Shown one piece after another: positions 1-64,000 of a DNA stretch of 64,000 bases. The notes below the pieces were generated by a model, which worked only from the letters and a program-made list of their open reading frames with translations, was not told where the DNA came from and did not search any database. The translations under genes were made by a program, and so were the position numbers. The number at the start of each line of letters is the position of its first letter. The first letter of the stretch is position 1. This DNA comes from Candidatus Enterococcus courvalinii (GTDB lineage: Bacteria; Bacillota; Bacilli; Lactobacillales; Enterococcaceae). The DNA lies in assembly GCF_017315945.1 (NCBI RefSeq), contig NZ_JAFLWI010000002.1:248001-312000 (forward strand). Direction: 5' to 3'.

Positions 1-1404
1 ATCGTAATCAAATCCATTTTCGTCACTTAGTTTTTTATAAAATTCACCACTTTTTTTGATTGTTCTTTTTTGGGTAGGTAAATCTAAGGAAACTAATCCG
101 TAACGATTTTTGTAGGAATTGATCCATGACCAACAGTCAATGAACGTCCATAGATGATACCCCTTGATGTTGCAGCCGTCATTAATTGCTTTCCAAAGAT
201 AAGCTAAGTGATCTTGAATAAATTCAATGCGGTACTCATCAATTACTTGCCCAGTTTCATCCATAAATCGTTCCTCATTGGCAACCCCCATGCCGTTTTC
301 GGAGATGAATGCCTCAATGTTTCCATAGTTGTTCTTGATATCCATACATAAATCATAGATTCCTTTTTCATAAATTTCCCAACCACGATATTCATTCATA
401 CGACGTCCGGGCATTACATGATTCTCAAAGAACCATTCAGGTAAGAAAGGGCCTTCTGGATTGATTGCTGTTAGGCGAGCTTTTACTCTGCGAGGTTCAT
501 AGTAGTTCAACCCTAAAATTTGGGCAGTATTCTCTTGAATCGTCGCTAGATCTTCTTGAGTAAAGTCGAGTGGCAACTGGTCATATTTGCTTAAAAGTTC
601 TACTAATTTTGGTGGAAAGTTTCCTTTTACCATTGGATCTAAGAAACTTCGTGTGTAAAATAAGTCTGCAATCTCTGCGGCTTTGACATCAGCAAGATTC
701 TGACTTCGTGGGAAGGTTGGGCTAAGATTTAAAATGACACCAATCTTGCTTGATAACTTGTATGTTTTAAAAACTTCGATTGCTTTTGCATGTGCTAAGA
801 TTGTAAAGAATGCAGCTTGACTTCCACGTTTAAAGTCAACCAAATTGGGGTAATGAAAGTCTTCTAAATAAGAGCCTAGAATGGGCCCAAGTGGTTCGTT
901 AAACGTAAACCAATGAAAGACTAAATCACCAAATTCTTCAAAACACGTTTTTGCAAAATGAACGTAGGCATCAACGACATCTCGTGATTCCCAACCACCT
1001 TGGTCTTGTAACTTAGCAGGCATATCAAAATGATAAAGATTAGCAAAAACTTTTATTCCGTTTTTATTCATTTCAGTAAATAAATCACGATAGAAAGCAA
1101 TTGCTTGTGGATTAACTTCGCCTACGCCATCTTGTGGAAACATTCTTGCCCAAGAGATAGATACTCGAAAAGAATTGTGTCCGGTTTGTTTCATCAATTG
1201 AACATCTTCTTTGTAACGATGGATATGATCGGTTGTGATTTCTGAACTGATTCTTTGGTAGAAGCGATTGGGTTGTTCTTTGTACCAACGTTCCCAAACT
1301 GTTTCAGCTTTTCCTGTTTCGCCACGACCTTCAGCTTGCTCAGCAGACCATGCAGATCCCCACCAAAAGTTTTCTGGAAATGATAATTTTTTGATTGTAC
1401 TCAT
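1..1404 (-). CDS. 6-phospho-beta-glucosidase, GH1 family (3' end beyond window)
   Basis: A cytoplasmic glycoside hydrolase that splits phosphorylated beta-glucosides delivered by a PTS. The reverse strand is open for 468 codons from an ATG at 1404, preceded by a GGAGGT-type ribosome site, and runs off the left edge. GH1 enzymes are about 470-480 residues, so only a few C-terminal residues are missing. The acid/base Glu lies in the FNEP motif (E170) and the nucleophile in ISENG (E369). The N-terminal FWWGSAWSAEQAEG block is typical of the family. The gene is divergent from a GntR regulator and close to a PTS EIIC, which fits a cellobiose/aryl-beta-glucoside module. The exact substrate cannot be read from the sequence. 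Confidence 0.93.
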   Translation of the reverse strand, partial: MSTIKKLSFPENFWWGSAWSAEQAEGRGETGKAETVWERWYKEQPNRFYQRISSEITTDHIHRYKEDVQLMKQTGHNSFRVSISWARMFPQDGVGEVNPQAIAFYRDLFTEMNKNGIKVFANLYHFDMPAKLQDQGGWESRDVVDAYVHFAKTCFEEFGDLVFHWFTFNEPLGPILGSYLEDFHYPNLVDFKRGSQAAFFTILAHAKAIEVFKTYKLSSKIGVILNLSPTFPRSQNLADVKAAEIADLFYTRSFLDPMVKGNFPPKLVELLSKYDQLPLDFTQEDLATIQENTAQILGLNYYEPRRVKARLTAINPEGPFLPEWFFENHVMPGRRMNEYRGWEIYEKGIYDLCMDIKNNYGNIEAFISENGMGVANEERFMDETGQVIDEYRIEFIQDHLAYLWKAINDGCNIKGYHLWTFIDCWSWINSYKNRYGLVSLDLPTQKRTIKKSGEFYKKLSDENGFDYD

Positions 1405-1439
1405 TGATAGACCTCCTTCAAATTCACTTCAATCATAAC

Positions 1440-1455
1440 ATCGCTTACAAATAAA
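1440..1455. promoter_or_regulatory. cre-like / regulator site upstream of the GH1 gene
   Basis: The 16-mer ATCGCTTACAAATAAA lies 36 bases upstream of the glucosidase start. Its reverse complement contains TGTAAGCGATGTTA, one mismatch from the CcpA cre consensus TGWNANCGNTNWCA. The identical 16-mer recurs in front of the EIIC gene, so it could instead be the operator of the local GntR regulator. Confidence 0.55.
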
Positions 1456-1578
1456 ATAAATACCTTTTTCTAAAATTATATATCTTTCTTAAGAGAGCTT
1501 GTTTTTTTTAGTTAAAAACAGCCAAAAGTATGGTAAAGTATAGAAGAAACTATTGTTTTAAGTGGAAGGAGGATACGT

Positions 1579-2292
1579 ATGAAACAAATTCCAAAATATA
1601 TGGAAATTTATTTAGATGTTAAACGGAAAATCATGGATGATAGGTATCAGGTTGGCGCCAAATTACCGACTGGTGATCAATTAGCAGAAGAATATGGAAC
1701 AAGCAAATTAACTGTAAAAAAAGGGATTGATTTATTAGTATCTGAGGGTGTTTTGCGAACACGTAGTGGATTTGGTACAGAAGTCCTGCGTAAACCAATT
1801 GATAATTCAAAAGTTTTTGGTCCAAACGAAGGCTTACTAAGCACGGTGGGGGAAGAACATGTGGACTCTGAGATCCATACTTTTTCGATTGAACTTCCTT
1901 CAAAAGAGGTAGCAGAAATGTTGCAAATCAGCGAGAAAGATTACATTTACAATATTATCCGAAGCCGATTCATAGACCACCAACCTTATTCCATTGAACA
2001 AACATTTATGCCGTTGGCTGTTATACCTGGGTTGGAACCTAAGCATTTGAAAAAATCAGTTTATGCTTATATCACAGATGAATTAAATCTGGAAATAAAA
2101 TCCTCTCATTTGTGGATCAAGGGAGATGTCGCTAATGAGTTTGATGCAAAAATCCTAAATATCGAGCCTGGTGAATTTATGATTGAAGTGGATAAAGTTG
2201 TTTCGCTGTCCTCAGGAGTTCCGTTTGAATATTCTTTATCTAGACATATCTACAAGGACTTTATTTTCGAAGCAATCTTTGTCGAAAAATAA
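1579..2292 (+). CDS. GntR-family regulator, HutC/UTRA subfamily
   Basis: A DNA-binding repressor of 237 residues, probably sensing a phosphorylated sugar. An N-terminal winged helix-turn-helix spans about residues 5-70 (KLPTGDQLAEEYGTSKLTVKKG). A UTRA effector domain follows from about 90 to the end. The start has a GGAAGGAGG ribosome site. It sits between the divergent GH1 gene and the EIIC gene, so it is the likely local regulator of beta-glucoside uptake and hydrolysis. A terminator follows it directly, so EIIC probably has its own promoter. Confidence 0.88.
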   Translation: MKQIPKYMEIYLDVKRKIMDDRYQVGAKLPTGDQLAEEYGTSKLTVKKGIDLLVSEGVLRTRSGFGTEVLRKPIDNSKVFGPNEGLLSTVGEEHVDSEIHTFSIELPSKEVAEMLQISEKDYIYNIIRSRFIDHQPYSIEQTFMPLAVIPGLEPKHLKKSVYAYITDELNLEIKSSHLWIKGDVANEFDAKILNIEPGEFMIEVDKVVSLSSGVPFEYSLSRHIYKDFIFEAIFVEK

Positions 2293-2309
2293 AAACGCAT
2301 ATTCAACCA

Positions 2310-2350
2310 AAATAAACAGCAAGTTAAGCTTTTTTTCTTGCTGTTTATTT
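2310..2350 (+). terminator. Rho-independent terminator after the GntR gene
   Basis: A 14-bp perfect stem (AAATAAACAGCAAG paired with CTTGCTGTTTATTT) is followed by a T-rich tail. It separates the regulator from the EIIC gene. Confidence 0.85.
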
Positions 2351-2431
2351 TTTTATTTTTACAAAAGTATATATTTTTACAAAAAGATATTTACTTTATC
2401 GAGAAGGCGAGTTATTATCTAGAAGAAGGCA

Positions 2432-2447
2432 ATCGCTTACAAATAAA
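2432..2447. promoter_or_regulatory. second copy of the 16-bp site, in the EIIC leader
   Basis: ATCGCTTACAAATAAA is identical to the copy upstream of the GH1 gene. It ends at the EIIC ribosome site (AAAGGGGGAGAG), so a bound protein would block transcription or translation there. It matches the cre consensus less well than the first copy because of different flanking bases. Confidence 0.5.
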
Positions 2448-2460
2448 GGGGGAGAGTTTT

Positions 2461-3780
2461 ATGGGTAAAAGTAAAAAAGAGGTTATCCTTGAAAAATTTG
2501 GGATAATCGCAACAAGATTAGGAAATCAGATTCACTTACGAACACTGCGTGATGCATTCGCAACTTTTATGCCTTTCATGATGCTAGCTGGATTTGTTAC
2601 TTTGATTAACTATGTCATATTGGAGCCAACAGGTTTTTTAGGTCACTTTATTCGACCCGCAACCTTATCAACGATTCAAGAAATCGGAATTTCAATTAGC
2701 AATGGTACACTTAGTATTACAACATTATTAGTTGTAGCAGCAGTCTCTTATCATATGTGTGTTAGCCGCAATTATCAAAATTCAATCGCTGCAGTGTTAG
2801 TTGCTATTTCTACTTTCATTGTTCTCACACCAATGGTCATGATGTTTACTCCAGAAAATAGTCAAAAAGCAATAGAAGTGAATGGCGTGATTCCGATTGC
2901 TTACACCGGAGCTTCAGGCATGTTTGTCGGTATTTTTGTTGGTCTTGCAGCTACCGAATTATTTATCAAATTATCTAAAAATGAAAAACTTCAGATCAAT
3001 TTATCTGGCAATATTCCACCAGCTGTTCTGAAATCATTTAACGTTTTGATTCCGATTATGTTGACCATTACCATATTCGCAATTGGTTCATTTGCTATCA
3101 ATCAGTTATTCCATATGGATGTCAATACATTGATCACAACGATCATTACAAAACCTTTGAGTAAAATCACTACTGGACTACCAGGATTCTTATTGTTAAC
3201 ATCCATTGCAAATCTGTTTTTTGGTTTTGGAATTCATCAGGCTGTCATTTCTGGTTCATTACTCGATCCATTTTTGATTCAAAATATGCAAGAAAACATG
3301 GCTGCCTATGCCAATAAAGAAGAGATCCCTCATATCATCAATATGGCTTTCAAAGATACTTTTGCTGTAATGGGTGGTTCTGGTAATACAATTGCTTTAC
3401 TTATTGCGATTTTTATTTTTAGTCGTCGTAAAGACTACAAAGACTTTGCTAAGTTATCTGTTACGCCAGCTATTTTCAATATCAGCGAGCCGATTATTTT
3501 TGGGTTACCAATTGTGTTTAATATTAGCTTGATTATTCCATTCGTTTTAGCACCAATATTTTCACTAACTGTTGCTTATTTTGCAACAGCAGTTGGATTA
3601 ATTAATCACGTCGTTGTCCAAATTCCTTGGACGACACCGCCAATCATTTCTGGGTTCTTAGCAACTAGTGGGGATTGGCGTGCCGCAGTTCTTCAAATTC
3701 TGATTATTGCTGCTAGTGTGTTCATCTACTTACCATTTTTACGTATTGACGAAAAAGTTACGTCTAATATGACAAAATAA
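2461..3780 (+). CDS. PTS system EIIC, lactose/cellobiose family
   Basis: Membrane permease of a sugar phosphotransferase system, 439 residues from the ATG at 2461, which follows a strong AAAGGGGGAGAG ribosome site. The frame is open further upstream, but that part reads through the terminator and leader. Many hydrophobic segments are visible, along with the family signature around NISEPIIFGLPIVFN and IPWTTPPIISGFLA. No EIIA or EIIB gene lies beside it, so these partners must come from elsewhere. It likely supplies substrate to the nearby 6-phospho-beta-glucosidase. Confidence 0.92.
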   Translation: MGKSKKEVILEKFGIIATRLGNQIHLRTLRDAFATFMPFMMLAGFVTLINYVILEPTGFLGHFIRPATLSTIQEIGISISNGTLSITTLLVVAAVSYHMCVSRNYQNSIAAVLVAISTFIVLTPMVMMFTPENSQKAIEVNGVIPIAYTGASGMFVGIFVGLAATELFIKLSKNEKLQINLSGNIPPAVLKSFNVLIPIMLTITIFAIGSFAINQLFHMDVNTLITTIITKPLSKITTGLPGFLLLTSIANLFFGFGIHQAVISGSLLDPFLIQNMQENMAAYANKEEIPHIINMAFKDTFAVMGGSGNTIALLIAIFIFSRRKDYKDFAKLSVTPAIFNISEPIIFGLPIVFNISLIIPFVLAPIFSLTVAYFATAVGLINHVVVQIPWTTPPIISGFLATSGDWRAAVLQILIIAASVFIYLPFLRIDEKVTSNMTK

Positions 3781-3794
3781 ATTTCAAATAGATT

Positions 3795-3828
3795 AAAAAA
3801 AGCGAACAGTCCAATTGTTCGCTTTTTG
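3795..3828 (+). terminator. terminator after the EIIC gene
   Basis: The inverted repeat AAGCGAACA / TGTTCGCTT is flanked by A and T runs directly downstream of the EIIC stop. Confidence 0.85.
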
Positions 3829-3909
3829 TTTGCTTAAACAAAAAGTTTCTTTTCACTTCTGAAGAAAGAAAAAATATGTTATGCTAGACAAGTAAAAAAT
3901 AATAGAATC

Positions 3910-4055
3910 TACTCACAAAGGGGAGCCTTTCGAGGCTGAGAATGAGTTTACTCTAAACCCTCCGTACCTGTTTCGGTCATACGAACGTAGGAATTGTGAC
4001 GAGTGGAAGTGTAGCTAACACTTCTCCTTTGTGAATTGTGGTGATTCTAAAGGAG
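3910..4055 (+). promoter_or_regulatory. TPP riboswitch (THI element) with translational expression platform
   Basis: The aptamer shows the conserved blocks GGGGAGC, GGCTGAGA, ACCCT, ACCTG and CGTAGG in order. P1 can form between ACTCACAA (3911-3918) and the TTGTGACGAGT segment. CTCCTTT at 4024-4030 can pair either with the 5' segment AAAGGGGAG (anti-P1, on state) or with the thiT ribosome site AAAGGAG at 4049-4055 (off state). A small hairpin (GAAGTGT / ACACTTC) lies between them. This suits thiamine-pyrophosphate repression of thiT translation. Confidence 0.93.
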
Positions 4056-4065
4056 GAGTTTTTTT

Positions 4066-4626
4066 ATGCATTCAGAAACAAAAGTGTGGATTGAAGGGAC
4101 GATTATTGCAGCATTAGCGATGGTGCTTTCATTGATTCCACTAGATATTGGAAGTAGTTTTACCTTATCGATTGGACAAATCCCAATCACTATTTATGCT
4201 TTACGTAGGGGTCTTAAAGCGGGATTAGGCGCTGGATTGATTTGGGGATTATTACACTTTTTAATGGGCAAAGTTCAATTTTTGAGTGTCCCACAAGTTT
4301 TAATTGAATACCCAATCGCATTTACATTTGCTGGGTTTGCTGGGGTGTTTGCCTTGTCCTTACATCGCGCAATGGTGAATGGAGAGACACCCAAAATTTA
4401 TGGAATTCTAATTGTTTCATCGGTGGTTGGAACTTTTACTCGATTTTTCTGGCATTTTATTGCGGGTGGTATTTTTTGGGGGGGCTACGCACCAGAAGGC
4501 ATGAATCCTTGGGTGTTTTCATTTGTTATGAATGGCGCGAGTGGTTTAGCCACTGCATTTGCCGTAGCAATCGTGGTCATTATTTGTTATCGAGTGGCAC
4601 CAAAATTATTTGATCCTTTGAAGTAG
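4066..4626 (+). CDS. thiT: thiamine transporter ThiT, ECF S-component
   Basis: Membrane substrate-binding subunit for thiamine, used with a shared ECF energy-coupling module encoded elsewhere. It is 186 residues with about six hydrophobic segments, the usual ThiT size. The IGQIPITIYALRRGLKAGLGAG stretch and the aromatic-rich C-terminal part (FWGGYAPEGMNPW) are ThiT-like. It follows a TPP riboswitch whose expression platform can cover its AAAGGAGGAG ribosome site, which confirms the thiamine role. Confidence 0.95.
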   Translation: MHSETKVWIEGTIIAALAMVLSLIPLDIGSSFTLSIGQIPITIYALRRGLKAGLGAGLIWGLLHFLMGKVQFLSVPQVLIEYPIAFTFAGFAGVFALSLHRAMVNGETPKIYGILIVSSVVGTFTRFFWHFIAGGIFWGGYAPEGMNPWVFSFVMNGASGLATAFAVAIVVIICYRVAPKLFDPLK

Positions 4627-4651
4627 AAGTAAGAGAACTAAACTGAACAAC

Positions 4652-4702
4652 AAAAAAACTCTTAAAAGACTTAGAACACAGGAGCCTTTTAAGAGTTTTT
4701 TG
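4652..4702. terminator. bidirectional terminator between thiT and the AraC gene
   Basis: AAAAAACTCTTAAAAG pairs with CTTTTAAGAGTTTTTT. The A run on one side and T run on the other serve both convergent genes. Confidence 0.85.
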
Positions 4703-4703
4703 T

Positions 4704-5540
4704 TTATGCCAGTGATTTCTTTGCTAGCTGCGAAGGAGAAAGACCATAATATTTTTTGAAGAGTTTACTAAAATGATACGCATCTTGATAACCTACAGCT
4801 TGAGAAATTTCTCTGATAGTTAGTTGTTCGTTTGCTAAAAGCTCCTTGGCATGTTTCAGTCGAACTTGGATAAGATAATTGATAGGGCTCATACCCGTAG
4901 ACTCTTTAAAAACTTTTGATAAATACGTGGGACTAACATACAACGTATCAGCTAATTGCTCTAAAGTAATTTCTTGCGTGTGATGGTTTTCTAAATAATA
5001 AATCGCATGATTGACTAAATATTGTTTTCGTTTAGCATTCTTTGAAAGGGCTAGAGTGACTGTATTATCTTTCACTTTTTCTAGGCTTCTTAAAATAAGT
5101 ACTAACATTTCGATAATTAACGCTTTGACCATTAATTGAAATTCAGGTTGTTCTTCACTATATTCTTTAACTAGACGCCATGCTTTGTCGAGAAATTCCC
5201 ATTGATATTCCCCAAGATTAAGAATTGCTTTTTTAGTTGGTAAGTGATTTCTCTTTAGTCCGTCTAATGAAATATTCGTTAAACCAATATGAAGTTGATG
5301 CGAATAAGTTCCTGATTTTTGTTGTTCCCCGTGATGAGTCCCAGGATTAAAGAGCATAATTTGACCAGCATTTAATTGAAATTCTTGTTCCTCGATGGTG
5401 TAGTTCGCTTGGCCTTCTAAAACAATACTGATTTCTAGAAAATCATGGGTATGGATGTCACTTTTGTTTCCTTGTTCGTTCCAAGGGTCAAAAGCATAAA
5501 TAATTTCTGGGTTAAATATTTGGGCATTTGCATAACTCAT
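4704..5540 (-). CDS. AraC-family transcriptional regulator
   Basis: A 278-residue regulator. An N-terminal cupin-like effector domain spans about residues 20-100 (HDFLEISIVLEG, NPGTHHGEQ). Two C-terminal helix-turn-helix motifs follow, around ITLEQLADTLYVSPTYLSKVF and LTIREISQAVGYQDAYHFSKLF. It is transcribed divergently from the two ABC exporter genes across about 135 bases, so it may control them. AraC proteins of this layout often sense sugars, but no sugar gene adjoins it and the ligand is unknown. Confidence 0.9.
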   Translation of the reverse strand: MSYANAQIFNPEIIYAFDPWNEQGNKSDIHTHDFLEISIVLEGQANYTIEEQEFQLNAGQIMLFNPGTHHGEQQKSGTYSHQLHIGLTNISLDGLKRNHLPTKKAILNLGEYQWEFLDKAWRLVKEYSEEQPEFQLMVKALIIEMLVLILRSLEKVKDNTVTLALSKNAKRKQYLVNHAIYYLENHHTQEITLEQLADTLYVSPTYLSKVFKESTGMSPINYLIQVRLKHAKELLANEQLTIREISQAVGYQDAYHFSKLFKKYYGLSPSQLAKKSLA

Positions 5541-5675
5541 GAATGAAAACCCTTTCTTTTAGATTTGATAATATTGTACATCAAAACAAGTAAGAATAAC
5601 CATTTTCTTTCGAATTTATTAAAGATAAGCTAGTACTTGATTGAGAAAAGGCTTTCGTATAGGAGGGGACATAAA

Positions 5676-7418
5676 ATGAGCAATTATCAATGGATTTGGC
5701 AATATGTAAAGAAATATGCAAATAAAGGATTTTTGGCAATTATATTTTTAATAATCAACGCGCTTTTAATTATAGTCAACCCATTAGTGGCGGGTGAGAT
5801 TGTAGATAAAGTCATTGAAAAAGGGGAAGCAAATTTATTAATTCCGTTATTAGCATTAATGATTGGTATCACGATTTTTCGAACAATCATTCGTTATACT
5901 TATCAGATTTTATTTGAACGAATTGGTCAGAACAGTTTGTTTGAATTACGGCAAGAAATGTATCAAAAATTACAAGAACTTGATTTTGATTTCTTCAATC
6001 ACACTCGAGTTGGCGACATTATGGCTAGGATGACAGGAGATACAGATGCTATTCGTCATTTTGTTTCATGGGTCGTCTATAACATCATTGAATGTATTTT
6101 ATGGTTCAGTATTGCTGTTATCGTAATGGCAACAATTAATTGGCAATTGATGCTGGCACTGGTTGCAGTCACGCCAGTCATTTTCTTACTTACTCAGAAA
6201 ATGTCGAAGCAAGCGCGACCAATCTTTTTTGAAATTCGAGAAAGTTTTTCCCGTTTGAATTCAATGGTTGAGGAGAATATTGGTGGTAATCGAGTCGTCA
6301 AAGCATTTGCTAGAGAAGACTTTGAAATCCAAAAATTCGTTGAGCACAACGAAGATTACAAAGCACAGAACATGAAATCAGCCGAAGTGTCTATGAAATA
6401 CTTGCCCTGGCTAGATGGGCTTGCTGGAAGCTTGAACGTGATTACGCTGATTTTAGGTGGGTTATTTGTTATTCAAGGAAAGATGACGTTGGGTGACTTG
6501 ATTGCTTTCAATGGCTTTTTATGGATGTTGAATCAGCCGATGAGAATGAGTGGCTGGTTGATTAACGATGTTCAACGTTTTTCGGCAGCTTGTATCAAGA
6601 TTCGGCAAATGTTAGGAACTAAACCACAAATCCCTGTATTGACTCACGATGAAGCAAAAAAAATCAAAGGGCATGTTGAATTTAGAGATGTTTCGTTCCA
6701 TTTTTCTGACGATCCTAATACGTTAGTTTTGAAACATATCTCATTTAAGATCAGTCCAGGGCAAACAATTGGCATCTTAGGAGAAACTGGTTCTGGGAAA
6801 ACAACGCTAGTTAACTTAGTTGGTCGTTTTTATGATCCAACTTCAGGCGAAGTGTTGATTGATGGAAAAAACGCAAAAGAATATCCTGTTCGTCAGTTAC
6901 GTGAAAATATCTCGATGGTTATGCAAGATGTCTTTTTATTTTCTAACACGATTGAAGACAATATTGCTTTCGGCAATCCATTAGCAAATGAAACATACGT
7001 CCAACAAATGGCACAGATTGCTGATGCACATGAATTTATCTCACGGATGCCGGAAGGGTATGAAACGATCGTGGGTGAACGTGGTGTTGGACTTTCTGGT
7101 GGGCAAAAACAACGAATATCGTTAGCAAGAGCTTTAACAAAAGATCCGTCTATTCTTATTTTAGATGATACAACTTCAGCTGTGGATATGGAAACGGAAT
7201 TTAAAATCCAGCGGGAGTTAACACAGCTAACAACTGAAAAGACAACATTTATTATTGCTCATCGCATTTCTTCCGTTCGTGAAGCCGATCTGATTCTAAT
7301 GATGGAAAAAGGACAAGTGATTGAACAAGGAACGCACAAAGAATTGCTGCAACAAAAAGGACGTTACTACGAAGTTTACCAAAAACAATTAGGTATCCAA
7401 GAGAAGGAGGGGAACTGA
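5676..7418 (+). CDS. ABC exporter half-transporter, degenerate-site subunit of a heterodimer
   Basis: 580 residues from the ATG at 5676, chosen over an in-frame upstream ATG because AGGAGGGG lies 6 bases before it. An N-terminal six-helix transmembrane domain is followed by an ATPase domain with Walker A GETGSGKTT (369-377), Q-loop QDVFLF, signature LSGGQKQ, Walker B ILILDD and H-loop AHRIS. The catalytic Glu after Walker B is Asp (D498), as in the non-hydrolytic site of heterodimeric exporters such as the LmrCD, EfrAB and BmrCD types. It pairs with the next gene, 4 bases downstream. Likely role: export of drugs, peptides or lipids. Confidence 0.92.
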   Translation: MSNYQWIWQYVKKYANKGFLAIIFLIINALLIIVNPLVAGEIVDKVIEKGEANLLIPLLALMIGITIFRTIIRYTYQILFERIGQNSLFELRQEMYQKLQELDFDFFNHTRVGDIMARMTGDTDAIRHFVSWVVYNIIECILWFSIAVIVMATINWQLMLALVAVTPVIFLLTQKMSKQARPIFFEIRESFSRLNSMVEENIGGNRVVKAFAREDFEIQKFVEHNEDYKAQNMKSAEVSMKYLPWLDGLAGSLNVITLILGGLFVIQGKMTLGDLIAFNGFLWMLNQPMRMSGWLINDVQRFSAACIKIRQMLGTKPQIPVLTHDEAKKIKGHVEFRDVSFHFSDDPNTLVLKHISFKISPGQTIGILGETGSGKTTLVNLVGRFYDPTSGEVLIDGKNAKEYPVRQLRENISMVMQDVFLFSNTIEDNIAFGNPLANETYVQQMAQIADAHEFISRMPEGYETIVGERGVGLSGGQKQRISLARALTKDPSILILDDTTSAVDMETEFKIQRELTQLTTEKTTFIIAHRISSVREADLILMMEKGQVIEQGTHKELLQQKGRYYEVYQKQLGIQEKEGN

Positions 7419-7422
7419 ACTA

Positions 7423-9204
7423 ATGGCACGAAATAAATTTGATGTGGATGAAACATTGGAACAAGAATTCAACTGGTCACATTACCGCCGATTAGCCATT
7501 TATGTGAAACCCTATAAAAAAGCGATCTTTAAAGCTTTGTTCGTTATCATTCTTGCCAATACTGCAGGGATGTTGGGACCTTACTTTACCAAGATTGCTA
7601 TTGATGATGTAATCCCAAAAGGAAATACCACATTATTGGTCCAAATAAGTGTGATCTTCTTGATTTCTTTGTTTATCATTGGGTGGTGTATGCGTTATCG
7701 AATTTATGCAATTACCGAAATCGGGCAAGATATTTTGAAAGACATGCGTTATGCAATCTTTGAACATTTGCAACATTTACCATTTTCCTATTTCGACAAC
7801 CGACCTCATGGAAAAATTTTGATTCGTGTCGTTAATTACATCAACACGTTGAGTGACCTGCTAAGTAATGGGTTGATTAATCTGATTTCAGACATTTTCA
7901 ATGTATTGATCACATTGATATTCATGCTTTTTATTGATGTCAAACTAACCTTGTATAGTTTGATTTTACTGCCAGTGTTATTTGTGATTGTCATGGTCAT
8001 CAAGACAAAACAACGTAAAGCATACCAAGTGTTGAGTAATAAGCAATCAAATCTAAATGCTTATATTCATGAAAGTATTTCTGGTATTAAAATCACACAA
8101 TCTTTTGCTCGTGAACAGGAAAATTACGACATTTTCAATGAGGTTAGTGACGAGTATCGTTCTTCATGGATGAAAGCTGTCAAGGTCCAGTTTATGTTGT
8201 GGCCGGGAGTACAAAACATTGCCGTAATGACAACTTGTTTGATTTATTTTGTAGGGATTCGCCAAATAGGGGGTAGTGTTACAACAGGAACATTGATTGC
8301 TTTTATCGGTTATATTAATAATTTTTGGAATCCAGTAATCAACATTGGGAACTTTTATAACTCACTGATTACGGCAACAGCTTACTTGGAACGGATTTTT
8401 GAGACAATGGATGAAGTGCCTGATATCCAAGACGAGCCAAATGCACAGCTTTTACCACCGATTAAAGGAAATGTTACCTTCGATCATGTCACATTCCGCT
8501 ATGAAGAAGGCAAGAATATCTTAAATGATGTCAGTTTCCAAATTAACGCGGGTGAAAGCATTGCGTTGGTTGGACCAACAGGAGCGGGTAAAACAACGAT
8601 CATTAATCTTTTGAGTCGCTTTTATGATGTGAATGAAGGCAGTGTCAGAGTGGATGGTTACGATGTTCGCTCAGTCACGCTTGCTTCATTACGAACACAA
8701 ATGGGCGTCATGTTACAAGATACGTTTGTTTTTTCTGGGACAATTATTGATAATATTCGTTATGGAAAGTTAGATGCGACGAAAGAAGAAATAATCGCAG
8801 CTGCTAAAATCGTTCGAGCACATGACTTTATCAAAGAGCTAAAAGATGGCTATGATACCGTTGTTGAAGAAAGAGGTAGCACACTTTCTGCGGGACAACG
8901 CCAACTAATTTCTTTTGCCAGAGCGTTATTGGCAGATCCTAAAATTTTGATTTTAGACGAAGCCACTTCAAGTATTGATACCAAAACAGAAGAATTACTA
9001 CAAGAAGGTTTGCAACAGTTATTGAAAGGACGTACTTCCTTTATTATCGCTCACCGATTATCGACAATTAAAAATAGTTCTCAAATTTTTTATGTCGCAG
9101 GTGGAAAAATAGCCGAAGCAGGGACGCACGAAGGCTTGATGGAAAAACAAGGTCTTTATCATCATTTGTATCAATCACAATATGATTTACTTCAAACAAG
9201 TTGA
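7423..9204 (+). CDS. ABC exporter half-transporter, catalytic subunit of a heterodimer
   Basis: 593 residues with a transmembrane domain and an ATPase domain: Walker A GPTGAGKTT (384-392), Q-loop QDTFVF, Walker B ILILDEATSS with the catalytic E513, and H-loop AHRLST. Its signature is LSAGQRQ (488-494) rather than LSGGQ. In heterodimers the altered signature of one subunit faces the altered Walker B of the other. Here the upstream protein has the altered Walker B, so the pair makes one active and one degenerate ATP site. The start has a GGAGGGG ribosome site overlapping the upstream stop region. Confidence 0.93.
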   Translation: MARNKFDVDETLEQEFNWSHYRRLAIYVKPYKKAIFKALFVIILANTAGMLGPYFTKIAIDDVIPKGNTTLLVQISVIFLISLFIIGWCMRYRIYAITEIGQDILKDMRYAIFEHLQHLPFSYFDNRPHGKILIRVVNYINTLSDLLSNGLINLISDIFNVLITLIFMLFIDVKLTLYSLILLPVLFVIVMVIKTKQRKAYQVLSNKQSNLNAYIHESISGIKITQSFAREQENYDIFNEVSDEYRSSWMKAVKVQFMLWPGVQNIAVMTTCLIYFVGIRQIGGSVTTGTLIAFIGYINNFWNPVINIGNFYNSLITATAYLERIFETMDEVPDIQDEPNAQLLPPIKGNVTFDHVTFRYEEGKNILNDVSFQINAGESIALVGPTGAGKTTIINLLSRFYDVNEGSVRVDGYDVRSVTLASLRTQMGVMLQDTFVFSGTIIDNIRYGKLDATKEEIIAAAKIVRAHDFIKELKDGYDTVVEERGSTLSAGQRQLISFARALLADPKILILDEATSSIDTKTEELLQEGLQQLLKGRTSFIIAHRLSTIKNSSQIFYVAGGKIAEAGTHEGLMEKQGLYHHLYQSQYDLLQTS

Positions 9205-9205
9205 T

Positions 9206-9261
9206 GACAAAAAACAGCAAGGAGCATACGAGGTAGTTCGTATCTTCTTTGCTGTTTTTTT
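9206..9261 (+). terminator. terminator of the ABC exporter operon
   Basis: AAAAAACAGCAA pairs with TTGCTGTTTTTTT. The long loop holds a further small stem (ATACGA / TCGTAT). Confidence 0.8.
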
Positions 9262-9640
9262 GTAAAATGAACGATAGCCCTCTCTACTAAGAGAAGGCTA
9301 TCTAACTAATCAATATTTATTATTCTAAAGTTGGTGGTGACTATTACTAACAATTAATTTTTCTCATTTAAACGATGTATTCCCTAACCTCTAATACATC
9401 CTTGTAACTCCAAGGTTACGCCAGTGCTGATTAAATTTCATCAAACAAATTAACAATTCGCGATAAAAATATTTTTCGTGTTAAAGACAATAATAGCAGG
9501 GAAGGACTTTAATAGCAAGAAATCCAATTCTAAATTAAAGAAAACTAAATAAATAAACGTACCAAAAAAGCACCTACTGTATTCATCCAGTAAGTGCTTT
9601 TAATGACTAGAACTGCAATCATTCATATGAGATATCTCTC
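9262..9640. other. intergenic stretch with no gene recognised
   Basis: It holds an inverted repeat (GATAGCC at about 9273 with GGCTATC at about 9293). At 9564-9602 there is a hairpin (AAAGCACCTACTG / CAGTAAGTGCTTT) whose T run lies on the reverse strand, which makes it the terminator for the small reverse-strand gene that follows. Between 9303 and 9563 I see AT-rich sequence without a convincing ORF, RNA or repeat. Confidence 0.6.
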
Positions 9641-9790
9641 CTATAGGGATTTTTTCAATTCTTGTACAGCTTGTTCAATCGTAACACCTGTAGCTACACG
9701 ATTTGCGTTGTCTTTATCAAAAACGATAAACAAATTCAAATCAGTATTTAAAGTAACACGATATTGTAAGTTTTTGTTATAGAATGTCAT
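9641..9790 (-). CDS. small hypothetical protein, 49 aa
   Basis: A short reverse-strand gene starting at 9790 with an AAAGGAG ribosome site 8 bases upstream, ending in TAG at 9641, with a hairpin terminator just beyond (9564-9602). The protein begins MTFYNKNLQYRVTLN and ends in an amphipathic helix, ATGVTIEQAVQELKKSL. The strand-then-helix pattern vaguely recalls the N-terminal half of HicB-like proteins, but it is too short to assign. It is believed real because ribosome site, stop and terminator agree. Confidence 0.6.
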   Translation of the reverse strand: MTFYNKNLQYRVTLNTDLNLFIVFDKDNANRVATGVTIEQAVQELKKSL

Positions 9791-9903
9791 AATTCATTCT
9801 CCTTTCTTAAATCTGAACGAAAGGCAACTACTACGTTGATAACGAAATTCCACAAGTAATGTAACATAAAAAGTAAAAAACCGCTAGTAAAAGGTTCTTT
9901 TAA

Positions 9904-10206
9904 TTACTTAGCGAGTTTTCTTTTTTCAATTTTGCTTGCGTCAAGAAACCAATAATCATGATAATCACCAACTAAAGCAGTGAAAGGAATAGGTGTTTTC
10001 CCTTGATCAAGTAATCTTTCTTCTAAATAATTTTTTAAGATCCACGGATCTTCGATTGCGGCTGGTTGCAATCGCAAAATAGCTTCGATTTTATCTGAAG
10101 TGGTTTTTAGATCGTCAGCAATTTCTTTAGTTGATAGATCTAGCAAAGAAAAGTTTGCTTGAAATTCATTAAGTGTATTTATTTGTTGTTGTTTGGTTAA
10201 AGACAT
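9904..10206 (-). CDS. DUF2316 family protein
   Basis: 100 residues from the ATG at 10206, which has an AAGGAG ribosome site. The frame is open further upstream, but that region encodes a hydrophobic run without a ribosome site and overlaps the promoter region. The stretch LSTKEIADDLKTTSDKIEAILRL resembles a helix-turn-helix. PWILKNYLEERLLDQGKTPIPFTALVGDYHDYWFLD is typical of DUF2316. Function unknown; DNA binding is possible. It is divergent from an ABC transporter operon. Confidence 0.8.
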   Translation of the reverse strand: MSLTKQQQINTLNEFQANFSLLDLSTKEIADDLKTTSDKIEAILRLQPAAIEDPWILKNYLEERLLDQGKTPIPFTALVGDYHDYWFLDASKIEKRKLAK

Positions 10207-10257
10207 CAGATCATCTCCTTGATTCAATAGAAGAAATGATAGTCCTAATGAATGGAA

Positions 10258-10278
10258 AACACAAGTAAAACTTGTGTT
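10258..10278. promoter_or_regulatory. inverted repeat between the DUF2316 and ABC genes
   Basis: AACACAAGT and ACTTGTGTT form 9-bp perfect arms around three A residues. No T run follows and no gene ends here, so it looks like an operator for the divergent pair, not a terminator. Confidence 0.4.
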
Positions 10279-10375
10279 GAAATGCAATTCACTATTGGAA
10301 AGCTCAACAATATGCAGTAAAGTAAAATTAGCGAGTAAACAAGTAAGACAAGAATAAAAAACTAAGAGGTGAACA

Positions 10376-11110
10376 ATGAAATTAGTATTGGAAAACATAA
10401 CAAAAAGTTTTGATGAAAAAGTAATTTTTGATGATGCTAGCTTTACCTTTGAAAAAGGGAAAATCTATGGTCTGCTAGGACGAAATGGTTCTGGGAAAAC
10501 AACTTTGTTTAATTGTATTTCAAAAAATCTATTACTTGATAATGGCACGATTGGTCTTGAAAAAAATGGCGTGCTCAACACGGACTATGACAACACGGAG
10601 ATTGGTTTTGTTTATACAATGCCACATTTACCAGCATTTATGACAGCATATGAATTTGTAAAGTTCTTTATTGATATCAACCAAGATCGGATTGAAGAAA
10701 TCAAACGACCAGAAACTTATCTGGATTCCGTTGGGATTGAACGGCAAGACCAACACCGTTTGTTAAAAGATTTTTCTCATGGCATGCAAAACAAAGTCCA
10801 GCTTTTAGTTTCACTTATGGTTCAACCACCTGTCTTATTATTAGACGAACCATTAACCTCTTTTGATGTGGTTGCTGCCCATGAGATGAAAGAGTTGATT
10901 TTAAAGATGAAATCAAACTCGGTTATTATTTTTTCCACTCATATTTTACAATTAGCACAAGACCTTTGTGACGAAATCGTGTTACTACATCACAAAAAAT
11001 TAATTGGTATCGAGTCCGCTAAGATCCATGATCAAGATTTTGAAGAGGAAATCATTGACCTATTATCTGATAGAGAAGAACAGGCTACTTTTACAAAGGA
11101 AGAGGCGTAG
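10376..11110 (+). CDS. ABC transporter ATP-binding protein
   Basis: 244 residues. Walker A is GRNGSGKTT (near residue 35), the signature region is DFSHGMQNKVQ, Walker B is VLLLDEPLTSFD and the switch His lies in FSTHIL. The ATG has an AGAGGTG ribosome site. It is followed after 3 bases by a large membrane protein, so the two form an ABC-2 type transporter. The substrate is unknown; such pairs move peptides, lipids or drugs. Confidence 0.9.
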   Translation: MKLVLENITKSFDEKVIFDDASFTFEKGKIYGLLGRNGSGKTTLFNCISKNLLLDNGTIGLEKNGVLNTDYDNTEIGFVYTMPHLPAFMTAYEFVKFFIDINQDRIEEIKRPETYLDSVGIERQDQHRLLKDFSHGMQNKVQLLVSLMVQPPVLLLDEPLTSFDVVAAHEMKELILKMKSNSVIIFSTHILQLAQDLCDEIVLLHHKKLIGIESAKIHDQDFEEEIIDLLSDREEQATFTKEEA

Positions 11111-11113
11111 TCT

Positions 11114-12757
11114 ATGAATCGGATGTTGGATTATTTGCGTGACTACTGGCAATTAGAGCAAGTTTCAGTCACTAAAAAGGTCAATGGTTTTGTTTTTTAT
11201 TTACGAAAAATACCTGTTATCGGAAAATTCATACCGACTAGTTTCTATCAAAATTATGAATTAAAACAGATTTTAACCGTTATTGGTTTGATAATGGAAA
11301 ATATCCGTAGCATTCTTGCAAAGTTTTTGTGGTTAGCACTTTATTATGGGGTTGCTCTATTATTGAGCGGAGAGAATTTATTTTCTGATAAAGCATTTAC
11401 TGGCCAAACTGGCAATCTTGGCTTATTTCTGTGGTTAATGATAGTGGTCGTTTTATTTAACTTTTATGATGGCTTCGTTATTTCAGGAGAGAAGCGGATT
11501 GTTGAATTTATTGAACAGTTCCAGCGTCCTAAGAAGAGGATCGTTCGTGGATATAAATTAACTGACAGCTTTATTCATGGGATAAGATATCTTCCTGCTG
11601 CCATTATTTATGGTTTCGTTATTGGAGAGCCAATTAAAGTAGCATGTTTCATTTTTTTAACGTATGTTGGTTCTCGCTGCTTTTATCTTTACTTAGGCAG
11701 AATGATTTTCACTTGGCACTTATCAAAACGTCAACGGCTGATTTTGGGTAGTGTAGTGACGGTTGCTGTTATTAGTAGTACAGTGATTCTTGTTTGGAAA
11801 GAATTAGCAGTGGCTTTATTATCTGTTTTCCTGTCTTGGACTGGAATCACGATATCCGTCGTTTTTCTCATTTACAGTTGCTATGCTTTATTCCACTTTA
11901 AAAAGGAAATAGACTACGTCTTTTATTGGAGCGAGATGACTACTTTGTCGAATGTTGCTAGCCAAGAACTTGCTTCTGGCAAAAGTTATCTTAGTGACGG
12001 ATTAGCAATGCAGAAAAAATTAGTGATGAACCAAGAAGAAAGATTTGCTCATTTAGATGGTAACCAATATCTGAATGCGTTACTATTTAGTCGATATCGT
12101 AAAATACTGAACCGTGCTTTTCGATTACGTGTATATACGATAACAGCTTCATTAATCGTCGTTATTATTCTCAGTTTTTTTGATGTTAGGGAATTCTTAA
12201 CTGAAAAAGAGATGACAAGAACGTTAAGTCTGCTGTTTTTTATCATGTATGTCATGAGTTTTGGAAAGAAAGTCGTCCAAATGGTCTTTGTCAACTGTGA
12301 CGTAGCGATGCTTTATTATCCGTTTTATCGTGAAGCAGGAACAATCATTCGTGGATTTAATTACCGTTTCAAACAGACTTTTTTCTACAATGGCTTATTA
12401 TCAGTCGGAATTTTCAGTGTTTATCTTCTGTTATCTGTACTTAACGGATTCTTTTTATCTTGGACTTTTTTTGGCGTTTTAGCTTTGCTATTACTTGCAT
12501 TATCTGCATTATTTTCATTTCATGAATTATTTGTCTATTATCTGATTCAACCATTCACTAGTGAGATGGAAGTGGTCAGTCCGCTATATAAAATTATTGC
12601 CGTAATATTTTATTGGATAGCTTATGGAAATTTGCAATTAAAAGTATCAGGATTCTTTTATGCAATCATCGTGTCGGTAGCTTGCTTACTATATGTAGGG
12701 ATTGGCTTCTTAGTCATTTATAAAAAAGCACCTAAAACATTCAGAATTAAAGATTAA
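11114..12757 (+). CDS. ABC transporter membrane subunit (large, YthQ/EcsB-like)
   Basis: 547 residues with about ten hydrophobic segments and no ATPase domain. It begins 3 bases after the stop of the ATP-binding gene, so it is the partner permease. The cytoplasmic stretch at about residues 265-325 separates two membrane halves. Overall form is like the large permeases of YthPQ/EcsAB-type systems, but I cannot assign it to a subfamily with certainty and the substrate is unknown. Confidence 0.75.
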   Translation: MNRMLDYLRDYWQLEQVSVTKKVNGFVFYLRKIPVIGKFIPTSFYQNYELKQILTVIGLIMENIRSILAKFLWLALYYGVALLLSGENLFSDKAFTGQTGNLGLFLWLMIVVVLFNFYDGFVISGEKRIVEFIEQFQRPKKRIVRGYKLTDSFIHGIRYLPAAIIYGFVIGEPIKVACFIFLTYVGSRCFYLYLGRMIFTWHLSKRQRLILGSVVTVAVISSTVILVWKELAVALLSVFLSWTGITISVVFLIYSCYALFHFKKEIDYVFYWSEMTTLSNVASQELASGKSYLSDGLAMQKKLVMNQEERFAHLDGNQYLNALLFSRYRKILNRAFRLRVYTITASLIVVIILSFFDVREFLTEKEMTRTLSLLFFIMYVMSFGKKVVQMVFVNCDVAMLYYPFYREAGTIIRGFNYRFKQTFFYNGLLSVGIFSVYLLLSVLNGFFLSWTFFGVLALLLLALSALFSFHELFVYYLIQPFTSEMEVVSPLYKIIAVIFYWIAYGNLQLKVSGFFYAIIVSVACLLYVGIGFLVIYKKAPKTFRIKD

Positions 12758-12789
12758 TCCCAATAGAAATAAATTTATGAGCAAAGAGG

Positions 12790-12943
12790 TTGCTTTTGGT
12801 TAGTGCTCATGGTATAGTAAACAAGTAATTTATTTTGAAACGTAATTTGAGCTGTATGGCACATTATACAAAACTCCTTTTGCTTATCAACAATTAATTG
12901 CAACAAAAAACGTACTTGATACGTAATTAGGAGGAACTATAAT
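12790..12943 (+). promoter_or_regulatory. promoter and long leader of the cold shock gene
   Basis: A -35 TTGCTT (12790-12795) and -10 TATAGT (12813-12818) are spaced by 17 bases. Transcription would start near 12825, giving a leader of about 120 bases. Long structured leaders are usual for cold-inducible csp genes. The leader ends in the ribosome site AGGAGG. Confidence 0.7.
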
Positions 12944-13144
12944 ATGAATAACGGTACAGTAAAATGGTTTAACGCAGACAAAGGTTTTGGATTTATCACT
13001 GGTGAAGATGGAAATGACTTATTTGCACATTTCTCAGCTATCCAAGGCGAAGGTTTCAAAACTTTAGAAGAAGGTCAATCTGTGACTTTTGATATCGAAG
13101 AAGGTCAACGTGGACCTCAAGCAACTAACATTGTAAAAGCTTAA
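12944..13144 (+). CDS. cold shock protein CspA family
   Basis: A 66-residue single-stranded nucleic acid chaperone. RNP1 (KGFGFI) and RNP2 (DLFAHF) are both present, and the length is standard for the family. An AGGAGG ribosome site precedes the ATG, and a strong terminator follows at 13162-13188, so the gene is monocistronic. Its own promoter and about 120-base leader suggest cold or growth-phase control at the RNA level. Enterococci carry several csp paralogues, so I give no specific letter. Confidence 0.96.
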
Positions 13145-13161
13145 TTATTACATTGACTGTT

Positions 13162-13188
13162 AACCGTCTCATTTGAGACGGTTTTTTT
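13162..13188 (+). terminator. terminator of the cold shock gene
   Basis: AACCGTCTC pairs with GAGACGGTT, followed by a T run. Confidence 0.9.
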
Positions 13189-13424
13189 GTGTCTTGATTT
13201 TGGTCGAATGTTTTTTCAATCTACTAAAAAAGCAGGGCTTTACAACGTATTATTTATGGCAACATTTACTTTCTTGAACAATCTATATTTTTCACCATTA
13301 ATTGCGCTTTTTTTATAATAACTTATGTTTTTTTGTTATAATGGATATGGCTCAAAATAGTTATCTACAATTGAAAGCAATTTGAATAAAACGGTTGTAG
13401 TTCGGGAAATAGGGGGAGAATATT

Positions 13425-14720
13425 TTGGGAATACCTAGTTTCGTCATTTTGGCTATGATCGTTGGACAGTTAGCAAGCATGTTATTTGTCTTAGGCTATT
13501 TCAATGATGAATTAACAAATAAAAAATATCTATTGTTTTGTATTGGGATCATGATAGTCTATGTGCTCACATATATGAAGTTAGATGTGGTTTCAACCGG
13601 AATGTTATGGCTCTACATGTGTGGTATTCTATTGTACTTTCGACGTGGCTATTATTGGTCTTTCTTTTCGTCATCCTTGTCGATTTTGTTGTATATTTTT
13701 GCTGATAATTTATTCGCTACTGGTTTGTACCTGGCAGGACTTGATTATGATAATCAAGTAAATCAAATTCTTCGTTTAACAATTAATACACTTATCTACT
13801 TTTTGTTAGCTTGGATATTCAAAAAAATTATTATCAAAAAATATTTGAGTAATGATCTAATCTTGAAAGTTAGTACAACCATCGTAACATTGACGTTTAT
13901 GATGTACTTTTCTCTAATCGTAATTGATCGTTATCCATCATTAAATGAGTATTTTGGACACGCAAATGCATTTTTTATTGTTCTGTATGGAATATTATCT
14001 GCTTTGATTTGTTTTTCAATTATCTTCATCAAGCAGGCTGAATATGAGGCAAGAGAGCAGAGAAACCGAATGAATTATCTGATTGACTATAGTGAACAAA
14101 TTGAAAAAAATTATTCAGAACTTAGAAAGTTTAAACATGATTATAAAAACATCCTGATTTCCTTAGAAGATTATATCGAAAATGATGATGTAGCTGGTCT
14201 TAAAAATTATTTTTACTCCAGTATCAAGGGAACTGGGACAATCTTTGATCAAGAAATCTTGAAAATGGCTTCCGTTAGTCATTTAGAAATTCGCGAAATC
14301 AAAAGTATTATTATCAGCAAATTGTATAATGCATATGAGCAAGGAATTCACGTCAATATCCATGTGCCAAAAACAATTGACAAAGTCTCAATTCCATCGC
14401 TGATTCTAGTTCGGATGCTGGGGATTATTTTAGACAATGCGATTGAAGAATCACAAAATGTTAACGACCCCGAAATTGAATTAACAGCAACTATTCATAA
14501 TCAGGCTTGTTTGTTTATCATTAGCAATCACTGTCGAAAGGAAATTCCTAAGCTACATGTGTTGAAACAAGCAAATTTTTCTACCAAAGCACAAAACCGC
14601 GGAATTGGTTTAACAAACTTAGATGAAATGGTCCAAGCCCAACCAAATGTGTATTTAGAAACAAAAATTGAAAATAATCAATTCATTCAAATCATTACGA
14701 TTTTTGACAAATTGAAATAA
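13425..14720 (+). CDS. AgrC/FsrC-like sensor histidine kinase (HPK10)
   Basis: 431 residues starting at a TTG (13425) with an AGGGGGAG ribosome site 8 bases upstream. About six N-terminal membrane helices (residues 1-205) form the peptide sensor, followed by a coiled linker (QRNRMNYLIDYSEQIEKNYSELRKF). The phospho-acceptor is H238 in FKHDYKN. The N box is ILDNAIEES and a GIGLTNL G box is seen. This layout is that of AgrC-type receptors of cyclic peptides. It precedes a peptide gene, a LytTR response regulator and an AgrB-like protease. Its promoter has a -10 TATAAT at 13337 but lacks the 21-bp repeat boxes found before agrD and agrB, so it may be constitutive. Confidence 0.9.
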   Translation: MGIPSFVILAMIVGQLASMLFVLGYFNDELTNKKYLLFCIGIMIVYVLTYMKLDVVSTGMLWLYMCGILLYFRRGYYWSFFSSSLSILLYIFADNLFATGLYLAGLDYDNQVNQILRLTINTLIYFLLAWIFKKIIIKKYLSNDLILKVSTTIVTLTFMMYFSLIVIDRYPSLNEYFGHANAFFIVLYGILSALICFSIIFIKQAEYEAREQRNRMNYLIDYSEQIEKNYSELRKFKHDYKNILISLEDYIENDDVAGLKNYFYSSIKGTGTIFDQEILKMASVSHLEIREIKSIIISKLYNAYEQGIHVNIHVPKTIDKVSIPSLILVRMLGIILDNAIEESQNVNDPEIELTATIHNQACLFIISNHCRKEIPKLHVLKQANFSTKAQNRGIGLTNLDEMVQAQPNVYLETKIENNQFIQIITIFDKLK

Positions 14721-14726
14721 ATGAGT

Positions 14727-14801
14727 CAAAAGTGCGCACTTTTTCTTAAATAAGGAGCACTTTTGATTGTTTAAGGTCTATATCGCTTTTCTTATTATAA
14801 T
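14727..14801 (+). promoter_or_regulatory. peptide-gene promoter with two 21-bp-spaced LytTR-type boxes
   Basis: GCACTTTTTCTT (from 14736) and GCACTTTTGATT (from 14757) are direct repeats exactly 21 bases apart. An inverted copy, CAAAAGTGC (14727-14735), abuts the first. The -10 TATAAT is at 14796-14801, there is no good -35, and the second box reaches into the -35 region. This is the usual geometry for a LytTR activator such as AgrA. The inverted copy could also form an RNA hairpin ending the kinase transcript. Confidence 0.75.
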
Positions 14802-14861
14802 TTCTATAGAGTAGTAGCATAGTATGCTATTACTGACTATTGAATTAGGGGTGGAGAAGAC

Positions 14862-15017
14862 ATGAAAAAATTTTCAAATGTTAAGATTCAAATGTTAAGT
14901 ATGGTATCTGCTGTTGCATTGGTTGCCTATGAGCTAGTTTCTACAAGTAGTATTTGCTTATTAGCTACTTACGAACCAAAAATGCCTGAAGCTTTGAAAA
15001 ATGAAATGGAAAAATAA
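14862..15017 (+). CDS. AgrD/LamD-like autoinducer peptide precursor
   Basis: A 51-residue precursor with a GGGGTGGAG ribosome site. It has the three AgrD parts: an amphipathic leader (MKKFSNVKIQMLSMVSAVAL), a core with a single Cys (TSSICLLATY, C32), and an acidic recognition tail (EPKMPEALKNEMEK). Aligning the tail on the VPKEL block of S. aureus AgrD and the KIPDEL block of L. plantarum LamD places the cut after T36. The predicted signal is therefore a CLLAT thiolactone ring with an unknown N-terminal tail; a six-residue ring ending at Y37 is the alternative. The gene lies between kinase and response regulator genes and has its own promoter and terminator. Confidence 0.85.
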   Translation: MKKFSNVKIQMLSMVSAVALVAYELVSTSSICLLATYEPKMPEALKNEMEK

Positions 15018-15074
15018 TTACCTTTAATAGCTTTTACCAATGGGTGAATAGCTTTTATTCGTAATTGTTTTATC

Positions 15075-15114
15075 GACATAGCATTGTCAACTGACAGTGT
15101 TATGTCTTTTTTTA
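15075..15114 (+). terminator. terminator of the peptide gene
   Basis: A near-perfect hairpin from GACATAGCATTGTCA paired with TGACAGTGTTATGTC is followed by a run of T residues. It makes the peptide gene a separate short transcript. Confidence 0.85.
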
Positions 15115-15329
15115 TGAGCTTTTGATTGGTATTTGTTAAGCATTTTTTGTTACAGGTTGTCTTTTTCAAAATAGCGTTTACTATGAAAGTAGAACAATTG
15201 AACTATTTGAGAAGTATTTCACAAAATAAATCAAAACTATGATACAATAACCTACCCAAGGCTATAAAATTTGGGCGTTTCGCTTAACAATAAAGCGGTA
15301 AAAATGATAGATAAAGTGGGGCGATAGCT

Positions 15330-16067
15330 GTGTTGAAAATCTTTGTTTGTGATGATGAAACAGTTCATAGAAATCGAATTACCAAAATTGTAAAAAACTA
15401 TCTAATGATGATGGATTATGATATAGAATTTGCCATGGAGACATCTGATCCTAATGATGTCTTGAATTTTATTCGTAAGGAACGAACAGAAGGACTCTAT
15501 TTTTTAGACATCGACCTTAATGCCGAAATGAATGGGATTATGTTAGGTGCAAAAATCCGTGAATATGATCCAACTGCTAAAATTGTTTTTATAACTTCTT
15601 ATAGCGATATGGCTTATTTAACTTTTGTTTACAAAGTAGAAGCTATGGATTACTTAGTAAAAGACGATTTTGAAGAACTACAGAAAAAAGTGATTAGTTG
15701 TATCGACACTGCGATGCAACGTTATATGAATACAGAACTTCCTAGTCGTGAACAGATTCGGATCAAAAGTGGCGTGCTGGACATCAAATTATTCGTAGAC
15801 GAAATTTTATTTTTTGAATCAAGCCAAACACCGCATAAACTGATTATTCATTTAGATAACAGAATGGTGGAATATACAGGGAAGATCAAAGACGTGGAGA
15901 AATTCAGTCAATCATTTTATCGTTGTCACCAATCTTATGTAGTAAATGTAAATAATATCAGTCGTATTGACAAAAAAGAACGTATCATTACAATGGTCAA
16001 TGATGAAGAATGTCTGGTGTCCACTCGTCACTTAAAAAAATTAGTTGATCGTTTTAATCAAAAATAA
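15330..16067 (+). CDS. AgrA-like response regulator with LytTR DNA-binding domain
   Basis: 245 residues from a GTG at 15330, with a weak GTGGGGCG ribosome site. The receiver domain has the acidic pair D8/D9, the phospho-acceptor D60 in YFLDIDL and K109-type conserved positions downstream. A LytTR domain fills about residues 140-240 (FFESSQTPHKLIIHL, FYRCHQSYVVNVNNI). LytTR proteins bind two direct repeats about 21 bases apart, which is what precedes the peptide and protease genes here. A -10 TACAAT at 15243 lacks a good -35 and lacks those repeats. Confidence 0.92.
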   Translation: MLKIFVCDDETVHRNRITKIVKNYLMMMDYDIEFAMETSDPNDVLNFIRKERTEGLYFLDIDLNAEMNGIMLGAKIREYDPTAKIVFITSYSDMAYLTFVYKVEAMDYLVKDDFEELQKKVISCIDTAMQRYMNTELPSREQIRIKSGVLDIKLFVDEILFFESSQTPHKLIIHLDNRMVEYTGKIKDVEKFSQSFYRCHQSYVVNVNNISRIDKKERIITMVNDEECLVSTRHLKKLVDRFNQK

Positions 16068-16072
16068 ATCTA

Positions 16073-16138
16073 ACGCTTTTGCTGAAATAACTAGCACTTA
16101 TGACTTTGCTTTCTCTCACTTTCAACTCCTTATATAAT
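16073..16138 (+). promoter_or_regulatory. agrB-like promoter with the same 21-bp-spaced boxes
   Basis: ACGCTTTTGCTG (from 16073) and GCACTTATGACT (from 16094) are related repeats 21 bases apart. The -10 TATAAT is at 16133-16138. The central C of the second box is 36 bases before the -10, exactly the distance seen at the peptide promoter. This points to co-regulation by the LytTR response regulator. Confidence 0.7.
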
Positions 16139-16160
16139 CAAGGTCAGGGGAGATGAAAAT

Positions 16161-16736
16161 ATGACAAATGAATATGTTTCGCTAGAAGAGAAAATCGCAA
16201 AGAACTTAAGTCAAAAACTCGGCTCAAGTTTAAACCTTTCTGAACTTGAAACTGCAAAAATCGAGTATGGTCTTTCGACATTACTTGTTGAATTAATTAA
16301 ACTTGTCTTTATTTATGCTGTTGCAGCATTCTTAAAAATTGTTCCAGCTGTAATTGTTACTCATGTGACATTTTTCGCCATTCGCCGAAATTCTTATGGC
16401 TATCACGCAAGCAAAAGTTGGTTATGCACGATCCAAAGTATCTTTTTATTGGTGATTGTGCCATTCATTGCTATCTTTTTTGATATCACCATTGGTAGAC
16501 TTGCCTTTTTAAGCGCCGCGGCATTCTTGACAGTGATCATCGGAATCAAAGGACCAGCAATCGATCCTAGACGTCTAAAGGCAGGAATTGAGAAAACACG
16601 GATGAAAGCAATCGTTGTCAGTGTAGTAATTTTATTCATTGGTGTAGCGATTCCTAGTGATTTTTATCGAATGTGCATCCTATTAGGAATGACTAGTGCA
16701 ACCATTCTTTTATTCATCAAAGTTAAAGAGCAGTAA
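16161..16736 (+). CDS. AgrB-like peptide-processing membrane protease
   Basis: 191 residues, the usual AgrB size. The catalytic pair is H82 and C89 in RRNSYGYHASKSWLC, with the same seven-residue spacing as H77/C84 of S. aureus AgrB. Several hydrophobic segments follow. It would remove the acidic tail of the 51-residue precursor and cyclise the core at the membrane. It is the last gene of the locus, whereas in agr and lam operons B comes first. An AGGGGAG ribosome site precedes the ATG. Confidence 0.93.
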   Translation: MTNEYVSLEEKIAKNLSQKLGSSLNLSELETAKIEYGLSTLLVELIKLVFIYAVAAFLKIVPAVIVTHVTFFAIRRNSYGYHASKSWLCTIQSIFLLVIVPFIAIFFDITIGRLAFLSAAAFLTVIIGIKGPAIDPRRLKAGIEKTRMKAIVVSVVILFIGVAIPSDFYRMCILLGMTSATILLFIKVKEQ

Positions 16737-16740
16737 TTTA

Positions 16741-16779
16741 AAAAGTTACCTTTCAAAATGAGAGGTAGCTTTTTTCTTT
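16741..16779 (+). terminator. terminator of the agr-like locus
   Basis: AAAAGTTACCT / AGGTAGCTTTTTT hairpin with a T run directly after the agrB-like gene. Confidence 0.8.
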
Positions 16780-16894
16780 TCTAAAAATTCTAGTTGTGTT
16801 TAACTCAAGACAAATAAATTGCAATTTAATTTCATTCCGGCTATTATTATCTCGAATTAGAGATATTTGTCATTAAGAAAAAGGAGGTGGGAAA

Positions 16895-17317
16895 ATGGAA
16901 AAAACAACTCAGGCATTAAATGCGTTTATTGGTTTATTACGTGTAAGTGGACAACTAGAAGCTGTAGTGAAAAAAGACGTTAAAAATTATGGATTGAATA
17001 TTACCGAATTTTCCGTACTTGAGTTTCTTTACCACAAGGGAAAGCAAACACCACAAACAATCCAAGAGCGGATTTTGATTGCTAGCAGTAGTACTACCTA
17101 TGTGATTGATAAATTGGTCGCAAAAGGTTTAGCCGAGCGCAAAACGAATCAAGCGGATCGGCGTGAAACATATGTTGCGATTACCGATTCAGGCTGTCAA
17201 CTAATGGCTGAAATTTTCCCACAACACGCGGCAACAATTGGTCGATGTTTCGAGGATTTTGAATTAGACGAATTATTGCAACTAGAAAAATTATTAAAAA
17301 AAGTAAAAGATAACTGA
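16895..17317 (+). CDS. MarR-family regulator (MhqR-like)
   Basis: 140 residues with the winged helix of MarR proteins (PQTIQERILIASSSTTYVIDKLVAKGLAERKTNQADRRETYVAIT). A strong AAGGAGGTGGG ribosome site precedes it. It leads an operon of two glyoxalase-fold proteins, a flavin-reductase-like protein and a small DUF4649 protein. That composition resembles the MhqR-controlled quinone and electrophile response of Bacillus, so repression relieved by quinones is plausible but not shown by the sequence. Confidence 0.88.
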   Translation: MEKTTQALNAFIGLLRVSGQLEAVVKKDVKNYGLNITEFSVLEFLYHKGKQTPQTIQERILIASSSTTYVIDKLVAKGLAERKTNQADRRETYVAITDSGCQLMAEIFPQHAATIGRCFEDFELDELLQLEKLLKKVKDN

Positions 17318-17351
17318 CAATAAATAAAACTATGAAATGAGGAGATTTAAA

Positions 17352-18311
17352 ATGAATATCCAAGATAAACCTTTAGGAGTTCACCACGTAACTGCAATGA
17401 CAAGTGATATTAAGAAAAATTACCATTTCTTTACCGATATTTTGGGTATGCGTCTGGTGAAAAAAACAGTAAACCAAGATGATATCCAAACCTACCACAC
17501 GTATTATGCCGATGATTATGGTACACCTGGAACAACGATGACATTTTTTGACTTTCCTAATAATCCAAAAGGAGAGAAGGGAACTAATTCGATTTCAAGA
17601 ATTGGTTTTCGTGTTCCCACTGATGCAGCACTAGAATATTATCTACACCGTTTTGATGAGTTTGCTGTGAAACATGAAGAAATCTCTGAACTTTTTGGTA
17701 AGAAGATTTTACGTTTTTGGGATGAAGATGAGCAAGCTTATCAATTAATTTCCGATGAAAAGAACGAAGGGGTTCGCCCTGGTACCCCTTGGAAGAATGG
17801 ACCTGTTCCAACTGAGTTTGCTATTTACGGCTTAGGTCCTGTGGAAATCACAATTTCTTACTTTGATGATTTCCGTTCTCTTTTCGAAAATGTTTTAACC
17901 TTTAAAGAAATTGCTGTTGATGGTACTCGTCATTTGTTAGAAATCGGCGAAGGGGGGAATGGCGCACAAGTTATTTTAGTAGAAGACACTACTAGCCCTC
18001 AGGGACAACAAGGCTTTGGTGAAGTTCACCATGTCGCATTCCGCTTAGCTGATCGTAGTTCTTTAGAAGTTTGGCAAAAGATTTTTGACGATCTAGGGTT
18101 ACCAAATTCTGGTTATGTCAACCGCTACTATTTTGAATCACTTTATGTTCGCTTGGGACACATTTTAGTTGAATTTGCAACGGATGAGCCAGGTTTTATG
18201 GAGGATGAACCCTATGAAACTTTAGGCGAAATCTTATCGTTACCACCATTTTTAGAAAATCAACGTGCATCAATCGAAAGCGCGATTAAACCTTTTGATA
18301 CAAAGCGTTAA
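17352..18311 (+). CDS. ring-cleaving dioxygenase-like glyoxalase protein (MhqA/MhqO-like)
   Basis: 319 residues from the ATG at 17352, preceded by GAGGAG. Two vicinal-oxygen-chelate (glyoxalase) modules are visible. Likely metal ligands are in LGVHHVTAM near the start, VHHVAFR in the second half and the Glu of LVEFATDEPG. The family includes Bacillus hydroquinone-detoxifying dioxygenase-like proteins under MarR control. It sits second in the MarR-led operon and is paralogous to the next gene. Confidence 0.85.
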   Translation: MNIQDKPLGVHHVTAMTSDIKKNYHFFTDILGMRLVKKTVNQDDIQTYHTYYADDYGTPGTTMTFFDFPNNPKGEKGTNSISRIGFRVPTDAALEYYLHRFDEFAVKHEEISELFGKKILRFWDEDEQAYQLISDEKNEGVRPGTPWKNGPVPTEFAIYGLGPVEITISYFDDFRSLFENVLTFKEIAVDGTRHLLEIGEGGNGAQVILVEDTTSPQGQQGFGEVHHVAFRLADRSSLEVWQKIFDDLGLPNSGYVNRYYFESLYVRLGHILVEFATDEPGFMEDEPYETLGEILSLPPFLENQRASIESAIKPFDTKR

Positions 18312-18325
18312 CAAAGGAGAAGGAC

Positions 18326-19219
18326 ATGCGGCCATTAAATAAAATTCATCATTTTTCTGCAACTGTTGCAAATTTAGATCAAACACTTCACTTTTATCGT
18401 GATATTTTGGGCCTACGATTAGTGAAACAAACTGTTAATTTTGATGATCCAGATAGTTACCATCTTTACTTTGGAAATCAGGAAGCAGAGGTTGGCACAA
18501 TTATCACTTTCTTTTCTTGGAAATATGAAACTACAGGAAGAGTAGGGAGTGGACAAGTCGGAACGATGGCTTTTCAAATACCGCTAGGAAGTATGCGTTA
18601 TTGGCTTAGTCGTTTGGAGGACTTTTCAATTCCTACGCAACAAACAGATTTATTTGGGCAACCAACAATTGAATTCAATGATCCAGATGGCTTGACGATT
18701 GCTTTTGTTGAAACCCAAACAACTTCGGAAACGCCGGCGATTCTTAGTTTATATGGCGGAGTACTACTTTCTGCAAATCCCCAAGAAACCGTTCAGTTAT
18801 TAACTGAAGGGTTAGGCATGACTTTAATACGTAAATCAGCTTTTGGCTACCATCTGGTTTTTGGTGAAGAAGGTGAGCAACAACTAATTGTTCCTAAAGA
18901 AGCTTTGGCTCCTGGTAGATTTGGCCCAGGAACGGTTCACCATATCGCATTCTTGGTCGAAGATGATTCATTACCAGATTGGAAAATAAGGTTGCAAGAA
19001 GCAAACTACGTTGTGACAAAAATCAAAGATCGAAAATATTTCCAATCAATCTATTTACAAGAACGTGGAAATGTTTGGTTGGAGCTAGCAACTGGGACAC
19101 CAGGCTTTACTGTCGATGAACAGTTGGAAACACTTGGGGAAGAATTCATGTTACCAGATAAATTTTTATCACAAAAGTCAGAGATTTTAAAACGGCTACC
19201 CAAATTAAATGTGTTATAA
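18326..19219 (+). CDS. glyoxalase/dioxygenase-fold protein
   Basis: 297 residues with two glyoxalase modules. Likely metal ligands are in NKIHHFSATV, GTVHHIAFLV and the Glu of VWLELATGTPG. It is similar along its length to the preceding protein, for example in FYRDILGLRLVKQTVNFDD, so it probably arose by tandem duplication. AAAGGAGAAGG precedes the ATG, 15 bases after the previous stop. Likely role: cleavage or detoxification of a quinone-like compound, inferred only from family and context. Confidence 0.83.
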   Translation: MRPLNKIHHFSATVANLDQTLHFYRDILGLRLVKQTVNFDDPDSYHLYFGNQEAEVGTIITFFSWKYETTGRVGSGQVGTMAFQIPLGSMRYWLSRLEDFSIPTQQTDLFGQPTIEFNDPDGLTIAFVETQTTSETPAILSLYGGVLLSANPQETVQLLTEGLGMTLIRKSAFGYHLVFGEEGEQQLIVPKEALAPGRFGPGTVHHIAFLVEDDSLPDWKIRLQEANYVVTKIKDRKYFQSIYLQERGNVWLELATGTPGFTVDEQLETLGEEFMLPDKFLSQKSEILKRLPKLNVL

Positions 19220-19231
19220 AAGGAGAAAGAA

Positions 19232-19840
19232 ATGATCCAAAAGTCGCCTTCAGAGTTAACAGAAAGAGAAAATTATAAATTACTGATTGGTTCAATCGTT
19301 CCCCGACCAGTAGCGTTAGTAACAACGCGCTCTGAAAACGGAAGTGTAAATGTTGCACCGTTCAGCTATTTTTCTATCGTCAGCTCGAATCCGCCAATTG
19401 TTTCGCTAGCGATTCAGCGAAAAACGAACAAACTAAAAGATACAGCCGCCAATCTATTAACGACAAAAGAAGCTGTTATCCATATTTTAGATGAAGATAA
19501 TGTTGTCGATGGAAACCAAACAGCGGCAACATTGCCAAAAGAAGAGAGCGAATTATCACGAACGACTTTTTCGATAGATGATGCCCAAACAGTTGGAGCG
19601 CCTGTTCTCAGAGAATCGAAAATTCGTTTTGAAACAGAGCTCTATCAACGAATCGAAATCAAAGAAAATGAGCAGATCACTGCAGACTTATTTTTGTTAA
19701 AAATCAAGCACTATCAAGTGGATGAATCAGTCTATGATGAGGGACGTATCTTAATCGAGAAGTTAAAACCTGTTAGTCGTTTAGCCGGTAATAATTATGC
19801 TAAAATAGGAGAGATCTTTACCTTAGTTCGCCCTGATTGA
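19232..19840 (+). CDS. flavin reductase-like FMN-binding split-barrel protein
   Basis: 202 residues. The N-terminal LIGSIVPRPVALVTTRSENGSVNVAPFSYFSIVSSNPPIV is characteristic of the flavin-reductase-like family that binds FMN in a split barrel. AAAGGAG precedes the ATG, 12 bases after the previous stop, so it belongs to the MarR-led operon. It could supply reduced flavin or act as a reductase on quinones; the partner is not evident. Confidence 0.87.
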   Translation: MIQKSPSELTERENYKLLIGSIVPRPVALVTTRSENGSVNVAPFSYFSIVSSNPPIVSLAIQRKTNKLKDTAANLLTTKEAVIHILDEDNVVDGNQTAATLPKEESELSRTTFSIDDAQTVGAPVLRESKIRFETELYQRIEIKENEQITADLFLLKIKHYQVDESVYDEGRILIEKLKPVSRLAGNNYAKIGEIFTLVRPD

Positions 19841-19888
19841 TGTCGAGTGAGAAAAGGGAAGAATCAATTATACAGATTAGAGGGATAT

Positions 19889-20101
19889 ATGATGTTAAAA
19901 ATTACTTATAAAACTGCGGCAGATGCCAAAGAAATGACGAAAGAATATGCTGGAACCGCAGCTTTCTTACATGATCAATATTTAGAAGTACCACCTTTAC
20001 AAGATTACTACCACGTGATAGAAGCGACATTGGATGGTCAAGTAATCGAGTTGAAAGATCAAACGATTGGTGGCTTATTTAATCAATTGAATCAAAAATA
20101 A
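19889..20101 (+). CDS. DUF4649 family small protein
   Basis: 70 residues from the ATG at 19889 (a second ATG follows at 19892), with an AGAGGG ribosome site. The frame is open to 19847, but no ribosome site supports the longer form. The protein, with LKITYKTAADAKEMTKEYAG and VIELKDQTIGGLFNQLNQK, resembles DUF4649 proteins of lactic acid bacteria. No function is known. It is the last gene of the MarR-led operon, before a strong terminator. Confidence 0.7.
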   Translation: MMLKITYKTAADAKEMTKEYAGTAAFLHDQYLEVPPLQDYYHVIEATLDGQVIELKDQTIGGLFNQLNQK

Positions 20102-20107
20102 AAAGTC

Positions 20108-20145
20108 AAAGAGGCTGAGATGAATTACATCTCAGCCTCTTTTAT
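20108..20145 (+). terminator. terminator of the MarR-led operon
   Basis: AAAGAGGCTGAGATG pairs perfectly with CATCTCAGCCTCTTT around five bases, followed by TTTA. Confidence 0.93.
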
Positions 20146-20274
20146 TCTATGTTCTGAAAATTTCACCTATTCTGTTACTGATGCCAAAAAGATTCTGGCT
20201 TTCATTTAAAAAGACATCCTAAAAAAACTAAACTTCTGTATCTTTTGGAATTTTAAAGAAATTTAAAAAGATAA

Positions 20275-20338
20275 TTGTCAATTCTAGAAAAGAGTGCTAC
20301 TCTTTGGTTAACCATTTACTTTTATATGGTTAACCAAA
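20275..20338 (+). promoter_or_regulatory. biotin operon promoter with BirA operator
   Basis: A -35 TTGTCA (20275-20280) and -10 TACTCT (20298-20303) are 17 bases apart. Directly downstream, 13-bp arms TTTGGTTAACCAT (20303-20315) and ATGGTTAACCAAA (20326-20338) flank 10 bases. The half-sites TTGGTTAACC and GGTTAACCAA match the known BirA operator form. The operator starts at the -10, so biotinyl-AMP-bound BirA would block transcription when biotin is plentiful. Confidence 0.9.
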
Positions 20339-20430
20339 GGAAAGGACAGACTGGAAGTGAAATGAAATAAACTGCAATAGCTACACAAACGAAAAAAGAA
20401 ATAAATGAAATTTTAGAAGAGGTGTGCAAG

Positions 20431-21000
20431 ATGGAAAACAGAGTAAAAACATATAAGACTTTTGATGCAAAGATATTAGCAAAAATGGCGTTAATGTTAT
20501 CTTTAATCATCGTTTCGGGAATGATTACAATTCCTATCCCAGCACTAGGCGTTCCGATTGTTTTACAAAATATGTTTATTATGCTAACAGCAGGTTTTTT
20601 AGGGAAAAAGTATGGTTTTTGGACTATCGCTATGTTTTTATGCTTGGTATCGATGGGACTACCTCTGCTTGCAGGAGGACGAGGTGGAATTGTTTTACTA
20701 TTTAGTCCTAGTGGTGGTTTTCTGATTGGCTATTTCTTTTGTAGCTTCATTATATGTTCTATAGTAGAAAAATTGGGTGTTAAAAGCTATTGGAGAATAT
20801 TGATTGCTTACTTTATCGGTGGGACAATATTCATTAATTTTATGGGCAGTGTTACTTTAGCTTATTACAGTCATTCCTCATGGTGGTCTGGTCTAAAAAT
20901 GGCCGCATTCTTTCTTCCAATTGACACGGCTAAAGCCATCGTCGCCGCTATTATTTATCAACGACTAAAACGATATTCATTTATGGGAGAGAACCGATGA
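20431..21000 (+). CDS. bioY: biotin transporter BioY, ECF S-component
   Basis: 189 residues from the ATG at 20431, preceded by AGAGGTG. Six hydrophobic segments and the BioY blocks ITIPIPALGVPIVLQNMFIML, PLLAGGRGGI and LFSPSGGFLIGY are present. It imports biotin together with the shared ECF module encoded elsewhere. It is the first gene behind a BirA operator and its stop overlaps the next start (ATGA). Related to the yhfU position of the B. subtilis yhfUTS biotin-regulated cluster. Confidence 0.94.
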   Translation: MENRVKTYKTFDAKILAKMALMLSLIIVSGMITIPIPALGVPIVLQNMFIMLTAGFLGKKYGFWTIAMFLCLVSMGLPLLAGGRGGIVLLFSPSGGFLIGYFFCSFIICSIVEKLGVKSYWRILIAYFIGGTIFINFMGSVTLAYYSHSSWWSGLKMAAFFLPIDTAKAIVAAIIYQRLKRYSFMGENR

Positions 21001-22307
21001 TTCCGTTTAACAAAATTTCTCATGATCAAACTGCCCTTATTTATCATGAAGAAAGAATCAGTTATGGTGAGTTATTGCGAGTAAGTACATCCTATCAAGA
21101 AGCGTTAGAAAATACAGATGAGAAAATTATTTTTATTCCCATGGAAGAAACACCAAAAACAATTTATAAAATTGTGGCTTGTATGCTAGCAAAAAAAATA
21201 TTTGTTCCTGTTCCAGGGCAAGAAGCACTCTTTCATGTTCAAAAAATAATTGATTCATTTTCTTCTGCTGCTTTATGGATGGAGGAATTTGAGTATTTTA
21301 AAACAAAGAGAAATGAACTTGTTCTTCCAGAAGATACTCTCTTTATAGGCTTTACTTCAGGAACAACCGGTGAAAGAAAAGGATTTGTCCGCAATCAACA
21401 AAGTTGGCTACGAAGTTTTGAAATATTTCACTCAGTTCCAGTATTCCACCCCAAAAAATATGTTACTTGTCTAACACCGCTTCACTACTCATTAGGTTTA
21501 TACGTTTTATTGCAAACCTTATATTCTGGTCAAGCATTTATATTGGACATAAAAAGTATAGATGATTTACTGAACATGCCTGAGATTCTTAATAATGTGC
21601 AGATCTTTTCGGTACCTACAGTTTTTAGGTACTGGCTTGCTCGGATAAACAAAAAAATACTTGGAGCATTTGACGTCATTTTAGGTGGAGAGACGATGTC
21701 AGTTAAACAAAGAGAGCAGTTCTTCGCCCAGTGTCCAGATGCTAGTCTATACGTTTTTTACGGTACATCGGAATCAAGTTTTATCACTTATACTAGTGAT
21801 CGCTTCCCGGAGAATCACTGTGTAGGTCAAAACTTTCCTGAAGTGAAGATTAGTATTAAAAATAAAAAAAATTCAATAGGAAAGATTGTTGTAAATAGTC
21901 CAATGAATTTTCAAGGATATTTGAAAGAAGGCCAATTTTATCCAGCAGAAATGGAAATCTCAACAGGGGATTTGGGCATGTATAATAGAACTCTTTTTTA
22001 TTATGGTCGAGAAGATGAACGGATAAATCGGAAAGGTGAAAAAATATTTCCAACTGAAATCGAAGCAATAATGTTGCAATTACCGCAAGTCAAAGATCTA
22101 TCAATCTATGGATTGCCAGATCCGATACTTGGACAACGTGTTGTCGCTGAAGTGGTCTGGCAATCACAGCCACTTACATTAAAAGAGATCAACCAAAGAA
22201 TAAGAAAATATTCTTTTCGTAAAGTTAAAATAGATACAGTCATTACCGTTAATCAAGTATCTTATAGCGAGAGTGGAAAAAAAGAAAAAATAAGTCAGGA
22301 GAGCTGA
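20997..22307 (+). CDS. acyl-CoA ligase / AMP-forming synthetase (YhfT-like)
   Basis: 436 residues, rather short for the family (often about 500). The AMP-binding P-loop FTSGTTGERKGF, the YGTSES motif, the hinge STGDLGMYNRTLFYYGREDERINRKG and a C-terminal SESGKKEK with the catalytic Lys are present. It would activate a free acid as acyl-AMP and then thioester. It overlaps bioY by 4 bases and precedes a thiolase, as yhfT does in Bacillus. The acid substrate is unknown; control by BirA suggests a biotin-related or biotin-sparing lipid role. Confidence 0.87.
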   Translation: MIPFNKISHDQTALIYHEERISYGELLRVSTSYQEALENTDEKIIFIPMEETPKTIYKIVACMLAKKIFVPVPGQEALFHVQKIIDSFSSAALWMEEFEYFKTKRNELVLPEDTLFIGFTSGTTGERKGFVRNQQSWLRSFEIFHSVPVFHPKKYVTCLTPLHYSLGLYVLLQTLYSGQAFILDIKSIDDLLNMPEILNNVQIFSVPTVFRYWLARINKKILGAFDVILGGETMSVKQREQFFAQCPDASLYVFYGTSESSFITYTSDRFPENHCVGQNFPEVKISIKNKKNSIGKIVVNSPMNFQGYLKEGQFYPAEMEISTGDLGMYNRTLFYYGREDERINRKGEKIFPTEIEAIMLQLPQVKDLSIYGLPDPILGQRVVAEVVWQSQPLTLKEINQRIRKYSFRKVKIDTVITVNQVSYSESGKKEKISQES

Positions 22308-22308
22308 G

Positions 22309-23448
22309 ATGGAACGTGTATTTGTAATTGATGCTGCTCGAACACCTATCGGAAAATATGGCGGGAAGCTAGCAAATTTATTACCAGAAAACTTAGGTGG
22401 CATTTTACTAAGAAAATTACTACAAAGAAATAATATAAACAAAGTAGATGAAGTAATTGTAGGAAATGTAATTGGCGGCGGGGGAAATCTGGGTCGTAGA
22501 GTTGCGCTATCATCTGGTCTAAATATTCATGTTCCTGCTCTGACAATCGATCGCCAATGTGCGTCAGGTTTAGAAAGTATTTTAGTAGCAACTGCAAAAA
22601 TCAAAAGTGAAATGGACGAATGTATCGCGTGTGGTGGGGTGGAAAGTACGAGCCGTGCGCCATGGATGATTGAACGTCCGAGGAAGCTTTATGGTCATAC
22701 CCCAAGAATTCTAGAGCGGTCGCAATTGAGCATTGAAGAATATGGTGATCCAGAAATGGGAGAGGCGTGTGAAGATTTGGCAATGAAATTCCAAATTAGT
22801 CGATCAAAGCAAGATCACTATGCTTTTCAAAGCCAAATGAAATATCAAGCTGCGAAAACTAGGGGAGTATTCGAGAAAGAAATCATCTCTTTGAATCAAA
22901 TACACGAGGATGAAAGTCCTAGACCCAACACAACGGAGGAAAAATTAAATGGATTACCACCTGTATTTCGTAAAAACGGTACTTTGACTGCTGGTAATAG
23001 CTCTCCTTTAAATGATGGGGCAGCATTTTTACTTTTAGCGAGTGAAAAATACTGCCATCTAAATCAGATAACACCTCAGTTTGAAATTCTCTCTGGTAGT
23101 TCTATCGGTACAGCACCCGAAAAATTTGGCTTGGGTCCCGTTTACGCGACTGATAAATTACTAGCAATGAATGGATTAACTATCAATCAGATAGATCGTA
23201 TTGAGTTGAATGAAGCTTTTGCTGCACAAGTTTTAGCGTGTTTGGAAATAAGGGATTGGCCCCAAGATAAGATTAATATCTCAGGCGGAGCATTAGCTTT
23301 CGGACATCCCTTCGGTGCGACAGGAGCGATTCTAGTTCGACGCTTAATGACTGAATTGCAACAAGATAAAAAGTTAAAAACTGGTCTTGTAACAATGTGT
23401 GTTGGTGGCGGACAAGGTACTTCATTGATTATTCGTAAGGTTGACTAA
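22309..23448 (+). CDS. thiolase, acetyl-CoA acetyltransferase family (YhfS-like)
   Basis: 379 residues. Catalytic C84 lies in DRQCASGLES, NEAFAAQ and the GGALAFGHPFGATGA His block are present, and the second Cys is in CVGGGQG, so all thiolase active-site parts are kept. It can condense or cleave beta-ketoacyl thioesters. It starts 1 base after the ligase stop with an AGGAGAG ribosome site. Thiolase condensation uses acetyl-CoA, not malonyl-CoA, so it bypasses the biotin-dependent acetyl-CoA carboxylase; this may explain biotin control but is inference. Confidence 0.92.
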   Translation: MERVFVIDAARTPIGKYGGKLANLLPENLGGILLRKLLQRNNINKVDEVIVGNVIGGGGNLGRRVALSSGLNIHVPALTIDRQCASGLESILVATAKIKSEMDECIACGGVESTSRAPWMIERPRKLYGHTPRILERSQLSIEEYGDPEMGEACEDLAMKFQISRSKQDHYAFQSQMKYQAAKTRGVFEKEIISLNQIHEDESPRPNTTEEKLNGLPPVFRKNGTLTAGNSSPLNDGAAFLLLASEKYCHLNQITPQFEILSGSSIGTAPEKFGLGPVYATDKLLAMNGLTINQIDRIELNEAFAAQVLACLEIRDWPQDKINISGGALAFGHPFGATGAILVRRLMTELQQDKKLKTGLVTMCVGGGQGTSLIIRKVD

Positions 23449-23449
23449 A

Positions 23450-23791
23450 ATGAAAAAACAAATACGGATTACTAGTGCTGAAGTAACACAATACAAAAAA
23501 ATAGTATCATACCTGGGGAAAGGTTGGCCACAAGCATTTTTACTAACTTTATGGCGCTATTTTTTTGTAGAAGAATTGGATCAGATAGACCATTTATTAG
23601 TAGAGCAAAGTATCATTTGTAAAACTAAAATTATTTTAGATCAAGAATATGAAGTCACACTTGAGAGAACAGAAATACTCAAGAAAGAAAAAAATGAAAT
23701 TTGGTCGTACTTACTAACAATCGAGAAGGGAAATCATCTTTATGGAGAATGTAGAACCAAAATATACATCCGAACCTCTAGCAATGTTTAG
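23450..23791 (+). CDS. probable hot-dog fold partner of a split MaoC-type dehydratase
   Basis: 113 residues, ATG at 23450 one base after the thiolase stop. The second half (LVEQSIICKTKIILDQEYEVTLERTE followed by a GNHLYGECRTKIYI strand) resembles the non-catalytic N-terminal hot-dog domain of FAS1-like MaoC dehydratases. It lacks the D-H catalytic motif, which is in the next gene. The two genes overlap by 50 bases in different frames. Similarity is weak and the call rests on pattern and on its partner. Confidence 0.55.
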   Translation: MKKQIRITSAEVTQYKKIVSYLGKGWPQAFLLTLWRYFFVEELDQIDHLLVEQSIICKTKIILDQEYEVTLERTEILKKEKNEIWSYLLTIEKGNHLYGECRTKIYIRTSSNV

Positions 23792-24068
23792 TTTTTCTGA
23801 AACAGACGTATTAATCTATCAATCTTTTTCAGGAGATAAAAATCCCATTCATCAAACAGGTGTAATTTTTGGCATTCAACTAATGGCTCGGATTGAAGGA
23901 ATCTTGGATAGTGAGTTCTGTTTCAATGATTCGAGAAAGTATTCTTATTTTTTTTTAGAGAAAGTTATGGTTAGGGACACGATTAGTCTATATATAATTA
24001 ATCAGCATGATTTTGAAGTTTGGTGTCACAACAAAAAAGTGGGAAAAGGAAGAATTTTAAATGGATAA
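23742..24068 (+). CDS. MaoC-like enoyl-acyl hydratase/dehydratase, catalytic subunit
   Basis: 108 residues. The hydratase-2 motif FSGDKNPIH with catalytic Asp and His is complete, followed by a G-containing helix (VIFGIQLMARIEG). The start at 23742 has an AGAAGGG ribosome site and overlaps the upstream gene by 50 bases. It would interconvert 3-hydroxyacyl and 2-enoyl thioesters. At this length it is one hot-dog unit and likely needs a partner, as in HadAB-type split dehydratases. Confidence 0.75.
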   Translation: MENVEPKYTSEPLAMFSFSETDVLIYQSFSGDKNPIHQTGVIFGIQLMARIEGILDSEFCFNDSRKYSYFFLEKVMVRDTISLYIINQHDFEVWCHNKKVGKGRILNG

Positions 24069-24852
24069 AGTAGTTGTGATAGCAGGTGGCACAACAGGAA
24101 TTGGGCGCGAACTAGTAGACATCTATCTAACACATGGCTACTCAGTTGCTACTTTTTCTAGCCGAAAAGAAAAGACAGATGCGCTAAAAAAATCAGTACG
24201 CCAGCAAGAAAAAATATATATAGAAACTTTTGATATCCAAAATAAAAAATCAAGTAGCGATTTTGTAAGAAATGTGATAAATCAATTTGGGAGAATTGAC
24301 ATCTATATTTTTAATAGTGGTATTTGTCAAGATAAAACATTTAGCAAAATGACAGTTGAACAATGGGAGAAGGTTATTTCAGTCAATTTCACGAATACGT
24401 TCACATTGACTCAAGAGATTTTTAAACAGATGAAAACACAAGCCGGTCATAAAAAAATCTTTTTTATGACCTCGTTATCTGGCTTAGAAGGAGCATTTGG
24501 GCAGGCTAATTATGCTGCAAGCAAGGCTGCGTTAATTGGTCTAAGTAAAAGTTTGGCGCAAGAAAGCAAAAAATTTGCTATAGAAGTGAACGCCATTTCT
24601 CCAGCAGCATTGACAGATATGACTATACCAATTGTGAGTAAGATTGCCGAACAATGTAAAAGAGAGGAGAAGCCTTTCCCTGATTACTGGAAAATCGGCT
24701 CTGCTAAAGAAGCTGCTCAAAGCATTTATCGACTCTCAAACAATAAAACGATCGGAACAGGGGAAATCTTTGCCATCAATGGTTCAAAAATCGAGGTGTA
24801 TCGTCCCTTAGTTAAAGTACCGTTTCAATTAGGAGACAATGATGATTACTAA
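24061..24852 (+). CDS. SDR-family 3-ketoacyl reductase (FabG/PhaB-like)
   Basis: 263 residues of the short-chain dehydrogenase family. The cofactor motif is GGTTGIG near the N-terminus, followed by NSG, catalytic Ser in MTSLSG and the YAASK catalytic Tyr/Lys. It overlaps the dehydratase by 8 bases. In this operon it would reduce the beta-keto group made by the thiolase. The cofactor and chain length are unknown. Confidence 0.87.
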   Translation: MDKVVVIAGGTTGIGRELVDIYLTHGYSVATFSSRKEKTDALKKSVRQQEKIYIETFDIQNKKSSSDFVRNVINQFGRIDIYIFNSGICQDKTFSKMTVEQWEKVISVNFTNTFTLTQEIFKQMKTQAGHKKIFFMTSLSGLEGAFGQANYAASKAALIGLSKSLAQESKKFAIEVNAISPAALTDMTIPIVSKIAEQCKREEKPFPDYWKIGSAKEAAQSIYRLSNNKTIGTGEIFAINGSKIEVYRPLVKVPFQLGDNDDY

Positions 24853-25621
24853 TTTATTTAATTTGGACTATCCTATTATTCAAGGAGCGATGGCAAACAT
24901 TTCAAACGCAACATTAGTAGCTGCTGTTTCAGAGCAAGGCGCATTAGGAACTTTATCTTCTTATGGACTTACTGCTAAAGAGTTACAATCAGAAATTTGG
25001 AAGGTACGAAAAAAAACGAACAAAAATTTTTCTTGTAATTTGATGTTGCAACAAGAAAATATCAGCGAGCTATTACCTGTGATTCTCCATGAGAATGTCC
25101 CGATTGTAAGTATCAGCGCTGGCTTTAAACCAAAATTGATTCAAGAACTAAAGAGTAGGAACGTTAAAGTTATTTCTGTCGTAGGAAGCCGATATCAAGC
25201 AGAAAAAGTAATTGCTAATGAGGTTGATTGCATCGTAGCAGAAGGCAAAGAAGCCGGAGGGCACATAGGCGAAGCATCTCTTAATCAACTGATTGCTGAT
25301 ATAGTAACTATGACTAATATCCCTGTTGTCGCTGCAGGGGGCATCGGAAGTTCTGAAGAAATAAAAAATAAACTTCAGCTCGGGGTGAAAGGAGTACAAT
25401 TAGGAACCGCTTTTATGGTAAGCCAAGAATCTCCGCTGCCTCGAGCTATAAAAACATTATTGACGAATAAAATCAGCAAGACAAAGGTTGTTCATAATAT
25501 TAGCGGAGAAATACGTATAGCGAAAACGGATAATTACTTCGTACCTTGTGGAATGGGAATCAAAAGAATCAATCAAATCTCTAGTGTTGCTGAAATAATT
25601 GCTATGCTAAACAAACATTGA
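24839..25621 (+). CDS. nitronate monooxygenase / FabK-like flavin enoyl reductase
   Basis: 260 residues, shorter than FabK (about 310-320). The FMN-binding TIM-barrel features are GAMANISNATLVAAVSEQGALGTL, AEGKEAGGHIGE, VVAAGGIGSSEE and GVQLGTAF. It overlaps the SDR gene by 14 bases with AGGAG upstream; a second ATG at 24842 has better spacing. In a chain-modifying operon a FabK-type enoyl reductase would complete the cycle, though nitronate monooxygenases share these motifs. Confidence 0.78.
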   Translation: MMITNLFNLDYPIIQGAMANISNATLVAAVSEQGALGTLSSYGLTAKELQSEIWKVRKKTNKNFSCNLMLQQENISELLPVILHENVPIVSISAGFKPKLIQELKSRNVKVISVVGSRYQAEKVIANEVDCIVAEGKEAGGHIGEASLNQLIADIVTMTNIPVVAAGGIGSSEEIKNKLQLGVKGVQLGTAFMVSQESPLPRAIKTLLTNKISKTKVVHNISGEIRIAKTDNYFVPCGMGIKRINQISSVAEIIAMLNKH

Positions 25622-25706
25622 GGTTAGAAAAGGTAACCATTATGAGGCTGTTATTTACAATGATACCTAACTATCGGAGAAAAATTTATATTGTTCAATA
25701 GATGAG

Positions 25707-25760
25707 AACCTAAAGATAGTGTAAAGAAAAAGTAAAAATTCCACACTATCTTAGGTTTTT
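25707..25760 (+). terminator. terminator of the biotin-controlled operon
   Basis: AACCTAAAGATAGTGT pairs with ACACTATCTTAGGTT (one bulge), followed by TTTTTC. Confidence 0.8.
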
Positions 25761-26065
25761 CTAGGTTCACATAGTGATAAAACGACTTACTACTTATCTC
25801 TTTTAATCCGTCAATGCCTAAAGAGAACATACACACAAATGATACATAAAATTTTACTATCTCTCACGTTTACTTTGAGCTTCTGTTCAAATCCTACAGG
25901 TTTGAGTGTACTCCAAGCCAATTGTTTGATCTAAAATTTCTGACCTTTAGCTATTTTTCCGTTATAATAAATTTAGACAGTCTGAAAAAGCTCGTGGATA
26001 AATGACTCCACTCAGCTGTCGACTTCCTATTTACAATTGAATTTAGACTAAAAGGAGTTAAAAAA
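25761..26065 (+). promoter_or_regulatory. intergenic region with lipoprotein-gene promoter
   Basis: A -35-like CTGACC (25940-25945) and a -10 TATAAT (25963-25968) are spaced by 17 bases, about 100 bases before the lipoprotein start. AAAGGAG lies before the ATG. The rest of the stretch holds nothing I can identify. Confidence 0.6.
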
Positions 26066-26689
26066 ATGAAAAAAATTGCTTATTTAGGCATTGCTATCGG
26101 CACACTTGGACTATTGGCAGGGTGTCAAAGCAATGAGAACCAGAATCAGGCCCAAAATCAATCGAACACACAGACAAGCCAAACACAAACAATGAAAGAT
26201 AGTAGTGCTTCCTCTAGCACAACAGGAAAATCGGTTGAAGGCGATTTACGCATTTCAGTTGAAGAGGCAATCAAAGCTTATCAAGATACTTATCCTGATA
26301 GTGATATTACCTCTCTTGAACTAGATACATCATTTGGCGCTTATTATTACAAGATTGAAGGAGTCAATGATACTACGGAGTTTGAAATCAAAGTGGATGG
26401 TGTCACGAAAAAGGTGGAGAAGGAACGAGAAGAACAACTTGATAGCGATGAACAAAATGGTGTGAAACGAAAAGAAGATAAAATCGATATTCAAAACTTG
26501 TTAAGCATAGAAAAAGCTGCTGAGATTGCTGTCCAGCAAGTCGGTGGCGGAACAGCAACAGATTGGGATCTAGATAAAGACCTTGGGATTACTTTTTGGG
26601 AAGTGACTGTTGAAAACAACCAGCAAGAAACAACCGTCAAAATGAATGCTCAGACAGGTGAGATTTTAGAAACAGAAGTAGATGACTAA
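26066..26689 (+). CDS. lipoprotein with two PepSY domains
   Basis: 207 residues. The signal peptide ends in the lipobox LLAGC with lipidated C20, so the protein is anchored outside the membrane. A Gln/Asn/Ser/Thr-rich linker runs to about residue 55. Two PepSY-type units follow: one around ISVEEAIKAYQDTYPDSDI to about 125, and one around LLSIEKAAEIAVQQVGGG to the end, each closing with a KVDGVTKKVEKE- or KMNAQTGEILETE-like hairpin. PepSY domains often inhibit or modulate proteases. It appears monocistronic. Confidence 0.88.
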   Translation: MKKIAYLGIAIGTLGLLAGCQSNENQNQAQNQSNTQTSQTQTMKDSSASSSTTGKSVEGDLRISVEEAIKAYQDTYPDSDITSLELDTSFGAYYYKIEGVNDTTEFEIKVDGVTKKVEKEREEQLDSDEQNGVKRKEDKIDIQNLLSIEKAAEIAVQQVGGGTATDWDLDKDLGITFWEVTVENNQQETTVKMNAQTGEILETEVDD

Positions 26690-26740
26690 AGTGGTTCTTT
26701 GGAAAAAACGCTCTCAAAATAATTGAAATTCTTATCGATA

Positions 26741-26782
26741 AGATATAGTATATACCATGAAGTATATACTATATCTTTTTTT
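26741..26782. promoter_or_regulatory. paired GntR operator (AGTATATAC x2) before the regulator gene
   Basis: AGTATATAC occurs at 26747-26755 and 26761-26769, 14 bases apart, inside a perfect 15-bp-arm inverted repeat (26741-26755 and 26762-26776). A promoter-like TTGAAA at about 26723 and TAGTAT 17 bases on place it over the -10. The same pair with the same 5-base gap occurs at 29192-29214. A T run follows, so it may also act as a terminator for the lipoprotein gene. Confidence 0.75.
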
Positions 26783-26823
26783 GTAAAAAATCAGCCAAAA
26801 TTAAAGGAGCTTAGACTATTTTT

Positions 26824-27552
26824 ATGGTGGACAAAGAAACCAAAAACAAATTTACGCAAGTCGCTTCAAAAATCGAACAACGAATTGAAGAGGGGATCTA
26901 TGTCAGTTCACAAAAATTACCTTCAGAATATGATTTAGCCAAAGAATTTCAATGCAGTCGTTTAACCATTCGAAAAGCAATTGATCTGTTAATTCAAAAA
27001 AACGTGTTAGTAAAACGACCAGGTAAAGGCAGTTACGTGATGTCCCAGCAAAAAATCCAAAGTGGGCGTGCAGGTCTCCAAGGATTTACTGAAGCAGCTA
27101 AAGCGTATGGTAAGACGAGCAAAACAGAAGTTATTTCTTTTCGAAGATTACTCAAAGAAAACGAAAAAATTCGCAATGCGCTACAGTTAACTCCCGACAC
27201 ACCCATTTACGAATTAATTCGAAGACGTTTGCTTGACGGTGAACCAATGACTGTCGAAAAAATTTATTTAGCAGAAAGCTTCGTTGCAGAGTTTACGATT
27301 GAAGACTTTAGTGGTTCATTATTTGAGCTATTAGAAAAGCAAGTCGAAATCGCTTATTCTCATCAAGAAGTTGAAGCGATTTTAGTTGAGGAGGAAATGG
27401 CAGATTTACTAGATGTTTCTATTGGGAATCCTTTATTAAGAGTGCAGTCTGTCACCTATGCAATTGATGCAGAACCTATTTTTTATGACATTTCATATTA
27501 TCGAGCGGACCGTTATACATTTAAAAATACATTAACACGTTATAGCCAATAG
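26824..27552 (+). CDS. GntR-family regulator, HutC/UTRA subfamily
   Basis: 242 residues. The winged helix at about residues 8-75 contains KLPSEYDLAKEFQCSRLTIRKAIDLL. A UTRA ligand domain follows (LQLTPDTPIYELIRRRLLDGEPMTVEKIYL). AAAGGAG lies upstream at somewhat long spacing. It carries a paired AGTATATAC operator at its own promoter, and the glycosylasparaginase-PTS operon has the same pair, so it likely autoregulates and controls that operon. It is followed after 9 bases by a peptidase gene. Confidence 0.9.
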   Translation: MVDKETKNKFTQVASKIEQRIEEGIYVSSQKLPSEYDLAKEFQCSRLTIRKAIDLLIQKNVLVKRPGKGSYVMSQQKIQSGRAGLQGFTEAAKAYGKTSKTEVISFRRLLKENEKIRNALQLTPDTPIYELIRRRLLDGEPMTVEKIYLAESFVAEFTIEDFSGSLFELLEKQVEIAYSHQEVEAILVEEEMADLLDVSIGNPLLRVQSVTYAIDAEPIFYDISYYRADRYTFKNTLTRYSQ

Positions 27553-27561
27553 GAGGTCATT

Positions 27562-28857
27562 ATGAATATTCATCAGTTAATTGAAGCGAACAAGGAACAG
27601 TTTTATCAAGATTTGAACGAAGTAATACAGATCAAAAGTGTGAAGGGTGCACCCGAAAAAACTGCACCATTTGGTCGAGGACCAAAAGCAGCACTTGAAA
27701 AAGCTCTATCTTTGTCTGAAAACTATGGATTCAAAACAGCGAACGTGGAAGATGCAGTTGGGTATGCACAATGGGGAAACGATTCTGAGTATATTGGAAT
27801 TGTTGGACATTTAGATGTTGTTCCAGAAGGTGCAGGTTGGTCATTTCCACCCTACCGGTTGACAAAAAAAGCTGGGCGTTTTTATGCACGTGGCATTTTA
27901 GATAACAAAGGTCCTATCATAGCGTGTCTGTACGGTATGAAGTTATTAAAAGAGGCTGGATTTGTGCCTAAAAAAACGATTCGAATCCTTTTTGGAACAG
28001 ATGAAGAAAGTGGTAGTTCTGATATTCCTATGTATTTGAGCCAAGAAAAGCCACCGACATTTGGGTTCACACCTGATTGCAAATATCCTGTTGTGTATGG
28101 AGAACGCGGAATCGTTAACTATCAAATTTTGACCACTTTTGATGCGCAGGAACTAAATCAACTAGGGAATTTTGATGGTGACCAAGCAAAAGATCATGTA
28201 CCTGACCAACTCTCTGTCACAATTAATCAAGAAGAAGTAACAGTAAGCGGAAAACGTGCACCTTCTAATGCACCAGAGTTAGGTGAAAATGCCATTACTT
28301 TATTAGCCGAAAAAATCATGAACGACCAATTAGTGACAGGTGAATTACAGAATTATTTTTCTTGGATAGCAGATTCTCTTGCAAATCAACATAATGGGGA
28401 AGGGTTAGCGTTAAATTTTGAAGACAAAGACAGTGGAAAACTGATTTTGACACCCTATGAATTGCTGAAAACAGAAACTGGACTGGCCTTATCGATTGCC
28501 ATTCGTTATCCTGTTTCTATCGCGGAAGAAGAAGTTACTCAAAAGCTTCTTAAACAATTACCAAAAAATAGCACAATGAATGTCGTGCGCCGAATCAAAA
28601 GTAGTTCGTTTCCTAAAAATAATCCATTTGTCCAAAAGTTGAGTGCGGTTTATGAAGACGTAACGAAAGAAGACGGGACGCCTGTAACAACTACTGGTGC
28701 AACTTATGCCAGATCCATGCCAAACATCGTTGCATTTGGTCCTTCATTTCCAGGGCAAAAAGGGATTGCACATAATCAAGATGAGTATATGGACGAAAAT
28801 GATTTACTACTAAATCTGGAAATTTATATGCGGGCAATCATTGCTTTGACTGAATAA
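27562..28857 (+). CDS. M20 family dipeptidase (PepV-like)
   Basis: 431 residues. The zinc ligands and catalytic residues of the family are visible: H83 in VGHLDVVP, D114 in GILDNKGP, E148/E149 in GTDEESGS, D172 in FTPDCKYP and the late His in GIAHNQDEYM. PepV enzymes are about 470 residues, so this is slightly short. It is a cytoplasmic metallo-dipeptidase. AGGAGGT precedes the ATG, and it is cotranscribed with the GntR gene that seems to control the nearby glycosylasparaginase operon, so it may act on Asn-containing peptides there. Confidence 0.88.
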   Translation: MNIHQLIEANKEQFYQDLNEVIQIKSVKGAPEKTAPFGRGPKAALEKALSLSENYGFKTANVEDAVGYAQWGNDSEYIGIVGHLDVVPEGAGWSFPPYRLTKKAGRFYARGILDNKGPIIACLYGMKLLKEAGFVPKKTIRILFGTDEESGSSDIPMYLSQEKPPTFGFTPDCKYPVVYGERGIVNYQILTTFDAQELNQLGNFDGDQAKDHVPDQLSVTINQEEVTVSGKRAPSNAPELGENAITLLAEKIMNDQLVTGELQNYFSWIADSLANQHNGEGLALNFEDKDSGKLILTPYELLKTETGLALSIAIRYPVSIAEEEVTQKLLKQLPKNSTMNVVRRIKSSSFPKNNPFVQKLSAVYEDVTKEDGTPVTTTGATYARSMPNIVAFGPSFPGQKGIAHNQDEYMDENDLLLNLEIYMRAIIALTE

Positions 28858-28898
28858 GAATCTAAAAAGAGTCTAAGGCAGAAGTTTCCCAAATAAGT

Positions 28899-28948
28899 AA
28901 ACCGCCTAAAATCCGTTTCTGAAAACGCTGATTTTAGGCGGTTTTAAA
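28899..28948 (+). terminator. terminator after the PepV-like gene
   Basis: AAACCGCCTAAAATC pairs with GATTTTAGGCGGTTT, with an inner CGTTT / AAACG stem, followed by a short T-rich tail. The next 240 bases up to the promoter at 29192 hold nothing I recognise. Confidence 0.85.
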
Positions 28949-29191
28949 ATTGAAAAACATACTAAGGAGTGACTGGATTTTTAGTTTTTCTGGTCTCTTT
29001 TTTTCGAATAAACGGTGTTCAAGAAGTAATTCCTTCTAAATAAGTCTAAATTTCATAAAAATTTGGGAGAAAATTTTTGTCAGTTGCTCATCATTTTTCG
29101 GAGTTGAACATTTTATGCCACAACCACTTTTTTTTGCAGAAATGAGAGCTTGATTGTTTTTTTATGAGAAAGTCAACTTTTTAATTCTTTC

Positions 29192-29245
29192 AGTATATAC
29201 AAAATAGTATATACTAATTATAATACTTTTATGAAAGCGCATTAG
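29192..29245 (+). promoter_or_regulatory. promoter with paired GntR operator and cre-like site
   Basis: AGTATATAC is at 29192-29200 and 29206-29214, again 14 bases apart. It lies over the -35 region (TATACA) of a promoter with -10 TATAAT at 29219-29224. ATGAAAGCGCATTAG at 29231-29245 resembles a cre site with two mismatches from the WTGNAANCGNWNNCW form. Together they suggest repression by the local GntR protein and by CcpA. Confidence 0.75.
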
Positions 29246-29273
29246 TTAAAATGAAATAGAAAGGGTGAGTAGG

Positions 29274-30224
29274 ATGCGAGGTGCAATTGCTACTTGGCGA
29301 ATGGCACATGATGGTGTCGTTGAAGCACTACGACTTTTAGAGAGAAATGAACGAGCGGGCGATGCGGTAGAAGCGCTGATTAAAACCGTGGAGGATTACC
29401 CGTATTATAAATCAGTAGGTTATGGTGGGTTGCCAAATGCTCAAGGCATTTTAGAAATGGATGCCGCTTTTATGGACGGTGACTCATTTAAAATCGGTGC
29501 CGTTGCTGGAATAACAGATGTTAAAAATCCTATTTCAGTGGCTAGAAGTTTAAGTGAAGAAAAATTCAACAGTTTTTTAGTTGGAACTGGTGCAACACAA
29601 TACTCGATGTTACATGATTTTGAGCGAAAAAATATGTTAACACCTCGTGCTCATAAAATTTGGGAAAAACGATTAAAAGAAATCCAAGAAAAACAGCTAG
29701 ATCCTTATGATGGTCATGATACGGTCGGAGCCATCACTTTAGATAACTACGGATCGATGGCAGCAGGGACTTCCAGCTCAGGTTTGTTCATGAAAAAGCC
29801 CGGACGTGTCGGAGATTCACCGCTTTCTGGTTCAGGCTTTTATGTAGACAGTACGATTGGCGGAGCAGCTGCAACTGGATTAGGCGAAGATTTGATGAAG
29901 GGTTGTTTGTCTTATGAGATTGTTCGATTAATGGGCAGTGGCGTGAGTCCTCAAAAAGCCTGTGATCAAGCAGTCTATTCTTTTGAAACAAAACTCAAAG
30001 AACGTTATGGGAAAGCTGGTGCATTTTCACTCATTGCAATGAATACAGCAGGCGAGTGGGGGGTAGCAACCAATGTTGAATTTACCTTTAGTGTCGGAAC
30101 ACAAACGCAAGCACCGCAAATTTTCCTTGCAAATCCAGGAAAAAATCAGACAACATTGATTGAACCTATCACGCAGGAATGGCTGAAAGCCTATGAGAAA
30201 AGAATCAAAGCACCAATTGATTAA
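29274..30224 (+). CDS. N4-(beta-N-acetylglucosaminyl)-L-asparaginase (glycosylasparaginase)
   Basis: 316 residues from the ATG at 29274, after GAAAGGGTGAG. It is an Ntn-hydrolase that cleaves the GlcNAc-Asn link of glycoprotein-derived glycoasparagine. The self-cleavage site is GHDT with nucleophile T150, followed by VGAITLD. The downstream GRVGDSPLSGSGFYVD and GAAATGLGEDLMK blocks are typical of the family. No signal peptide is seen, so it acts inside the cell. It is followed by PTS EIIB and EIIC genes, suggesting that the substrate arrives as a phosphorylated glycoside. Confidence 0.9.
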   Translation: MRGAIATWRMAHDGVVEALRLLERNERAGDAVEALIKTVEDYPYYKSVGYGGLPNAQGILEMDAAFMDGDSFKIGAVAGITDVKNPISVARSLSEEKFNSFLVGTGATQYSMLHDFERKNMLTPRAHKIWEKRLKEIQEKQLDPYDGHDTVGAITLDNYGSMAAGTSSSGLFMKKPGRVGDSPLSGSGFYVDSTIGGAAATGLGEDLMKGCLSYEIVRLMGSGVSPQKACDQAVYSFETKLKERYGKAGAFSLIAMNTAGEWGVATNVEFTFSVGTQTQAPQIFLANPGKNQTTLIEPITQEWLKAYEKRIKAPID

Positions 30225-30253
30225 AATAAAAAATCAGTTAAGGAGTGAATCAA

Positions 30254-30580
30254 ATGAAGAAAAAAATTTATTTGTTTTGTGATGCAGGTATGTCCACAAG
30301 TATTATGGTCAATAAAATGATGGAAGTCGTTCAAGCACATCAGATGCCGTTAGAGATTACTGCGTTTCCAGTTGCTAGAGCGCAAGAAGTCGTTGAGCAA
30401 GAAAGGCCGATTGCGATTTTATTGGGACCTCAAGTACGCTTCTTGCTCGAAAAAGTTCAGACGCAGTTTTCACCACAAAATATTCCAGTTGCTGCAATCT
30501 CTCCAGAAATCTATGGCATGATGGACGGCGAAGGTGCGTTGAAAGAAGCACTTAAATTGATCAAGAAAAATAAACAATAA
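30254..30580 (+). CDS. PTS EIIB, lactose/cellobiose family
   Basis: 108 residues from the ATG at 30254, after AAGGAG. The phosphorylated Cys is C9 in LFCDAGMSTS, typical for the chitobiose/cellobiose EIIB class. It lies 29 bases after the glycosylasparaginase gene and 14 before EIIC. It transfers phosphate to the incoming sugar. No EIIA gene is present in this operon. Confidence 0.93.
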   Translation: MKKKIYLFCDAGMSTSIMVNKMMEVVQAHQMPLEITAFPVARAQEVVEQERPIAILLGPQVRFLLEKVQTQFSPQNIPVAAISPEIYGMMDGEGALKEALKLIKKNKQ

Positions 30581-30594
30581 CGTGGAGGACGACC

Positions 30595-31950
30595 ATGCAA
30601 AAATTTTTGAATTGGCTGGAAAAAGCACTAACTCCTTTAGCCAAAGTCATCGGTGAAAATAAATATTTAGTTGCTATTCGTGATGGATTCCTATTGTCAA
30701 CGCCATTATTGATCGTCGGCTCTGTCTTTCTTTTAATTGCGAATTTTCCTCTTCCTCAGTGGAATGAATGGATGTCTGCGTTGTTTGGTGACAATTGGGA
30801 GTCAATGATGTCTGTACCTGCTAGCGCGAGTTTCGATGTTATGACCATTTTAGCTGTAGTCGGAATTGCCTATAGTTTAGGGAAACAATTTCATGTTGAC
30901 GCAATGCAGTCAGGGATTATCGCATTGGTTTCCTTCTTTATTTTAACGCCGTATCAGACGTTGTTTACACCCGAAGGAAGTACCACTGTTTACGAAGTAA
31001 CTAGCTTACCTCTTAAGTGGATGGGGTCTAGTGGCTTGTTTCTTGGAATGATTGTCGCCTTGATCTCTACTCGTTTGTTCGTTGCAATGGTGCGAAAAGG
31101 TTGGACAATCAAGATGCCTGATGGTGTACCACCTACTGTAGTTAAATCATTTGAAGCACTTATTCCAAGTTTTGTCGTAGTAACGATGATGTTTTTAGTC
31201 AACTGGCTTGTTTCCTTGACTTCTTATGGTAATTTACAAGATGTTATCTTTACGTTTTTACAAACCCCATTATTAAGCTTAGGAAATACGTTAGGCGCTA
31301 TGGTTATTGCATATCTGTTCTTGCATTTCTTTTGGTTTTTTGGAATCAATGGAAGCAGTGTCGTTGGTGCTGTATTCAATCCAGTTCTTCGAGCCTTATC
31401 TGTCGAAAATCTTCAAGCATTCAAAGATGGACATGAAATTCCGAATATTATTACCGGACAATTCCAAGATATGTTCGCGACTTTTGGTGGCGCAGGTTCA
31501 ACTTTATCATTAATTGTGGTAATGGTTTTGTTCTGTAAAAGTCAACGAATCAAAAAGTTATCGCAATTATCTTTAATTCCGGGGATTTTTGGAATTAACG
31601 AACCAGTTATTTTTGGGTTACCGATCGTTTTGAATCCCATTTTATTGGTTCCCTTCGCTTTAGTCCCAACAATCAATATCATTATTGCCTATTTTTCAAT
31701 GAATATCGGATTGGTCCCTTATACAAATGGTATTCAGTTGCCGTGGACAACCCCACCAATCATTTCCGGATTTTTGGTTAGTGGATGGCAAGGCGCTGTG
31801 TTACAAGGACTTTTATTTGTTTTAGGAATGGCGATTTATTATCCGTTTATCAAAGTAATGGATGTCCAATATCTTCGAGAAGAGGTTAAAATCAAAGAAG
31901 ACGAACTTGATGAAATCAACTTAGATGATTTTGATTTCGATGACATTTAA
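30595..31950 (+). CDS. PTS EIIC, lactose/cellobiose family
   Basis: 451 residues, a membrane permease with about ten hydrophobic segments. The family blocks INEPVIFGLPIVLNP and LPWTTPPIISGFL are present. It is related to the EIIC encoded at 2461-3780. The C-terminus is unusually acidic (KIKEDELDEINLDDFDFDD). It is cotranscribed with EIIB and glycosylasparaginase, so uptake of a GlcNAc-Asn or N-acetyl-glycoside is a reasonable guess. Confidence 0.92.
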   Translation: MQKFLNWLEKALTPLAKVIGENKYLVAIRDGFLLSTPLLIVGSVFLLIANFPLPQWNEWMSALFGDNWESMMSVPASASFDVMTILAVVGIAYSLGKQFHVDAMQSGIIALVSFFILTPYQTLFTPEGSTTVYEVTSLPLKWMGSSGLFLGMIVALISTRLFVAMVRKGWTIKMPDGVPPTVVKSFEALIPSFVVVTMMFLVNWLVSLTSYGNLQDVIFTFLQTPLLSLGNTLGAMVIAYLFLHFFWFFGINGSSVVGAVFNPVLRALSVENLQAFKDGHEIPNIITGQFQDMFATFGGAGSTLSLIVVMVLFCKSQRIKKLSQLSLIPGIFGINEPVIFGLPIVLNPILLVPFALVPTINIIIAYFSMNIGLVPYTNGIQLPWTTPPIISGFLVSGWQGAVLQGLLFVLGMAIYYPFIKVMDVQYLREEVKIKEDELDEINLDDFDFDDI

Positions 31951-31961
31951 CTTTTTAACTT

Positions 31962-32008
31962 AAAAAAACCAACAAGGCAGTGATGATTTTTGTCTTGTTG
32001 GTTTTTAT
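31962..32008 (+). terminator. terminator of the glycosylasparaginase-PTS operon
   Basis: AAAAAACCAACAAG pairs with CTTGTTGGTTTTT, with a T-rich tail. Confidence 0.88.
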
Positions 32009-32167
32009 TTATTAGAAAAAAAGCGCTACATAAACAGAAAAATAACAAATTTTTAAAGAAATTTAAGATAGCAACCTAGTCAATAGTTGGATATAATAGA
32101 AGTGTTTTAATGACCAACGACTGATGAAGTGAATAGAAGAGATGAAACAAAAATCAGGAGGATTTAA

Positions 32168-34201
32168 ATGAAAAGAAGCGATCAGAAAAAACGAAAAAGC
32201 TCTATCCCATACTTTCTAGGTGCCGCAGCTGTTGTAGCAATAGCTGGTGGGGGATTTATTTATTACCAACATTCTCAAGAAACCAAAACTGTTAATGAAG
32301 CGAAAACAACGATTAAACAATTTGTGAAGGCACTTGATAAAGGAGATTATCAAAAAGCAACGACCTTATTAGTACCAACTACAAAAAACTCAGAATGGAC
32401 GACTCAAGAAATTTTAGAAAAGTACCAGAATATCTATGATGCTGTTGATATAAAAGGATATACCGTATCGGACCTAACTGTCGAAAAGAAAAAAAAGGAT
32501 ACCTATACTTTTTCTTATACAGCTAAAATGAGTACAGCTCTGGGCGAACTAAAAAATCTAAATTTTGAAGGGTCGCTAACTCGCGAAAAAGATGGACCAA
32601 AAATCAATTGGCAACCCAATTTAATTTTTCCTACTATGGAAAATGGGGACAAAGTTAGCTTGAACACACAAGAGGCAACTCGTGGTGAAATACTAGATCG
32701 AAATGGCGAAGGATTAGCAACCAATGGCCAGCTGAAGCAACTAGGCGTCGTGCCAAGTAAGTTGGGCGAAGGCGCTGAAAAAGAGGCAAACATCAAAACA
32801 CTTGCTGAACGAACACAGCTGACAGAAGACACAATCAATCAAGCCATCTCACAGAGTTGGGTTCAACCAGATTATTTCGTTCCACTCAAAATCATCGATG
32901 GGGAAACACCAGAATTACCTGCTGGTGCAACTATTCAAGAAGTAACTGGGCGATACTATCCTTTAGGTGAAGCCGCTGCGCAATTAATTGGTTATGTAGG
33001 AGATATTACTGCCGAGGATATTGAAAAGAATCCAAAATTAAGTAGCGTAGGAAAAATTGGACGTTCTGGTCTGGAAATGGCTTACGACAAAGAATTACGT
33101 GGAACTAATGGTGGAAAATTAGTTATCACAGACGAAAACGGGAATGAAAAAAACGTGCTTCAAGAACAAGAAGTTAAGAATGGTCAATCAATAAAATTAA
33201 CAATTGATGCAAAAGCTCAAAAGATTGCTTATGATGAATTAGGTGGAGAAGCTGGCTCAACTGTAGCAACCACACCAAAAACAGGCGATTTACTCGTTTT
33301 AGCAAGTTCACCAAGTTACGACCCCAATAAAATGACTAATGGCATCTCTGAAAAGGACTACCAAGTATATGCCGATGATAAAAACCAACCATTTATCAGT
33401 CGTTTTGCTACTGGCTATGCACCGGGCTCTACATTTAAAATGATTACTGCAGCGATTGGCTTAGACAATGGCACACTAAATCCTGAAGAAAATTTAACTA
33501 TTGATGGATTAAAATGGCAAAAAGATTCTTCTTGGGGCTCTTACGAAGTTACGCGGGTAAGCGATGTAGCGCAAGTTGATTTACGAAATGCGTTGGTCTA
33601 TTCTGATAATATTTATATGGCACAGCAGACATTGAAAATGGGAGAAAAAGCTTTCCGCTCAGGCTTAGATAAGTTCATTTTTGGTGAAGAGTTGGATTTA
33701 CCTATCAGTATGAATCCTGCACAAATTTCGAATGAAGATAGCTTTAAATCAGAAATTTTGTTAGCAGATACTGGCTATGGTCAAGGAGAATTATTGATTA
33801 CGCCGATTCAACAAGCAACAATGTATTCTGTTTTTGCTAACAACGGAAAGCTTATCTATCCTAAGTTAGTTGTAGATGCGAAAACAAAAACCAAAGATAA
33901 CGTGATTAGTGACGCCGCTGTTCAAACAATCTTGCCAGACTTGGAAGCTGTTGTAACTGATCCTAATGGGACTGCGCATTCTTTGGCTAGCTTAGGTATT
34001 CCTTTAGCAGCAAAAACAGGTACAGCAGAAATCAAAGAAAAGCAAGATGAAAAAGGACAAGAAAATAGTTTCTTATTTGCTACAAATCCAACCAATCAAG
34101 GCTATCTCATGGTTAGTATGTTAGAGGATAAAAAAGAAGATGACTCTGCAACAAAACGAGCACCAGAATTAATAAACTATCTAAATGCAATTTATCAATA
34201 A
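32168..34201 (+). CDS. pbp5: class B penicillin-binding protein PBP5
   Basis: 677 residues with an N-terminal membrane anchor (about 15-33), an MecA-N-like domain, a dimerisation domain and a transpeptidase domain. The active-site Ser is S421 in APGSTFK, then YSDN near 479, then K616 in KTGTAE. It closely matches E. faecium PBP5 (678 residues), with numbering one lower. M484 corresponds to E. faecium M485, the residue usual in susceptible forms. PBP5 completes peptidoglycan cross-links and has low beta-lactam affinity. AGGAGG precedes the ATG. The ftsW and psr genes that flank E. faecium pbp5 are not beside it here. Confidence 0.96.
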   Translation: MKRSDQKKRKSSIPYFLGAAAVVAIAGGGFIYYQHSQETKTVNEAKTTIKQFVKALDKGDYQKATTLLVPTTKNSEWTTQEILEKYQNIYDAVDIKGYTVSDLTVEKKKKDTYTFSYTAKMSTALGELKNLNFEGSLTREKDGPKINWQPNLIFPTMENGDKVSLNTQEATRGEILDRNGEGLATNGQLKQLGVVPSKLGEGAEKEANIKTLAERTQLTEDTINQAISQSWVQPDYFVPLKIIDGETPELPAGATIQEVTGRYYPLGEAAAQLIGYVGDITAEDIEKNPKLSSVGKIGRSGLEMAYDKELRGTNGGKLVITDENGNEKNVLQEQEVKNGQSIKLTIDAKAQKIAYDELGGEAGSTVATTPKTGDLLVLASSPSYDPNKMTNGISEKDYQVYADDKNQPFISRFATGYAPGSTFKMITAAIGLDNGTLNPEENLTIDGLKWQKDSSWGSYEVTRVSDVAQVDLRNALVYSDNIYMAQQTLKMGEKAFRSGLDKFIFGEELDLPISMNPAQISNEDSFKSEILLADTGYGQGELLITPIQQATMYSVFANNGKLIYPKLVVDAKTKTKDNVISDAAVQTILPDLEAVVTDPNGTAHSLASLGIPLAAKTGTAEIKEKQDEKGQENSFLFATNPTNQGYLMVSMLEDKKEDDSATKRAPELINYLNAIYQ

Positions 34202-34321
34202 AGGTTGTGGCGCAAAACGCTTAACTCCGAAAATAACGAGCAGTCACTCAAAATAGCCCTTCATATTTTGAAGGGAATGCAAGCTATATTGAGGAGTTGT
34301 TTCGAGAATACCATCTATCCA

Positions 34322-34366
34322 GAAAAAGTAGGTATGACAAAAGACTTGTCATATCTACTTTTTTAT
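34322..34366 (+). terminator. terminator after pbp5
   Basis: AAAAAGTAGGTATGACAA pairs with TTGTCATATCTACTTTTTT. The 120 bases between the pbp5 stop and this hairpin, and the stretch to 34430, show no supportable gene. Confidence 0.85.
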
Positions 34367-34435
34367 TGTTCTAGGGTAGTTAACTCGCACAACTGAGAAC
34401 ATAAAAACCTCTCAAAAAAAAATTATAAAAAGTAG

Positions 34436-34495
34436 TTGACAAATAGTTCGGTGCCGAACTATAATAACCAACGAAATAAAGTTCGGTACCGAACT
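34436..34495 (+). promoter_or_regulatory. MarR promoter with two palindromic operators
   Basis: -35 TTGACA (34436-34441) and -10 TATAAT (34460-34465) are 18 bases apart. AGTTCGGTGCCGAACT (34445-34460) fills the spacer and AGTTCGGTACCGAACT (34480-34495) lies downstream. The second is a perfect 16-bp palindrome. This is a classical autorepressor layout for the following MarR gene. Confidence 0.9.
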
Positions 34496-34515
34496 AAAAG
34501 AAAGGAATTTTGAAG

Positions 34516-35268
34516 ATGAGTGAATTATCTGAACGTTTGATGAAGCAACTACGTTTTATTAGTGAAGCAAGCAATGCTTTTATGAGTCAAAAAAAGCAAA
34601 AGTTTACTGGACAACAACGAGTATTGGCGATTTTACGACTAGAGGATGGGTTAGTCCAAAGCTACCTTGCTGAAGTTTTAGATTTACGACCAAGCTCGTT
34701 GGCGGAACTAATGAAGAAAATGGAAAAAAGTGGGGATGTTACTCGCGAAGAAGATGAAAATGATAAACGAACAAAACGTGTTTATCTAACAGAACAAGGA
34801 AGAGCAAAAGCAGAACAGAATGCATCCTTCAAACAAGAAAACCAAAGCGAAATCTTTTTTGCTGGTTTAACTGAAGAAGAACAAACATCTTTCAGTGACT
34901 TGCTAGAAAAAATTTCTAGTGGTTGGAGTGGCGAATTTTATCGTCAATCAGAAAAGTTTATTGATCCATTAGATCGTTTCCAAGTGATGCAGGAAATGCG
35001 TGAAGCTTTATTTGAAGAATACGGTGGAGATTGGCAAAACTTACCACCTGAAGATTTACGAAAAATGCGTCGCGAAATGAAACGAATGATGCGAAAATCG
35101 CCATTTGGCGAACGTGGTGGTCGTCCAGATTTCCCACAGGATTTTCCAAACCGATTTGGTCGTGATTTTCGACGTGACTTCTGGCGAGGTGGTCCGAACA
35201 GAGGGCAACAACCATTTAACAATGATGATTCTCATAGGAACAAGGATGATGAATGGGAAGATTTTTAA
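34516..35268 (+). CDS. MarR-family regulator with long Arg/Gly-rich tail
   Basis: 250 residues from the ATG at 34516, after AAAGGA. A MarR winged helix occupies about residues 20-130 (VQSYLAEVLDLRPSSLAELMKKMEKSGDVTREEDENDKRTKRVYLT). The usual MarR protein ends near residue 150. Here a highly charged extension follows, rich in Arg, Gly, Phe and Asp (KRMMRKSPFGERGGRPDF, RDFRRDFWRGGPNRG). It sits behind two palindromic operators and just before an ABC exporter, so it is likely the drug- or lipid-sensing repressor of that exporter. Confidence 0.88.
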   Translation: MSELSERLMKQLRFISEASNAFMSQKKQKFTGQQRVLAILRLEDGLVQSYLAEVLDLRPSSLAELMKKMEKSGDVTREEDENDKRTKRVYLTEQGRAKAEQNASFKQENQSEIFFAGLTEEEQTSFSDLLEKISSGWSGEFYRQSEKFIDPLDRFQVMQEMREALFEEYGGDWQNLPPEDLRKMRREMKRMMRKSPFGERGGRPDFPQDFPNRFGRDFRRDFWRGGPNRGQQPFNNDDSHRNKDDEWEDF

Positions 35269-35317
35269 ACTATCAAAAATTTTAGAATGAGTTTTTAGGT
35301 ATTAGGAGGAAAAGAAC

Positions 35318-37096
35318 ATGGCACGAGGTGGCGGCGGACAACCCGCAAGATTTGCTGAAGAACTACCAGCATCTACTGGAACATTTAAATTCAAAGATTT
35401 TATGAAATTGATTAACAGTGTAAGCTCAAAGAAAGGGTTATTTTTATTTGGGATCTTACTCAGTTTAGTGACAAGTGGAGCAAGTTTGGTAGTCCCACAG
35501 TTAACAAAAGGGCTGGTTGATACTAGCGAATTATCAAAAATTGACGGGAAAATGGTCGCAGTGCTGCTTGTTGCATTTGCTGTTTATCTTGGTTTTGGAA
35601 CGATTGGCGGTTTTTTACTTCGTTATGTTGGTGAACATTCCGTTAAGTCTTTAAGAGAAAAATTATGGGCACATTTGCTTCATTTACCTGTAGGTTATTA
35701 TGATGAACATAAATCAGGTGAAAGCAGTTCTCGTTTAGTAAATGACACAACGGTGATCAAAGATTTAGTGACGACACAATTTCCAAACTTTATCACCGGG
35801 GCAATCCAATTAGTTGGCTCAGTTATAATTTTGGTCTTTATGGATTGGAAGATGGCAACATTGATGTTTGTCACAGTACCAGTTGTCATGATTATCATGA
35901 TCCCAATTGGTAAGATGATGTCTAAAATTGGGCGCCAACTACAAGGTGCAACTGCTGATTTTAATGCGGATGCTACAGAAAAACTTGCTGAAATCCGTTT
36001 GATCAAATCAAGTAATGGGGAAGAAGCGGAAAAAAATAGTGGTCGTACGTTTATTGAAAAGATTTTTGTGTTAGGTGTCAAAGATGCGAAAATCGAAGCT
36101 GTTTTACAACCAATTATGATGACAGCGATGCTTGGATTATTTGTTGGAATCCTTGGGTATGGCGCGGTACGCGTTCAAGCAGGTACGTTAACAAGTGGTG
36201 AATTAGTGGCATTTCTTTTGTATCTGTTTAATATCATCACACCCGTAACAAGCTTTGCGATGTTTTTCTCTCAAGCACAAAAAGCCATGGGAGCAACAGA
36301 ACGCATCCAACAAATTCTGGAAACGAAGATTGAAAAGAACGGTGAAATTTCTGTCAATGTTGCAGGAAAAACGATCCAAGCAGAAAATATTTCTTTCAGC
36401 TATGAAGAAAATCATCCAATTCTAAAGGATATTTCATTCTATGCAAAACCTAATACAGTGGTTGCTTTTGCTGGACCAAGTGGTGGCGGGAAGTCAACGA
36501 TTTTCTCTTTACTTGAACGTTTTTACCAACCAACAGCAGGTAAAATGACTGTTGGCAACCAAGATATTCAGTCGTTTGATTTGAGTGAATGGCGTTCACA
36601 AATCGGCTATGTATCACAAGATAGTGCTGTTTTTGCTGGAAGTATTCGAGATAATTTGCAATACGGTCTGGGTAGGACATTAAGCGATGACGAGCTTTGG
36701 CACGGGTTAAGTTTAGCGTATGCCGATCAATTTGTTCGTGATTTCCCTGAACAATTGGATACCGAAATTGGCGAACGTGGCGTGAAATTATCGGGTGGTC
36801 AAAAACAACGAATTGCAATTGCCCGTGCATTTTTACGAAACCCACAAATTTTGATGTTAGATGAAGCAACTGCAAGCTTGGATTCACAATCAGAAGAAAA
36901 AGTCCAACGTGCATTAGATCATTTGATGAAAGGTCGAACAACCTTAGTCATTGCCCATCGTTTATCAACAATTGTTGATGCCGATCAGATTTATTTCATT
37001 GAAAAAGGAACGGTTACTGGACATGGGACTCACAGCGAGTTGATTCATTCCCATCGTTTATATGCTGAGTATGTCAATGAACAGATCGTTAATTAA
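35318..37096 (+). CDS. ABC exporter half-transporter (LmrA/BmrA type)
   Basis: 592 residues. A Gly-rich start (MARGGGGQPARF) precedes a six-helix membrane domain. The ATPase domain has Walker A GPSGGGKST, Q-loop SQDSAVF, signature LSGGQKQ, Walker B ILMLDEATASLD with the catalytic Glu, and H-loop AHRLST. Both ATP-site elements are canonical and no partner half-transporter adjoins it, so it is likely a homodimer. AGGAGG precedes the ATG, 49 bases after the MarR gene. Export of hydrophobic drugs or lipids is likely. Confidence 0.92.
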   Translation: MARGGGGQPARFAEELPASTGTFKFKDFMKLINSVSSKKGLFLFGILLSLVTSGASLVVPQLTKGLVDTSELSKIDGKMVAVLLVAFAVYLGFGTIGGFLLRYVGEHSVKSLREKLWAHLLHLPVGYYDEHKSGESSSRLVNDTTVIKDLVTTQFPNFITGAIQLVGSVIILVFMDWKMATLMFVTVPVVMIIMIPIGKMMSKIGRQLQGATADFNADATEKLAEIRLIKSSNGEEAEKNSGRTFIEKIFVLGVKDAKIEAVLQPIMMTAMLGLFVGILGYGAVRVQAGTLTSGELVAFLLYLFNIITPVTSFAMFFSQAQKAMGATERIQQILETKIEKNGEISVNVAGKTIQAENISFSYEENHPILKDISFYAKPNTVVAFAGPSGGGKSTIFSLLERFYQPTAGKMTVGNQDIQSFDLSEWRSQIGYVSQDSAVFAGSIRDNLQYGLGRTLSDDELWHGLSLAYADQFVRDFPEQLDTEIGERGVKLSGGQKQRIAIARAFLRNPQILMLDEATASLDSQSEEKVQRALDHLMKGRTTLVIAHRLSTIVDADQIYFIEKGTVTGHGTHSELIHSHRLYAEYVNEQIVN

Positions 37097-37111
37097 ATTT
37101 TTTCATAAATA

Positions 37112-37157
37112 GTAAAACAAGGTAGAACAAAACACATTGTTTTGTTCTACCTTGTTT
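37112..37157. terminator. bidirectional terminator between the ABC and napA genes
   Basis: AACAAGGTAGAACAAAAC pairs perfectly with GTTTTGTTCTACCTTGTT. T-rich flanks occur on both strands and the genes converge. Confidence 0.9.
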
Positions 37158-37172
37158 ATTTTCAATTTGATT

Positions 37173-38333
37173 TTAATTGGCTTTAACAGCATAAATTTTT
37201 CTCGTAAAATGTTTTAAAATCAATGGAGAAACTAAAGTCGTTAGTAAAATGATAATCACTAGTGGGGAATAATATTGTGCTTCAATCAACTTACTCTGTT
37301 GTCCTATTTGTAAAATAATCAAAGCCATTTCACCGCGCGAAATCATTCCCGCACCAACCATCAATGAACTATTCCCAGAAAAACCAGCAACTTTTGCACC
37401 AAGATAGCCACCGACCAGTTTCGTCAAGATTGCAATAATCGTGAAGGCTAGAATGAAGAATAATTGACTTCCAAAATTAGTAAAATCAACCTCTAAACCA
37501 ACACTGACAAAGAAAACAGGGATAAAAATAGAATAACCCAGAGCTTCGACATTACGATAGACTTCTTGTTTAACTTTTGTTTGACTAACAGCAATTCCTG
37601 CAAAAAATGCGCCAATTACTGAACTAAGGCCAACTAAGTCTGCCACAAAAGACATACCTAAACAGATGACCAAGGAAACAATAATCACAGCAGAATTCGC
37701 ATAAATTTTTCCTGCAAAAGACATCAATAGAGGGGCAATCCATTTAACTAACAAGAAAATAAATACAAAATAAATCACTTGCTCCAATAAAATCAGTGGG
37801 AGAGGTGTTTGGCTAGAAGTATCACCAGTTAAGAATGAAAGACTCAAACTTAGCACTAAGACGACTAAAATATCATCTACTACAGAAGCTCCTAGAATAG
37901 TCGATCCTTCTTTGGTGTTGACCACATTTAATTCCTTCAATACCTCAACTGAAATACTTACTGAAGTTGCTGCAAGGATGATTCCAAAAAACAAGGCTTC
38001 ATTTAACGGAACGTGAAAAGCTTCGCCTGTGAGCCAACCAAAAACTACTGGAAATAGGATTCCCAATAAAGCTACAAACATGCCTGGTTTAAAATACTTT
38101 TTAAGTAAAGATAAATCACTTTCTAAGCCTGCAAGAAACATTAACAAAATTACACCAATTTCGGAAAAATCATGCACTAAGATGTTGGGATGTACCCAAT
38201 TTAAACCTGCCTGTCCTAAAATCACGCCAACTAATAACTGTCCAATTACAGCAGGAATCCCAATACGACGTGAAAGATGTGAACCAAGAGTTGTCGCAAT
38301 CAAAATCAGACATAGGGTTCCAATAAATTCCAT
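37173..38333 (-). CDS. napA: Na+/H+ antiporter NapA (CPA2 family)
   Basis: 386 residues from the ATG at 38333, supported by an AAAGGAAATGATCAA ribosome site; the frame extends upstream without support. It closely resembles E. hirae NapA (383 residues) in MEFIGTLCLILIATTLG, GVILLMFLAGLESDLSLLKK and SVVDDILVVLVLS, which carries the paired Asp residues typical of CPA2 antiporters. About twelve membrane segments. It exchanges Na+ for H+ for salt and pH tolerance. A DUF308 gene lies upstream on the same strand. Confidence 0.94.
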   Translation of the reverse strand: MEFIGTLCLILIATTLGSHLSRRIGIPAVIGQLLVGVILGQAGLNWVHPNILVHDFSEIGVILLMFLAGLESDLSLLKKYFKPGMFVALLGILFPVVFGWLTGEAFHVPLNEALFFGIILAATSVSISVEVLKELNVVNTKEGSTILGASVVDDILVVLVLSLSLSFLTGDTSSQTPLPLILLEQVIYFVFIFLLVKWIAPLLMSFAGKIYANSAVIIVSLVICLGMSFVADLVGLSSVIGAFFAGIAVSQTKVKQEVYRNVEALGYSIFIPVFFVSVGLEVDFTNFGSQLFFILAFTIIAILTKLVGGYLGAKVAGFSGNSSLMVGAGMISRGEMALIILQIGQQSKLIEAQYYSPLVIIILLTTLVSPLILKHFTRKIYAVKAN

Positions 38334-38429
38334 TTGATCATTTCCTTTCATTTGAATAAAAAAGAAACAGAACACCTGCTAAACAAAAATCAGGCGAACC
38401 ATTTCCTTTTGATACGATTAATACTTAGA

Positions 38430-38957
38430 TTAGTTGATCGTCATTTTTTTTAATTTAAAAAAACTGATTGCTTCTGATACGCCCATAATGATTAATATCA
38501 CGCCAAAGATTTGGAATAACACTAACAAGCTAGCAAATGGATTGAACAACAGAACGATTCCACCAATCAATAGCAACACACTGTAGATAAGCCATGGTGT
38601 TGATTTCATATTCAATCCCATGATCAATTGGAAAATGCCATTACAAATAATCGCTAAGCCTAACAGAATCGGTAAAATCGAAGCAATAGCTGGTGCAAAG
38701 AACAACACAACCAATGCTAAAATAAGGAAGACGATTCCACTAAACAGGCCAAAGCCCCAACTTCCAACTTGTTTTTTACGTTTATAATCTTCAAATAAAT
38801 TAAACAGACCTAACAAGCAAAAATAAGCAGTAATTAGATAACCAATGAGATTAAAAACAGCTCTTGGATTAATAACAATCAGTACGCCTAAAATGATATA
38901 AATAATAGCTCTGACTAAAGCATAAGTTTTAAAATTTCTTTTTAATCCTTCTATCAT
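38430..38957 (-). CDS. DUF308 (HdeD-like) membrane protein
   Basis: 175 residues with six hydrophobic segments in three helical-hairpin units, such as YIILGVLIVINPRAVFNLIG, FLILALVVLFFAPAIASILP and LLIGGIVLLFNPFASLLVLF. Each carries the NP or AP turn typical of the DUF308/HdeD family. AAAGGAGG precedes the ATG at 38957. It lies 96 bases upstream of napA and may be cotranscribed with it. HdeD in E. coli is linked to acid resistance, but the function here is unknown. Confidence 0.88.
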   Translation of the reverse strand: MIEGLKRNFKTYALVRAIIYIILGVLIVINPRAVFNLIGYLITAYFCLLGLFNLFEDYKRKKQVGSWGFGLFSGIVFLILALVVLFFAPAIASILPILLGLAIICNGIFQLIMGLNMKSTPWLIYSVLLLIGGIVLLFNPFASLLVLFQIFGVILIIMGVSEAISFFKLKKMTIN

Positions 38958-39070
38958 ATGAAAACCTCCTTTTCTTTTATTCTATAACATAAGACGTTAG
39001 TTTGCCAAGAAAACTGATTAGTATTCGCCAATAAAAAATAAGATAGCTTATTTTAGAAATAACAAAGTAA

Positions 39071-40495
39071 TTAAAAATTTAACAGCGCTAATAATTCATT
39101 TTCATTCGAAAATAAAATTGCATCATTTATCAAGACACTTGGAACATCGGTTTGCGGAATAGGTTGATTGGTAATGATCAAATCAAATATGCTTAAATCA
39201 TAGTCAACGATCTCTTCCTCTGTGATTGCTACCATATCTGAACGAATTTTGTGTAAAGAAAGCGTTGCATGGACATAGTTACCAACATATTGGCTATGAT
39301 TGATTCCCATGTCACTGACAACTAAGATTTTTTTAGATGATGCAATGCTTTGATTGATTCCTGGATAACCATTCAATAGCCAAAAAATATAAGAAGAAGA
39401 ATGGTTGAGTAAATTGGTTTCCAATAAGGCGGAAAAGAAGTGTAGTTCTGCTTGAAGTCTTGCATATAAATGGAGTTGAGTAAAGTGAATATGTCTTGTG
39501 AATAAGGTTGCTCGTTGGGTTAATTCCGTCGTGTCAAACGGGATTAATTGAGAGAATAAATAAAGACAAGTCAAGAGATGCACAATAAAATCGACTGCAT
39601 CTCCGGTGAGCTTCTCTGTTTGTGAAAAAGAATTAAATTTTAGATTCGCCCTAATTTTTTTACTGATGTCATTTTTTTCTTCATATGAATACTGCTGGAA
39701 GGGACCTTTTTGAAAATGGTAAAGAACTTCTTGATACGTAGCCAGGTCTAATTCAGAGAAATACTGACACAAAAAGACATAATCTTCATGGTTGATTTTC
39801 ATCTGCTTAAGTGCTTGTTTCTCTGAATAAAGTACAAATCCCTGATTCTCTCGTTCCAAGCTAACCATGAAATACATAATAAAAAAAGTGTGTTCGTAAC
39901 TATTGTCACCACTGACAATATTCAGTTGACAGTGATTACGACGCATTAATTGTTTCATTTCCTGCTTGTCCGCTTGGTACGGTAGTGCATAGTGACCATA
40001 ATAGATCAAAAAGAAAAAAGTGACGAAAATCCGTAATGATAATTCACCTTCTGTGCTTGTCAATTGATAGCCTTGGTCAACAACGATTTTCAGTGAATAT
40101 TTCTCTAATACTTGATTACACTGTTTCAATTTTCGAGCAAAGGAGGAACGGCTGATACAGATAGCGTCACAATAATATTCAATTGTATTGCCTGGATTTT
40201 GAATAAATTCATTTAAAAGTTGGGTATTTGTTGAAGTTTGTGCCATATCCGTGAGCATTTGTAGGTAAACCGAGACATTGAATCTCTCCAAGCGATAGCC
40301 AAGTTTATGAGAGGTTTGAATCGTTAATGCTGTTCCCCAACGCTGTTTGATCTCTTCAACATAACGAATAAACGTAGACTCAGAACTTCCAATATATTTT
40401 GCAAGTTCTTTTTTAGTCATCCATTTGTCAGAAATGGATAATATTCTAATAATTTCTTCCATTTTCCTATAATTTTCTTCCAGTAGCCTAATCAT
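39071..40495 (-). CDS. Mga/AtxA-type pilus regulator (EbpR-like)
   Basis: 474 residues from the ATG at 40495, with a GGGGAGGAAAAAAT ribosome site. Two N-terminal helix-turn-helix segments are visible: WMTKKELAKYIGSSESTFIRYVEE and YYCDAICISRSSFARKLKQ. A long helical PRD-like middle part and a C-terminal EIIB-like domain (KKILVVSDMGINHSQYVGNYV) follow, as in Mga and AtxA. It is divergent from the tip-adhesin gene, as ebpR is from ebpABC in E. faecalis, and so is the likely activator of pilus locus 1. Confidence 0.88.
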   Translation of the reverse strand: MIRLLEENYRKMEEIIRILSISDKWMTKKELAKYIGSSESTFIRYVEEIKQRWGTALTIQTSHKLGYRLERFNVSVYLQMLTDMAQTSTNTQLLNEFIQNPGNTIEYYCDAICISRSSFARKLKQCNQVLEKYSLKIVVDQGYQLTSTEGELSLRIFVTFFFLIYYGHYALPYQADKQEMKQLMRRNHCQLNIVSGDNSYEHTFFIMYFMVSLERENQGFVLYSEKQALKQMKINHEDYVFLCQYFSELDLATYQEVLYHFQKGPFQQYSYEEKNDISKKIRANLKFNSFSQTEKLTGDAVDFIVHLLTCLYLFSQLIPFDTTELTQRATLFTRHIHFTQLHLYARLQAELHFFSALLETNLLNHSSSYIFWLLNGYPGINQSIASSKKILVVSDMGINHSQYVGNYVHATLSLHKIRSDMVAITEEEIVDYDLSIFDLIITNQPIPQTDVPSVLINDAILFSNENELLALLNF

Positions 40496-40611
40496 ATTTT
40501 TTCCTCCCCAACCCTTTACTTTAATGAAACAACCATCGAAAGAATGAAGCAATCTCATAAATGAAACCGCTCGGTATAAAAACTGGTGTGATTTAATTAC
40601 TGGCTTCTTCG

Positions 40612-40702
40612 TATAATAATTATTAGATTAGAATAATGAAAAATTATGCCGTTAGCTATTCTAATTGAATTATTGACCCACAAAGGAAAGGAGAGAATAG
40701 AA
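40612..40702 (+). promoter_or_regulatory. pilus locus 1 promoter and leader
   Basis: A -10 TATAAT (40612-40617) lacks a recognisable -35, consistent with dependence on an Mga-type activator. AAGGAG at 40688-40693 is followed 9 bases later by an in-frame ATT at 40703. Confidence 0.6.
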
Positions 40703-43700
40703 ATTAAATTATTGAAGAAACTTGGGATTATTGGTGCTGTGCTACTACTTGTTTCATCTTATTTAATGCCAATTACTGTGAATGCAGAAACTGTTGATAC
40801 CGTTGAAATCATGTCAGCGCAGATAACGACAGATGAGAATGACCAGACCTCTTTACAAGTGGATCTGAATCTTATCAATCAGACAGATAAGGCATTAAAA
40901 AAGGAAATCAAGTTGACAAATGCTCGCTTGATCGATACAAAAGAACGTCAAAAAGATGGTTACTCTTATCAAGTAGGAGATCATATTCTCAGTTTAACAA
41001 TTGCGAGTGGAACACATCAGCAAATTCAACTTTCGTTAGCTGTTGATTCTCAATCCTTAGATGTCACCCAAACACCTAAGTTATTGTACGAAAAAAATGA
41101 ATTTGAAGTATCTATCACGCCTGAGAAAACTGTGAGTGAAACGACTCCAAAAGAAACGGAAACAGATAGCACAACAGATAACACTATAGCAGAAGATAAT
41201 GATGTCAAGCCAGCTGATGAAGAAATCGTTCGTCCGTTTGCCCAATCAAAAATGACTGCAGCAGCTGATCTTTCTCAAAAGGCACAAGAGTCGATCATGC
41301 CAGAGTACACGACAGACAGCTCAGGAACTTATCCAACAGCTAGTTGGCAACCAACGAATAATCAGCAAGTTATCAATCACCAAGGGAATAAAGAAGGAAG
41401 CAGCACCGAATGGGACGGAGTAACTTCGTGGAATGGTGATCCACTAAACAAAACGAACTCGTATATTGAATATGGTGGTACTGGTGACCAAGCAGATTAT
41501 GCTATTCGTAAATATGCAAAAGAAACTTCGACGCCAGGACTATTTGACGTCTACTTAAATGTTCGGGGTAACGTTCAAAAGGAGATCATACCATTAGACT
41601 TAGTTTTGGTCGTTGACTGGTCAGGAAGTATGAACGATAACAATCGAATCGGAGAGGTCCAAAAAGGGGTCGATCGTTTCGTCGATACTTTAGCAGATAG
41701 CGAAATTACTGACAGTATTAGCATGGGCTACGTTGGATATTCAAGCGATGGCTACAGAAATGGCACAGTTCCGATAGGCTCGTTTGACTCTGTAAAAGAC
41801 CCAATCAAAAATATCACACCAAGTAGTACAACTGGAGGAACATTTACACAAAAAGCATTACGTGATGCCGGTGACATGCTAGCAACGCCCAATGGACACA
41901 AAAAAGTCATCGTTCTATTAACGGATGGCGTACCGACATTTTCATATAAAGTCAGTCGTGTTCAAACTGAAGCAGATGGTAGCTACTATGGTACAGAATT
42001 TACGAATCAACAAGATACACCAGGAAGCACTTCCTATATTTCAAGTAACTACAATGCGCGTGATCAAAATAATACGAACCGCCGAATCAATAGTACGTTT
42101 ATCGCGACGATTGGTGAAGCACTAGCTTTAAAACAACGTGGTATTGAAATTCATGGATTAGGTATTCAATTACAAAGTGATCCTCGTGCTAACTTATCGA
42201 AGCAAGAAGTTGAAAATAAAATGCGCCAAATGGTTTCTGAAGACGAGAATGGTGATTTGTACTATGAATCAGCTGATTATGCGCCAGATATCTCTGATTA
42301 TTTGGCAAAGAAAGCCGTTCAAATTGCAGGGACTGTCGTTAACGGAAACGTTACTGATCCAATTGCCGAACCATTTATTTATGAACCAGATACTTTAAGT
42401 ATTAAAAGCGTCGGAGCCGTCCAAGTTCCCTCTATGCCAAGTGTCACAATGAATGGAACAACGGTGAAAAGTGATGGTATTTATTTAGGTAAGCAACAAG
42501 AAATTCAAATTCATTATCAAATTAGGCTACAAACTGAGTCAGACTCATTCAAACCAGATTTCTGGTACCAAATGAACGGTCGAACAACTTTTCAACCAAT
42601 GGCAACTTCAAGTGAACTTGCAGATTTCGGTGTTCCTTCTGGTAAGGCTCCTGGAGTCAAATTGAATTTCAAAAAACTTTGGGAAGAATTCGATCAAGAC
42701 ACAAGCAGTCGACCAGAAAACGTTACTTATGAAGTCACACGTAAACAAGTAACGAATTCAGCGAATTGGCAGACTGGTTACATCAAGATTTTGAAACCTG
42801 AAAATGACACTAGCAACACATGGGAAAGAACCAATATCACACAGTTATCCAAAACAGCTGATGATTCTTATGATGAAACCCTTAGTCTTCCTCAATACAA
42901 CAATCAAGGGGAAAATTTCAGCTATCAGATGACTAATGAAGTTGCAGTGCCAGGTTATGACCAAGAAAAAGTCGATGAGACAACTTGGAAAAACACGAAG
43001 CAATTCAAGCCATTAGATTTGAAAGTAATCAAAAATTCTTCAACTGGTGAAAAAAATCTCGAAGGAGCAATTTTTGAATTAACTGGAGATGGTGTAAAAA
43101 CAAGTTTGATTGACAACCAAGATGGTAGTTATTCGTTACCTAAAGAAATTCGTTTACAAAAAGGACAGACCTACACACTGACAGAGCTCCAGGCTCCGAA
43201 CGGTCATGAACTAGGTGAAAAGACAACTTGGGACATTGAGATCACGAACCAAGGTACAGTGAAGATCGATGGGAAAGAAGTCACTGCGACTAACCAAGTA
43301 ATTTCATTAGAAATTGAAAACCAATTTTCCGAGTTGCCAGTCAATATCAGAAAGTACACGCTTCAAAACGGTAACCAAATCAATCTAGCAGATACAACAT
43401 TTGAATTGCAAAGAAAAGATGAGCAAGGTATCTATCAAAAAGTAGGTACTGAAAAAACAGATCAAACGGGGATTGCGCATTTTGTGATTGATCAGTCGGG
43501 AATGTATCGAATGGTCGAAACTTCTGGTCCAGTCGGGTATGACACGCTCGCTGGAAATTATGAATTCGAAGTTGATAAATATGGACAGATTCATTATGCA
43601 GGTAAGAATGTCGACGAAGAAGCAAAAGAATGGACAATATCTCACGAAAATCATTTAAAAGCTTTTGATTTGACGGTTCACAAAAAAGCGGATAATCAAA

Positions 43701-44107
43701 CAGCGTTAAAAGGAGCAAGATTCCGCTTAACTGGTCCAGATACAGATATTGAATTACCAAAAGATGACGAAGACACAGATACATTCCTCTTTGAAAACTT
43801 GCAACCTGGTAAATATACGTTAACGGAAACATTTACTCCTGAAGGTTATCAAGGCTTAAAAGAACCTATTCAACTTGTGATTAATGAAGATGGCACAGTA
43901 ACTATTGACGGAAAAGGAATCGATGATGTACTCGTCACTGGTGAACAAAACAACCAAATCAGCTTAGATGTAACGAACCAAGCAAAAATCCCTCTACCAG
44001 AAACTGGTGGAATTGGTCGTGTTTGGCTCTACTTGATTGCTGTAATTAGTTTAGCAACAGTCGGTGGTTATCTATTCATCAAGCAACGACCAGAAGGAGA
44101 GGTGTAA
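40703..44107 (+). CDS. ebpA: pilus tip adhesin, vWA domain, LPXTG-anchored (EbpA/EmpA-like), AUU start
   Basis: About 1134 residues if read from ATT at 40703. An in-frame ATG at 40646 has no ribosome site and would put 19 residues before the signal peptide, while AAGGAG sits 9 bases before the ATT. E. faecalis ebpA is known to start with ATT. The signal peptide (KLLKKLGIIGAVLLLVSSYL to VNAE) is followed by a vWA domain with MIDAS motif DWSGSMN (D305), CnaB-type repeats with E-box (YTLTEL, YTLTETFTPEGYQG), LPETGG, a membrane helix and a basic tail. It sits at the pilus tip and binds host ligands. Confidence 0.92.
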   Translation: MKLLKKLGIIGAVLLLVSSYLMPITVNAETVDTVEIMSAQITTDENDQTSLQVDLNLINQTDKALKKEIKLTNARLIDTKERQKDGYSYQVGDHILSLTIASGTHQQIQLSLAVDSQSLDVTQTPKLLYEKNEFEVSITPEKTVSETTPKETETDSTTDNTIAEDNDVKPADEEIVRPFAQSKMTAAADLSQKAQESIMPEYTTDSSGTYPTASWQPTNNQQVINHQGNKEGSSTEWDGVTSWNGDPLNKTNSYIEYGGTGDQADYAIRKYAKETSTPGLFDVYLNVRGNVQKEIIPLDLVLVVDWSGSMNDNNRIGEVQKGVDRFVDTLADSEITDSISMGYVGYSSDGYRNGTVPIGSFDSVKDPIKNITPSSTTGGTFTQKALRDAGDMLATPNGHKKVIVLLTDGVPTFSYKVSRVQTEADGSYYGTEFTNQQDTPGSTSYISSNYNARDQNNTNRRINSTFIATIGEALALKQRGIEIHGLGIQLQSDPRANLSKQEVENKMRQMVSEDENGDLYYESADYAPDISDYLAKKAVQIAGTVVNGNVTDPIAEPFIYEPDTLSIKSVGAVQVPSMPSVTMNGTTVKSDGIYLGKQQEIQIHYQIRLQTESDSFKPDFWYQMNGRTTFQPMATSSELADFGVPSGKAPGVKLNFKKLWEEFDQDTSSRPENVTYEVTRKQVTNSANWQTGYIKILKPENDTSNTWERTNITQLSKTADDSYDETLSLPQYNNQGENFSYQMTNEVAVPGYDQEKVDETTWKNTKQFKPLDLKVIKNSSTGEKNLEGAIFELTGDGVKTSLIDNQDGSYSLPKEIRLQKGQTYTLTELQAPNGHELGEKTTWDIEITNQGTVKIDGKEVTATNQVISLEIENQFSELPVNIRKYTLQNGNQINLADTTFELQRKDEQGIYQKVGTEKTDQTGIAHFVIDQSGMYRMVETSGPVGYDTLAGNYEFEVDKYGQIHYAGKNVDEEAKEWTISHENHLKAFDLTVHKKADNQTALKGARFRLTGPDTDIELPKDDEDTDTFLFENLQPGKYTLTETFTPEGYQGLKEPIQLVINEDGTVTIDGKGIDDVLVTGEQNNQISLDVTNQAKIPLPETGGIGRVWLYLIAVISLATVGGYLFIKQRPEGEV

Positions 44108-44110
44108 CGA

Positions 44111-45535
44111 ATGAAAAACGCGCGATTATTAAAACTGTGTGTGTTCGTTCTTGTACTTTTCGGCTTTTCACAACAAGCATTAGCAGAAAATACGCAGGCA
44201 AACGTTCAGATTACTTTACACAAATTACTATTTCCTGAAGGTCAGTTACCTACAGAACAAGAAAATTCTGGTGAAGAAGGTACCTTACTACAAAATTATC
44301 GTGGGCTCAATGATGTGGATTATCAAGTATTTGACGTAACGGATTCCTTTTATCAGTTACGCAGTGGGGGAGATTCTGTTCAATCAGCTCAAACTAAATT
44401 GGCTCAAACTGGCGCTTCAGCTGGGGATCTGGTTGCTGAAGGAACAACAAGTCATGTAAACGGTGAAGATGGGATTTTATCTTTCACTTTGTCAAGTAAA
44501 GATGAAAAACAACGTGATAAAGCTTATTTATTTATTGAAGTTAACGCACCAGAAGTTGTCAAAGAAAAAGCAAGTAATCTGGTCGTGATTTTACCAGTAC
44601 AAGATGCAAACGGCGCTGATTTGTCGACAATTCATCTTTACCCTAAAAATGAAGAAAATGCGTACGACCTACCACCACTAGAAAAAACTGTGTTGGAGGG
44701 AGAATCTGGATTTACTGTGGGTGACGCTGTTCACTATCAATTAAAGACAACCGTTCCAACAAACATCTTAGATTATCAACAGTTTCGTATTTCAGATACT
44801 GCTGATCCAGTGCTGACACTTTTACCACATACACTGAAGGTATCCGTGGATGGCCAAGAGTTAACCAATGGCTATACGACAAAGACGCACGCACATGGAT
44901 TTACGTTAGATTTTTCAATTCAAGAACTCCAGAAATTTGCGAAGAAACAACTAGTAATTTCTTACCAGATGACACTAGGAAAAGATGCGAAACCTGATAC
45001 AGCTATTCTGAATGAAGGTCGTTTAGACAGCGACAAACATTCCATCACAAAGAAAACAGCTGTACGAACAGGTGGCAAACGATTTGTTAAAGTCTCTAGT
45101 GAAAATCAATCAGAAAAACTGTCTGGGGCAGTCTTTCTCGTAAAAGACCAAGCAGGTAACTACTTACATGAATCAGCTAGTGGCTACATTTGGAACAAAG
45201 AGAAGCAAACAGCACAGCAATTTTCATCTGACCGTTCTGGAAATTTTTCAGTTAAAGGTCTAAGAGATGGACATTATTTCTTAGAAGAGATCAAAGCTCC
45301 TGATAATTACGTTTTAAGTCAGGAAACAATTCCATTTACGATTACAGAACATTCTTATTTATCTAATGGGCAAGAGACGACGCCTTTAAAAATCGTCAAT
45401 AAAAAGATAAAACATTCAGGACTATTACCAAAAACAAATGACCAACAAACCGTTTGGTGGGGACTACTTGGAATAGTATTAATTGGCGTAGTCATTGGTT
45501 GGATCTTTTATCAAAAACGAGGAGCAAAAAAATGA
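44111..45535 (+). CDS. ebpB: minor/basal pilin, LPXTG-like anchored (EbpB-like)
   Basis: 474 residues. A signal peptide ends near QALAEN. A YPKN motif (K179) for sortase C linkage lies in IHLYPKNEE. A CnaB-type domain with E-box YFLEEIKAPDNYVL precedes a sorting signal LPKTN, a membrane helix and a KKRGAKK-like tail. LPKTN departs from LPXTG by Asn in place of Gly. It is 3 bases after the tip-adhesin gene and overlaps the major pilin start (ATGA). Probably the base or minor subunit of the pilus. Confidence 0.9.
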   Translation: MKNARLLKLCVFVLVLFGFSQQALAENTQANVQITLHKLLFPEGQLPTEQENSGEEGTLLQNYRGLNDVDYQVFDVTDSFYQLRSGGDSVQSAQTKLAQTGASAGDLVAEGTTSHVNGEDGILSFTLSSKDEKQRDKAYLFIEVNAPEVVKEKASNLVVILPVQDANGADLSTIHLYPKNEENAYDLPPLEKTVLEGESGFTVGDAVHYQLKTTVPTNILDYQQFRISDTADPVLTLLPHTLKVSVDGQELTNGYTTKTHAHGFTLDFSIQELQKFAKKQLVISYQMTLGKDAKPDTAILNEGRLDSDKHSITKKTAVRTGGKRFVKVSSENQSEKLSGAVFLVKDQAGNYLHESASGYIWNKEKQTAQQFSSDRSGNFSVKGLRDGHYFLEEIKAPDNYVLSQETIPFTITEHSYLSNGQETTPLKIVNKKIKHSGLLPKTNDQQTVWWGLLGIVLIGVVIGWIFYQKRGAKK

Positions 45536-47415
45536 AACAGTTTAAAAAAGTTTGGTATTTATTAAGCACATTGTTACTGACCTTGCCACTTTTTACAGGT
45601 CTATTAAGTACAGTTCCAGCTTTTGCAGCAGAAAATGATGGCACAGCAAAAGTTATCTTACACAAAAAGAAAATGACTGATTTTCCTGACCCATTAATTC
45701 AAAATAGTGGGAAAGAAATGAGTGAATTCGACCAGTATCAAGGGCTAGCTGGTGTCACATTTAGTGTTTACGACGTGACAGCAGAATTTTATGCACAACG
45801 TGAAGCAGGTGCAACAGTTGATGCTGCTAAGCAAGCTGTTCAAGGATTAACAACAGGCACACCATTTGCACAAGGTACAACCGATGCGAACGGAAACGTC
45901 AGCTTAGATTTACCAAAAAAACAACAAGGTAAAGACGCAGTTTACACCATCAAAGAAGAAGCAAAAGATGGCGTGACTGCTGCAGCAAATATGGTCGTTG
46001 CTTTTCCTGTTTATGAACTAATCAAACAAGCAGATGGTTCTTACAAATACGGAACAGAAGAATTAACAACTATTCATCTTTATCCAAAAAATATTGTAGC
46101 CAACGATGGTGCACTACACGTCAAAAAAGTTGGTACTGCTGAAAATGAATCTTTAAATGGCGCAGAATTTGTTATCTCAAAAACAGAAGGAACTCCAAGC
46201 GTCGTAAAATATATCCAAGGTGTGAAAGATGGGCTTTATACTTGGACAACTGATAAAAACCAAGCGAAGCACTTCATCACTGGAAAAGACTATGCAATTG
46301 GTGAAAATGATTTTACAGAAACAGATGCTGCAACTGGTGAATTGACAATCAAAAATCTTGAAGTCGGTTCTTATGTACTAGAGGAAGTTAAAGCACCTGA
46401 TAATGCAGAATTAATTGAAAGCCAAACAAAAACAGATTTTACAATTGAAGCTGATAACCAAACAGCTGTAGAAAAAACAATTAAAAATGACACATCAAAA
46501 GTAGAAAAAACAACCCCTAATTTAGATGGACAAGACGTTGCAATTGGCGAAAAAATCCAATATGAGATTTCTGTTAATATTCCTTTAGGTATTGCAGATA
46601 AAGAAGGCGATGCAAATAAATATGTTAAATTCAATCTGATTGATACCCATGACGAAGCCTTGACTTTTGACAACATTGCTTCAGGTGACAATGCCTATGC
46701 ACTTTATGATGGCGACACATTAATTCCACCAGCAAATTATCAAGTGACAGAACAAGAAAATGGCTTCACTGTAGCAGTTGATCCTGCATTTATCCCTTCA
46801 TTGACGCCAGGCGGTACTTTGAAATTTGTTTACTACATGCATTTAAATGAAAAAGCAGATCCAACTAAAGGATTTAAAAACGAAGCTAACGTAGATAACG
46901 GACACACAGATGATAAAACACCTCCAACCGTTGAAGTTGTTACTGGTGGGAAAAGATTTATCAAAGTGGATGGCGACGTTTCATCAGCGCAAGCTTTAGC
47001 AGGTGCTTCATTTGTCGTACGTGACCAAGATAGTGACACAGCTAATTACTTGAAAATCGATGAAGCAACAAAAGCAGTTACTTGGGTGAAAAACAAAGAA
47101 GATGCCACTACTTTCACAACATCGGCAGATGGGCTAGTAGACGTAACAGGGTTAGACTACGGAACGTATTACTTGGAAGAAACAGTTGCTCCTAACGACT
47201 ACGTTTTATTAACAAATCGAATTGAATTTGAAGTTGATGAACACTCATACGGAACAACTGAAAACTTAGTTGCTCCAGAAAAAGTTCCAAACAAACACAA
47301 AGGAACTTTACCTTCAACTGGTGGTAGAGGAATCTACTTGTACATTGGTACAGGCGCTTTATTACTGGTTGTTGTAGGGCTATACTTTGCTAAACGTCGC
47401 AAAGAAAATGTATAG
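45532..47415 (+). CDS. ebpC: major pilin backbone subunit, LPXTG-anchored (EbpC-like)
   Basis: 627 residues from the ATG at 45532, after an AGGAGC ribosome site. The signal peptide ends near VPAFAAEN. The pilin motif YPKN with linkage Lys K186 lies in IHLYPKNIV. CnaB-type domains have E-boxes YVLEEVKAPDN and YYLEETVAPNDYVL, and the sorting signal is LPSTGG. Sortase C joins the Thr of one subunit to K186 of the next to build the shaft. It shares YDVTAEFY, IHLYPKN and DEHSYGT stretches with the preceding minor pilin, showing common origin. Confidence 0.93.
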   Translation: MKQFKKVWYLLSTLLLTLPLFTGLLSTVPAFAAENDGTAKVILHKKKMTDFPDPLIQNSGKEMSEFDQYQGLAGVTFSVYDVTAEFYAQREAGATVDAAKQAVQGLTTGTPFAQGTTDANGNVSLDLPKKQQGKDAVYTIKEEAKDGVTAAANMVVAFPVYELIKQADGSYKYGTEELTTIHLYPKNIVANDGALHVKKVGTAENESLNGAEFVISKTEGTPSVVKYIQGVKDGLYTWTTDKNQAKHFITGKDYAIGENDFTETDAATGELTIKNLEVGSYVLEEVKAPDNAELIESQTKTDFTIEADNQTAVEKTIKNDTSKVEKTTPNLDGQDVAIGEKIQYEISVNIPLGIADKEGDANKYVKFNLIDTHDEALTFDNIASGDNAYALYDGDTLIPPANYQVTEQENGFTVAVDPAFIPSLTPGGTLKFVYYMHLNEKADPTKGFKNEANVDNGHTDDKTPPTVEVVTGGKRFIKVDGDVSSAQALAGASFVVRDQDSDTANYLKIDEATKAVTWVKNKEDATTFTTSADGLVDVTGLDYGTYYLEETVAPNDYVLLTNRIEFEVDEHSYGTTENLVAPEKVPNKHKGTLPSTGGRGIYLYIGTGALLLVVVGLYFAKRRKENV

Positions 47416-47490
47416 AAGCTAAGCTTGTGTTAAAAAGTGAAGCAAGACTTTCGGTTTGAAAAACAATCGAAGGATTCTATCTACCAAAAC

Positions 47491-47534
47491 AATAAAAGAG
47501 CCTGAGACATTGTGTTGTCCTAGGCTCTTTTATT
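47491..47534 (+). terminator. hairpin between the major pilin and sortase genes
   Basis: AATAAAAGAGCCT pairs with AGGCTCTTTTATT. It could end or attenuate the pilin transcript before sortase. Confidence 0.75.
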
Positions 47535-47561
47535 TATTGATCTTCATCCAAGGAGGAATCC

Positions 47562-48407
47562 ATGAAACGTAAAAACAGACGACGAGTGATCGACAGCATA
47601 ATGATTCTTTTATTGTTCATTGGCATAGGTGCTTTAGCTTATCCTTTTGTCAGTGATGCTTTGAATAACTACCTCGATCAACAGATCATTTCTCATTATC
47701 AAACAAAAGCCAATCAAGAAAATGCGGATGCAATGGCAAAGTTACAAGAAAAAATGGAAACGAAAAATCAGCAACTGGCTAAGGAAGGTGGAAATCCGGG
47801 ACTAGATCCTTTTTCTGAACAAAAAAAACCAGATAAAAAACCAGATAAAACTTATTTTGAAAGTCATACGATTGGTGTCCTGACGATTCCAAAAATCAAT
47901 GTTCGGCTACCTATTTTTGATAAAACGAATGCATTGTTATTAGAAAAGGGGAGTTCCTTACTAGAAGGTACTTCTTATCCTACTGGTGGCGCTAGCACTC
48001 ATGCAGTAATTTCTGGCCACCGAGGGTTACCACAAGCAAAGCTTTTCACTGATTTACCTGAGTTAACTGAAGGTGATGAATTTTATTTGGAAGTGAACGG
48101 CAAAACGCTCGCCTATCAAGTAGATCAAATCAAAACGGTTGAACCTACGGATACGCAATATCTGCATATCGAAGAAGGAAAAGATCTAGTAACTTTATTG
48201 ACTTGCACACCTTACATGATCAATAGTCATCGCTTATTAGTGAGAGGACACCGTATACCCTATACACCAGAAAAAGTTTCGAAAGGAATCAAAAAAGTCA
48301 CTCAGCGCCACCAACTTTTACTATGGGGTATTCTTCTAAGTACATTGCTCCTGATTAGTTTATTGTTGCTCTTCTTTTACAGACGACACCAACGAAAAAG
48401 CATGTAA
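47562..48407 (+). CDS. srtC: class C sortase, pilus polymerase
   Basis: 281 residues. An N-terminal membrane helix (about 12-32) and a C-terminal helix (about 252-272) frame the catalytic domain. The active site is H153 (ISGHRGL), C215 (TLLTCTPY) and R224 (HRLLVRG). The lid motif D82-P83-F84 of class C pilin sortases is present. It would polymerise the three pilins encoded upstream. AAGGAGG precedes the ATG. A hairpin 30 bases upstream may set its level apart from the pilins, as sortase has its own transcript in the E. faecalis bps arrangement. Confidence 0.94.
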   Translation: MKRKNRRRVIDSIMILLLFIGIGALAYPFVSDALNNYLDQQIISHYQTKANQENADAMAKLQEKMETKNQQLAKEGGNPGLDPFSEQKKPDKKPDKTYFESHTIGVLTIPKINVRLPIFDKTNALLLEKGSSLLEGTSYPTGGASTHAVISGHRGLPQAKLFTDLPELTEGDEFYLEVNGKTLAYQVDQIKTVEPTDTQYLHIEEGKDLVTLLTCTPYMINSHRLLVRGHRIPYTPEKVSKGIKKVTQRHQLLLWGILLSTLLLISLLLLFFYRRHQRKSM

Positions 48408-48421
48408 GTAAATGACGATAA

Positions 48422-48501
48422 AACTGGCTCACGCTAAATAAAATCATTTGCCACTAATTTTTCTGGTAGAGGATTTCACTAAGCGTGAGTTTAGTTGTTT
48501 T
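48422..48501 (+). terminator. long inverted repeat after the sortase gene
   Basis: AACT..CTCACGCT (48422-48435) pairs with AGCGTGAG..AGTT (48482-48496), then a T run. The 46-base loop is large for a terminator, so confidence is moderate. Confidence 0.55.
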
Positions 48502-48601
48502 TCAGCTATTAGTTGACGATAATTCATTGATTCATTAGAATGTAACATGAACTGATTCCCAAGATGAAAGCAAGTGAACTTGCAAGATTAGGAGGAAATC
48601 C

Positions 48602-48838
48602 ATGATTGTCAACCAAGAACATGCAAAAAAAGCCAATACAACACCTGAAACTACACATAGAAATAAGGAACTCTTTTTAGATAGTGCTGACCAATCCACA
48701 TTTTTCAATCGTCACTTTACCAATTTCAATAATGTAAGTATTTCAGCAACTGAAAACAATTGTCACTTAGACACAACAGTCTTTAAAAAATATAAAAAAA
48801 CTTTTTTTGAGGATTGGATTGTACCTGAACAAGTATAA
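48602..48838 (+). CDS. small hypothetical protein, 78 aa
   Basis: The ATG at 48602 follows a strong TTAGGAGG ribosome site. The protein (MIVNQEHAKKANTTPETTHR to FFEDWIVPEQV) is polar with many Asn, Thr and Phe. It has no signal peptide or membrane segment, and I recognise no family. It lies alone between pilus locus 1 and a small membrane-protein gene. The ribosome site supports translation; the role is unknown. Confidence 0.5.
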   Translation: MIVNQEHAKKANTTPETTHRNKELFLDSADQSTFFNRHFTNFNNVSISATENNCHLDTTVFKKYKKTFFEDWIVPEQV

Positions 48839-48902
48839 AAAGCGTCTAACGAAGAATTTATTTCAGTTTTTTAAAAAATAAAAGAACGGAATGGAGAATT
48901 TC

Positions 48903-49136
48903 ATGAAAGAATTTTATTATTGGCTAGACGAGTGGGGACGTAATGATAAAATGCGTTATATTTTTCTTATTGCATTTCTTTCCGAATACTCAGTCAATAA
49001 AGTAGATTCCTTTTTTCACATCCCTGAATTTTTCCACTTCTTATTTATTTGCGGAGCCTTTTTATTAGGTGCGAGCATTCGCGCAACTTTTTATTACAAA
49101 AAACACCCGCGTAAAAATTCTCAGCGAAAAAATTGA
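48903..49136 (+). CDS. small membrane protein, 77 aa
   Basis: The ATG at 48903 has GGAG 6 bases upstream; an in-frame ATG at 48891 lacks one. Two hydrophobic stretches (YIFLIAFLSEYSV and FFHFLFICGAFLLGASI) separate a charged N-terminus (MKEFYYWLDEWGRNDKMR) from a basic tail (YYKKHPRKNSQRKN). No family is recognised. A clear terminator follows at 49156-49190, which supports a real transcript. Confidence 0.6.
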   Translation: MKEFYYWLDEWGRNDKMRYIFLIAFLSEYSVNKVDSFFHIPEFFHFLFICGAFLLGASIRATFYYKKHPRKNSQRKN

Positions 49137-49155
49137 CTATTCACCTTGTATTAGA

Positions 49156-49190
49156 CAACTGAAACCAATGATTGGTTTCAGTTTTTTTAT
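49156..49190 (+). terminator. terminator after the small membrane-protein gene
   Basis: ACTGAAACCA pairs with TGGTTTCAGT around a short loop, followed by seven T residues. Confidence 0.9.
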
Positions 49191-49492
49191 TCTTCACTGT
49201 AATAAATCGGTGTTCGGCTATTTTGTTCATGATCCAAATAAAGTAACATCTCTTTGATTAACCGCTCCTTCATCCAGAGCAGTTTTAAACCGACAAAACG
49301 GCTGATCTTCGATACCTACAACTAATTGAACCTCTGAAATTTTGATTCCATACTTACCAATAAAATCAATGGTCAAAAGGACGGATGACCATATAACAAG
49401 TCTCGTCGGAATGGATGCACTTCGATTGCTAAAAGTTGTTTTAGACATTATATCTCTCGGCATAACCACTGGATGCGACTATATAATTAATT
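49191..49492. other. intergenic stretch without a supported gene
   Basis: A reverse-strand frame of 80 codons (49227-49469) is open but lacks a ribosome site. Its product (IPTRLVIWSSVLLTID, VQLVVGIEDQPF) vaguely recalls a DUF960-like remnant. I do not call it a gene. Confidence 0.35.
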
Positions 49493-49539
49493 CAAAAGCC
49501 CCAAGTTGTATTGAACTTTTACAACTCGGGGACTTTTAA
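49493..49539 (-). terminator. terminator of the DUF2200 gene
   Basis: AAAAGCCCCAAGTTGTA pairs with TACAACTCGGGGACTTTT. On the reverse strand it directly follows the DUF2200 stop. Confidence 0.8.
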
Positions 49540-49548
49540 CTTCTGTCT

Positions 49549-49911
49549 TTATTTTTTGGGCTCACTTCTCAAGATCTTTTCCATTTTTTTACCTTTGGCT
49601 AGCTCATCGACCAACTTATCAAGATAGCGAATTTCTTTCATTAAAGAATCTTCCATTTCTTCCACACGAATGCCACAAATTACGCCAGTGACCAGCGATC
49701 GTTTGGGATTCAACAAGGGTGCTTCTTCGAAAAAAGTTTCAAAGGTTGCTTCCTTAGCTAATTGATTCTCTAATTCATCCTGAGTGTAACCCGTTAACCA
49801 TAAGATAATTTGATCGACTTCTGCTTTTGTTCGCTGTTTCTTCGTCGCTTTTGTGACATAGTGGGGATAGACACTAGCAAAACTAGTTGTGTAAATTCGA
49901 TGTTTAGGCAT
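49549..49911 (-). CDS. DUF2200 family protein
   Basis: 120 residues, cytoplasmic and soluble, with no membrane segment. [19 protein letters not shown] and the [38 protein letters not shown] region are characteristic of DUF2200 proteins, which are common in Firmicutes. AGGAGG precedes the ATG at 49911 and a terminator follows, so it is monocistronic. Its function is unknown. Confidence 0.85.
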
Positions 49912-50012
49912 CTTTTTCCTCCTAATTTAGACTATTAAGACTAGTTAAACATATTTAAATGAAGTATTTTCCAATGGTCGATTTAAAAATTGTCTGTTGA
50001 GAAGAAAAAGAA

Positions 50013-50672
50013 TTATGCAAAATATTCTGGATATCTTTCTACAACTGATTCTTGCTCATTCAACATCATATGCAAATGTAGAATCGTCAAAAAACGAACT
50101 TCTTCAGGATTTTTAGCCACTAGTGCATCAAATAATTGCTGATGCTGGTTCGTGATAGTTTCCCAAGGCAACCCAGAAATCGTTACTCGCAACCAACGAA
50201 ATCGTTCTAAATGTGTATTATGATTGTCTAACCAATTCCAAACTTCTTTGCGCTCGGCAATGTCAAAACAAGTCTCATGGAACAAATTATCCGCGTAGAA
50301 AAATCCACGTGCATCTTGTTCTTCAATTGTTTTTTGTTGTAAATTTAATATTTCTTGTAATCGTTGTTGTGTTTCAGGAGTTAGTTTTGTACAACACTCA
50401 ACCATGATTTGTTGTTCGAGTTGCTCACGGACAAAGCGTGCATTTTGTGCAGAAGCCAAATCAATTTTTGAAATATAGGTACCACTTTGAGGAATCGTAT
50501 AAACAAGTTCTTGTTGACGCAGCTGTATCAAAGATTCACGAATAGGGGTACGGCCAATATCAAGTAAGTCTTCTAAACTTTTTTCAGAAATTTTGCGTCC
50601 CGGTTCTAAATCTGAAAAAATAATTCGTTTTCTAATTTCCTGGTATGCTTGATTTTGTAAGCTATCCATCAT
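50013..50672 (-). CDS. GntR-family regulator, FadR/FCD subfamily
   Basis: 219 residues from the ATG at 50672, which is 7 bases after GGAGG; an ATG two codons earlier sits too close to that site. The winged helix at about residues 10-70 contains KISEKSLEDLLDIGRTPIRESLIQL. An all-helical FCD ligand domain follows (RFVREQLEQQIMVECC, NLFHETCFDIAER, LHLHMML with metal-binding-type His residues). It is divergent from the agmatine deiminase operon and the 269-base gap holds a perfect inverted repeat, so it is the likely regulator. E. faecalis instead uses a LuxR-type AguR. Confidence 0.87.
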   Translation of the reverse strand: MMDSLQNQAYQEIRKRIIFSDLEPGRKISEKSLEDLLDIGRTPIRESLIQLRQQELVYTIPQSGTYISKIDLASAQNARFVREQLEQQIMVECCTKLTPETQQRLQEILNLQQKTIEEQDARGFFYADNLFHETCFDIAERKEVWNWLDNHNTHLERFRWLRVTISGLPWETITNQHQQLFDALVAKNPEEVRFLTILHLHMMLNEQESVVERYPEYFA

Positions 50673-50783
50673 GTTCATTCCTCCAACTCACCATCAATAT
50701 CTGTTTTATTATAGCAGAAAACCATTTAAAAGTATGTTATGCAACCAGTGGACATTTGGCTTATTTTATAAAAAACGACATGT

Positions 50784-50878
50784 AACATGTTACGCAAAAT
50801 GTAACATGTTCTTTTTGTTTTCTATTCTTTTCTTAAACTAGAAAAGCCCTTACAACTCATAAGAAAAACTAGTATGCT
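50784..50878 (+). promoter_or_regulatory. operator and promoter of the agmatine operon
   Basis: AACATGTTAC (50784-50793) and GTAACATGTT (50801-50810) are perfect 10-bp inverted arms around 7 bases, suited to a dimeric GntR protein. Downstream, -35 TTACAA (50850-50855) and -10 TATGCT (50873-50878) have 17-base spacing and lead into ptcA. Confidence 0.65.
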
Positions 50879-50941
50879 CAACATGTCAAAAGAATTACTC
50901 GAGTATAAACGACAAAATAAATAACTGAAGGAGAATGCAAG

Positions 50942-51976
50942 ATGCAAAAACGTGACTTTATCGATACAAATGATTATTCAAGAGAAGAAGTAGATTACTT
51001 GATTGAATTGGGATTAAAATTAAAAGAATCAATTGCGAATGGGTACTATCCTCCATTATTGAAAAACAAAACGTTAGGAATGATTTTTGAGCAATCTTCT
51101 ACACGCACACGTGTATCTTTTGAAACAGCTATGACACAACTAGGTGGGCACGCACAATACCTTGCACCTGGACAAATTCAATTAGGCGGGCACGAAAGTC
51201 TAGGAGACACTTCTCGCGTTTTATCTCGTTTGGTAGATATTTTGATGGCCCGGGTAGAACGTCATAACTCAGTAGTTGAATTAGCCAAGACAGCAACAAT
51301 TCCTGTAATCAATGGCATGAGTGATTACAATCATCCCACTCAAGAGCTAGGTGACATCATCACCATGACCGAACATCTGCCAGCTGGCAAAAAATTGAGT
51401 GACTGTAAAGTTGTTTTTGTCGGAGATGCGACACAGGTTTGTGTTTCTCTAATGTTTATTGCAACAAAAATGGGGATGAACTTTGTTCAATTCGGTCCAG
51501 AAGGATTCCAAATCAAACCAGAAACATTGGCCATTGGTGAAGCAAATGCAAAAATATCTGGCGGAAGCGTATTAATTACTGAGGATGCTGATCTTGCAAT
51601 GAAAGATGCAGACTTTGTTTATACCGATGTTTGGTATGGCTTGTACGAAGCGGAACTATCCGAAGAAGAACGAATGAACGTGTTCTATCCAAAATATCAA
51701 GTCAATGCAGACTTAATGAAAAAAGCTGCGCCACACGCTAAATTTATGCATTGTCTACCAGCTACTCGTGGTGAAGAAGTAACTGACGAAGTATTGGATG
51801 CACCTTGCTCAGTTGTACTAGACGAAGCTGAAAACAGATTAACAGCGATGCGGGCTTTATTAGTTTACTTCTTAAATCCGTACTTAAACTATGCGAGTGA
51901 AGCAGTGGCAACAACATACGATAGTGAATTTGAGCGTCTATTGCGTCAAACAAAACAATACGAACGCAAAAATTAA
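50942..51976 (+). CDS. ptcA: putrescine carbamoyltransferase
   Basis: 344 residues (also called aguB). It converts N-carbamoylputrescine and phosphate to putrescine and carbamoyl phosphate. The carbamoyl-phosphate loop [10 protein letters not shown], the HPTQELGD motif and [10 protein letters not shown] are present, as are a long C-terminal helix ([17 protein letters not shown]) typical of PTCs. GAAGGAGAATG precedes the ATG. It opens the agmatine operon ptcA-aguD-aguA, which yields ATP only if a carbamate kinase is supplied from elsewhere, as none is encoded here. Confidence 0.95.
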
Positions 51977-51997
51977 AGTTAGAAAGGAGCAAGGATA

Positions 51998-53380
51998 ATG
52001 GAAAAAAAGAAGTTCCGATTATTTGACGCTGTACTCATGGCAGTTGTGGTTATCTTGGTAGTAGAATCTGCTGCCCCCGCCGCAGCAATTGGCTCCTCAC
52101 AATTTTTTTGGTGGGGGCTACTACTAGTTTTATTCTTTTTACCTTATGGATTAATTTCTGCAGAATTAGGTACCACTTATGAAGGTGATGGTGGTATTTA
52201 CGATTGGGTAAAAAAAGCTTTTGGTCGACGGTGGGGCGGAAGAGTTGCATGGCTTTATTGGATCAATTTTCCTATTTGGATGGCAAGTCTAGCCGTTCTT
52301 TTTCAAGAAGTCTTCTCACAAATTTTTCAAATCCAGCTTAATTTGTTCATAGCTATTGGAATCCAGTTGCTCTTCATTTGGGTCGTTACTTTTATTAGTT
52401 GCTATCCAGTAAGTGATAGTAAATGGATATTGAATCTTGCTGCTTTTGCGAAAGTCGCCATTATGATTTGTCTAGGTGTTCTGGGAATTTATCATGCAGT
52501 AACGAAAGGTGTAGCAAACGATTTTTCAGGAGCAGCCTTACTTCCAAAAATGGATATCAAGAGCTTAAGTTTTCTTTCTGTCATTCTATTTAATTTTTTA
52601 GGATTTGAAGTAGTAACCACTATGGCAAGCGACATGGATAATCCGAAAAAGCAGATCCCACAATCAATCATTTACGGCGGAATCCTTATTGCATTCTTTT
52701 ATCTATTCGCAGCTTTTGGTATGGGAGCAGCGGTTCCGGCCGAAGAATTGTCTGCATCAGGCGGCTTAATCGACAGCTTCATCTTATTAGTCGGTGGCTT
52801 GAATCCATTTGTAGTGATTATTGGGTTATTATTTATGTATACTTTAGCTGCCAATTTGATTTCATGGTCTTTAGGAGTGAATTATGTTGCTCTATACGCA
52901 GCAAAGAACAAAGATATGCCAGCAATTTTTGCACGTGTAAATTCTAAAAATGAAATGCCTATTGGCGCTTCTTTACTTAACGGAATCATTGCAACCTTGC
53001 TTGTTATCGCAGCACCAATGATTCCCAACGAAAATATTTTTTGGGCATTCTTTTCATTAAATGTCGTTGCATTATTGTTATCATATATCATGATGTTCCC
53101 ATCATTTTTAAAATTACGCAAAATAGATCCCGATACACCAAGACCATTCAAAGTTCCTGGTCCAACATGGTTTCTTCGAATCATGACCTATGTTCCATTT
53201 ACTTTACTAGTCTTAACTTTAATTTTCTCAGTCGTACCACTTGATAATAGTCCCGAAGAAATTTCCGGGAAAATTCCGGTATTGATAGGTACAATTCTTG
53301 TAGCATTGATTGGTGAAATAATGATAAAACACGCAGGAAAAACGTTAGAAAAAGGAGTTCATTCTCATGAAAACAATTGA
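51998..53380 (+). CDS. aguD: agmatine/putrescine antiporter
   Basis: 460 residues of the APC amino acid/polyamine family with about twelve membrane segments. Typical stretches are [19 protein letters not shown] at the start, [19 protein letters not shown] and [21 protein letters not shown]. It exchanges external agmatine for internal putrescine. It lies 21 bases after ptcA with AAAGGAG, and overlaps the next gene, aguA, by 14 bases. Confidence 0.93.
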
Positions 53381-54464
53381 TAGTACCCCAAAACAAGATG
53401 GCTTTTGGATGCCTGGCGAATTTGAAAATCATGAGGGCGTTTATATTTTATGGCCCCAACGTTCAGATAATTGGCGCAATGGCGGAAAGCCAGCGCAACA
53501 AACATTTGTCGAAGTAGCCAAAGCAATTGCTGCCTTCGAACCCGTAACCGTTGGAGCAAATCCTGATCAATATAATAATGCACGCCATTTGCTACCGGAA
53601 GAAATCAGGGTAGTTGAACTTGCTAATGATGATGCTTGGGTGCGCGACTGTGGCCCAACATTCGTCAAAAACAGTAGTGGCGAAGTCCGCGGCGTTGATT
53701 GGTCATTCAACGCGTGGGGCGGATTAGAAGATGGGCTTTATTTCCCGTGGGATAAAGATGATCAAGTTGCTCAAAAAATTTGTGAAATTGAACGTAAAGA
53801 TCGTTATCGATTAGATAGTTTTATCTTAGAAGGTGGTTCAATCCACGTCGATGGAGAGGGTACCTTAATAACAACGGAAGAGTGTCTACTTTCAAACGGG
53901 CGTAATCCTCAATTATCTAAGGAACAGATTGAACATGTTTTAAAAGAGCAGTTAGCCGTTGAAAAAATTATTTGGCTGAAACGTGGAATCTATCTAGACG
54001 AAACGAATGGTCACGTGGACAATATTGCTAATTTTGTTAAGCCAGGTGAAGTGGTTCTTGCTTGGACAGATGACACAACTGATCCACAGTACGAAATTTC
54101 TCAAGAATGCTTGAATATTTTAGCCAATGAAACGGATGCAAAAGGACGGAAGCTAGACGTTCATAAGATGTATGTACCAAAACCGATTACGATTACTAAA
54201 GAAGAGAGCTTAGGTGTAGATGCTGTAGCAGGCACCTTGCCAAGAGAGGAGGGTGACCGTTTAGCTGCTAGTTATGTTAATTACTATACAGCTAATGGTG
54301 GAATCGTCTTTCCATTGTTTGGTGACCCGATGGATCATGAAGCAAAAAAACTTTTGGAAAAATTATATCCAGATCGTACAATCAGTGGAGTTCCCGCAAG
54401 AGAAATTCTTCTAGGTGGTGGTAATATTCACTGCATCACTCAACAAATACCTAGTAGCCACTGA
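53367..54464 (+). CDS. aguA: agmatine deiminase (complete active site)
   Basis: 365 residues. It hydrolyses agmatine to N-carbamoylputrescine and ammonia. The guanidine-modifying enzyme residues are intact: D94 in AWVRDCGP, E155 in LEGGSIH, H216 and D218 in DETNGHVDN and nucleophile C356 in GGGNIHC. These match the D96/E157/H218/D220/C357 set of E. faecalis agmatine deiminase. AAAGGAG lies before the ATG within aguD. A terminator-like hairpin follows at 54508-54550. Confidence 0.95.
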
Positions 54465-54507
54465 CTAAAAAACAGATAAATCAATTAAAATTTTTTCAAT
54501 CAATGAT

Positions 54508-54557
54508 TTGAGGATTCGCAAACATTTATGTTTCGAATCCTCGTTTTTTGCTATACT
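54508..54557 (+). terminator. hairpin between the two agmatine deiminase genes, with possible promoter
   Basis: GAGGATTCG pairs with CGAATCCTC (inner AAACA / TGTTT), followed by TTTTTT. A -10-like TATACT (54552-54557) comes directly after. This separates the second deiminase gene from the ptcA operon transcriptionally. Confidence 0.75.
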
Positions 54558-54581
54558 AACAGGAGAAGAGGAGTTGTCCAA

Positions 54582-55682
54582 ATGAAAATAGAACACAGTA
54601 CCCCTAAACAAGATGGCTTTCATTTGCCGGCAGAAACAGTTCCTCATGAGGAATGCTTCATGATCTGGCCAGAAAGAACTGATAATTGGCGGAATGGTGC
54701 AAAGCCGGCTCAGCTTACTTATGCAGAAGTTGCACAAACTATTGCAAAATTCGAACCAGTAACAATGCTTGTGTCAAAGAGACAATACAAAAATGCTCGC
54801 CACTTACTTAATGAAAATATCCGTGTCTTAGAAATGAGTTCCGATGACGCATGGATCAAAGATACAGGGCCAGTCTATGTCATGGATACATTAAAAAATC
54901 TTCGTGGTGTAGACTTTCGATTCAATGCGTGGGGCGGGTTGTTAGATGGTTTGTTTTTTCCATGGGATCAAGATGATTTATTGGCAGAAAAAATTTGTAA
55001 TTGGCAACGATTAGATTATTATTCCCTCGCAAATTTCATACTAGAAGGCTGCTCCATTCACAGTGATGGAGAAGGAACAATTTTTACTACGGAAGAATGT
55101 CTACTATCTGAAGGAAGAAATCCTCAATTTACGAAAACACAAATCGAGGAAATTCTTTTGGAATATTGTGGGGCTGAAAAGATCATCTGGCTCCCACATG
55201 GCTTCTTTTTAGATGAAACAAATGGGGATATCGATAATTTATTGAATATCGTTCGACCCGGCGAGATTATCCTTAATTGGTGTGACGATCCCGAAGACCC
55301 AATGTATGAGATTGTGAGAGAAGCTTTTATGTACTTATCGAAAGCAACAGATGCCAAAGGACGGACATTAAAAATCCATAAAATGCCTTTACCGCAAGCA
55401 CTGTACATTACTGAAGAGGAAAGTCTAGGAGTTGATCCAGTAAATGGTATGCTACCACGCTTTCCCGGAGATCGTTTAACAGCTAGCTACGTTAGTTATT
55501 ACACGGCAAATCAAGGCATAATCTATCCTATATTTGACGACTCTAATGATCAAAAGGCCTATAGAATACTGAAAGACTTGTATCCTGGATATGAAGTTAT
55601 CGGAGTTCCTGCACGAGAGATCCTTTTAGGTGGCGGAAATATCCATTGCATTGCTCAGGCACTACCACAACATAGAAAGTAG
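54582..55682 (+). CDS. aguA2: agmatine deiminase paralogue with altered active site
   Basis: 366 residues from the ATG at 54582, after AGGAGAAGAGGAG. It aligns with the preceding AguA along its whole length. C356 (GGGNIHC), E155 and D94 are kept. The catalytic His is replaced by Asp (D216 in DETNGDIDN, codon GAT at 55227-55229), and the substrate-site AWVRDCGP has become [13 protein letters not shown] has become GCSIH. Reduced, lost or shifted activity is expected. Two aguA genes have been described in Lactobacillus brevis. It probably shares a transcript with the RpiR gene after it. Confidence 0.9.
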
Positions 55683-55689
55683 GATGATT

Positions 55690-56487
55690 ATGGATTTCTA
55701 TGAAATTGTTAATTCTCATCTAGCAGAACTTACGAAAAATGAACGAGTTTTGTTTGATTATGTTATCTCAAACTTAAATGTAATCAAAAATAAAAGTATT
55801 AGAGAAGTTTCTGAGGAATGCTTTGTTTCAACCACAACTTTTTTGCGTTTTGTTAGGAAAATAGGGTTTAGCGGTTATAGTGAATTTTCAACAGTTATCA
55901 AATATACCTTATTAACAAAAAACGACGTTCCTCAACAAAGTCCATTTGTGGTTTCTCAAAAAGATTATCGGGAAGAATACTTGAAAAATTTAATTGAGTC
56001 CGTTCGTGTAATGGATAGCGACAAGATTAAGAAAATTGTTTTGGCTATGCAGGAAAAACCAAAAATTTTTTTATTTGCCAAAGGAATGAGTAAAGAAATT
56101 ATGGGTTATATCAAATATCTCTATACTACAGCGGGATTTTTTGTCATCTTTCCAGAGGATCAGCAAACAAGAACAATTGCTTTACAGCAAGCTGAATCAA
56201 AGGACCTGGTATTTGTTTTTAGTTATCGTGGTGAGGACAACGAGCTAATCACCCTGATTCGAAAATTAAAAGAACAGTCACATCCTTATATTGTATCGAT
56301 CACCGGCGCCGACAATAACCTGATGCAAAACACAAGTGATATCAATCTCTACTTATTTACGGACGAACTGTACCTGAATCAACTAAATCTTACTTCTCAT
56401 ATCTCAATGATCGCCTTGATGGAACTGTTGCTTTATCAATATATCGAAGGCTGTGACCCACAGGACTATCATCTGGTGTTTCGTTGA
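55690..56487 (+). CDS. RpiR/MurR-family regulator
   Basis: 265 residues. The N-terminal HTH_6 domain (KSIREVSEECFVSTTTFLRFVRKIGFSGYSEFS) is followed by a SIS sugar-phosphate-binding domain at about 110-250 (IFLFAKGMSKEIMGYIKYL, DLVFVFSYRGEDNELITLIRKL). The start is either 55690 or an ATG at 55684. It begins a few bases after the altered agmatine deiminase gene, so the two are likely cotranscribed. RpiR regulators usually sense phosphosugars; its role beside agmatine genes is unclear. Confidence 0.85.
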   Translation: MDFYEIVNSHLAELTKNERVLFDYVISNLNVIKNKSIREVSEECFVSTTTFLRFVRKIGFSGYSEFSTVIKYTLLTKNDVPQQSPFVVSQKDYREEYLKNLIESVRVMDSDKIKKIVLAMQEKPKIFLFAKGMSKEIMGYIKYLYTTAGFFVIFPEDQQTRTIALQQAESKDLVFVFSYRGEDNELITLIRKLKEQSHPYIVSITGADNNLMQNTSDINLYLFTDELYLNQLNLTSHISMIALMELLLYQYIEGCDPQDYHLVFR

Positions 56488-56489
56488 AT

Positions 56490-56550
56490 CAACTACCTTT
56501 AGAGCTTAGAACAACGTGTTCTTTGTGTCTATAGGTAGTTTCTTTTTTGG
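56490..56550 (+). terminator. terminator after the RpiR gene
   Basis: AACTACCT pairs with AGGTAGTT around a long loop with an inner GAACA / TGTTC stem, followed by TCTTTTTT. Confidence 0.7.
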
Positions 56551-56700
56551 CAAAAAGTTTCAGTTTTTTTTGATAAACAGGATTTTTCTTGGTACAAACT
56601 ACCAATTTTTAGTCGTTCGCTTACCAAAGAATCATTTTCATGGTTGAATGAAGTCACAACAATTCAAGGAAATGAAATTTTAAACAAAAGGGTGAACAAT

Positions 56701-57669
56701 ATGAAGTTAGCGATAATTGGTTCAGGAAAAATTGTACAAGACTTTTTAACAATTACAAAAGACTTACCTCAAATCGAATTAGAAGCAATCGTCGGCACAA
56801 CAAGAAGTAAAGAGACATTAGAAGAACTTAAAAAAATATATGGAATCAAGAACTATTTTACCGATTACGAACAATGTTTACGAGAAGATACGATTGATGC
56901 CGTTTATATTGCGGTCCCTAATCATTTACATTTTTCTTTTACAAAAAAAGCATTATTAGCTGGCAAACACGTCATTTGCGAAAAACCATTTACTACTGAT
57001 TACCAACAATTTCTAGAACTAAAACAGTTGGCAGAAAGCAAACAAAAAATCTTGCTTGAAGCAATTACAAACCAATATTTGGAAAATTACTCGGAAATCA
57101 AGAAACAATTGTCTTCATTGGGAGCTATCAAGCTAATTGAATGCAATTATTCCCAATATTCTTCACGATATGATGCTTTTAAAAACGGAGAGATTGCCCC
57201 AGTTTTTGATGCTCAAAAAGGTGGGGGAGCATTGATGGATCTTAATATTTACAATATCCACTTTGTAGTAGGACTATTAGGAAGGCCACTAGGAGTCCAT
57301 TACTTCCCACATATGGAAAATCAGGTTGATACTTCTGGTATTTTAGTGTTGCAATATAAGGAATATCAAGCAGTTTGTATTGCAGCTAAGAATTCTGATG
57401 CACCTGTTCGCTCAGTTGTTCAAGGTGAAACCAGGTCAATCGTAGTTGACAGCCCTACAAATGTTTTAACTTCTTTTGGTATCTATCAAAAGAACCAACT
57501 TTTAGAAACTATTTCTGTGAATAGTCACCCCCACAGAATGTATCAAGAATTTGTTACGTTTGATCAGATAATTCAACATAAAGATTTTGTTGCCATGCAA
57601 AAAAGATTAACGCATAGTGAATCTGTCATGTGGATCATTGATCAAGCAAAAACAGCAGCGCAATTCTAA
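56701..57669 (+). CDS. Gfo/Idh/MocA-family oxidoreductase
   Basis: 322 residues from the ATG at 56701, after AAAAGGGTG; the upstream extension has no ribosome site. The Rossmann motif is IGSGKIVQDF at the N-terminus. AVPNHLHFSFTKKALLAGKHVICEKPF carries the family's EKP catalytic Lys region. The C-terminal alpha/beta domain (GGGALMDLNIYNIHFVVGLLG) has the conserved D-x-x-x-H-type His. NAD(P)-linked oxidation of a sugar or cyclitol is likely. No sugar genes adjoin it, so the substrate is unknown. Confidence 0.88.
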   Translation: MKLAIIGSGKIVQDFLTITKDLPQIELEAIVGTTRSKETLEELKKIYGIKNYFTDYEQCLREDTIDAVYIAVPNHLHFSFTKKALLAGKHVICEKPFTTDYQQFLELKQLAESKQKILLEAITNQYLENYSEIKKQLSSLGAIKLIECNYSQYSSRYDAFKNGEIAPVFDAQKGGGALMDLNIYNIHFVVGLLGRPLGVHYFPHMENQVDTSGILVLQYKEYQAVCIAAKNSDAPVRSVVQGETRSIVVDSPTNVLTSFGIYQKNQLLETISVNSHPHRMYQEFVTFDQIIQHKDFVAMQKRLTHSESVMWIIDQAKTAAQF

Positions 57670-57704
57670 AATTTAACCATCTAAATAAATTTTTTTCACT
57701 GCAA

Positions 57705-57773
57705 ATAAAAACTATCTATCTCTAAAACAGTTTCTACATTCTCTACATGTTTTAAAGACAGATAGTTTTTTTA
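57705..57773. terminator. bidirectional terminator
   Basis: AAAAACTATCT pairs with AGATAGTTTTT, with inner TAAAACA / TGTTTTA arms. It serves the convergent oxidoreductase and regulator genes. Confidence 0.8.
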
Positions 57774-57792
57774 TTTGAAAAGTTACTTGATA

Positions 57793-59280
57793 TCAACTTT
57801 CTGGTGCTAAATTATTCAAATACATATCCCATAACCAATTAAACAACTCACTTAAATAATTCGATTCCTCTGTTAATTCGATAATAAAGCAAGGTTTTGT
57901 TGTACTAGGTAATATTTCTGAAAAGCTAGTGATAAACAAATCGATTTCTGAATGGTCAGCAACGGATAATTCATAGTCAACAAACTGCAATTGTGATAAA
58001 AACAAAACAATATTCTGTAAGATTTTTTGATTGATCATAGGAATGATTGCCACCTTCACTCGTCTATCTCTGATTTTTTTCTGGAAGTAAGGATAGAGAA
58101 TAAAACTTAAACCTTCAAGTAATGTTTTAGGACGATCTTTAACAATAGAAAAGGACGTTTTTTGAAAATATTGATCAAAATAGTGACCTAGAATTTCTAT
58201 TAGCTGCTGATATTCCGGTGTTTCTGAATGACTAGAAACACCATCAAATCCATAAAATTTTGGTAATTTTCCATCATTAGCATAATGAGAAAAAAGCGTA
58301 GAGAATAGATTTGCACGGATAAGTAGGCGCTCTTCTTCAGACAGATTTTCAGGTAAGATTTTCTTTGAATAAAATGAATTGAACGCTAACAAAAACCTAT
58401 AAAATTGCTGATCCCTCTTTTCTAAATTTTGATAAAAGTCCACTAAAATAGGTAAGCGAGAATCAACTGATGATGCGTAGTAAAAGGAAAAAACAAATAC
58501 ATATTTCAAAAAATTAATGTGATAAATGATCTGATAAGGATCTTTGATAAATTGAGAAAAATATTGTTGTAAAACAGGATTTGAATCAAAATAAATTAAT
58601 TCATTGCCTTCAAATCTATCCAATTCATATCCTTGTAAACTCCGAATTTTCATGATCATCAACATTAATCGGATTGCCTTTGGATGAACATGAGAAAAGT
58701 CAAAAAAGTCAAAGTCTTTTAAAAGTTCTTTTTCGTTGTGATAAGGCAAATCAAGTGCTTCATCCGTGAGAACATCATCTCCAGTGGAACCTAACCAAAT
58801 CACATAAAAAAAAAGCAATTGAATATTGCTTTCTTCTCCAAAAACTTTCATTTTAGAAAAGTTAAGCTTCACATTCAAATCATCTAAGCATACTTTAGTC
58901 GTTTGTAATGCTCTGATTGCAGTCGAGCGGCTAACGTAGTTTTCTTCTAAAAAATCTTCAATCGTTTGTTCAGGTCTTGTCAAAACAGAAAGTAAAAATT
59001 GATAGGGTAGAGAACGCTTAATCAAGAATTGCAGATATATATTGTAGTTATAGCCTTCAGTATGCCAATCAACTCGTCCACTCTCATCCCAAACGCTCCT
59101 ATCAAATAAAGTGATCATGTCACGGTCAAATGACTGGATCAATGATTGAGTGGCTGGAAAAGATAGTTTAAATTCTTTGGCTAAATGAGAAATGGAACAA
59201 GAAGCATTCTGTGAATTAAGGATCTGAAAAACTGCTAACTTTCGCCTGTCATAATCATTAAGAACCACAAATTCAAACAT
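57793..59280 (-). CDS. Mga-type regulator of pilus locus 2 (EbpR paralogue)
   Basis: 495 residues from the ATG at 59280, preceded by GAAGGAGAG. N-terminal helix-turn-helix segments are visible in SCSISHLAKEFKLSFPATQSLIQSF and DFLEENYVSRSTAIRALQTTK. The long middle and C-terminal parts have the helical PRD-like and EIIB-like layout of Mga/AtxA proteins. It is about the same size as the regulator of pilus locus 1 but only distantly similar. It is divergent from the second tip adhesin, so it likely activates that locus. Confidence 0.85.
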   Translation of the reverse strand: MFEFVVLNDYDRRKLAVFQILNSQNASCSISHLAKEFKLSFPATQSLIQSFDRDMITLFDRSVWDESGRVDWHTEGYNYNIYLQFLIKRSLPYQFLLSVLTRPEQTIEDFLEENYVSRSTAIRALQTTKVCLDDLNVKLNFSKMKVFGEESNIQLLFFYVIWLGSTGDDVLTDEALDLPYHNEKELLKDFDFFDFSHVHPKAIRLMLMIMKIRSLQGYELDRFEGNELIYFDSNPVLQQYFSQFIKDPYQIIYHINFLKYVFVFSFYYASSVDSRLPILVDFYQNLEKRDQQFYRFLLAFNSFYSKKILPENLSEEERLLIRANLFSTLFSHYANDGKLPKFYGFDGVSSHSETPEYQQLIEILGHYFDQYFQKTSFSIVKDRPKTLLEGLSFILYPYFQKKIRDRRVKVAIIPMINQKILQNIVLFLSQLQFVDYELSVADHSEIDLFITSFSEILPSTTKPCFIIELTEESNYLSELFNWLWDMYLNNLAPES

Positions 59281-59709
59281 AATGAATCTCTCCTTCTTTT
59301 TTTGACCATATTTCTTGCATAATCCATCAATTTTCTGACAAAAAAATTAGACTATAACGTTGTTTATAACAATAAACATTTTAAATACTAATTATATTCT
59401 AATACAAACGGAGAATTTACAGAAATATTACGTACTTTTTAGTTTATAAAATTTTACCTTATTTAAAAATAATTGATACAAAAAGTTAGATAACATCAGG
59501 TCTTATATTCATTCCATCAAAGTTTGTGAATATTTTAAAATTCAAAAAATGAAATGTATTAATTTTTTGAAAAAATAACGTAATAAAAATAAATATCCCT
59601 GTAATATAGCCTATTGTTAACTTTTGCTATAACATAATTCCGTTGCTAAACTTCAAATTGTAGAGGGAAAATTTTTCATGTTTGTGAATTTGGAGGGAGG
59701 GGAGAGGGA
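59281..59709. promoter_or_regulatory. divergent control region of pilus locus 2
   Basis: 429 AT-rich bases between the regulator and adhesin genes. Candidate -10 hexamers (TATAAC at about 59628, CATAAT at about 59633) lack a clear -35, as expected for an activator-dependent promoter. A very purine-rich ribosome site (GGAGGGAGGGGAGAGGGA) precedes the adhesin ATG. I see no ORF. Confidence 0.5.
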
Positions 59710-62700
59710 ATGAATCGTAAAGTAAAACTAATTAGCTTCTTATGGATTGGTGTTTTGTTGCTAAGTATTTTTAGTCAATTGTTAGGGATTTCTAGTTTAA
59801 TTCATGCAGAAGAGGCCAACGAATTTCGGGAAATTGCAACCAGTCAACAGTTGAAACTTGAAGGGAAAGATTCAATTGCTACAAAAGATAACTCAGAAGG
59901 TACCAAGAACTGGACACTGAGATATCATAAACAAGTAAGTGGAGAAACGCAAACAACTTTACAACTAAAAGTTACCGCTGAAAATCAGCCAATTAAACAG
60001 TTAACGAGAACAGACTTTATAGAAATTGAAAACGGCTGGATTGAAGAAATTCAAGATACTGAAACAAATACTATTGAATTTCAAACAGCTATTGAACAAT
60101 CAGCTATCCAAATCCAATTAAAATTATTAGATGAACAAGGGCAAGTTTTAGAAGAAACCGCTCAAGCAATTGAGTTCCAATCAAGCATTGATCCCTCTAT
60201 AAAAGATCAAAAAGCAAATGAATCTACTGATAGACAAGAAGAAGTCATAAAAGGGAACGCTGATTCAGAAAACTCAGAAGTGCAAGATAACACATTAAAC
60301 ACTGATAGCTCAGAACAAACCAAAGAATCTGAAAAAGGAAAACCTGAGGAAGAGAAACAAACAACAGATAGTGAGACTACTGACTCTTCCACTGAAAAAG
60401 CACTCCCATTGATTACTGCGGTACCGTTTGCTATGACGCCTTTAGCAGGAAGCCCAGTCAATGTCGACCCATTTAACTACGTGAGCGATGCGTTAGGAAC
60501 ATATCCAGAACACTCGACAAACAATTACACAACAAATGACTCTTCCACATTTATCAAAAACTATGATTTTGGCACAGAAAAAACCGAGGGGACTTCATCA
60601 ATCAAGAATATCATCGATAATAATCCTCTGAATTTTACTAACGGTTATCATGATTATGGTGATGGAGCAATCAAAAAAATTGTTATCCCAACCAATGATC
60701 CCAATCAATTTAAAATCCAATTAGATGTTATTGGGGACGCACTGGAAACAAACCAACCGATTGATATCTCTTTAGTATTAGATAAGTCTAGCTCAATGGT
60801 TCAAGAAACTGTACCAGAGGGGATGACTCGTTGGGTCGCTCTACAAGATGCAGTCACTACATTTGCGAATGACTTACTTGGACCCGGGAACGATGGAAAT
60901 ATTCGCTTAGGGTTAGCAGCTTTTGGTTCGAGTCGTATGCAAATCAACAATAATCCAGTGGATGTTCCATATGGAGAAATTGGGAAATTTGGTTCTAGTG
61001 GCTTCACAACAAATCCAGCATCCATTACAAGTCATACAATCTACACTCAAACACCTGATACTTCTGGGACACCAACTTACCTTGGTCTTGATGCCGGTTA
61101 TGCAATGCTGACAAATCCAAGTTATGGAACGAGAACCGAGGCAGCAAAAGTCCTAATTGTTTTAACGGATGGTGAACCTACTTTTTCACCAAATCAAAAT
61201 TATTTAAATCTGACAAATAATCTACTCAGTTTGAATCAAACAAATTTAGGTACTTCTGAACGCTACTATGCGCGAATGAATAATACGAATTACTACAACG
61301 GAAACGGAACATCATCTACTGGACAAGTTACGCCAACAGTTGATTATGTTAATCAAAGAGCTACACATCCAGCAAATCAAAATATCGTAAAATACTCAAT
61401 TGGATTTGCTACAGGTGAAACTGCCGAAAGTGTCTTAACAGCCATTGGAAAAAATGGATATTTCACCGCAAACAATCGTGAACAACTGATTCAAGTTTTA
61501 AAAACGTTAAGCACCACTTTTTCAGCTACACTTCAGCAAGCAACAGTTACAGATCCAATGAGTGATTATGTCGATTTGATTGGTGATGTCAGTTCTTTTG
61601 CTTTGAAAGTCGACAATGGATTAACTGTTATTCCATCAACAAGTAGTAGTTATCCGTCATTTGCACAACAAGTTCAAGTCGGTATCAATGGAAGTACAAT
61701 CAACTTATCGAATCTAAATTTAGGTAAGACAGAAACGGGGCGAGAAGGCTATCGAATCGAGTATCTGATTGAAGTAAAAGAAGGTTATCGTGACGGCTTA
61801 TTTTATCCAGCGAATAAAACAACCTATGTAACAAATAATCGAACAACAACGCCAGATTACCTTCATTTCGCAATTCCATCTGTGAAAGTTCCTATAACTA
61901 CATTTGATATTCAGGCGAAAAAAATCTGGGAAGACGATGGAAATCAATGGAATTTGCGAGAAGACATCACCTTGCAACTACAAGAAAAAGATCAAGATGG
62001 GAACTGGATAGATGTGCCGGATCAAAATTTATCTCTATTAAAGGACGCTACATCAACGGAAGGAACATTCACTGATGTTGTCGCATTACGAAATGGCCAA
62101 CTTATCGAATATCGAATCGTCGAGAAAGTTGGAGAAGAGAGTCATGTTGATGGTTACAGCGCACCAACATACGCACCAGCGCCAACTACAAAAGAAGCAA
62201 ATCAAACATTAACGGTTACAAATAGCTTACTGAAAAAGGGAATCAGTTTTATCAAAGTGGGAGAGGATCATGAAACACCACTTGCGGGAGCAAAATTTGG
62301 TATTTATCAAAAATCTGCACCAACTGTTCTTCTTGCTGAGGCAACTTCTAACGCTTCTGGTTTAGTTCAATTTCCAGCATATCCGATTGGTGAGTATATC
62401 ATTCGCGAACTAGCTGCACCTGAAGGTTATCAAGAAGTTGAAGAATTTACGATTTTAGTAAAACAAGAAGCCGATTTAAGTTTAACTGTCACTGGATTCC
62501 CTGAAAATAATCAAATCAGTAACCAACTTGTGCCATTCTTACTAGAATTTAAGAAAACAAATGAAACTGGAACACCACTTTTAGGTGCAACTTTCACTCT
62601 AGAAGGTGAAAATCTATTAGAACCACTTGAAGCAACTTCAAATTTACAAGGAGTTGTCCAATTTAGCCAAGGATTACAACCAGGAGAATATCTCCTGAAA

Positions 62701-63312
62701 GAAACAAATTTACCTCTTGGCTATGAAAACAATCAAGGTCCTTGGAAAGTAGTCATTGGTTCAGATAAAGTGATTCAAATTTTTGATAAAGAGGAAACAC
62801 TTGTCTACTCCGAACCTGCTACTTTTGATGAAACACAAAACCGCTTTATCATTACAGGTCTAACACTGACTAACCGCTTAAAAGACTTTACTTTAGAGCT
62901 AGAGAAAAAAGATCAAGATGGTCGATTGCTCAATGGTGCGGAATTCACTCTTACTGGACCAGATGACTATAGCGAAACAATCAAACAAACAAATAGTTCC
63001 ACATTTGTCTTTACTGGCTTACGGCCAGGAGAATATAGCCTAGAAGAAACCTTTACCCCAAGTGGTTTTATAGGCTTGACTCAACCAGTAGTGATTGTTA
63101 TTAGTGATACAGGAAAAGTGACTATCGATGGAGAAGAACAGACAGATGTTCTTACTGTATCAGGTAATATCATCCAATTAGAAGTGACAAACCATGCAAA
63201 ACAGCCACTTCCTGAAACTGGTGGAATGACAATTATTCCATATTTAGCACTTGGTAGCACGTTGATGTTGAGTTTTTACATTTATTTAAGAAGAAGAGGG
63301 GGTAGAGCATAA
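59710..63312 (+). CDS. second pilus tip adhesin, vWA domain, LPXTG-anchored (EbpA-like)
   Basis: 1200 residues with an ATG start, unlike the first copy. The signal peptide ends near SSLIHAEE. A Ser/Thr/Glu-rich linker lies at about 165-235. The vWA MIDAS motif is LDKSSSM (D358), with LTDGEPTF later in the domain. Three or more CnaB-type repeats follow (YIIRELAAPEGYQ, YLLKETNLPLGYE, YSLEETFTPSGFIG), then LPETGG, a membrane helix and the tail RRRGGRA. Its C-terminal part is clearly homologous to the first tip adhesin (FTPSGFIGL, KVTIDGEEQTDVL), so the loci are paralogous. Confidence 0.92.
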   Translation: MNRKVKLISFLWIGVLLLSIFSQLLGISSLIHAEEANEFREIATSQQLKLEGKDSIATKDNSEGTKNWTLRYHKQVSGETQTTLQLKVTAENQPIKQLTRTDFIEIENGWIEEIQDTETNTIEFQTAIEQSAIQIQLKLLDEQGQVLEETAQAIEFQSSIDPSIKDQKANESTDRQEEVIKGNADSENSEVQDNTLNTDSSEQTKESEKGKPEEEKQTTDSETTDSSTEKALPLITAVPFAMTPLAGSPVNVDPFNYVSDALGTYPEHSTNNYTTNDSSTFIKNYDFGTEKTEGTSSIKNIIDNNPLNFTNGYHDYGDGAIKKIVIPTNDPNQFKIQLDVIGDALETNQPIDISLVLDKSSSMVQETVPEGMTRWVALQDAVTTFANDLLGPGNDGNIRLGLAAFGSSRMQINNNPVDVPYGEIGKFGSSGFTTNPASITSHTIYTQTPDTSGTPTYLGLDAGYAMLTNPSYGTRTEAAKVLIVLTDGEPTFSPNQNYLNLTNNLLSLNQTNLGTSERYYARMNNTNYYNGNGTSSTGQVTPTVDYVNQRATHPANQNIVKYSIGFATGETAESVLTAIGKNGYFTANNREQLIQVLKTLSTTFSATLQQATVTDPMSDYVDLIGDVSSFALKVDNGLTVIPSTSSSYPSFAQQVQVGINGSTINLSNLNLGKTETGREGYRIEYLIEVKEGYRDGLFYPANKTTYVTNNRTTTPDYLHFAIPSVKVPITTFDIQAKKIWEDDGNQWNLREDITLQLQEKDQDGNWIDVPDQNLSLLKDATSTEGTFTDVVALRNGQLIEYRIVEKVGEESHVDGYSAPTYAPAPTTKEANQTLTVTNSLLKKGISFIKVGEDHETPLAGAKFGIYQKSAPTVLLAEATSNASGLVQFPAYPIGEYIIRELAAPEGYQEVEEFTILVKQEADLSLTVTGFPENNQISNQLVPFLLEFKKTNETGTPLLGATFTLEGENLLEPLEATSNLQGVVQFSQGLQPGEYLLKETNLPLGYENNQGPWKVVIGSDKVIQIFDKEETLVYSEPATFDETQNRFIITGLTLTNRLKDFTLELEKKDQDGRLLNGAEFTLTGPDDYSETIKQTNSSTFVFTGLRPGEYSLEETFTPSGFIGLTQPVVIVISDTGKVTIDGEEQTDVLTVSGNIIQLEVTNHAKQPLPETGGMTIIPYLALGSTLMLSFYIYLRRRGGRA

Positions 63313-64000
63313 TGAAACTACTACTTTCCCGAATAAGCATTGTTCTAGTTTCACTTCTTTCTGTCTTCATGATGGCGCAAATTGATTCAACTGAAGTTCA
63401 TGCAGAAACTGAGGATTCTTCAACAATCACGTTACACATTCACAAACTATTATTTGATTATGAAATAGAAGTTGACGAACGGCCTAACGATGGCGAAACA
63501 AATCCTTTTGAGGAACCAATTGGACTACAGAACTTTGAAGGTTTAAATGATGTTGAATTTACTGTTTATGAAGTAACAGATAGCTACTATGAACAATTAG
63601 CAGCCTCAGATTTTGAAAATCAATCAATTGAAGAATTTCGAGCAGCATTTCTTAAACACATGCAAACAGTGGATACTGAAACACTAACCAAATATATTGG
63701 TATTACTCAAACACAAGGAAACGAAAAAGGGATCGCGTCCTTTGAACTTCCTGCTAAAAAAGGGGATAGAGATAGTGTTTTCTTCATCCAAGAAACAAAT
63801 CATCCACCGACCGTCAATTCACTTACTCGCCCAATGCTAGTTGTTTTACCAGTGTTTGATAATGATGGGAATGAACTACGAACCATTAAAATTTTTCCAA
63901 AAAGCCAAGCAATCAAAACAGTTCCACCAACCCTAACGAAAAAAATAAACGGTGAGAAAGCTGACTTTGAATTTGGCGAACTGATCGATTATCAATCGAC
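63312..64000 (+). CDS. second minor pilin (EbpB-like), cut by window end
   Basis: 229 residues are visible before the right edge. The ATG overlaps the adhesin stop (TAATG) and AGAGGGGG lies upstream. The signal peptide (MKLLLSRISIVLVSLLSVF to VHAE) is followed by TITLHIHKLLFDYE and LQNFEGLNDVEFTVYEVTDSYY, which match the start of the locus 1 minor pilin (ITLHKLLFPEG, YRGLNDVDYQVFDVTDSFYQ). The pilin motif position reads IFPKS instead of LYPKN. The sorting signal would lie beyond the window. Confidence 0.85.
   Translation, partial: MKLLLSRISIVLVSLLSVFMMAQIDSTEVHAETEDSSTITLHIHKLLFDYEIEVDERPNDGETNPFEEPIGLQNFEGLNDVEFTVYEVTDSYYEQLAASDFENQSIEEFRAAFLKHMQTVDTETLTKYIGITQTQGNEKGIASFELPAKKGDRDSVFFIQETNHPPTVNSLTRPMLVVLPVFDNDGNELRTIKIFPKSQAIKTVPPTLTKKINGEKADFEFGELIDYQS

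Follow-up and report, generated by a model that had tools for sequence, protein, structure and literature searches.

A BirA-type operator precedes a conserved Lactobacillales operon for a putative reductive acyl-CoA cycle that may salvage a shortened biotin vitamer

In B. subtilis, BioY, a ligase, and a thiolase (yhfS-yhfT with bioY) are under the control of BirA (PMC11089781), and biotin-dependent repression of yhfT-yhfS by BirA has been reported in S. aureus (PMC6391492, PMC7235819). The staphylococcal genes vraA, vraB, and vraC are syntenic with a following VraP-like gene (PMC10620731). VraC and VraP of S. aureus possibly form a stable complex and are reported to affect cell-wall metabolism (PMC10620731, citing Wang and Sun 2021), and vraA-vraB-vraC have been described as fatty-acid metabolism genes (PMC11730646). 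The available text of this literature gives no established function for the BirA-regulated ligase–thiolase pair of Bacillus and Staphylococcus. The ligase–thiolase core is already known; for the full operon treated here, for bisnorbiotin salvage, and for a full cycle behind BirA, no description was found in the open-access literature searched, and earlier priority is possible. For B. subtilis, we take bioY to be yhfU and assume the gene order bioY-yhfT-yhfS; as in that module, bioY, ligase, and thiolase lie jointly behind a BirA-type site in the operon described below.

The window is a stretch of 64,000 nucleotides from Candidatus Enterococcus courvalinii. Its ORF listing places seven ORFs on the same strand (20422-25621), with 1-base gaps or short overlaps between neighbors. 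This confirms the tight packing of overlapping or nearly touching starts noted in the first-pass annotation and supports its view of the genes as a single operon. The order is bioY, AMP-forming ligase, thiolase, two hot-dog-type subunits, SDR ketoreductase, and a short FabK-like enoyl reductase (Table 1). For bioY, the ATG at 20431 is the likely start by reading; the first start given by the tool is a GTG at 20422. A terminator scan of the region found six terminator-like sites versus 3.4 in shuffles, and the long stem beyond the operon is absent from the output of that scan, whose loop limit is 8. Composition carries no signature of recent transfer (operon G+C 0.362 versus 0.361 for the window). 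As judged from their sequences, the operon genes are real and conserved.

Table 1. Features of the bioY-led operon and its flanks (window positions).
Feature	Position	Strand	Basis
BirA-type operator, TTGGTTAACC-N14-GGTTAACCAA	20304..20337	+	perfect inverted repeat
bioY, biotin S-component	20431..21000	+	PF02632 1.1e-28; L. lactis BioY 4dve 7.2e-28
AMP-forming acyl-CoA ligase	20997..22307	+	PF00501, PF13193
Thiolase with Cys84, His333, Cys364	22309..23448	+	PF00108, PF02803
Hot-dog subunit A, presumed non-catalytic partner, HadA-like	23450..23791	+	
Hot-dog-type subunit B, presumed catalytic, MaoC/HadB-like, D32-x-N-P-x-H37	23742..24068	+	
FabG-type SDR ketoreductase (N109, S138, Y151, K155)	24061..24852	+	PF00106 3.9e-44
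Short FabK-like FMN enoyl reductase, GGHIG 140-144	24839..25621	+	TIGR03151 2.5e-56 below cut-off; PDB FabK matches 2.9e-39
Terminator-like hairpin between operon and upstream genes	20108..20142	both	15-pair stem, 7 G-C
Probable terminator closing the operon; long stem with a large loop, followed by a T-rich tail	25709..25762	+	by eye

Residues that are catalytic in the respective families are widely kept. T120-S121-G122, T124-G125, D325, R338, and K428 are identical in 10/10 ligases compared, D32, N34, P35, H37, and G44 of subunit B in all 12 rows, the four SDR residues of Table 1 in all ten rows, and GGHIG of the FabK-like protein in 8/8. The three thiolase residues are all present in each of three aligned sequences; across the Lactobacillales rows of the thiolase tree, the Cys84 motif is found in 8/8, the Cys364 motif in 7/7 complete rows, and the His motif pattern in 6/7. 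Among NCBIfam models, the thiolase matches the general subfamily model first and then 3-oxoadipyl-CoA thiolases. The enoyl reductase resembles FabK by domain and motif, at 191 bits against a TIGR03151 cut-off of 453 and with 260 aa against a model of 307 positions.

The assignment of the dehydratase is less direct. Searches of Pfam, NCBIfam, and the PDB returned no sequence relatives of subunit A, and a further search gave two chance-level RNA polymerase matches. A hot-dog fold is predicted (pLDDT 82.8, from an alignment of two sequences), and mycobacterial HadAB, HadBC, and HadBD chains head its fold list; several thioesterases and an uncharacterized hot-dog protein lie within 1 Z of the top. 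Since thioesterases tie with HadA, the fold alone does not assign a function. Subunit B matches MaoC below the Pfam cut-off, a search for HadAB-type sequence homology gave E 0.24, and hhalign lent no support to a relationship between A and B (probability 6%). Families and conserved residues of the thiolase, ketoreductase, dehydratase, and enoyl reductase support the earlier proposal of a reductive, reverse-beta-oxidation-like cycle with all steps encoded, the dehydratase being assigned by its motif and the fold of subunit A, below the Pfam cut-off. Because the operon has a FabK-type enzyme and no acyl-CoA dehydrogenase, the cycle probably runs in the reductive direction, i.e., elongation.

The operator at 20304-20337 was recognized with what we take to be the BirA consensus. 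In the source genome (2.617 Mb, 29 contigs, 99.99% complete), the exact core GTTAAC-N16-GTTAAC occurs at two places versus 0.29 expected from base composition, one before each of two bioY genes; the second precedes a solo bioY (L003). One-mismatch cores occur at six more places, which were taken as noise since the backward control gave 30. BirA itself is represented by a PF03099 match at C23, a 326-aa ORF of L015 with an N-terminal helix-turn-helix seen by eye. A BirA-type repeat precedes bioY in nine of the 11 bioY-led Lactobacillales operons (eight of ten besides the operon studied here), in some cases with each half altered at one or two positions; the site in L054 is a palindrome laid out in the same way around a different core (TTGTCACC), and L058 lacks a BirA-type repeat before bioY. 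A biotin-sensing switch, presumably bound by BirA, thus appears to control the bioY-led operon, as the first-pass annotation had proposed. A -10-like hexamer ending 3 bases before the operator core was in the best-scoring pair at only 3/11 places (L033, L053, L003), and the region is not enriched in promoter-like sites (16 versus 19.6 in shuffles); a general promoter claim was therefore dropped.

In the genome check called for earlier, a search of the source genome gave no bioB match. Biotinyl/lipoyl domains occur at five places; reading of the translations assigns two of them to PDH E2 and one each to AccB, pyruvate carboxylase, and a small protein resembling GcvH. In L014, the translations likewise indicate a FASII/ACC cluster that extends from fabT to accA and lacks fabK. 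The only clear FabK-family match genome-wide is the gene of the operon itself, so that a different, non-FabK type of enzyme presumably serves as the housekeeping enoyl reductase. Codon adaptation of the seven operon genes is 0.46-0.55 versus 0.52-0.65 for nine FAS enzymes (one-sided p 0.001); the reference set comprised three genes only, and fabT (0.468) was left out of the FAS set. This leans slightly, as a weak argument, toward a trace flux.

Relatives of the ligase were found in 3/105 Enterococcaceae genomes (E 1e-20), 2/398 genomes of a class sample (1e-40), and 10/395 of an order sample (1e-70). Among named genomes, a pattern scan picked up E. thailandicus and Agrilactobacillus yilanensis, plus a single weak match in Parahaliea. 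In all ten complete Lactobacillales loci (the window, L033, L034, and L053-L059; L038, at a contig end, and L037, a duplicate of L033, were left out), bioY, ligase, thiolase, A, B, and SDR follow in this order, and the FabK-like gene is present in eight, being missing in L034 and L054. bioY is the first gene in 11/11 Lactobacillales operons read. A bioB gene over the cut-off was found in six of 11 carrier genomes (five of genus g177 and G169) and in none of G033, G076, G500, and G611; in G756, a bioA-like gene and another bioY lie beside bioB by reading. Among 72,556 plasmid records, the SDR of the Lactobacillales operon had no match at 1e-40, and the ligase had one match at 1e-20, in an S. 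aureus record.

Relatives also occur outside the order. L036 (G169, Staphylococcus-like by its neighboring genes) and the S. aureus locus L042 encode a ligase, a thiolase, a 129- or 121-aa protein, and an 89-aa protein. On four plasmids, of Azospirillum lipoferum, A. ramasamyi, Paracoccus yeei, and Paracoccus sp., bioY, ligase, and thiolase are contiguous, with ECF energizing genes at three of these clusters. BioY matches are present in 104 plasmid records, of which 18 were inspected and yielded these four; two were picked because their genera had just shown the cluster, and many records were read with short flanks. No BioR box was found in 11 alphaproteobacterial loci with the consensus that we assume for this site. 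Three Rhizobium plasmids carry thioesterase-ligase-thiolase, with bioY absent from the stretch shown. Rhizobium accounts for 57 of the best 60 plasmid thiolases listed, and the bioY-linked thiolases found here are not among these 60.

In a thiolase tree of 23 rows, six of them general thiolases, the eight Lactobacillales thiolases form one clade (100/100), and those of Staphylococcus, Azospirillum, Paracoccus, and Rhizobium form a separate one (99/96); whether the two are sisters depends on the root. Glycine replaces the third catalytic cysteine in the Staphylococcus (including S. aureus) and Azospirillum thiolases and in 2/3 Rhizobium rows, the pattern being unread in the third Rhizobium row and in Paracoccus. 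Because of this replacement in the staphylococcal and Azospirillum enzymes, the core chemistry may differ between groups. Little was drawn from the ligase tree, which has a single outgroup row on a long branch.

The explanation that we rank first, held tentatively and at somewhat less than an even chance, is a BirA-repressed operon for the salvage of a shortened biotin vitamer, in which bisnorbiotin plus a C2 unit yields biotin. When biotin is scarce, BirA repression would be lifted and BioY would import a biotin-like acid with a short side chain, such as bisnorbiotin, a host biotin catabolite. The ligase would turn this acid into its CoA thioester, and the thiolase would join acetyl-CoA to give a 3-oxoacyl-CoA. 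Reduction by the SDR and then dehydration by the hot-dog pair would follow, after which the FabK-like flavoprotein would reduce the resulting enoyl thioester; the product, biotinyl-CoA, would finally release biotin (or biotinyl-AMP). In this scheme, we infer BirA binding, the reductive direction, the single turn, the identity of the substrate, and product release.

This salvage is ranked first because, in two phyla, ligase and thiolase adjoin the gene of a biotin transporter, and the repeated BioY neighborhood favors an imported biotin-like acid as the substrate. The leading position of bioY in every Lactobacillales operon, its contiguity on the four alphaproteobacterial plasmids, the lack of bioB in the source genome, and, weakly, the low codon bias are counted in its favor. 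The constant core of ligase and thiolase comprises the two steps that FASII cannot supply, and the variable rest those that FASII might supply: SDR and FabK do not adjoin in Staphylococcus, two of ten Lactobacillales loci lack FabK, and the alphaproteobacterial clusters lack dehydratase, SDR, and enoyl reductase. Bisnorbiotin is the obvious candidate substrate, being of the same order as biotin in human serum (21-591 versus 140-356 pmol/l) and urine (11-39 versus 18-77 nmol a day; PMC9106636). Microbial assays failed for biotin metabolites (PMC9106636), so use of bisnorbiotin was not general among the assay organisms. Counted against the salvage are a specificity for the biotin ring that is not visible in any sequence feature, the lack of a dedicated thioesterase for biotin release, bioB over the cut-off in six of 11 carriers, the glycine in the thiolases of the relatives, thiolase clades joined only by the choice of root, the lack of BioR boxes and of a place for the bioY-linked thiolases among the best 60 listed, and the narrow alphaproteobacterial sampling (18/104). 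With the roles that we assume for its residues, the BioY pocket does not discriminate, an arginine being found in 12/12 linked BioYs and also in 8/16 others.

The first-pass annotation had favored a bypass of acetyl-CoA carboxylase, in which acyl-CoAs are extended with acetyl-CoA for primers or fatty acids when biotin, and with it malonyl-CoA, is short. We consider this a serious rival, albeit an unlikely one. The complete reductive cycle and the biotin-type operator on which it was built have stood, the genome has a biotin-dependent ACC and FASII, and the description of vraA-vraB-vraC as fatty-acid metabolism genes (PMC11730646) points the same way. However, the bypass does not explain why the neighbor of ligase and thiolase is a gene for biotin transport in two phyla, four alphaproteobacterial plasmids included. 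It also predicts a large fatty-acid flux, yet the codon bias of the operon is low (weak argument), and a ligase is superfluous for synthesis from acetyl-CoA alone. Gram-positive bacteria make their phospholipids from acyl-ACP and acyl-phosphate, and acyl-CoA is not the usual donor in these bacteria.

Somewhat more doubtful is a role in the envelope or membrane, in which a different small acid, be it branched, aromatic, or dicarboxylic, is elongated or remodeled and shares no more than its regulation with biotin uptake. The 3-oxoadipyl-CoA thiolases as next NCBIfam matches, the Rhizobium plasmids in which no bioY is seen beside thioesterase-ligase-thiolase, and the VraC/VraP complex with its effect on cell-wall metabolism (PMC10620731) are consistent with it, but it leaves unexplained why bioY always heads the Lactobacillales operons and why it neighbors the ligase in Azospirillum and Paracoccus. 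A role in the beta-oxidative breakdown of biotin or some other acid is very unlikely: the ligase, thiolase, hydratase, and SDR could catalyze the reverse reactions, but the operon has a FabK-type reductase and no acyl-CoA dehydrogenase, and expression is expected under biotin shortage. Synthesis of a biotin precursor, also raised earlier, is the least probable reading, for although glutaryl-CoA and acetyl-CoA might give pimeloyl-CoA via the same steps behind the BirA-type operator, we rejected this pimelate route for the source genome, which has no bioB to finish biotin, and five of 11 carriers have none over the cut-off. The salvage suggested earlier alongside such synthesis is kept as that of a shortened vitamer rather than a precursor.

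If a shortened vitamer is indeed salvaged, host-derived biotin catabolites would be a usable vitamin for some colonizers; a bypass, if true, would mean that some bacteria can elongate acyl chains with no biotin-dependent enzyme. The wider notion of a BirA-switched vitamin repair, in which a single reverse-beta-oxidation turn rebuilds biotin from bisnorbiotin and vraABC-vraP is a reduced version, is offered with more reserve than the salvage itself.

Of the known systems, yhfS-yhfT with bioY of B. subtilis is described in the available text of PMC11089781 without mention of further cycle enzymes. The Azospirillum and Paracoccus clusters differ from the window operon in that dehydratase, SDR, and enoyl reductase do not adjoin. 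To the mycobacterial (3R)-hydroxyacyl-ACP dehydratase HadAB, subunits A and B show no significant sequence similarity. In the S. aureus plasmid record, bioY, SDR, and FabK do not adjoin, and identity to the window proteins is 27% for the ligase, 38% for the thiolase, and 19-20% for the small proteins. This locus matches the window operon in the succession of ligase, thiolase, and two small proteins, and it has an operator-like GTTAAC-N15-GTTTAC before the ligase. The plasmid record does not carry the names, and we infer that such staphylococcal loci are vraABC-vraP and the BirA target yhfT-yhfS, with VraC and VraP as subunits A and B. The full-cycle Lactobacillales operon suggests the chemistry of the pair (activation, C2 elongation, and full reduction) and links this chemistry with the import of biotin, and it offers an enzymatic reading of VraC and VraP, which have been described as affecting cell-wall metabolism.

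The biotin operon holds the only clear FabK relative of the genome, and the FASII/ACC cluster (locus L014 of the same genome) lacks fabK. The solo BioY encoded at 17204-17755 of a further locus of this genome, L003, is without the Asp of the D-x-x-K motif, which is present in most other aligned BioY proteins. On four Lactobacillaceae plasmids (L071, L072, L075, and L078), bioY adjoins a biotin-ligase gene. Two other clusters of the window, judged from their translation starts, look like gene sets for putrescine carbamoyltransferase, an antiporter, and agmatine deiminase, and for a pilus with its sortase, respectively.

Coordinates of gene clusters outside the biotin operon
Feature	Sequence	Coordinates	Remark
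Pilus and sortase gene cluster (putative)	Window	40646-48407	Translation starts read
Putrescine carbamoyltransferase, antiporter, and agmatine deiminase cluster (putative)	Window	50942-54464	Translation starts read
FASII/ACC cluster	L014	3295-12007	

In the ligase-linked thiolases of L036, L042, L087, L089, L091, and L094, which belong to Staphylococcus, Azospirillum, and Rhizobium, the third catalytic Cys is replaced by Gly within a GIGGG motif. Three Rhizobium plasmids (L091, L092, and L094) carry consecutive thioesterase, ligase, and thiolase genes, the thioesterase of L091 being of the YbgC/FadM type, and no bioY was found within the stretch shown of these plasmids. Among the plasmid thiolases listed, the 60 best included 57 from Rhizobium. 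Biotin auxotrophy is described for strains of R. etli and R. phaseoli (PMC8914248).

Among the Lactobacillales loci with a related operon, both L033 and L038 have a gene read as a LysR-type regulator near the operon, as well as one read as an aldo/keto reductase. In a third, L054, the bioY gene is preceded, upstream of 6449, by the perfect palindrome TTGTCACC-N15-GGTGACAA in place of the usual BirA core; its layout is that of BirA-type sites, but the core differs.
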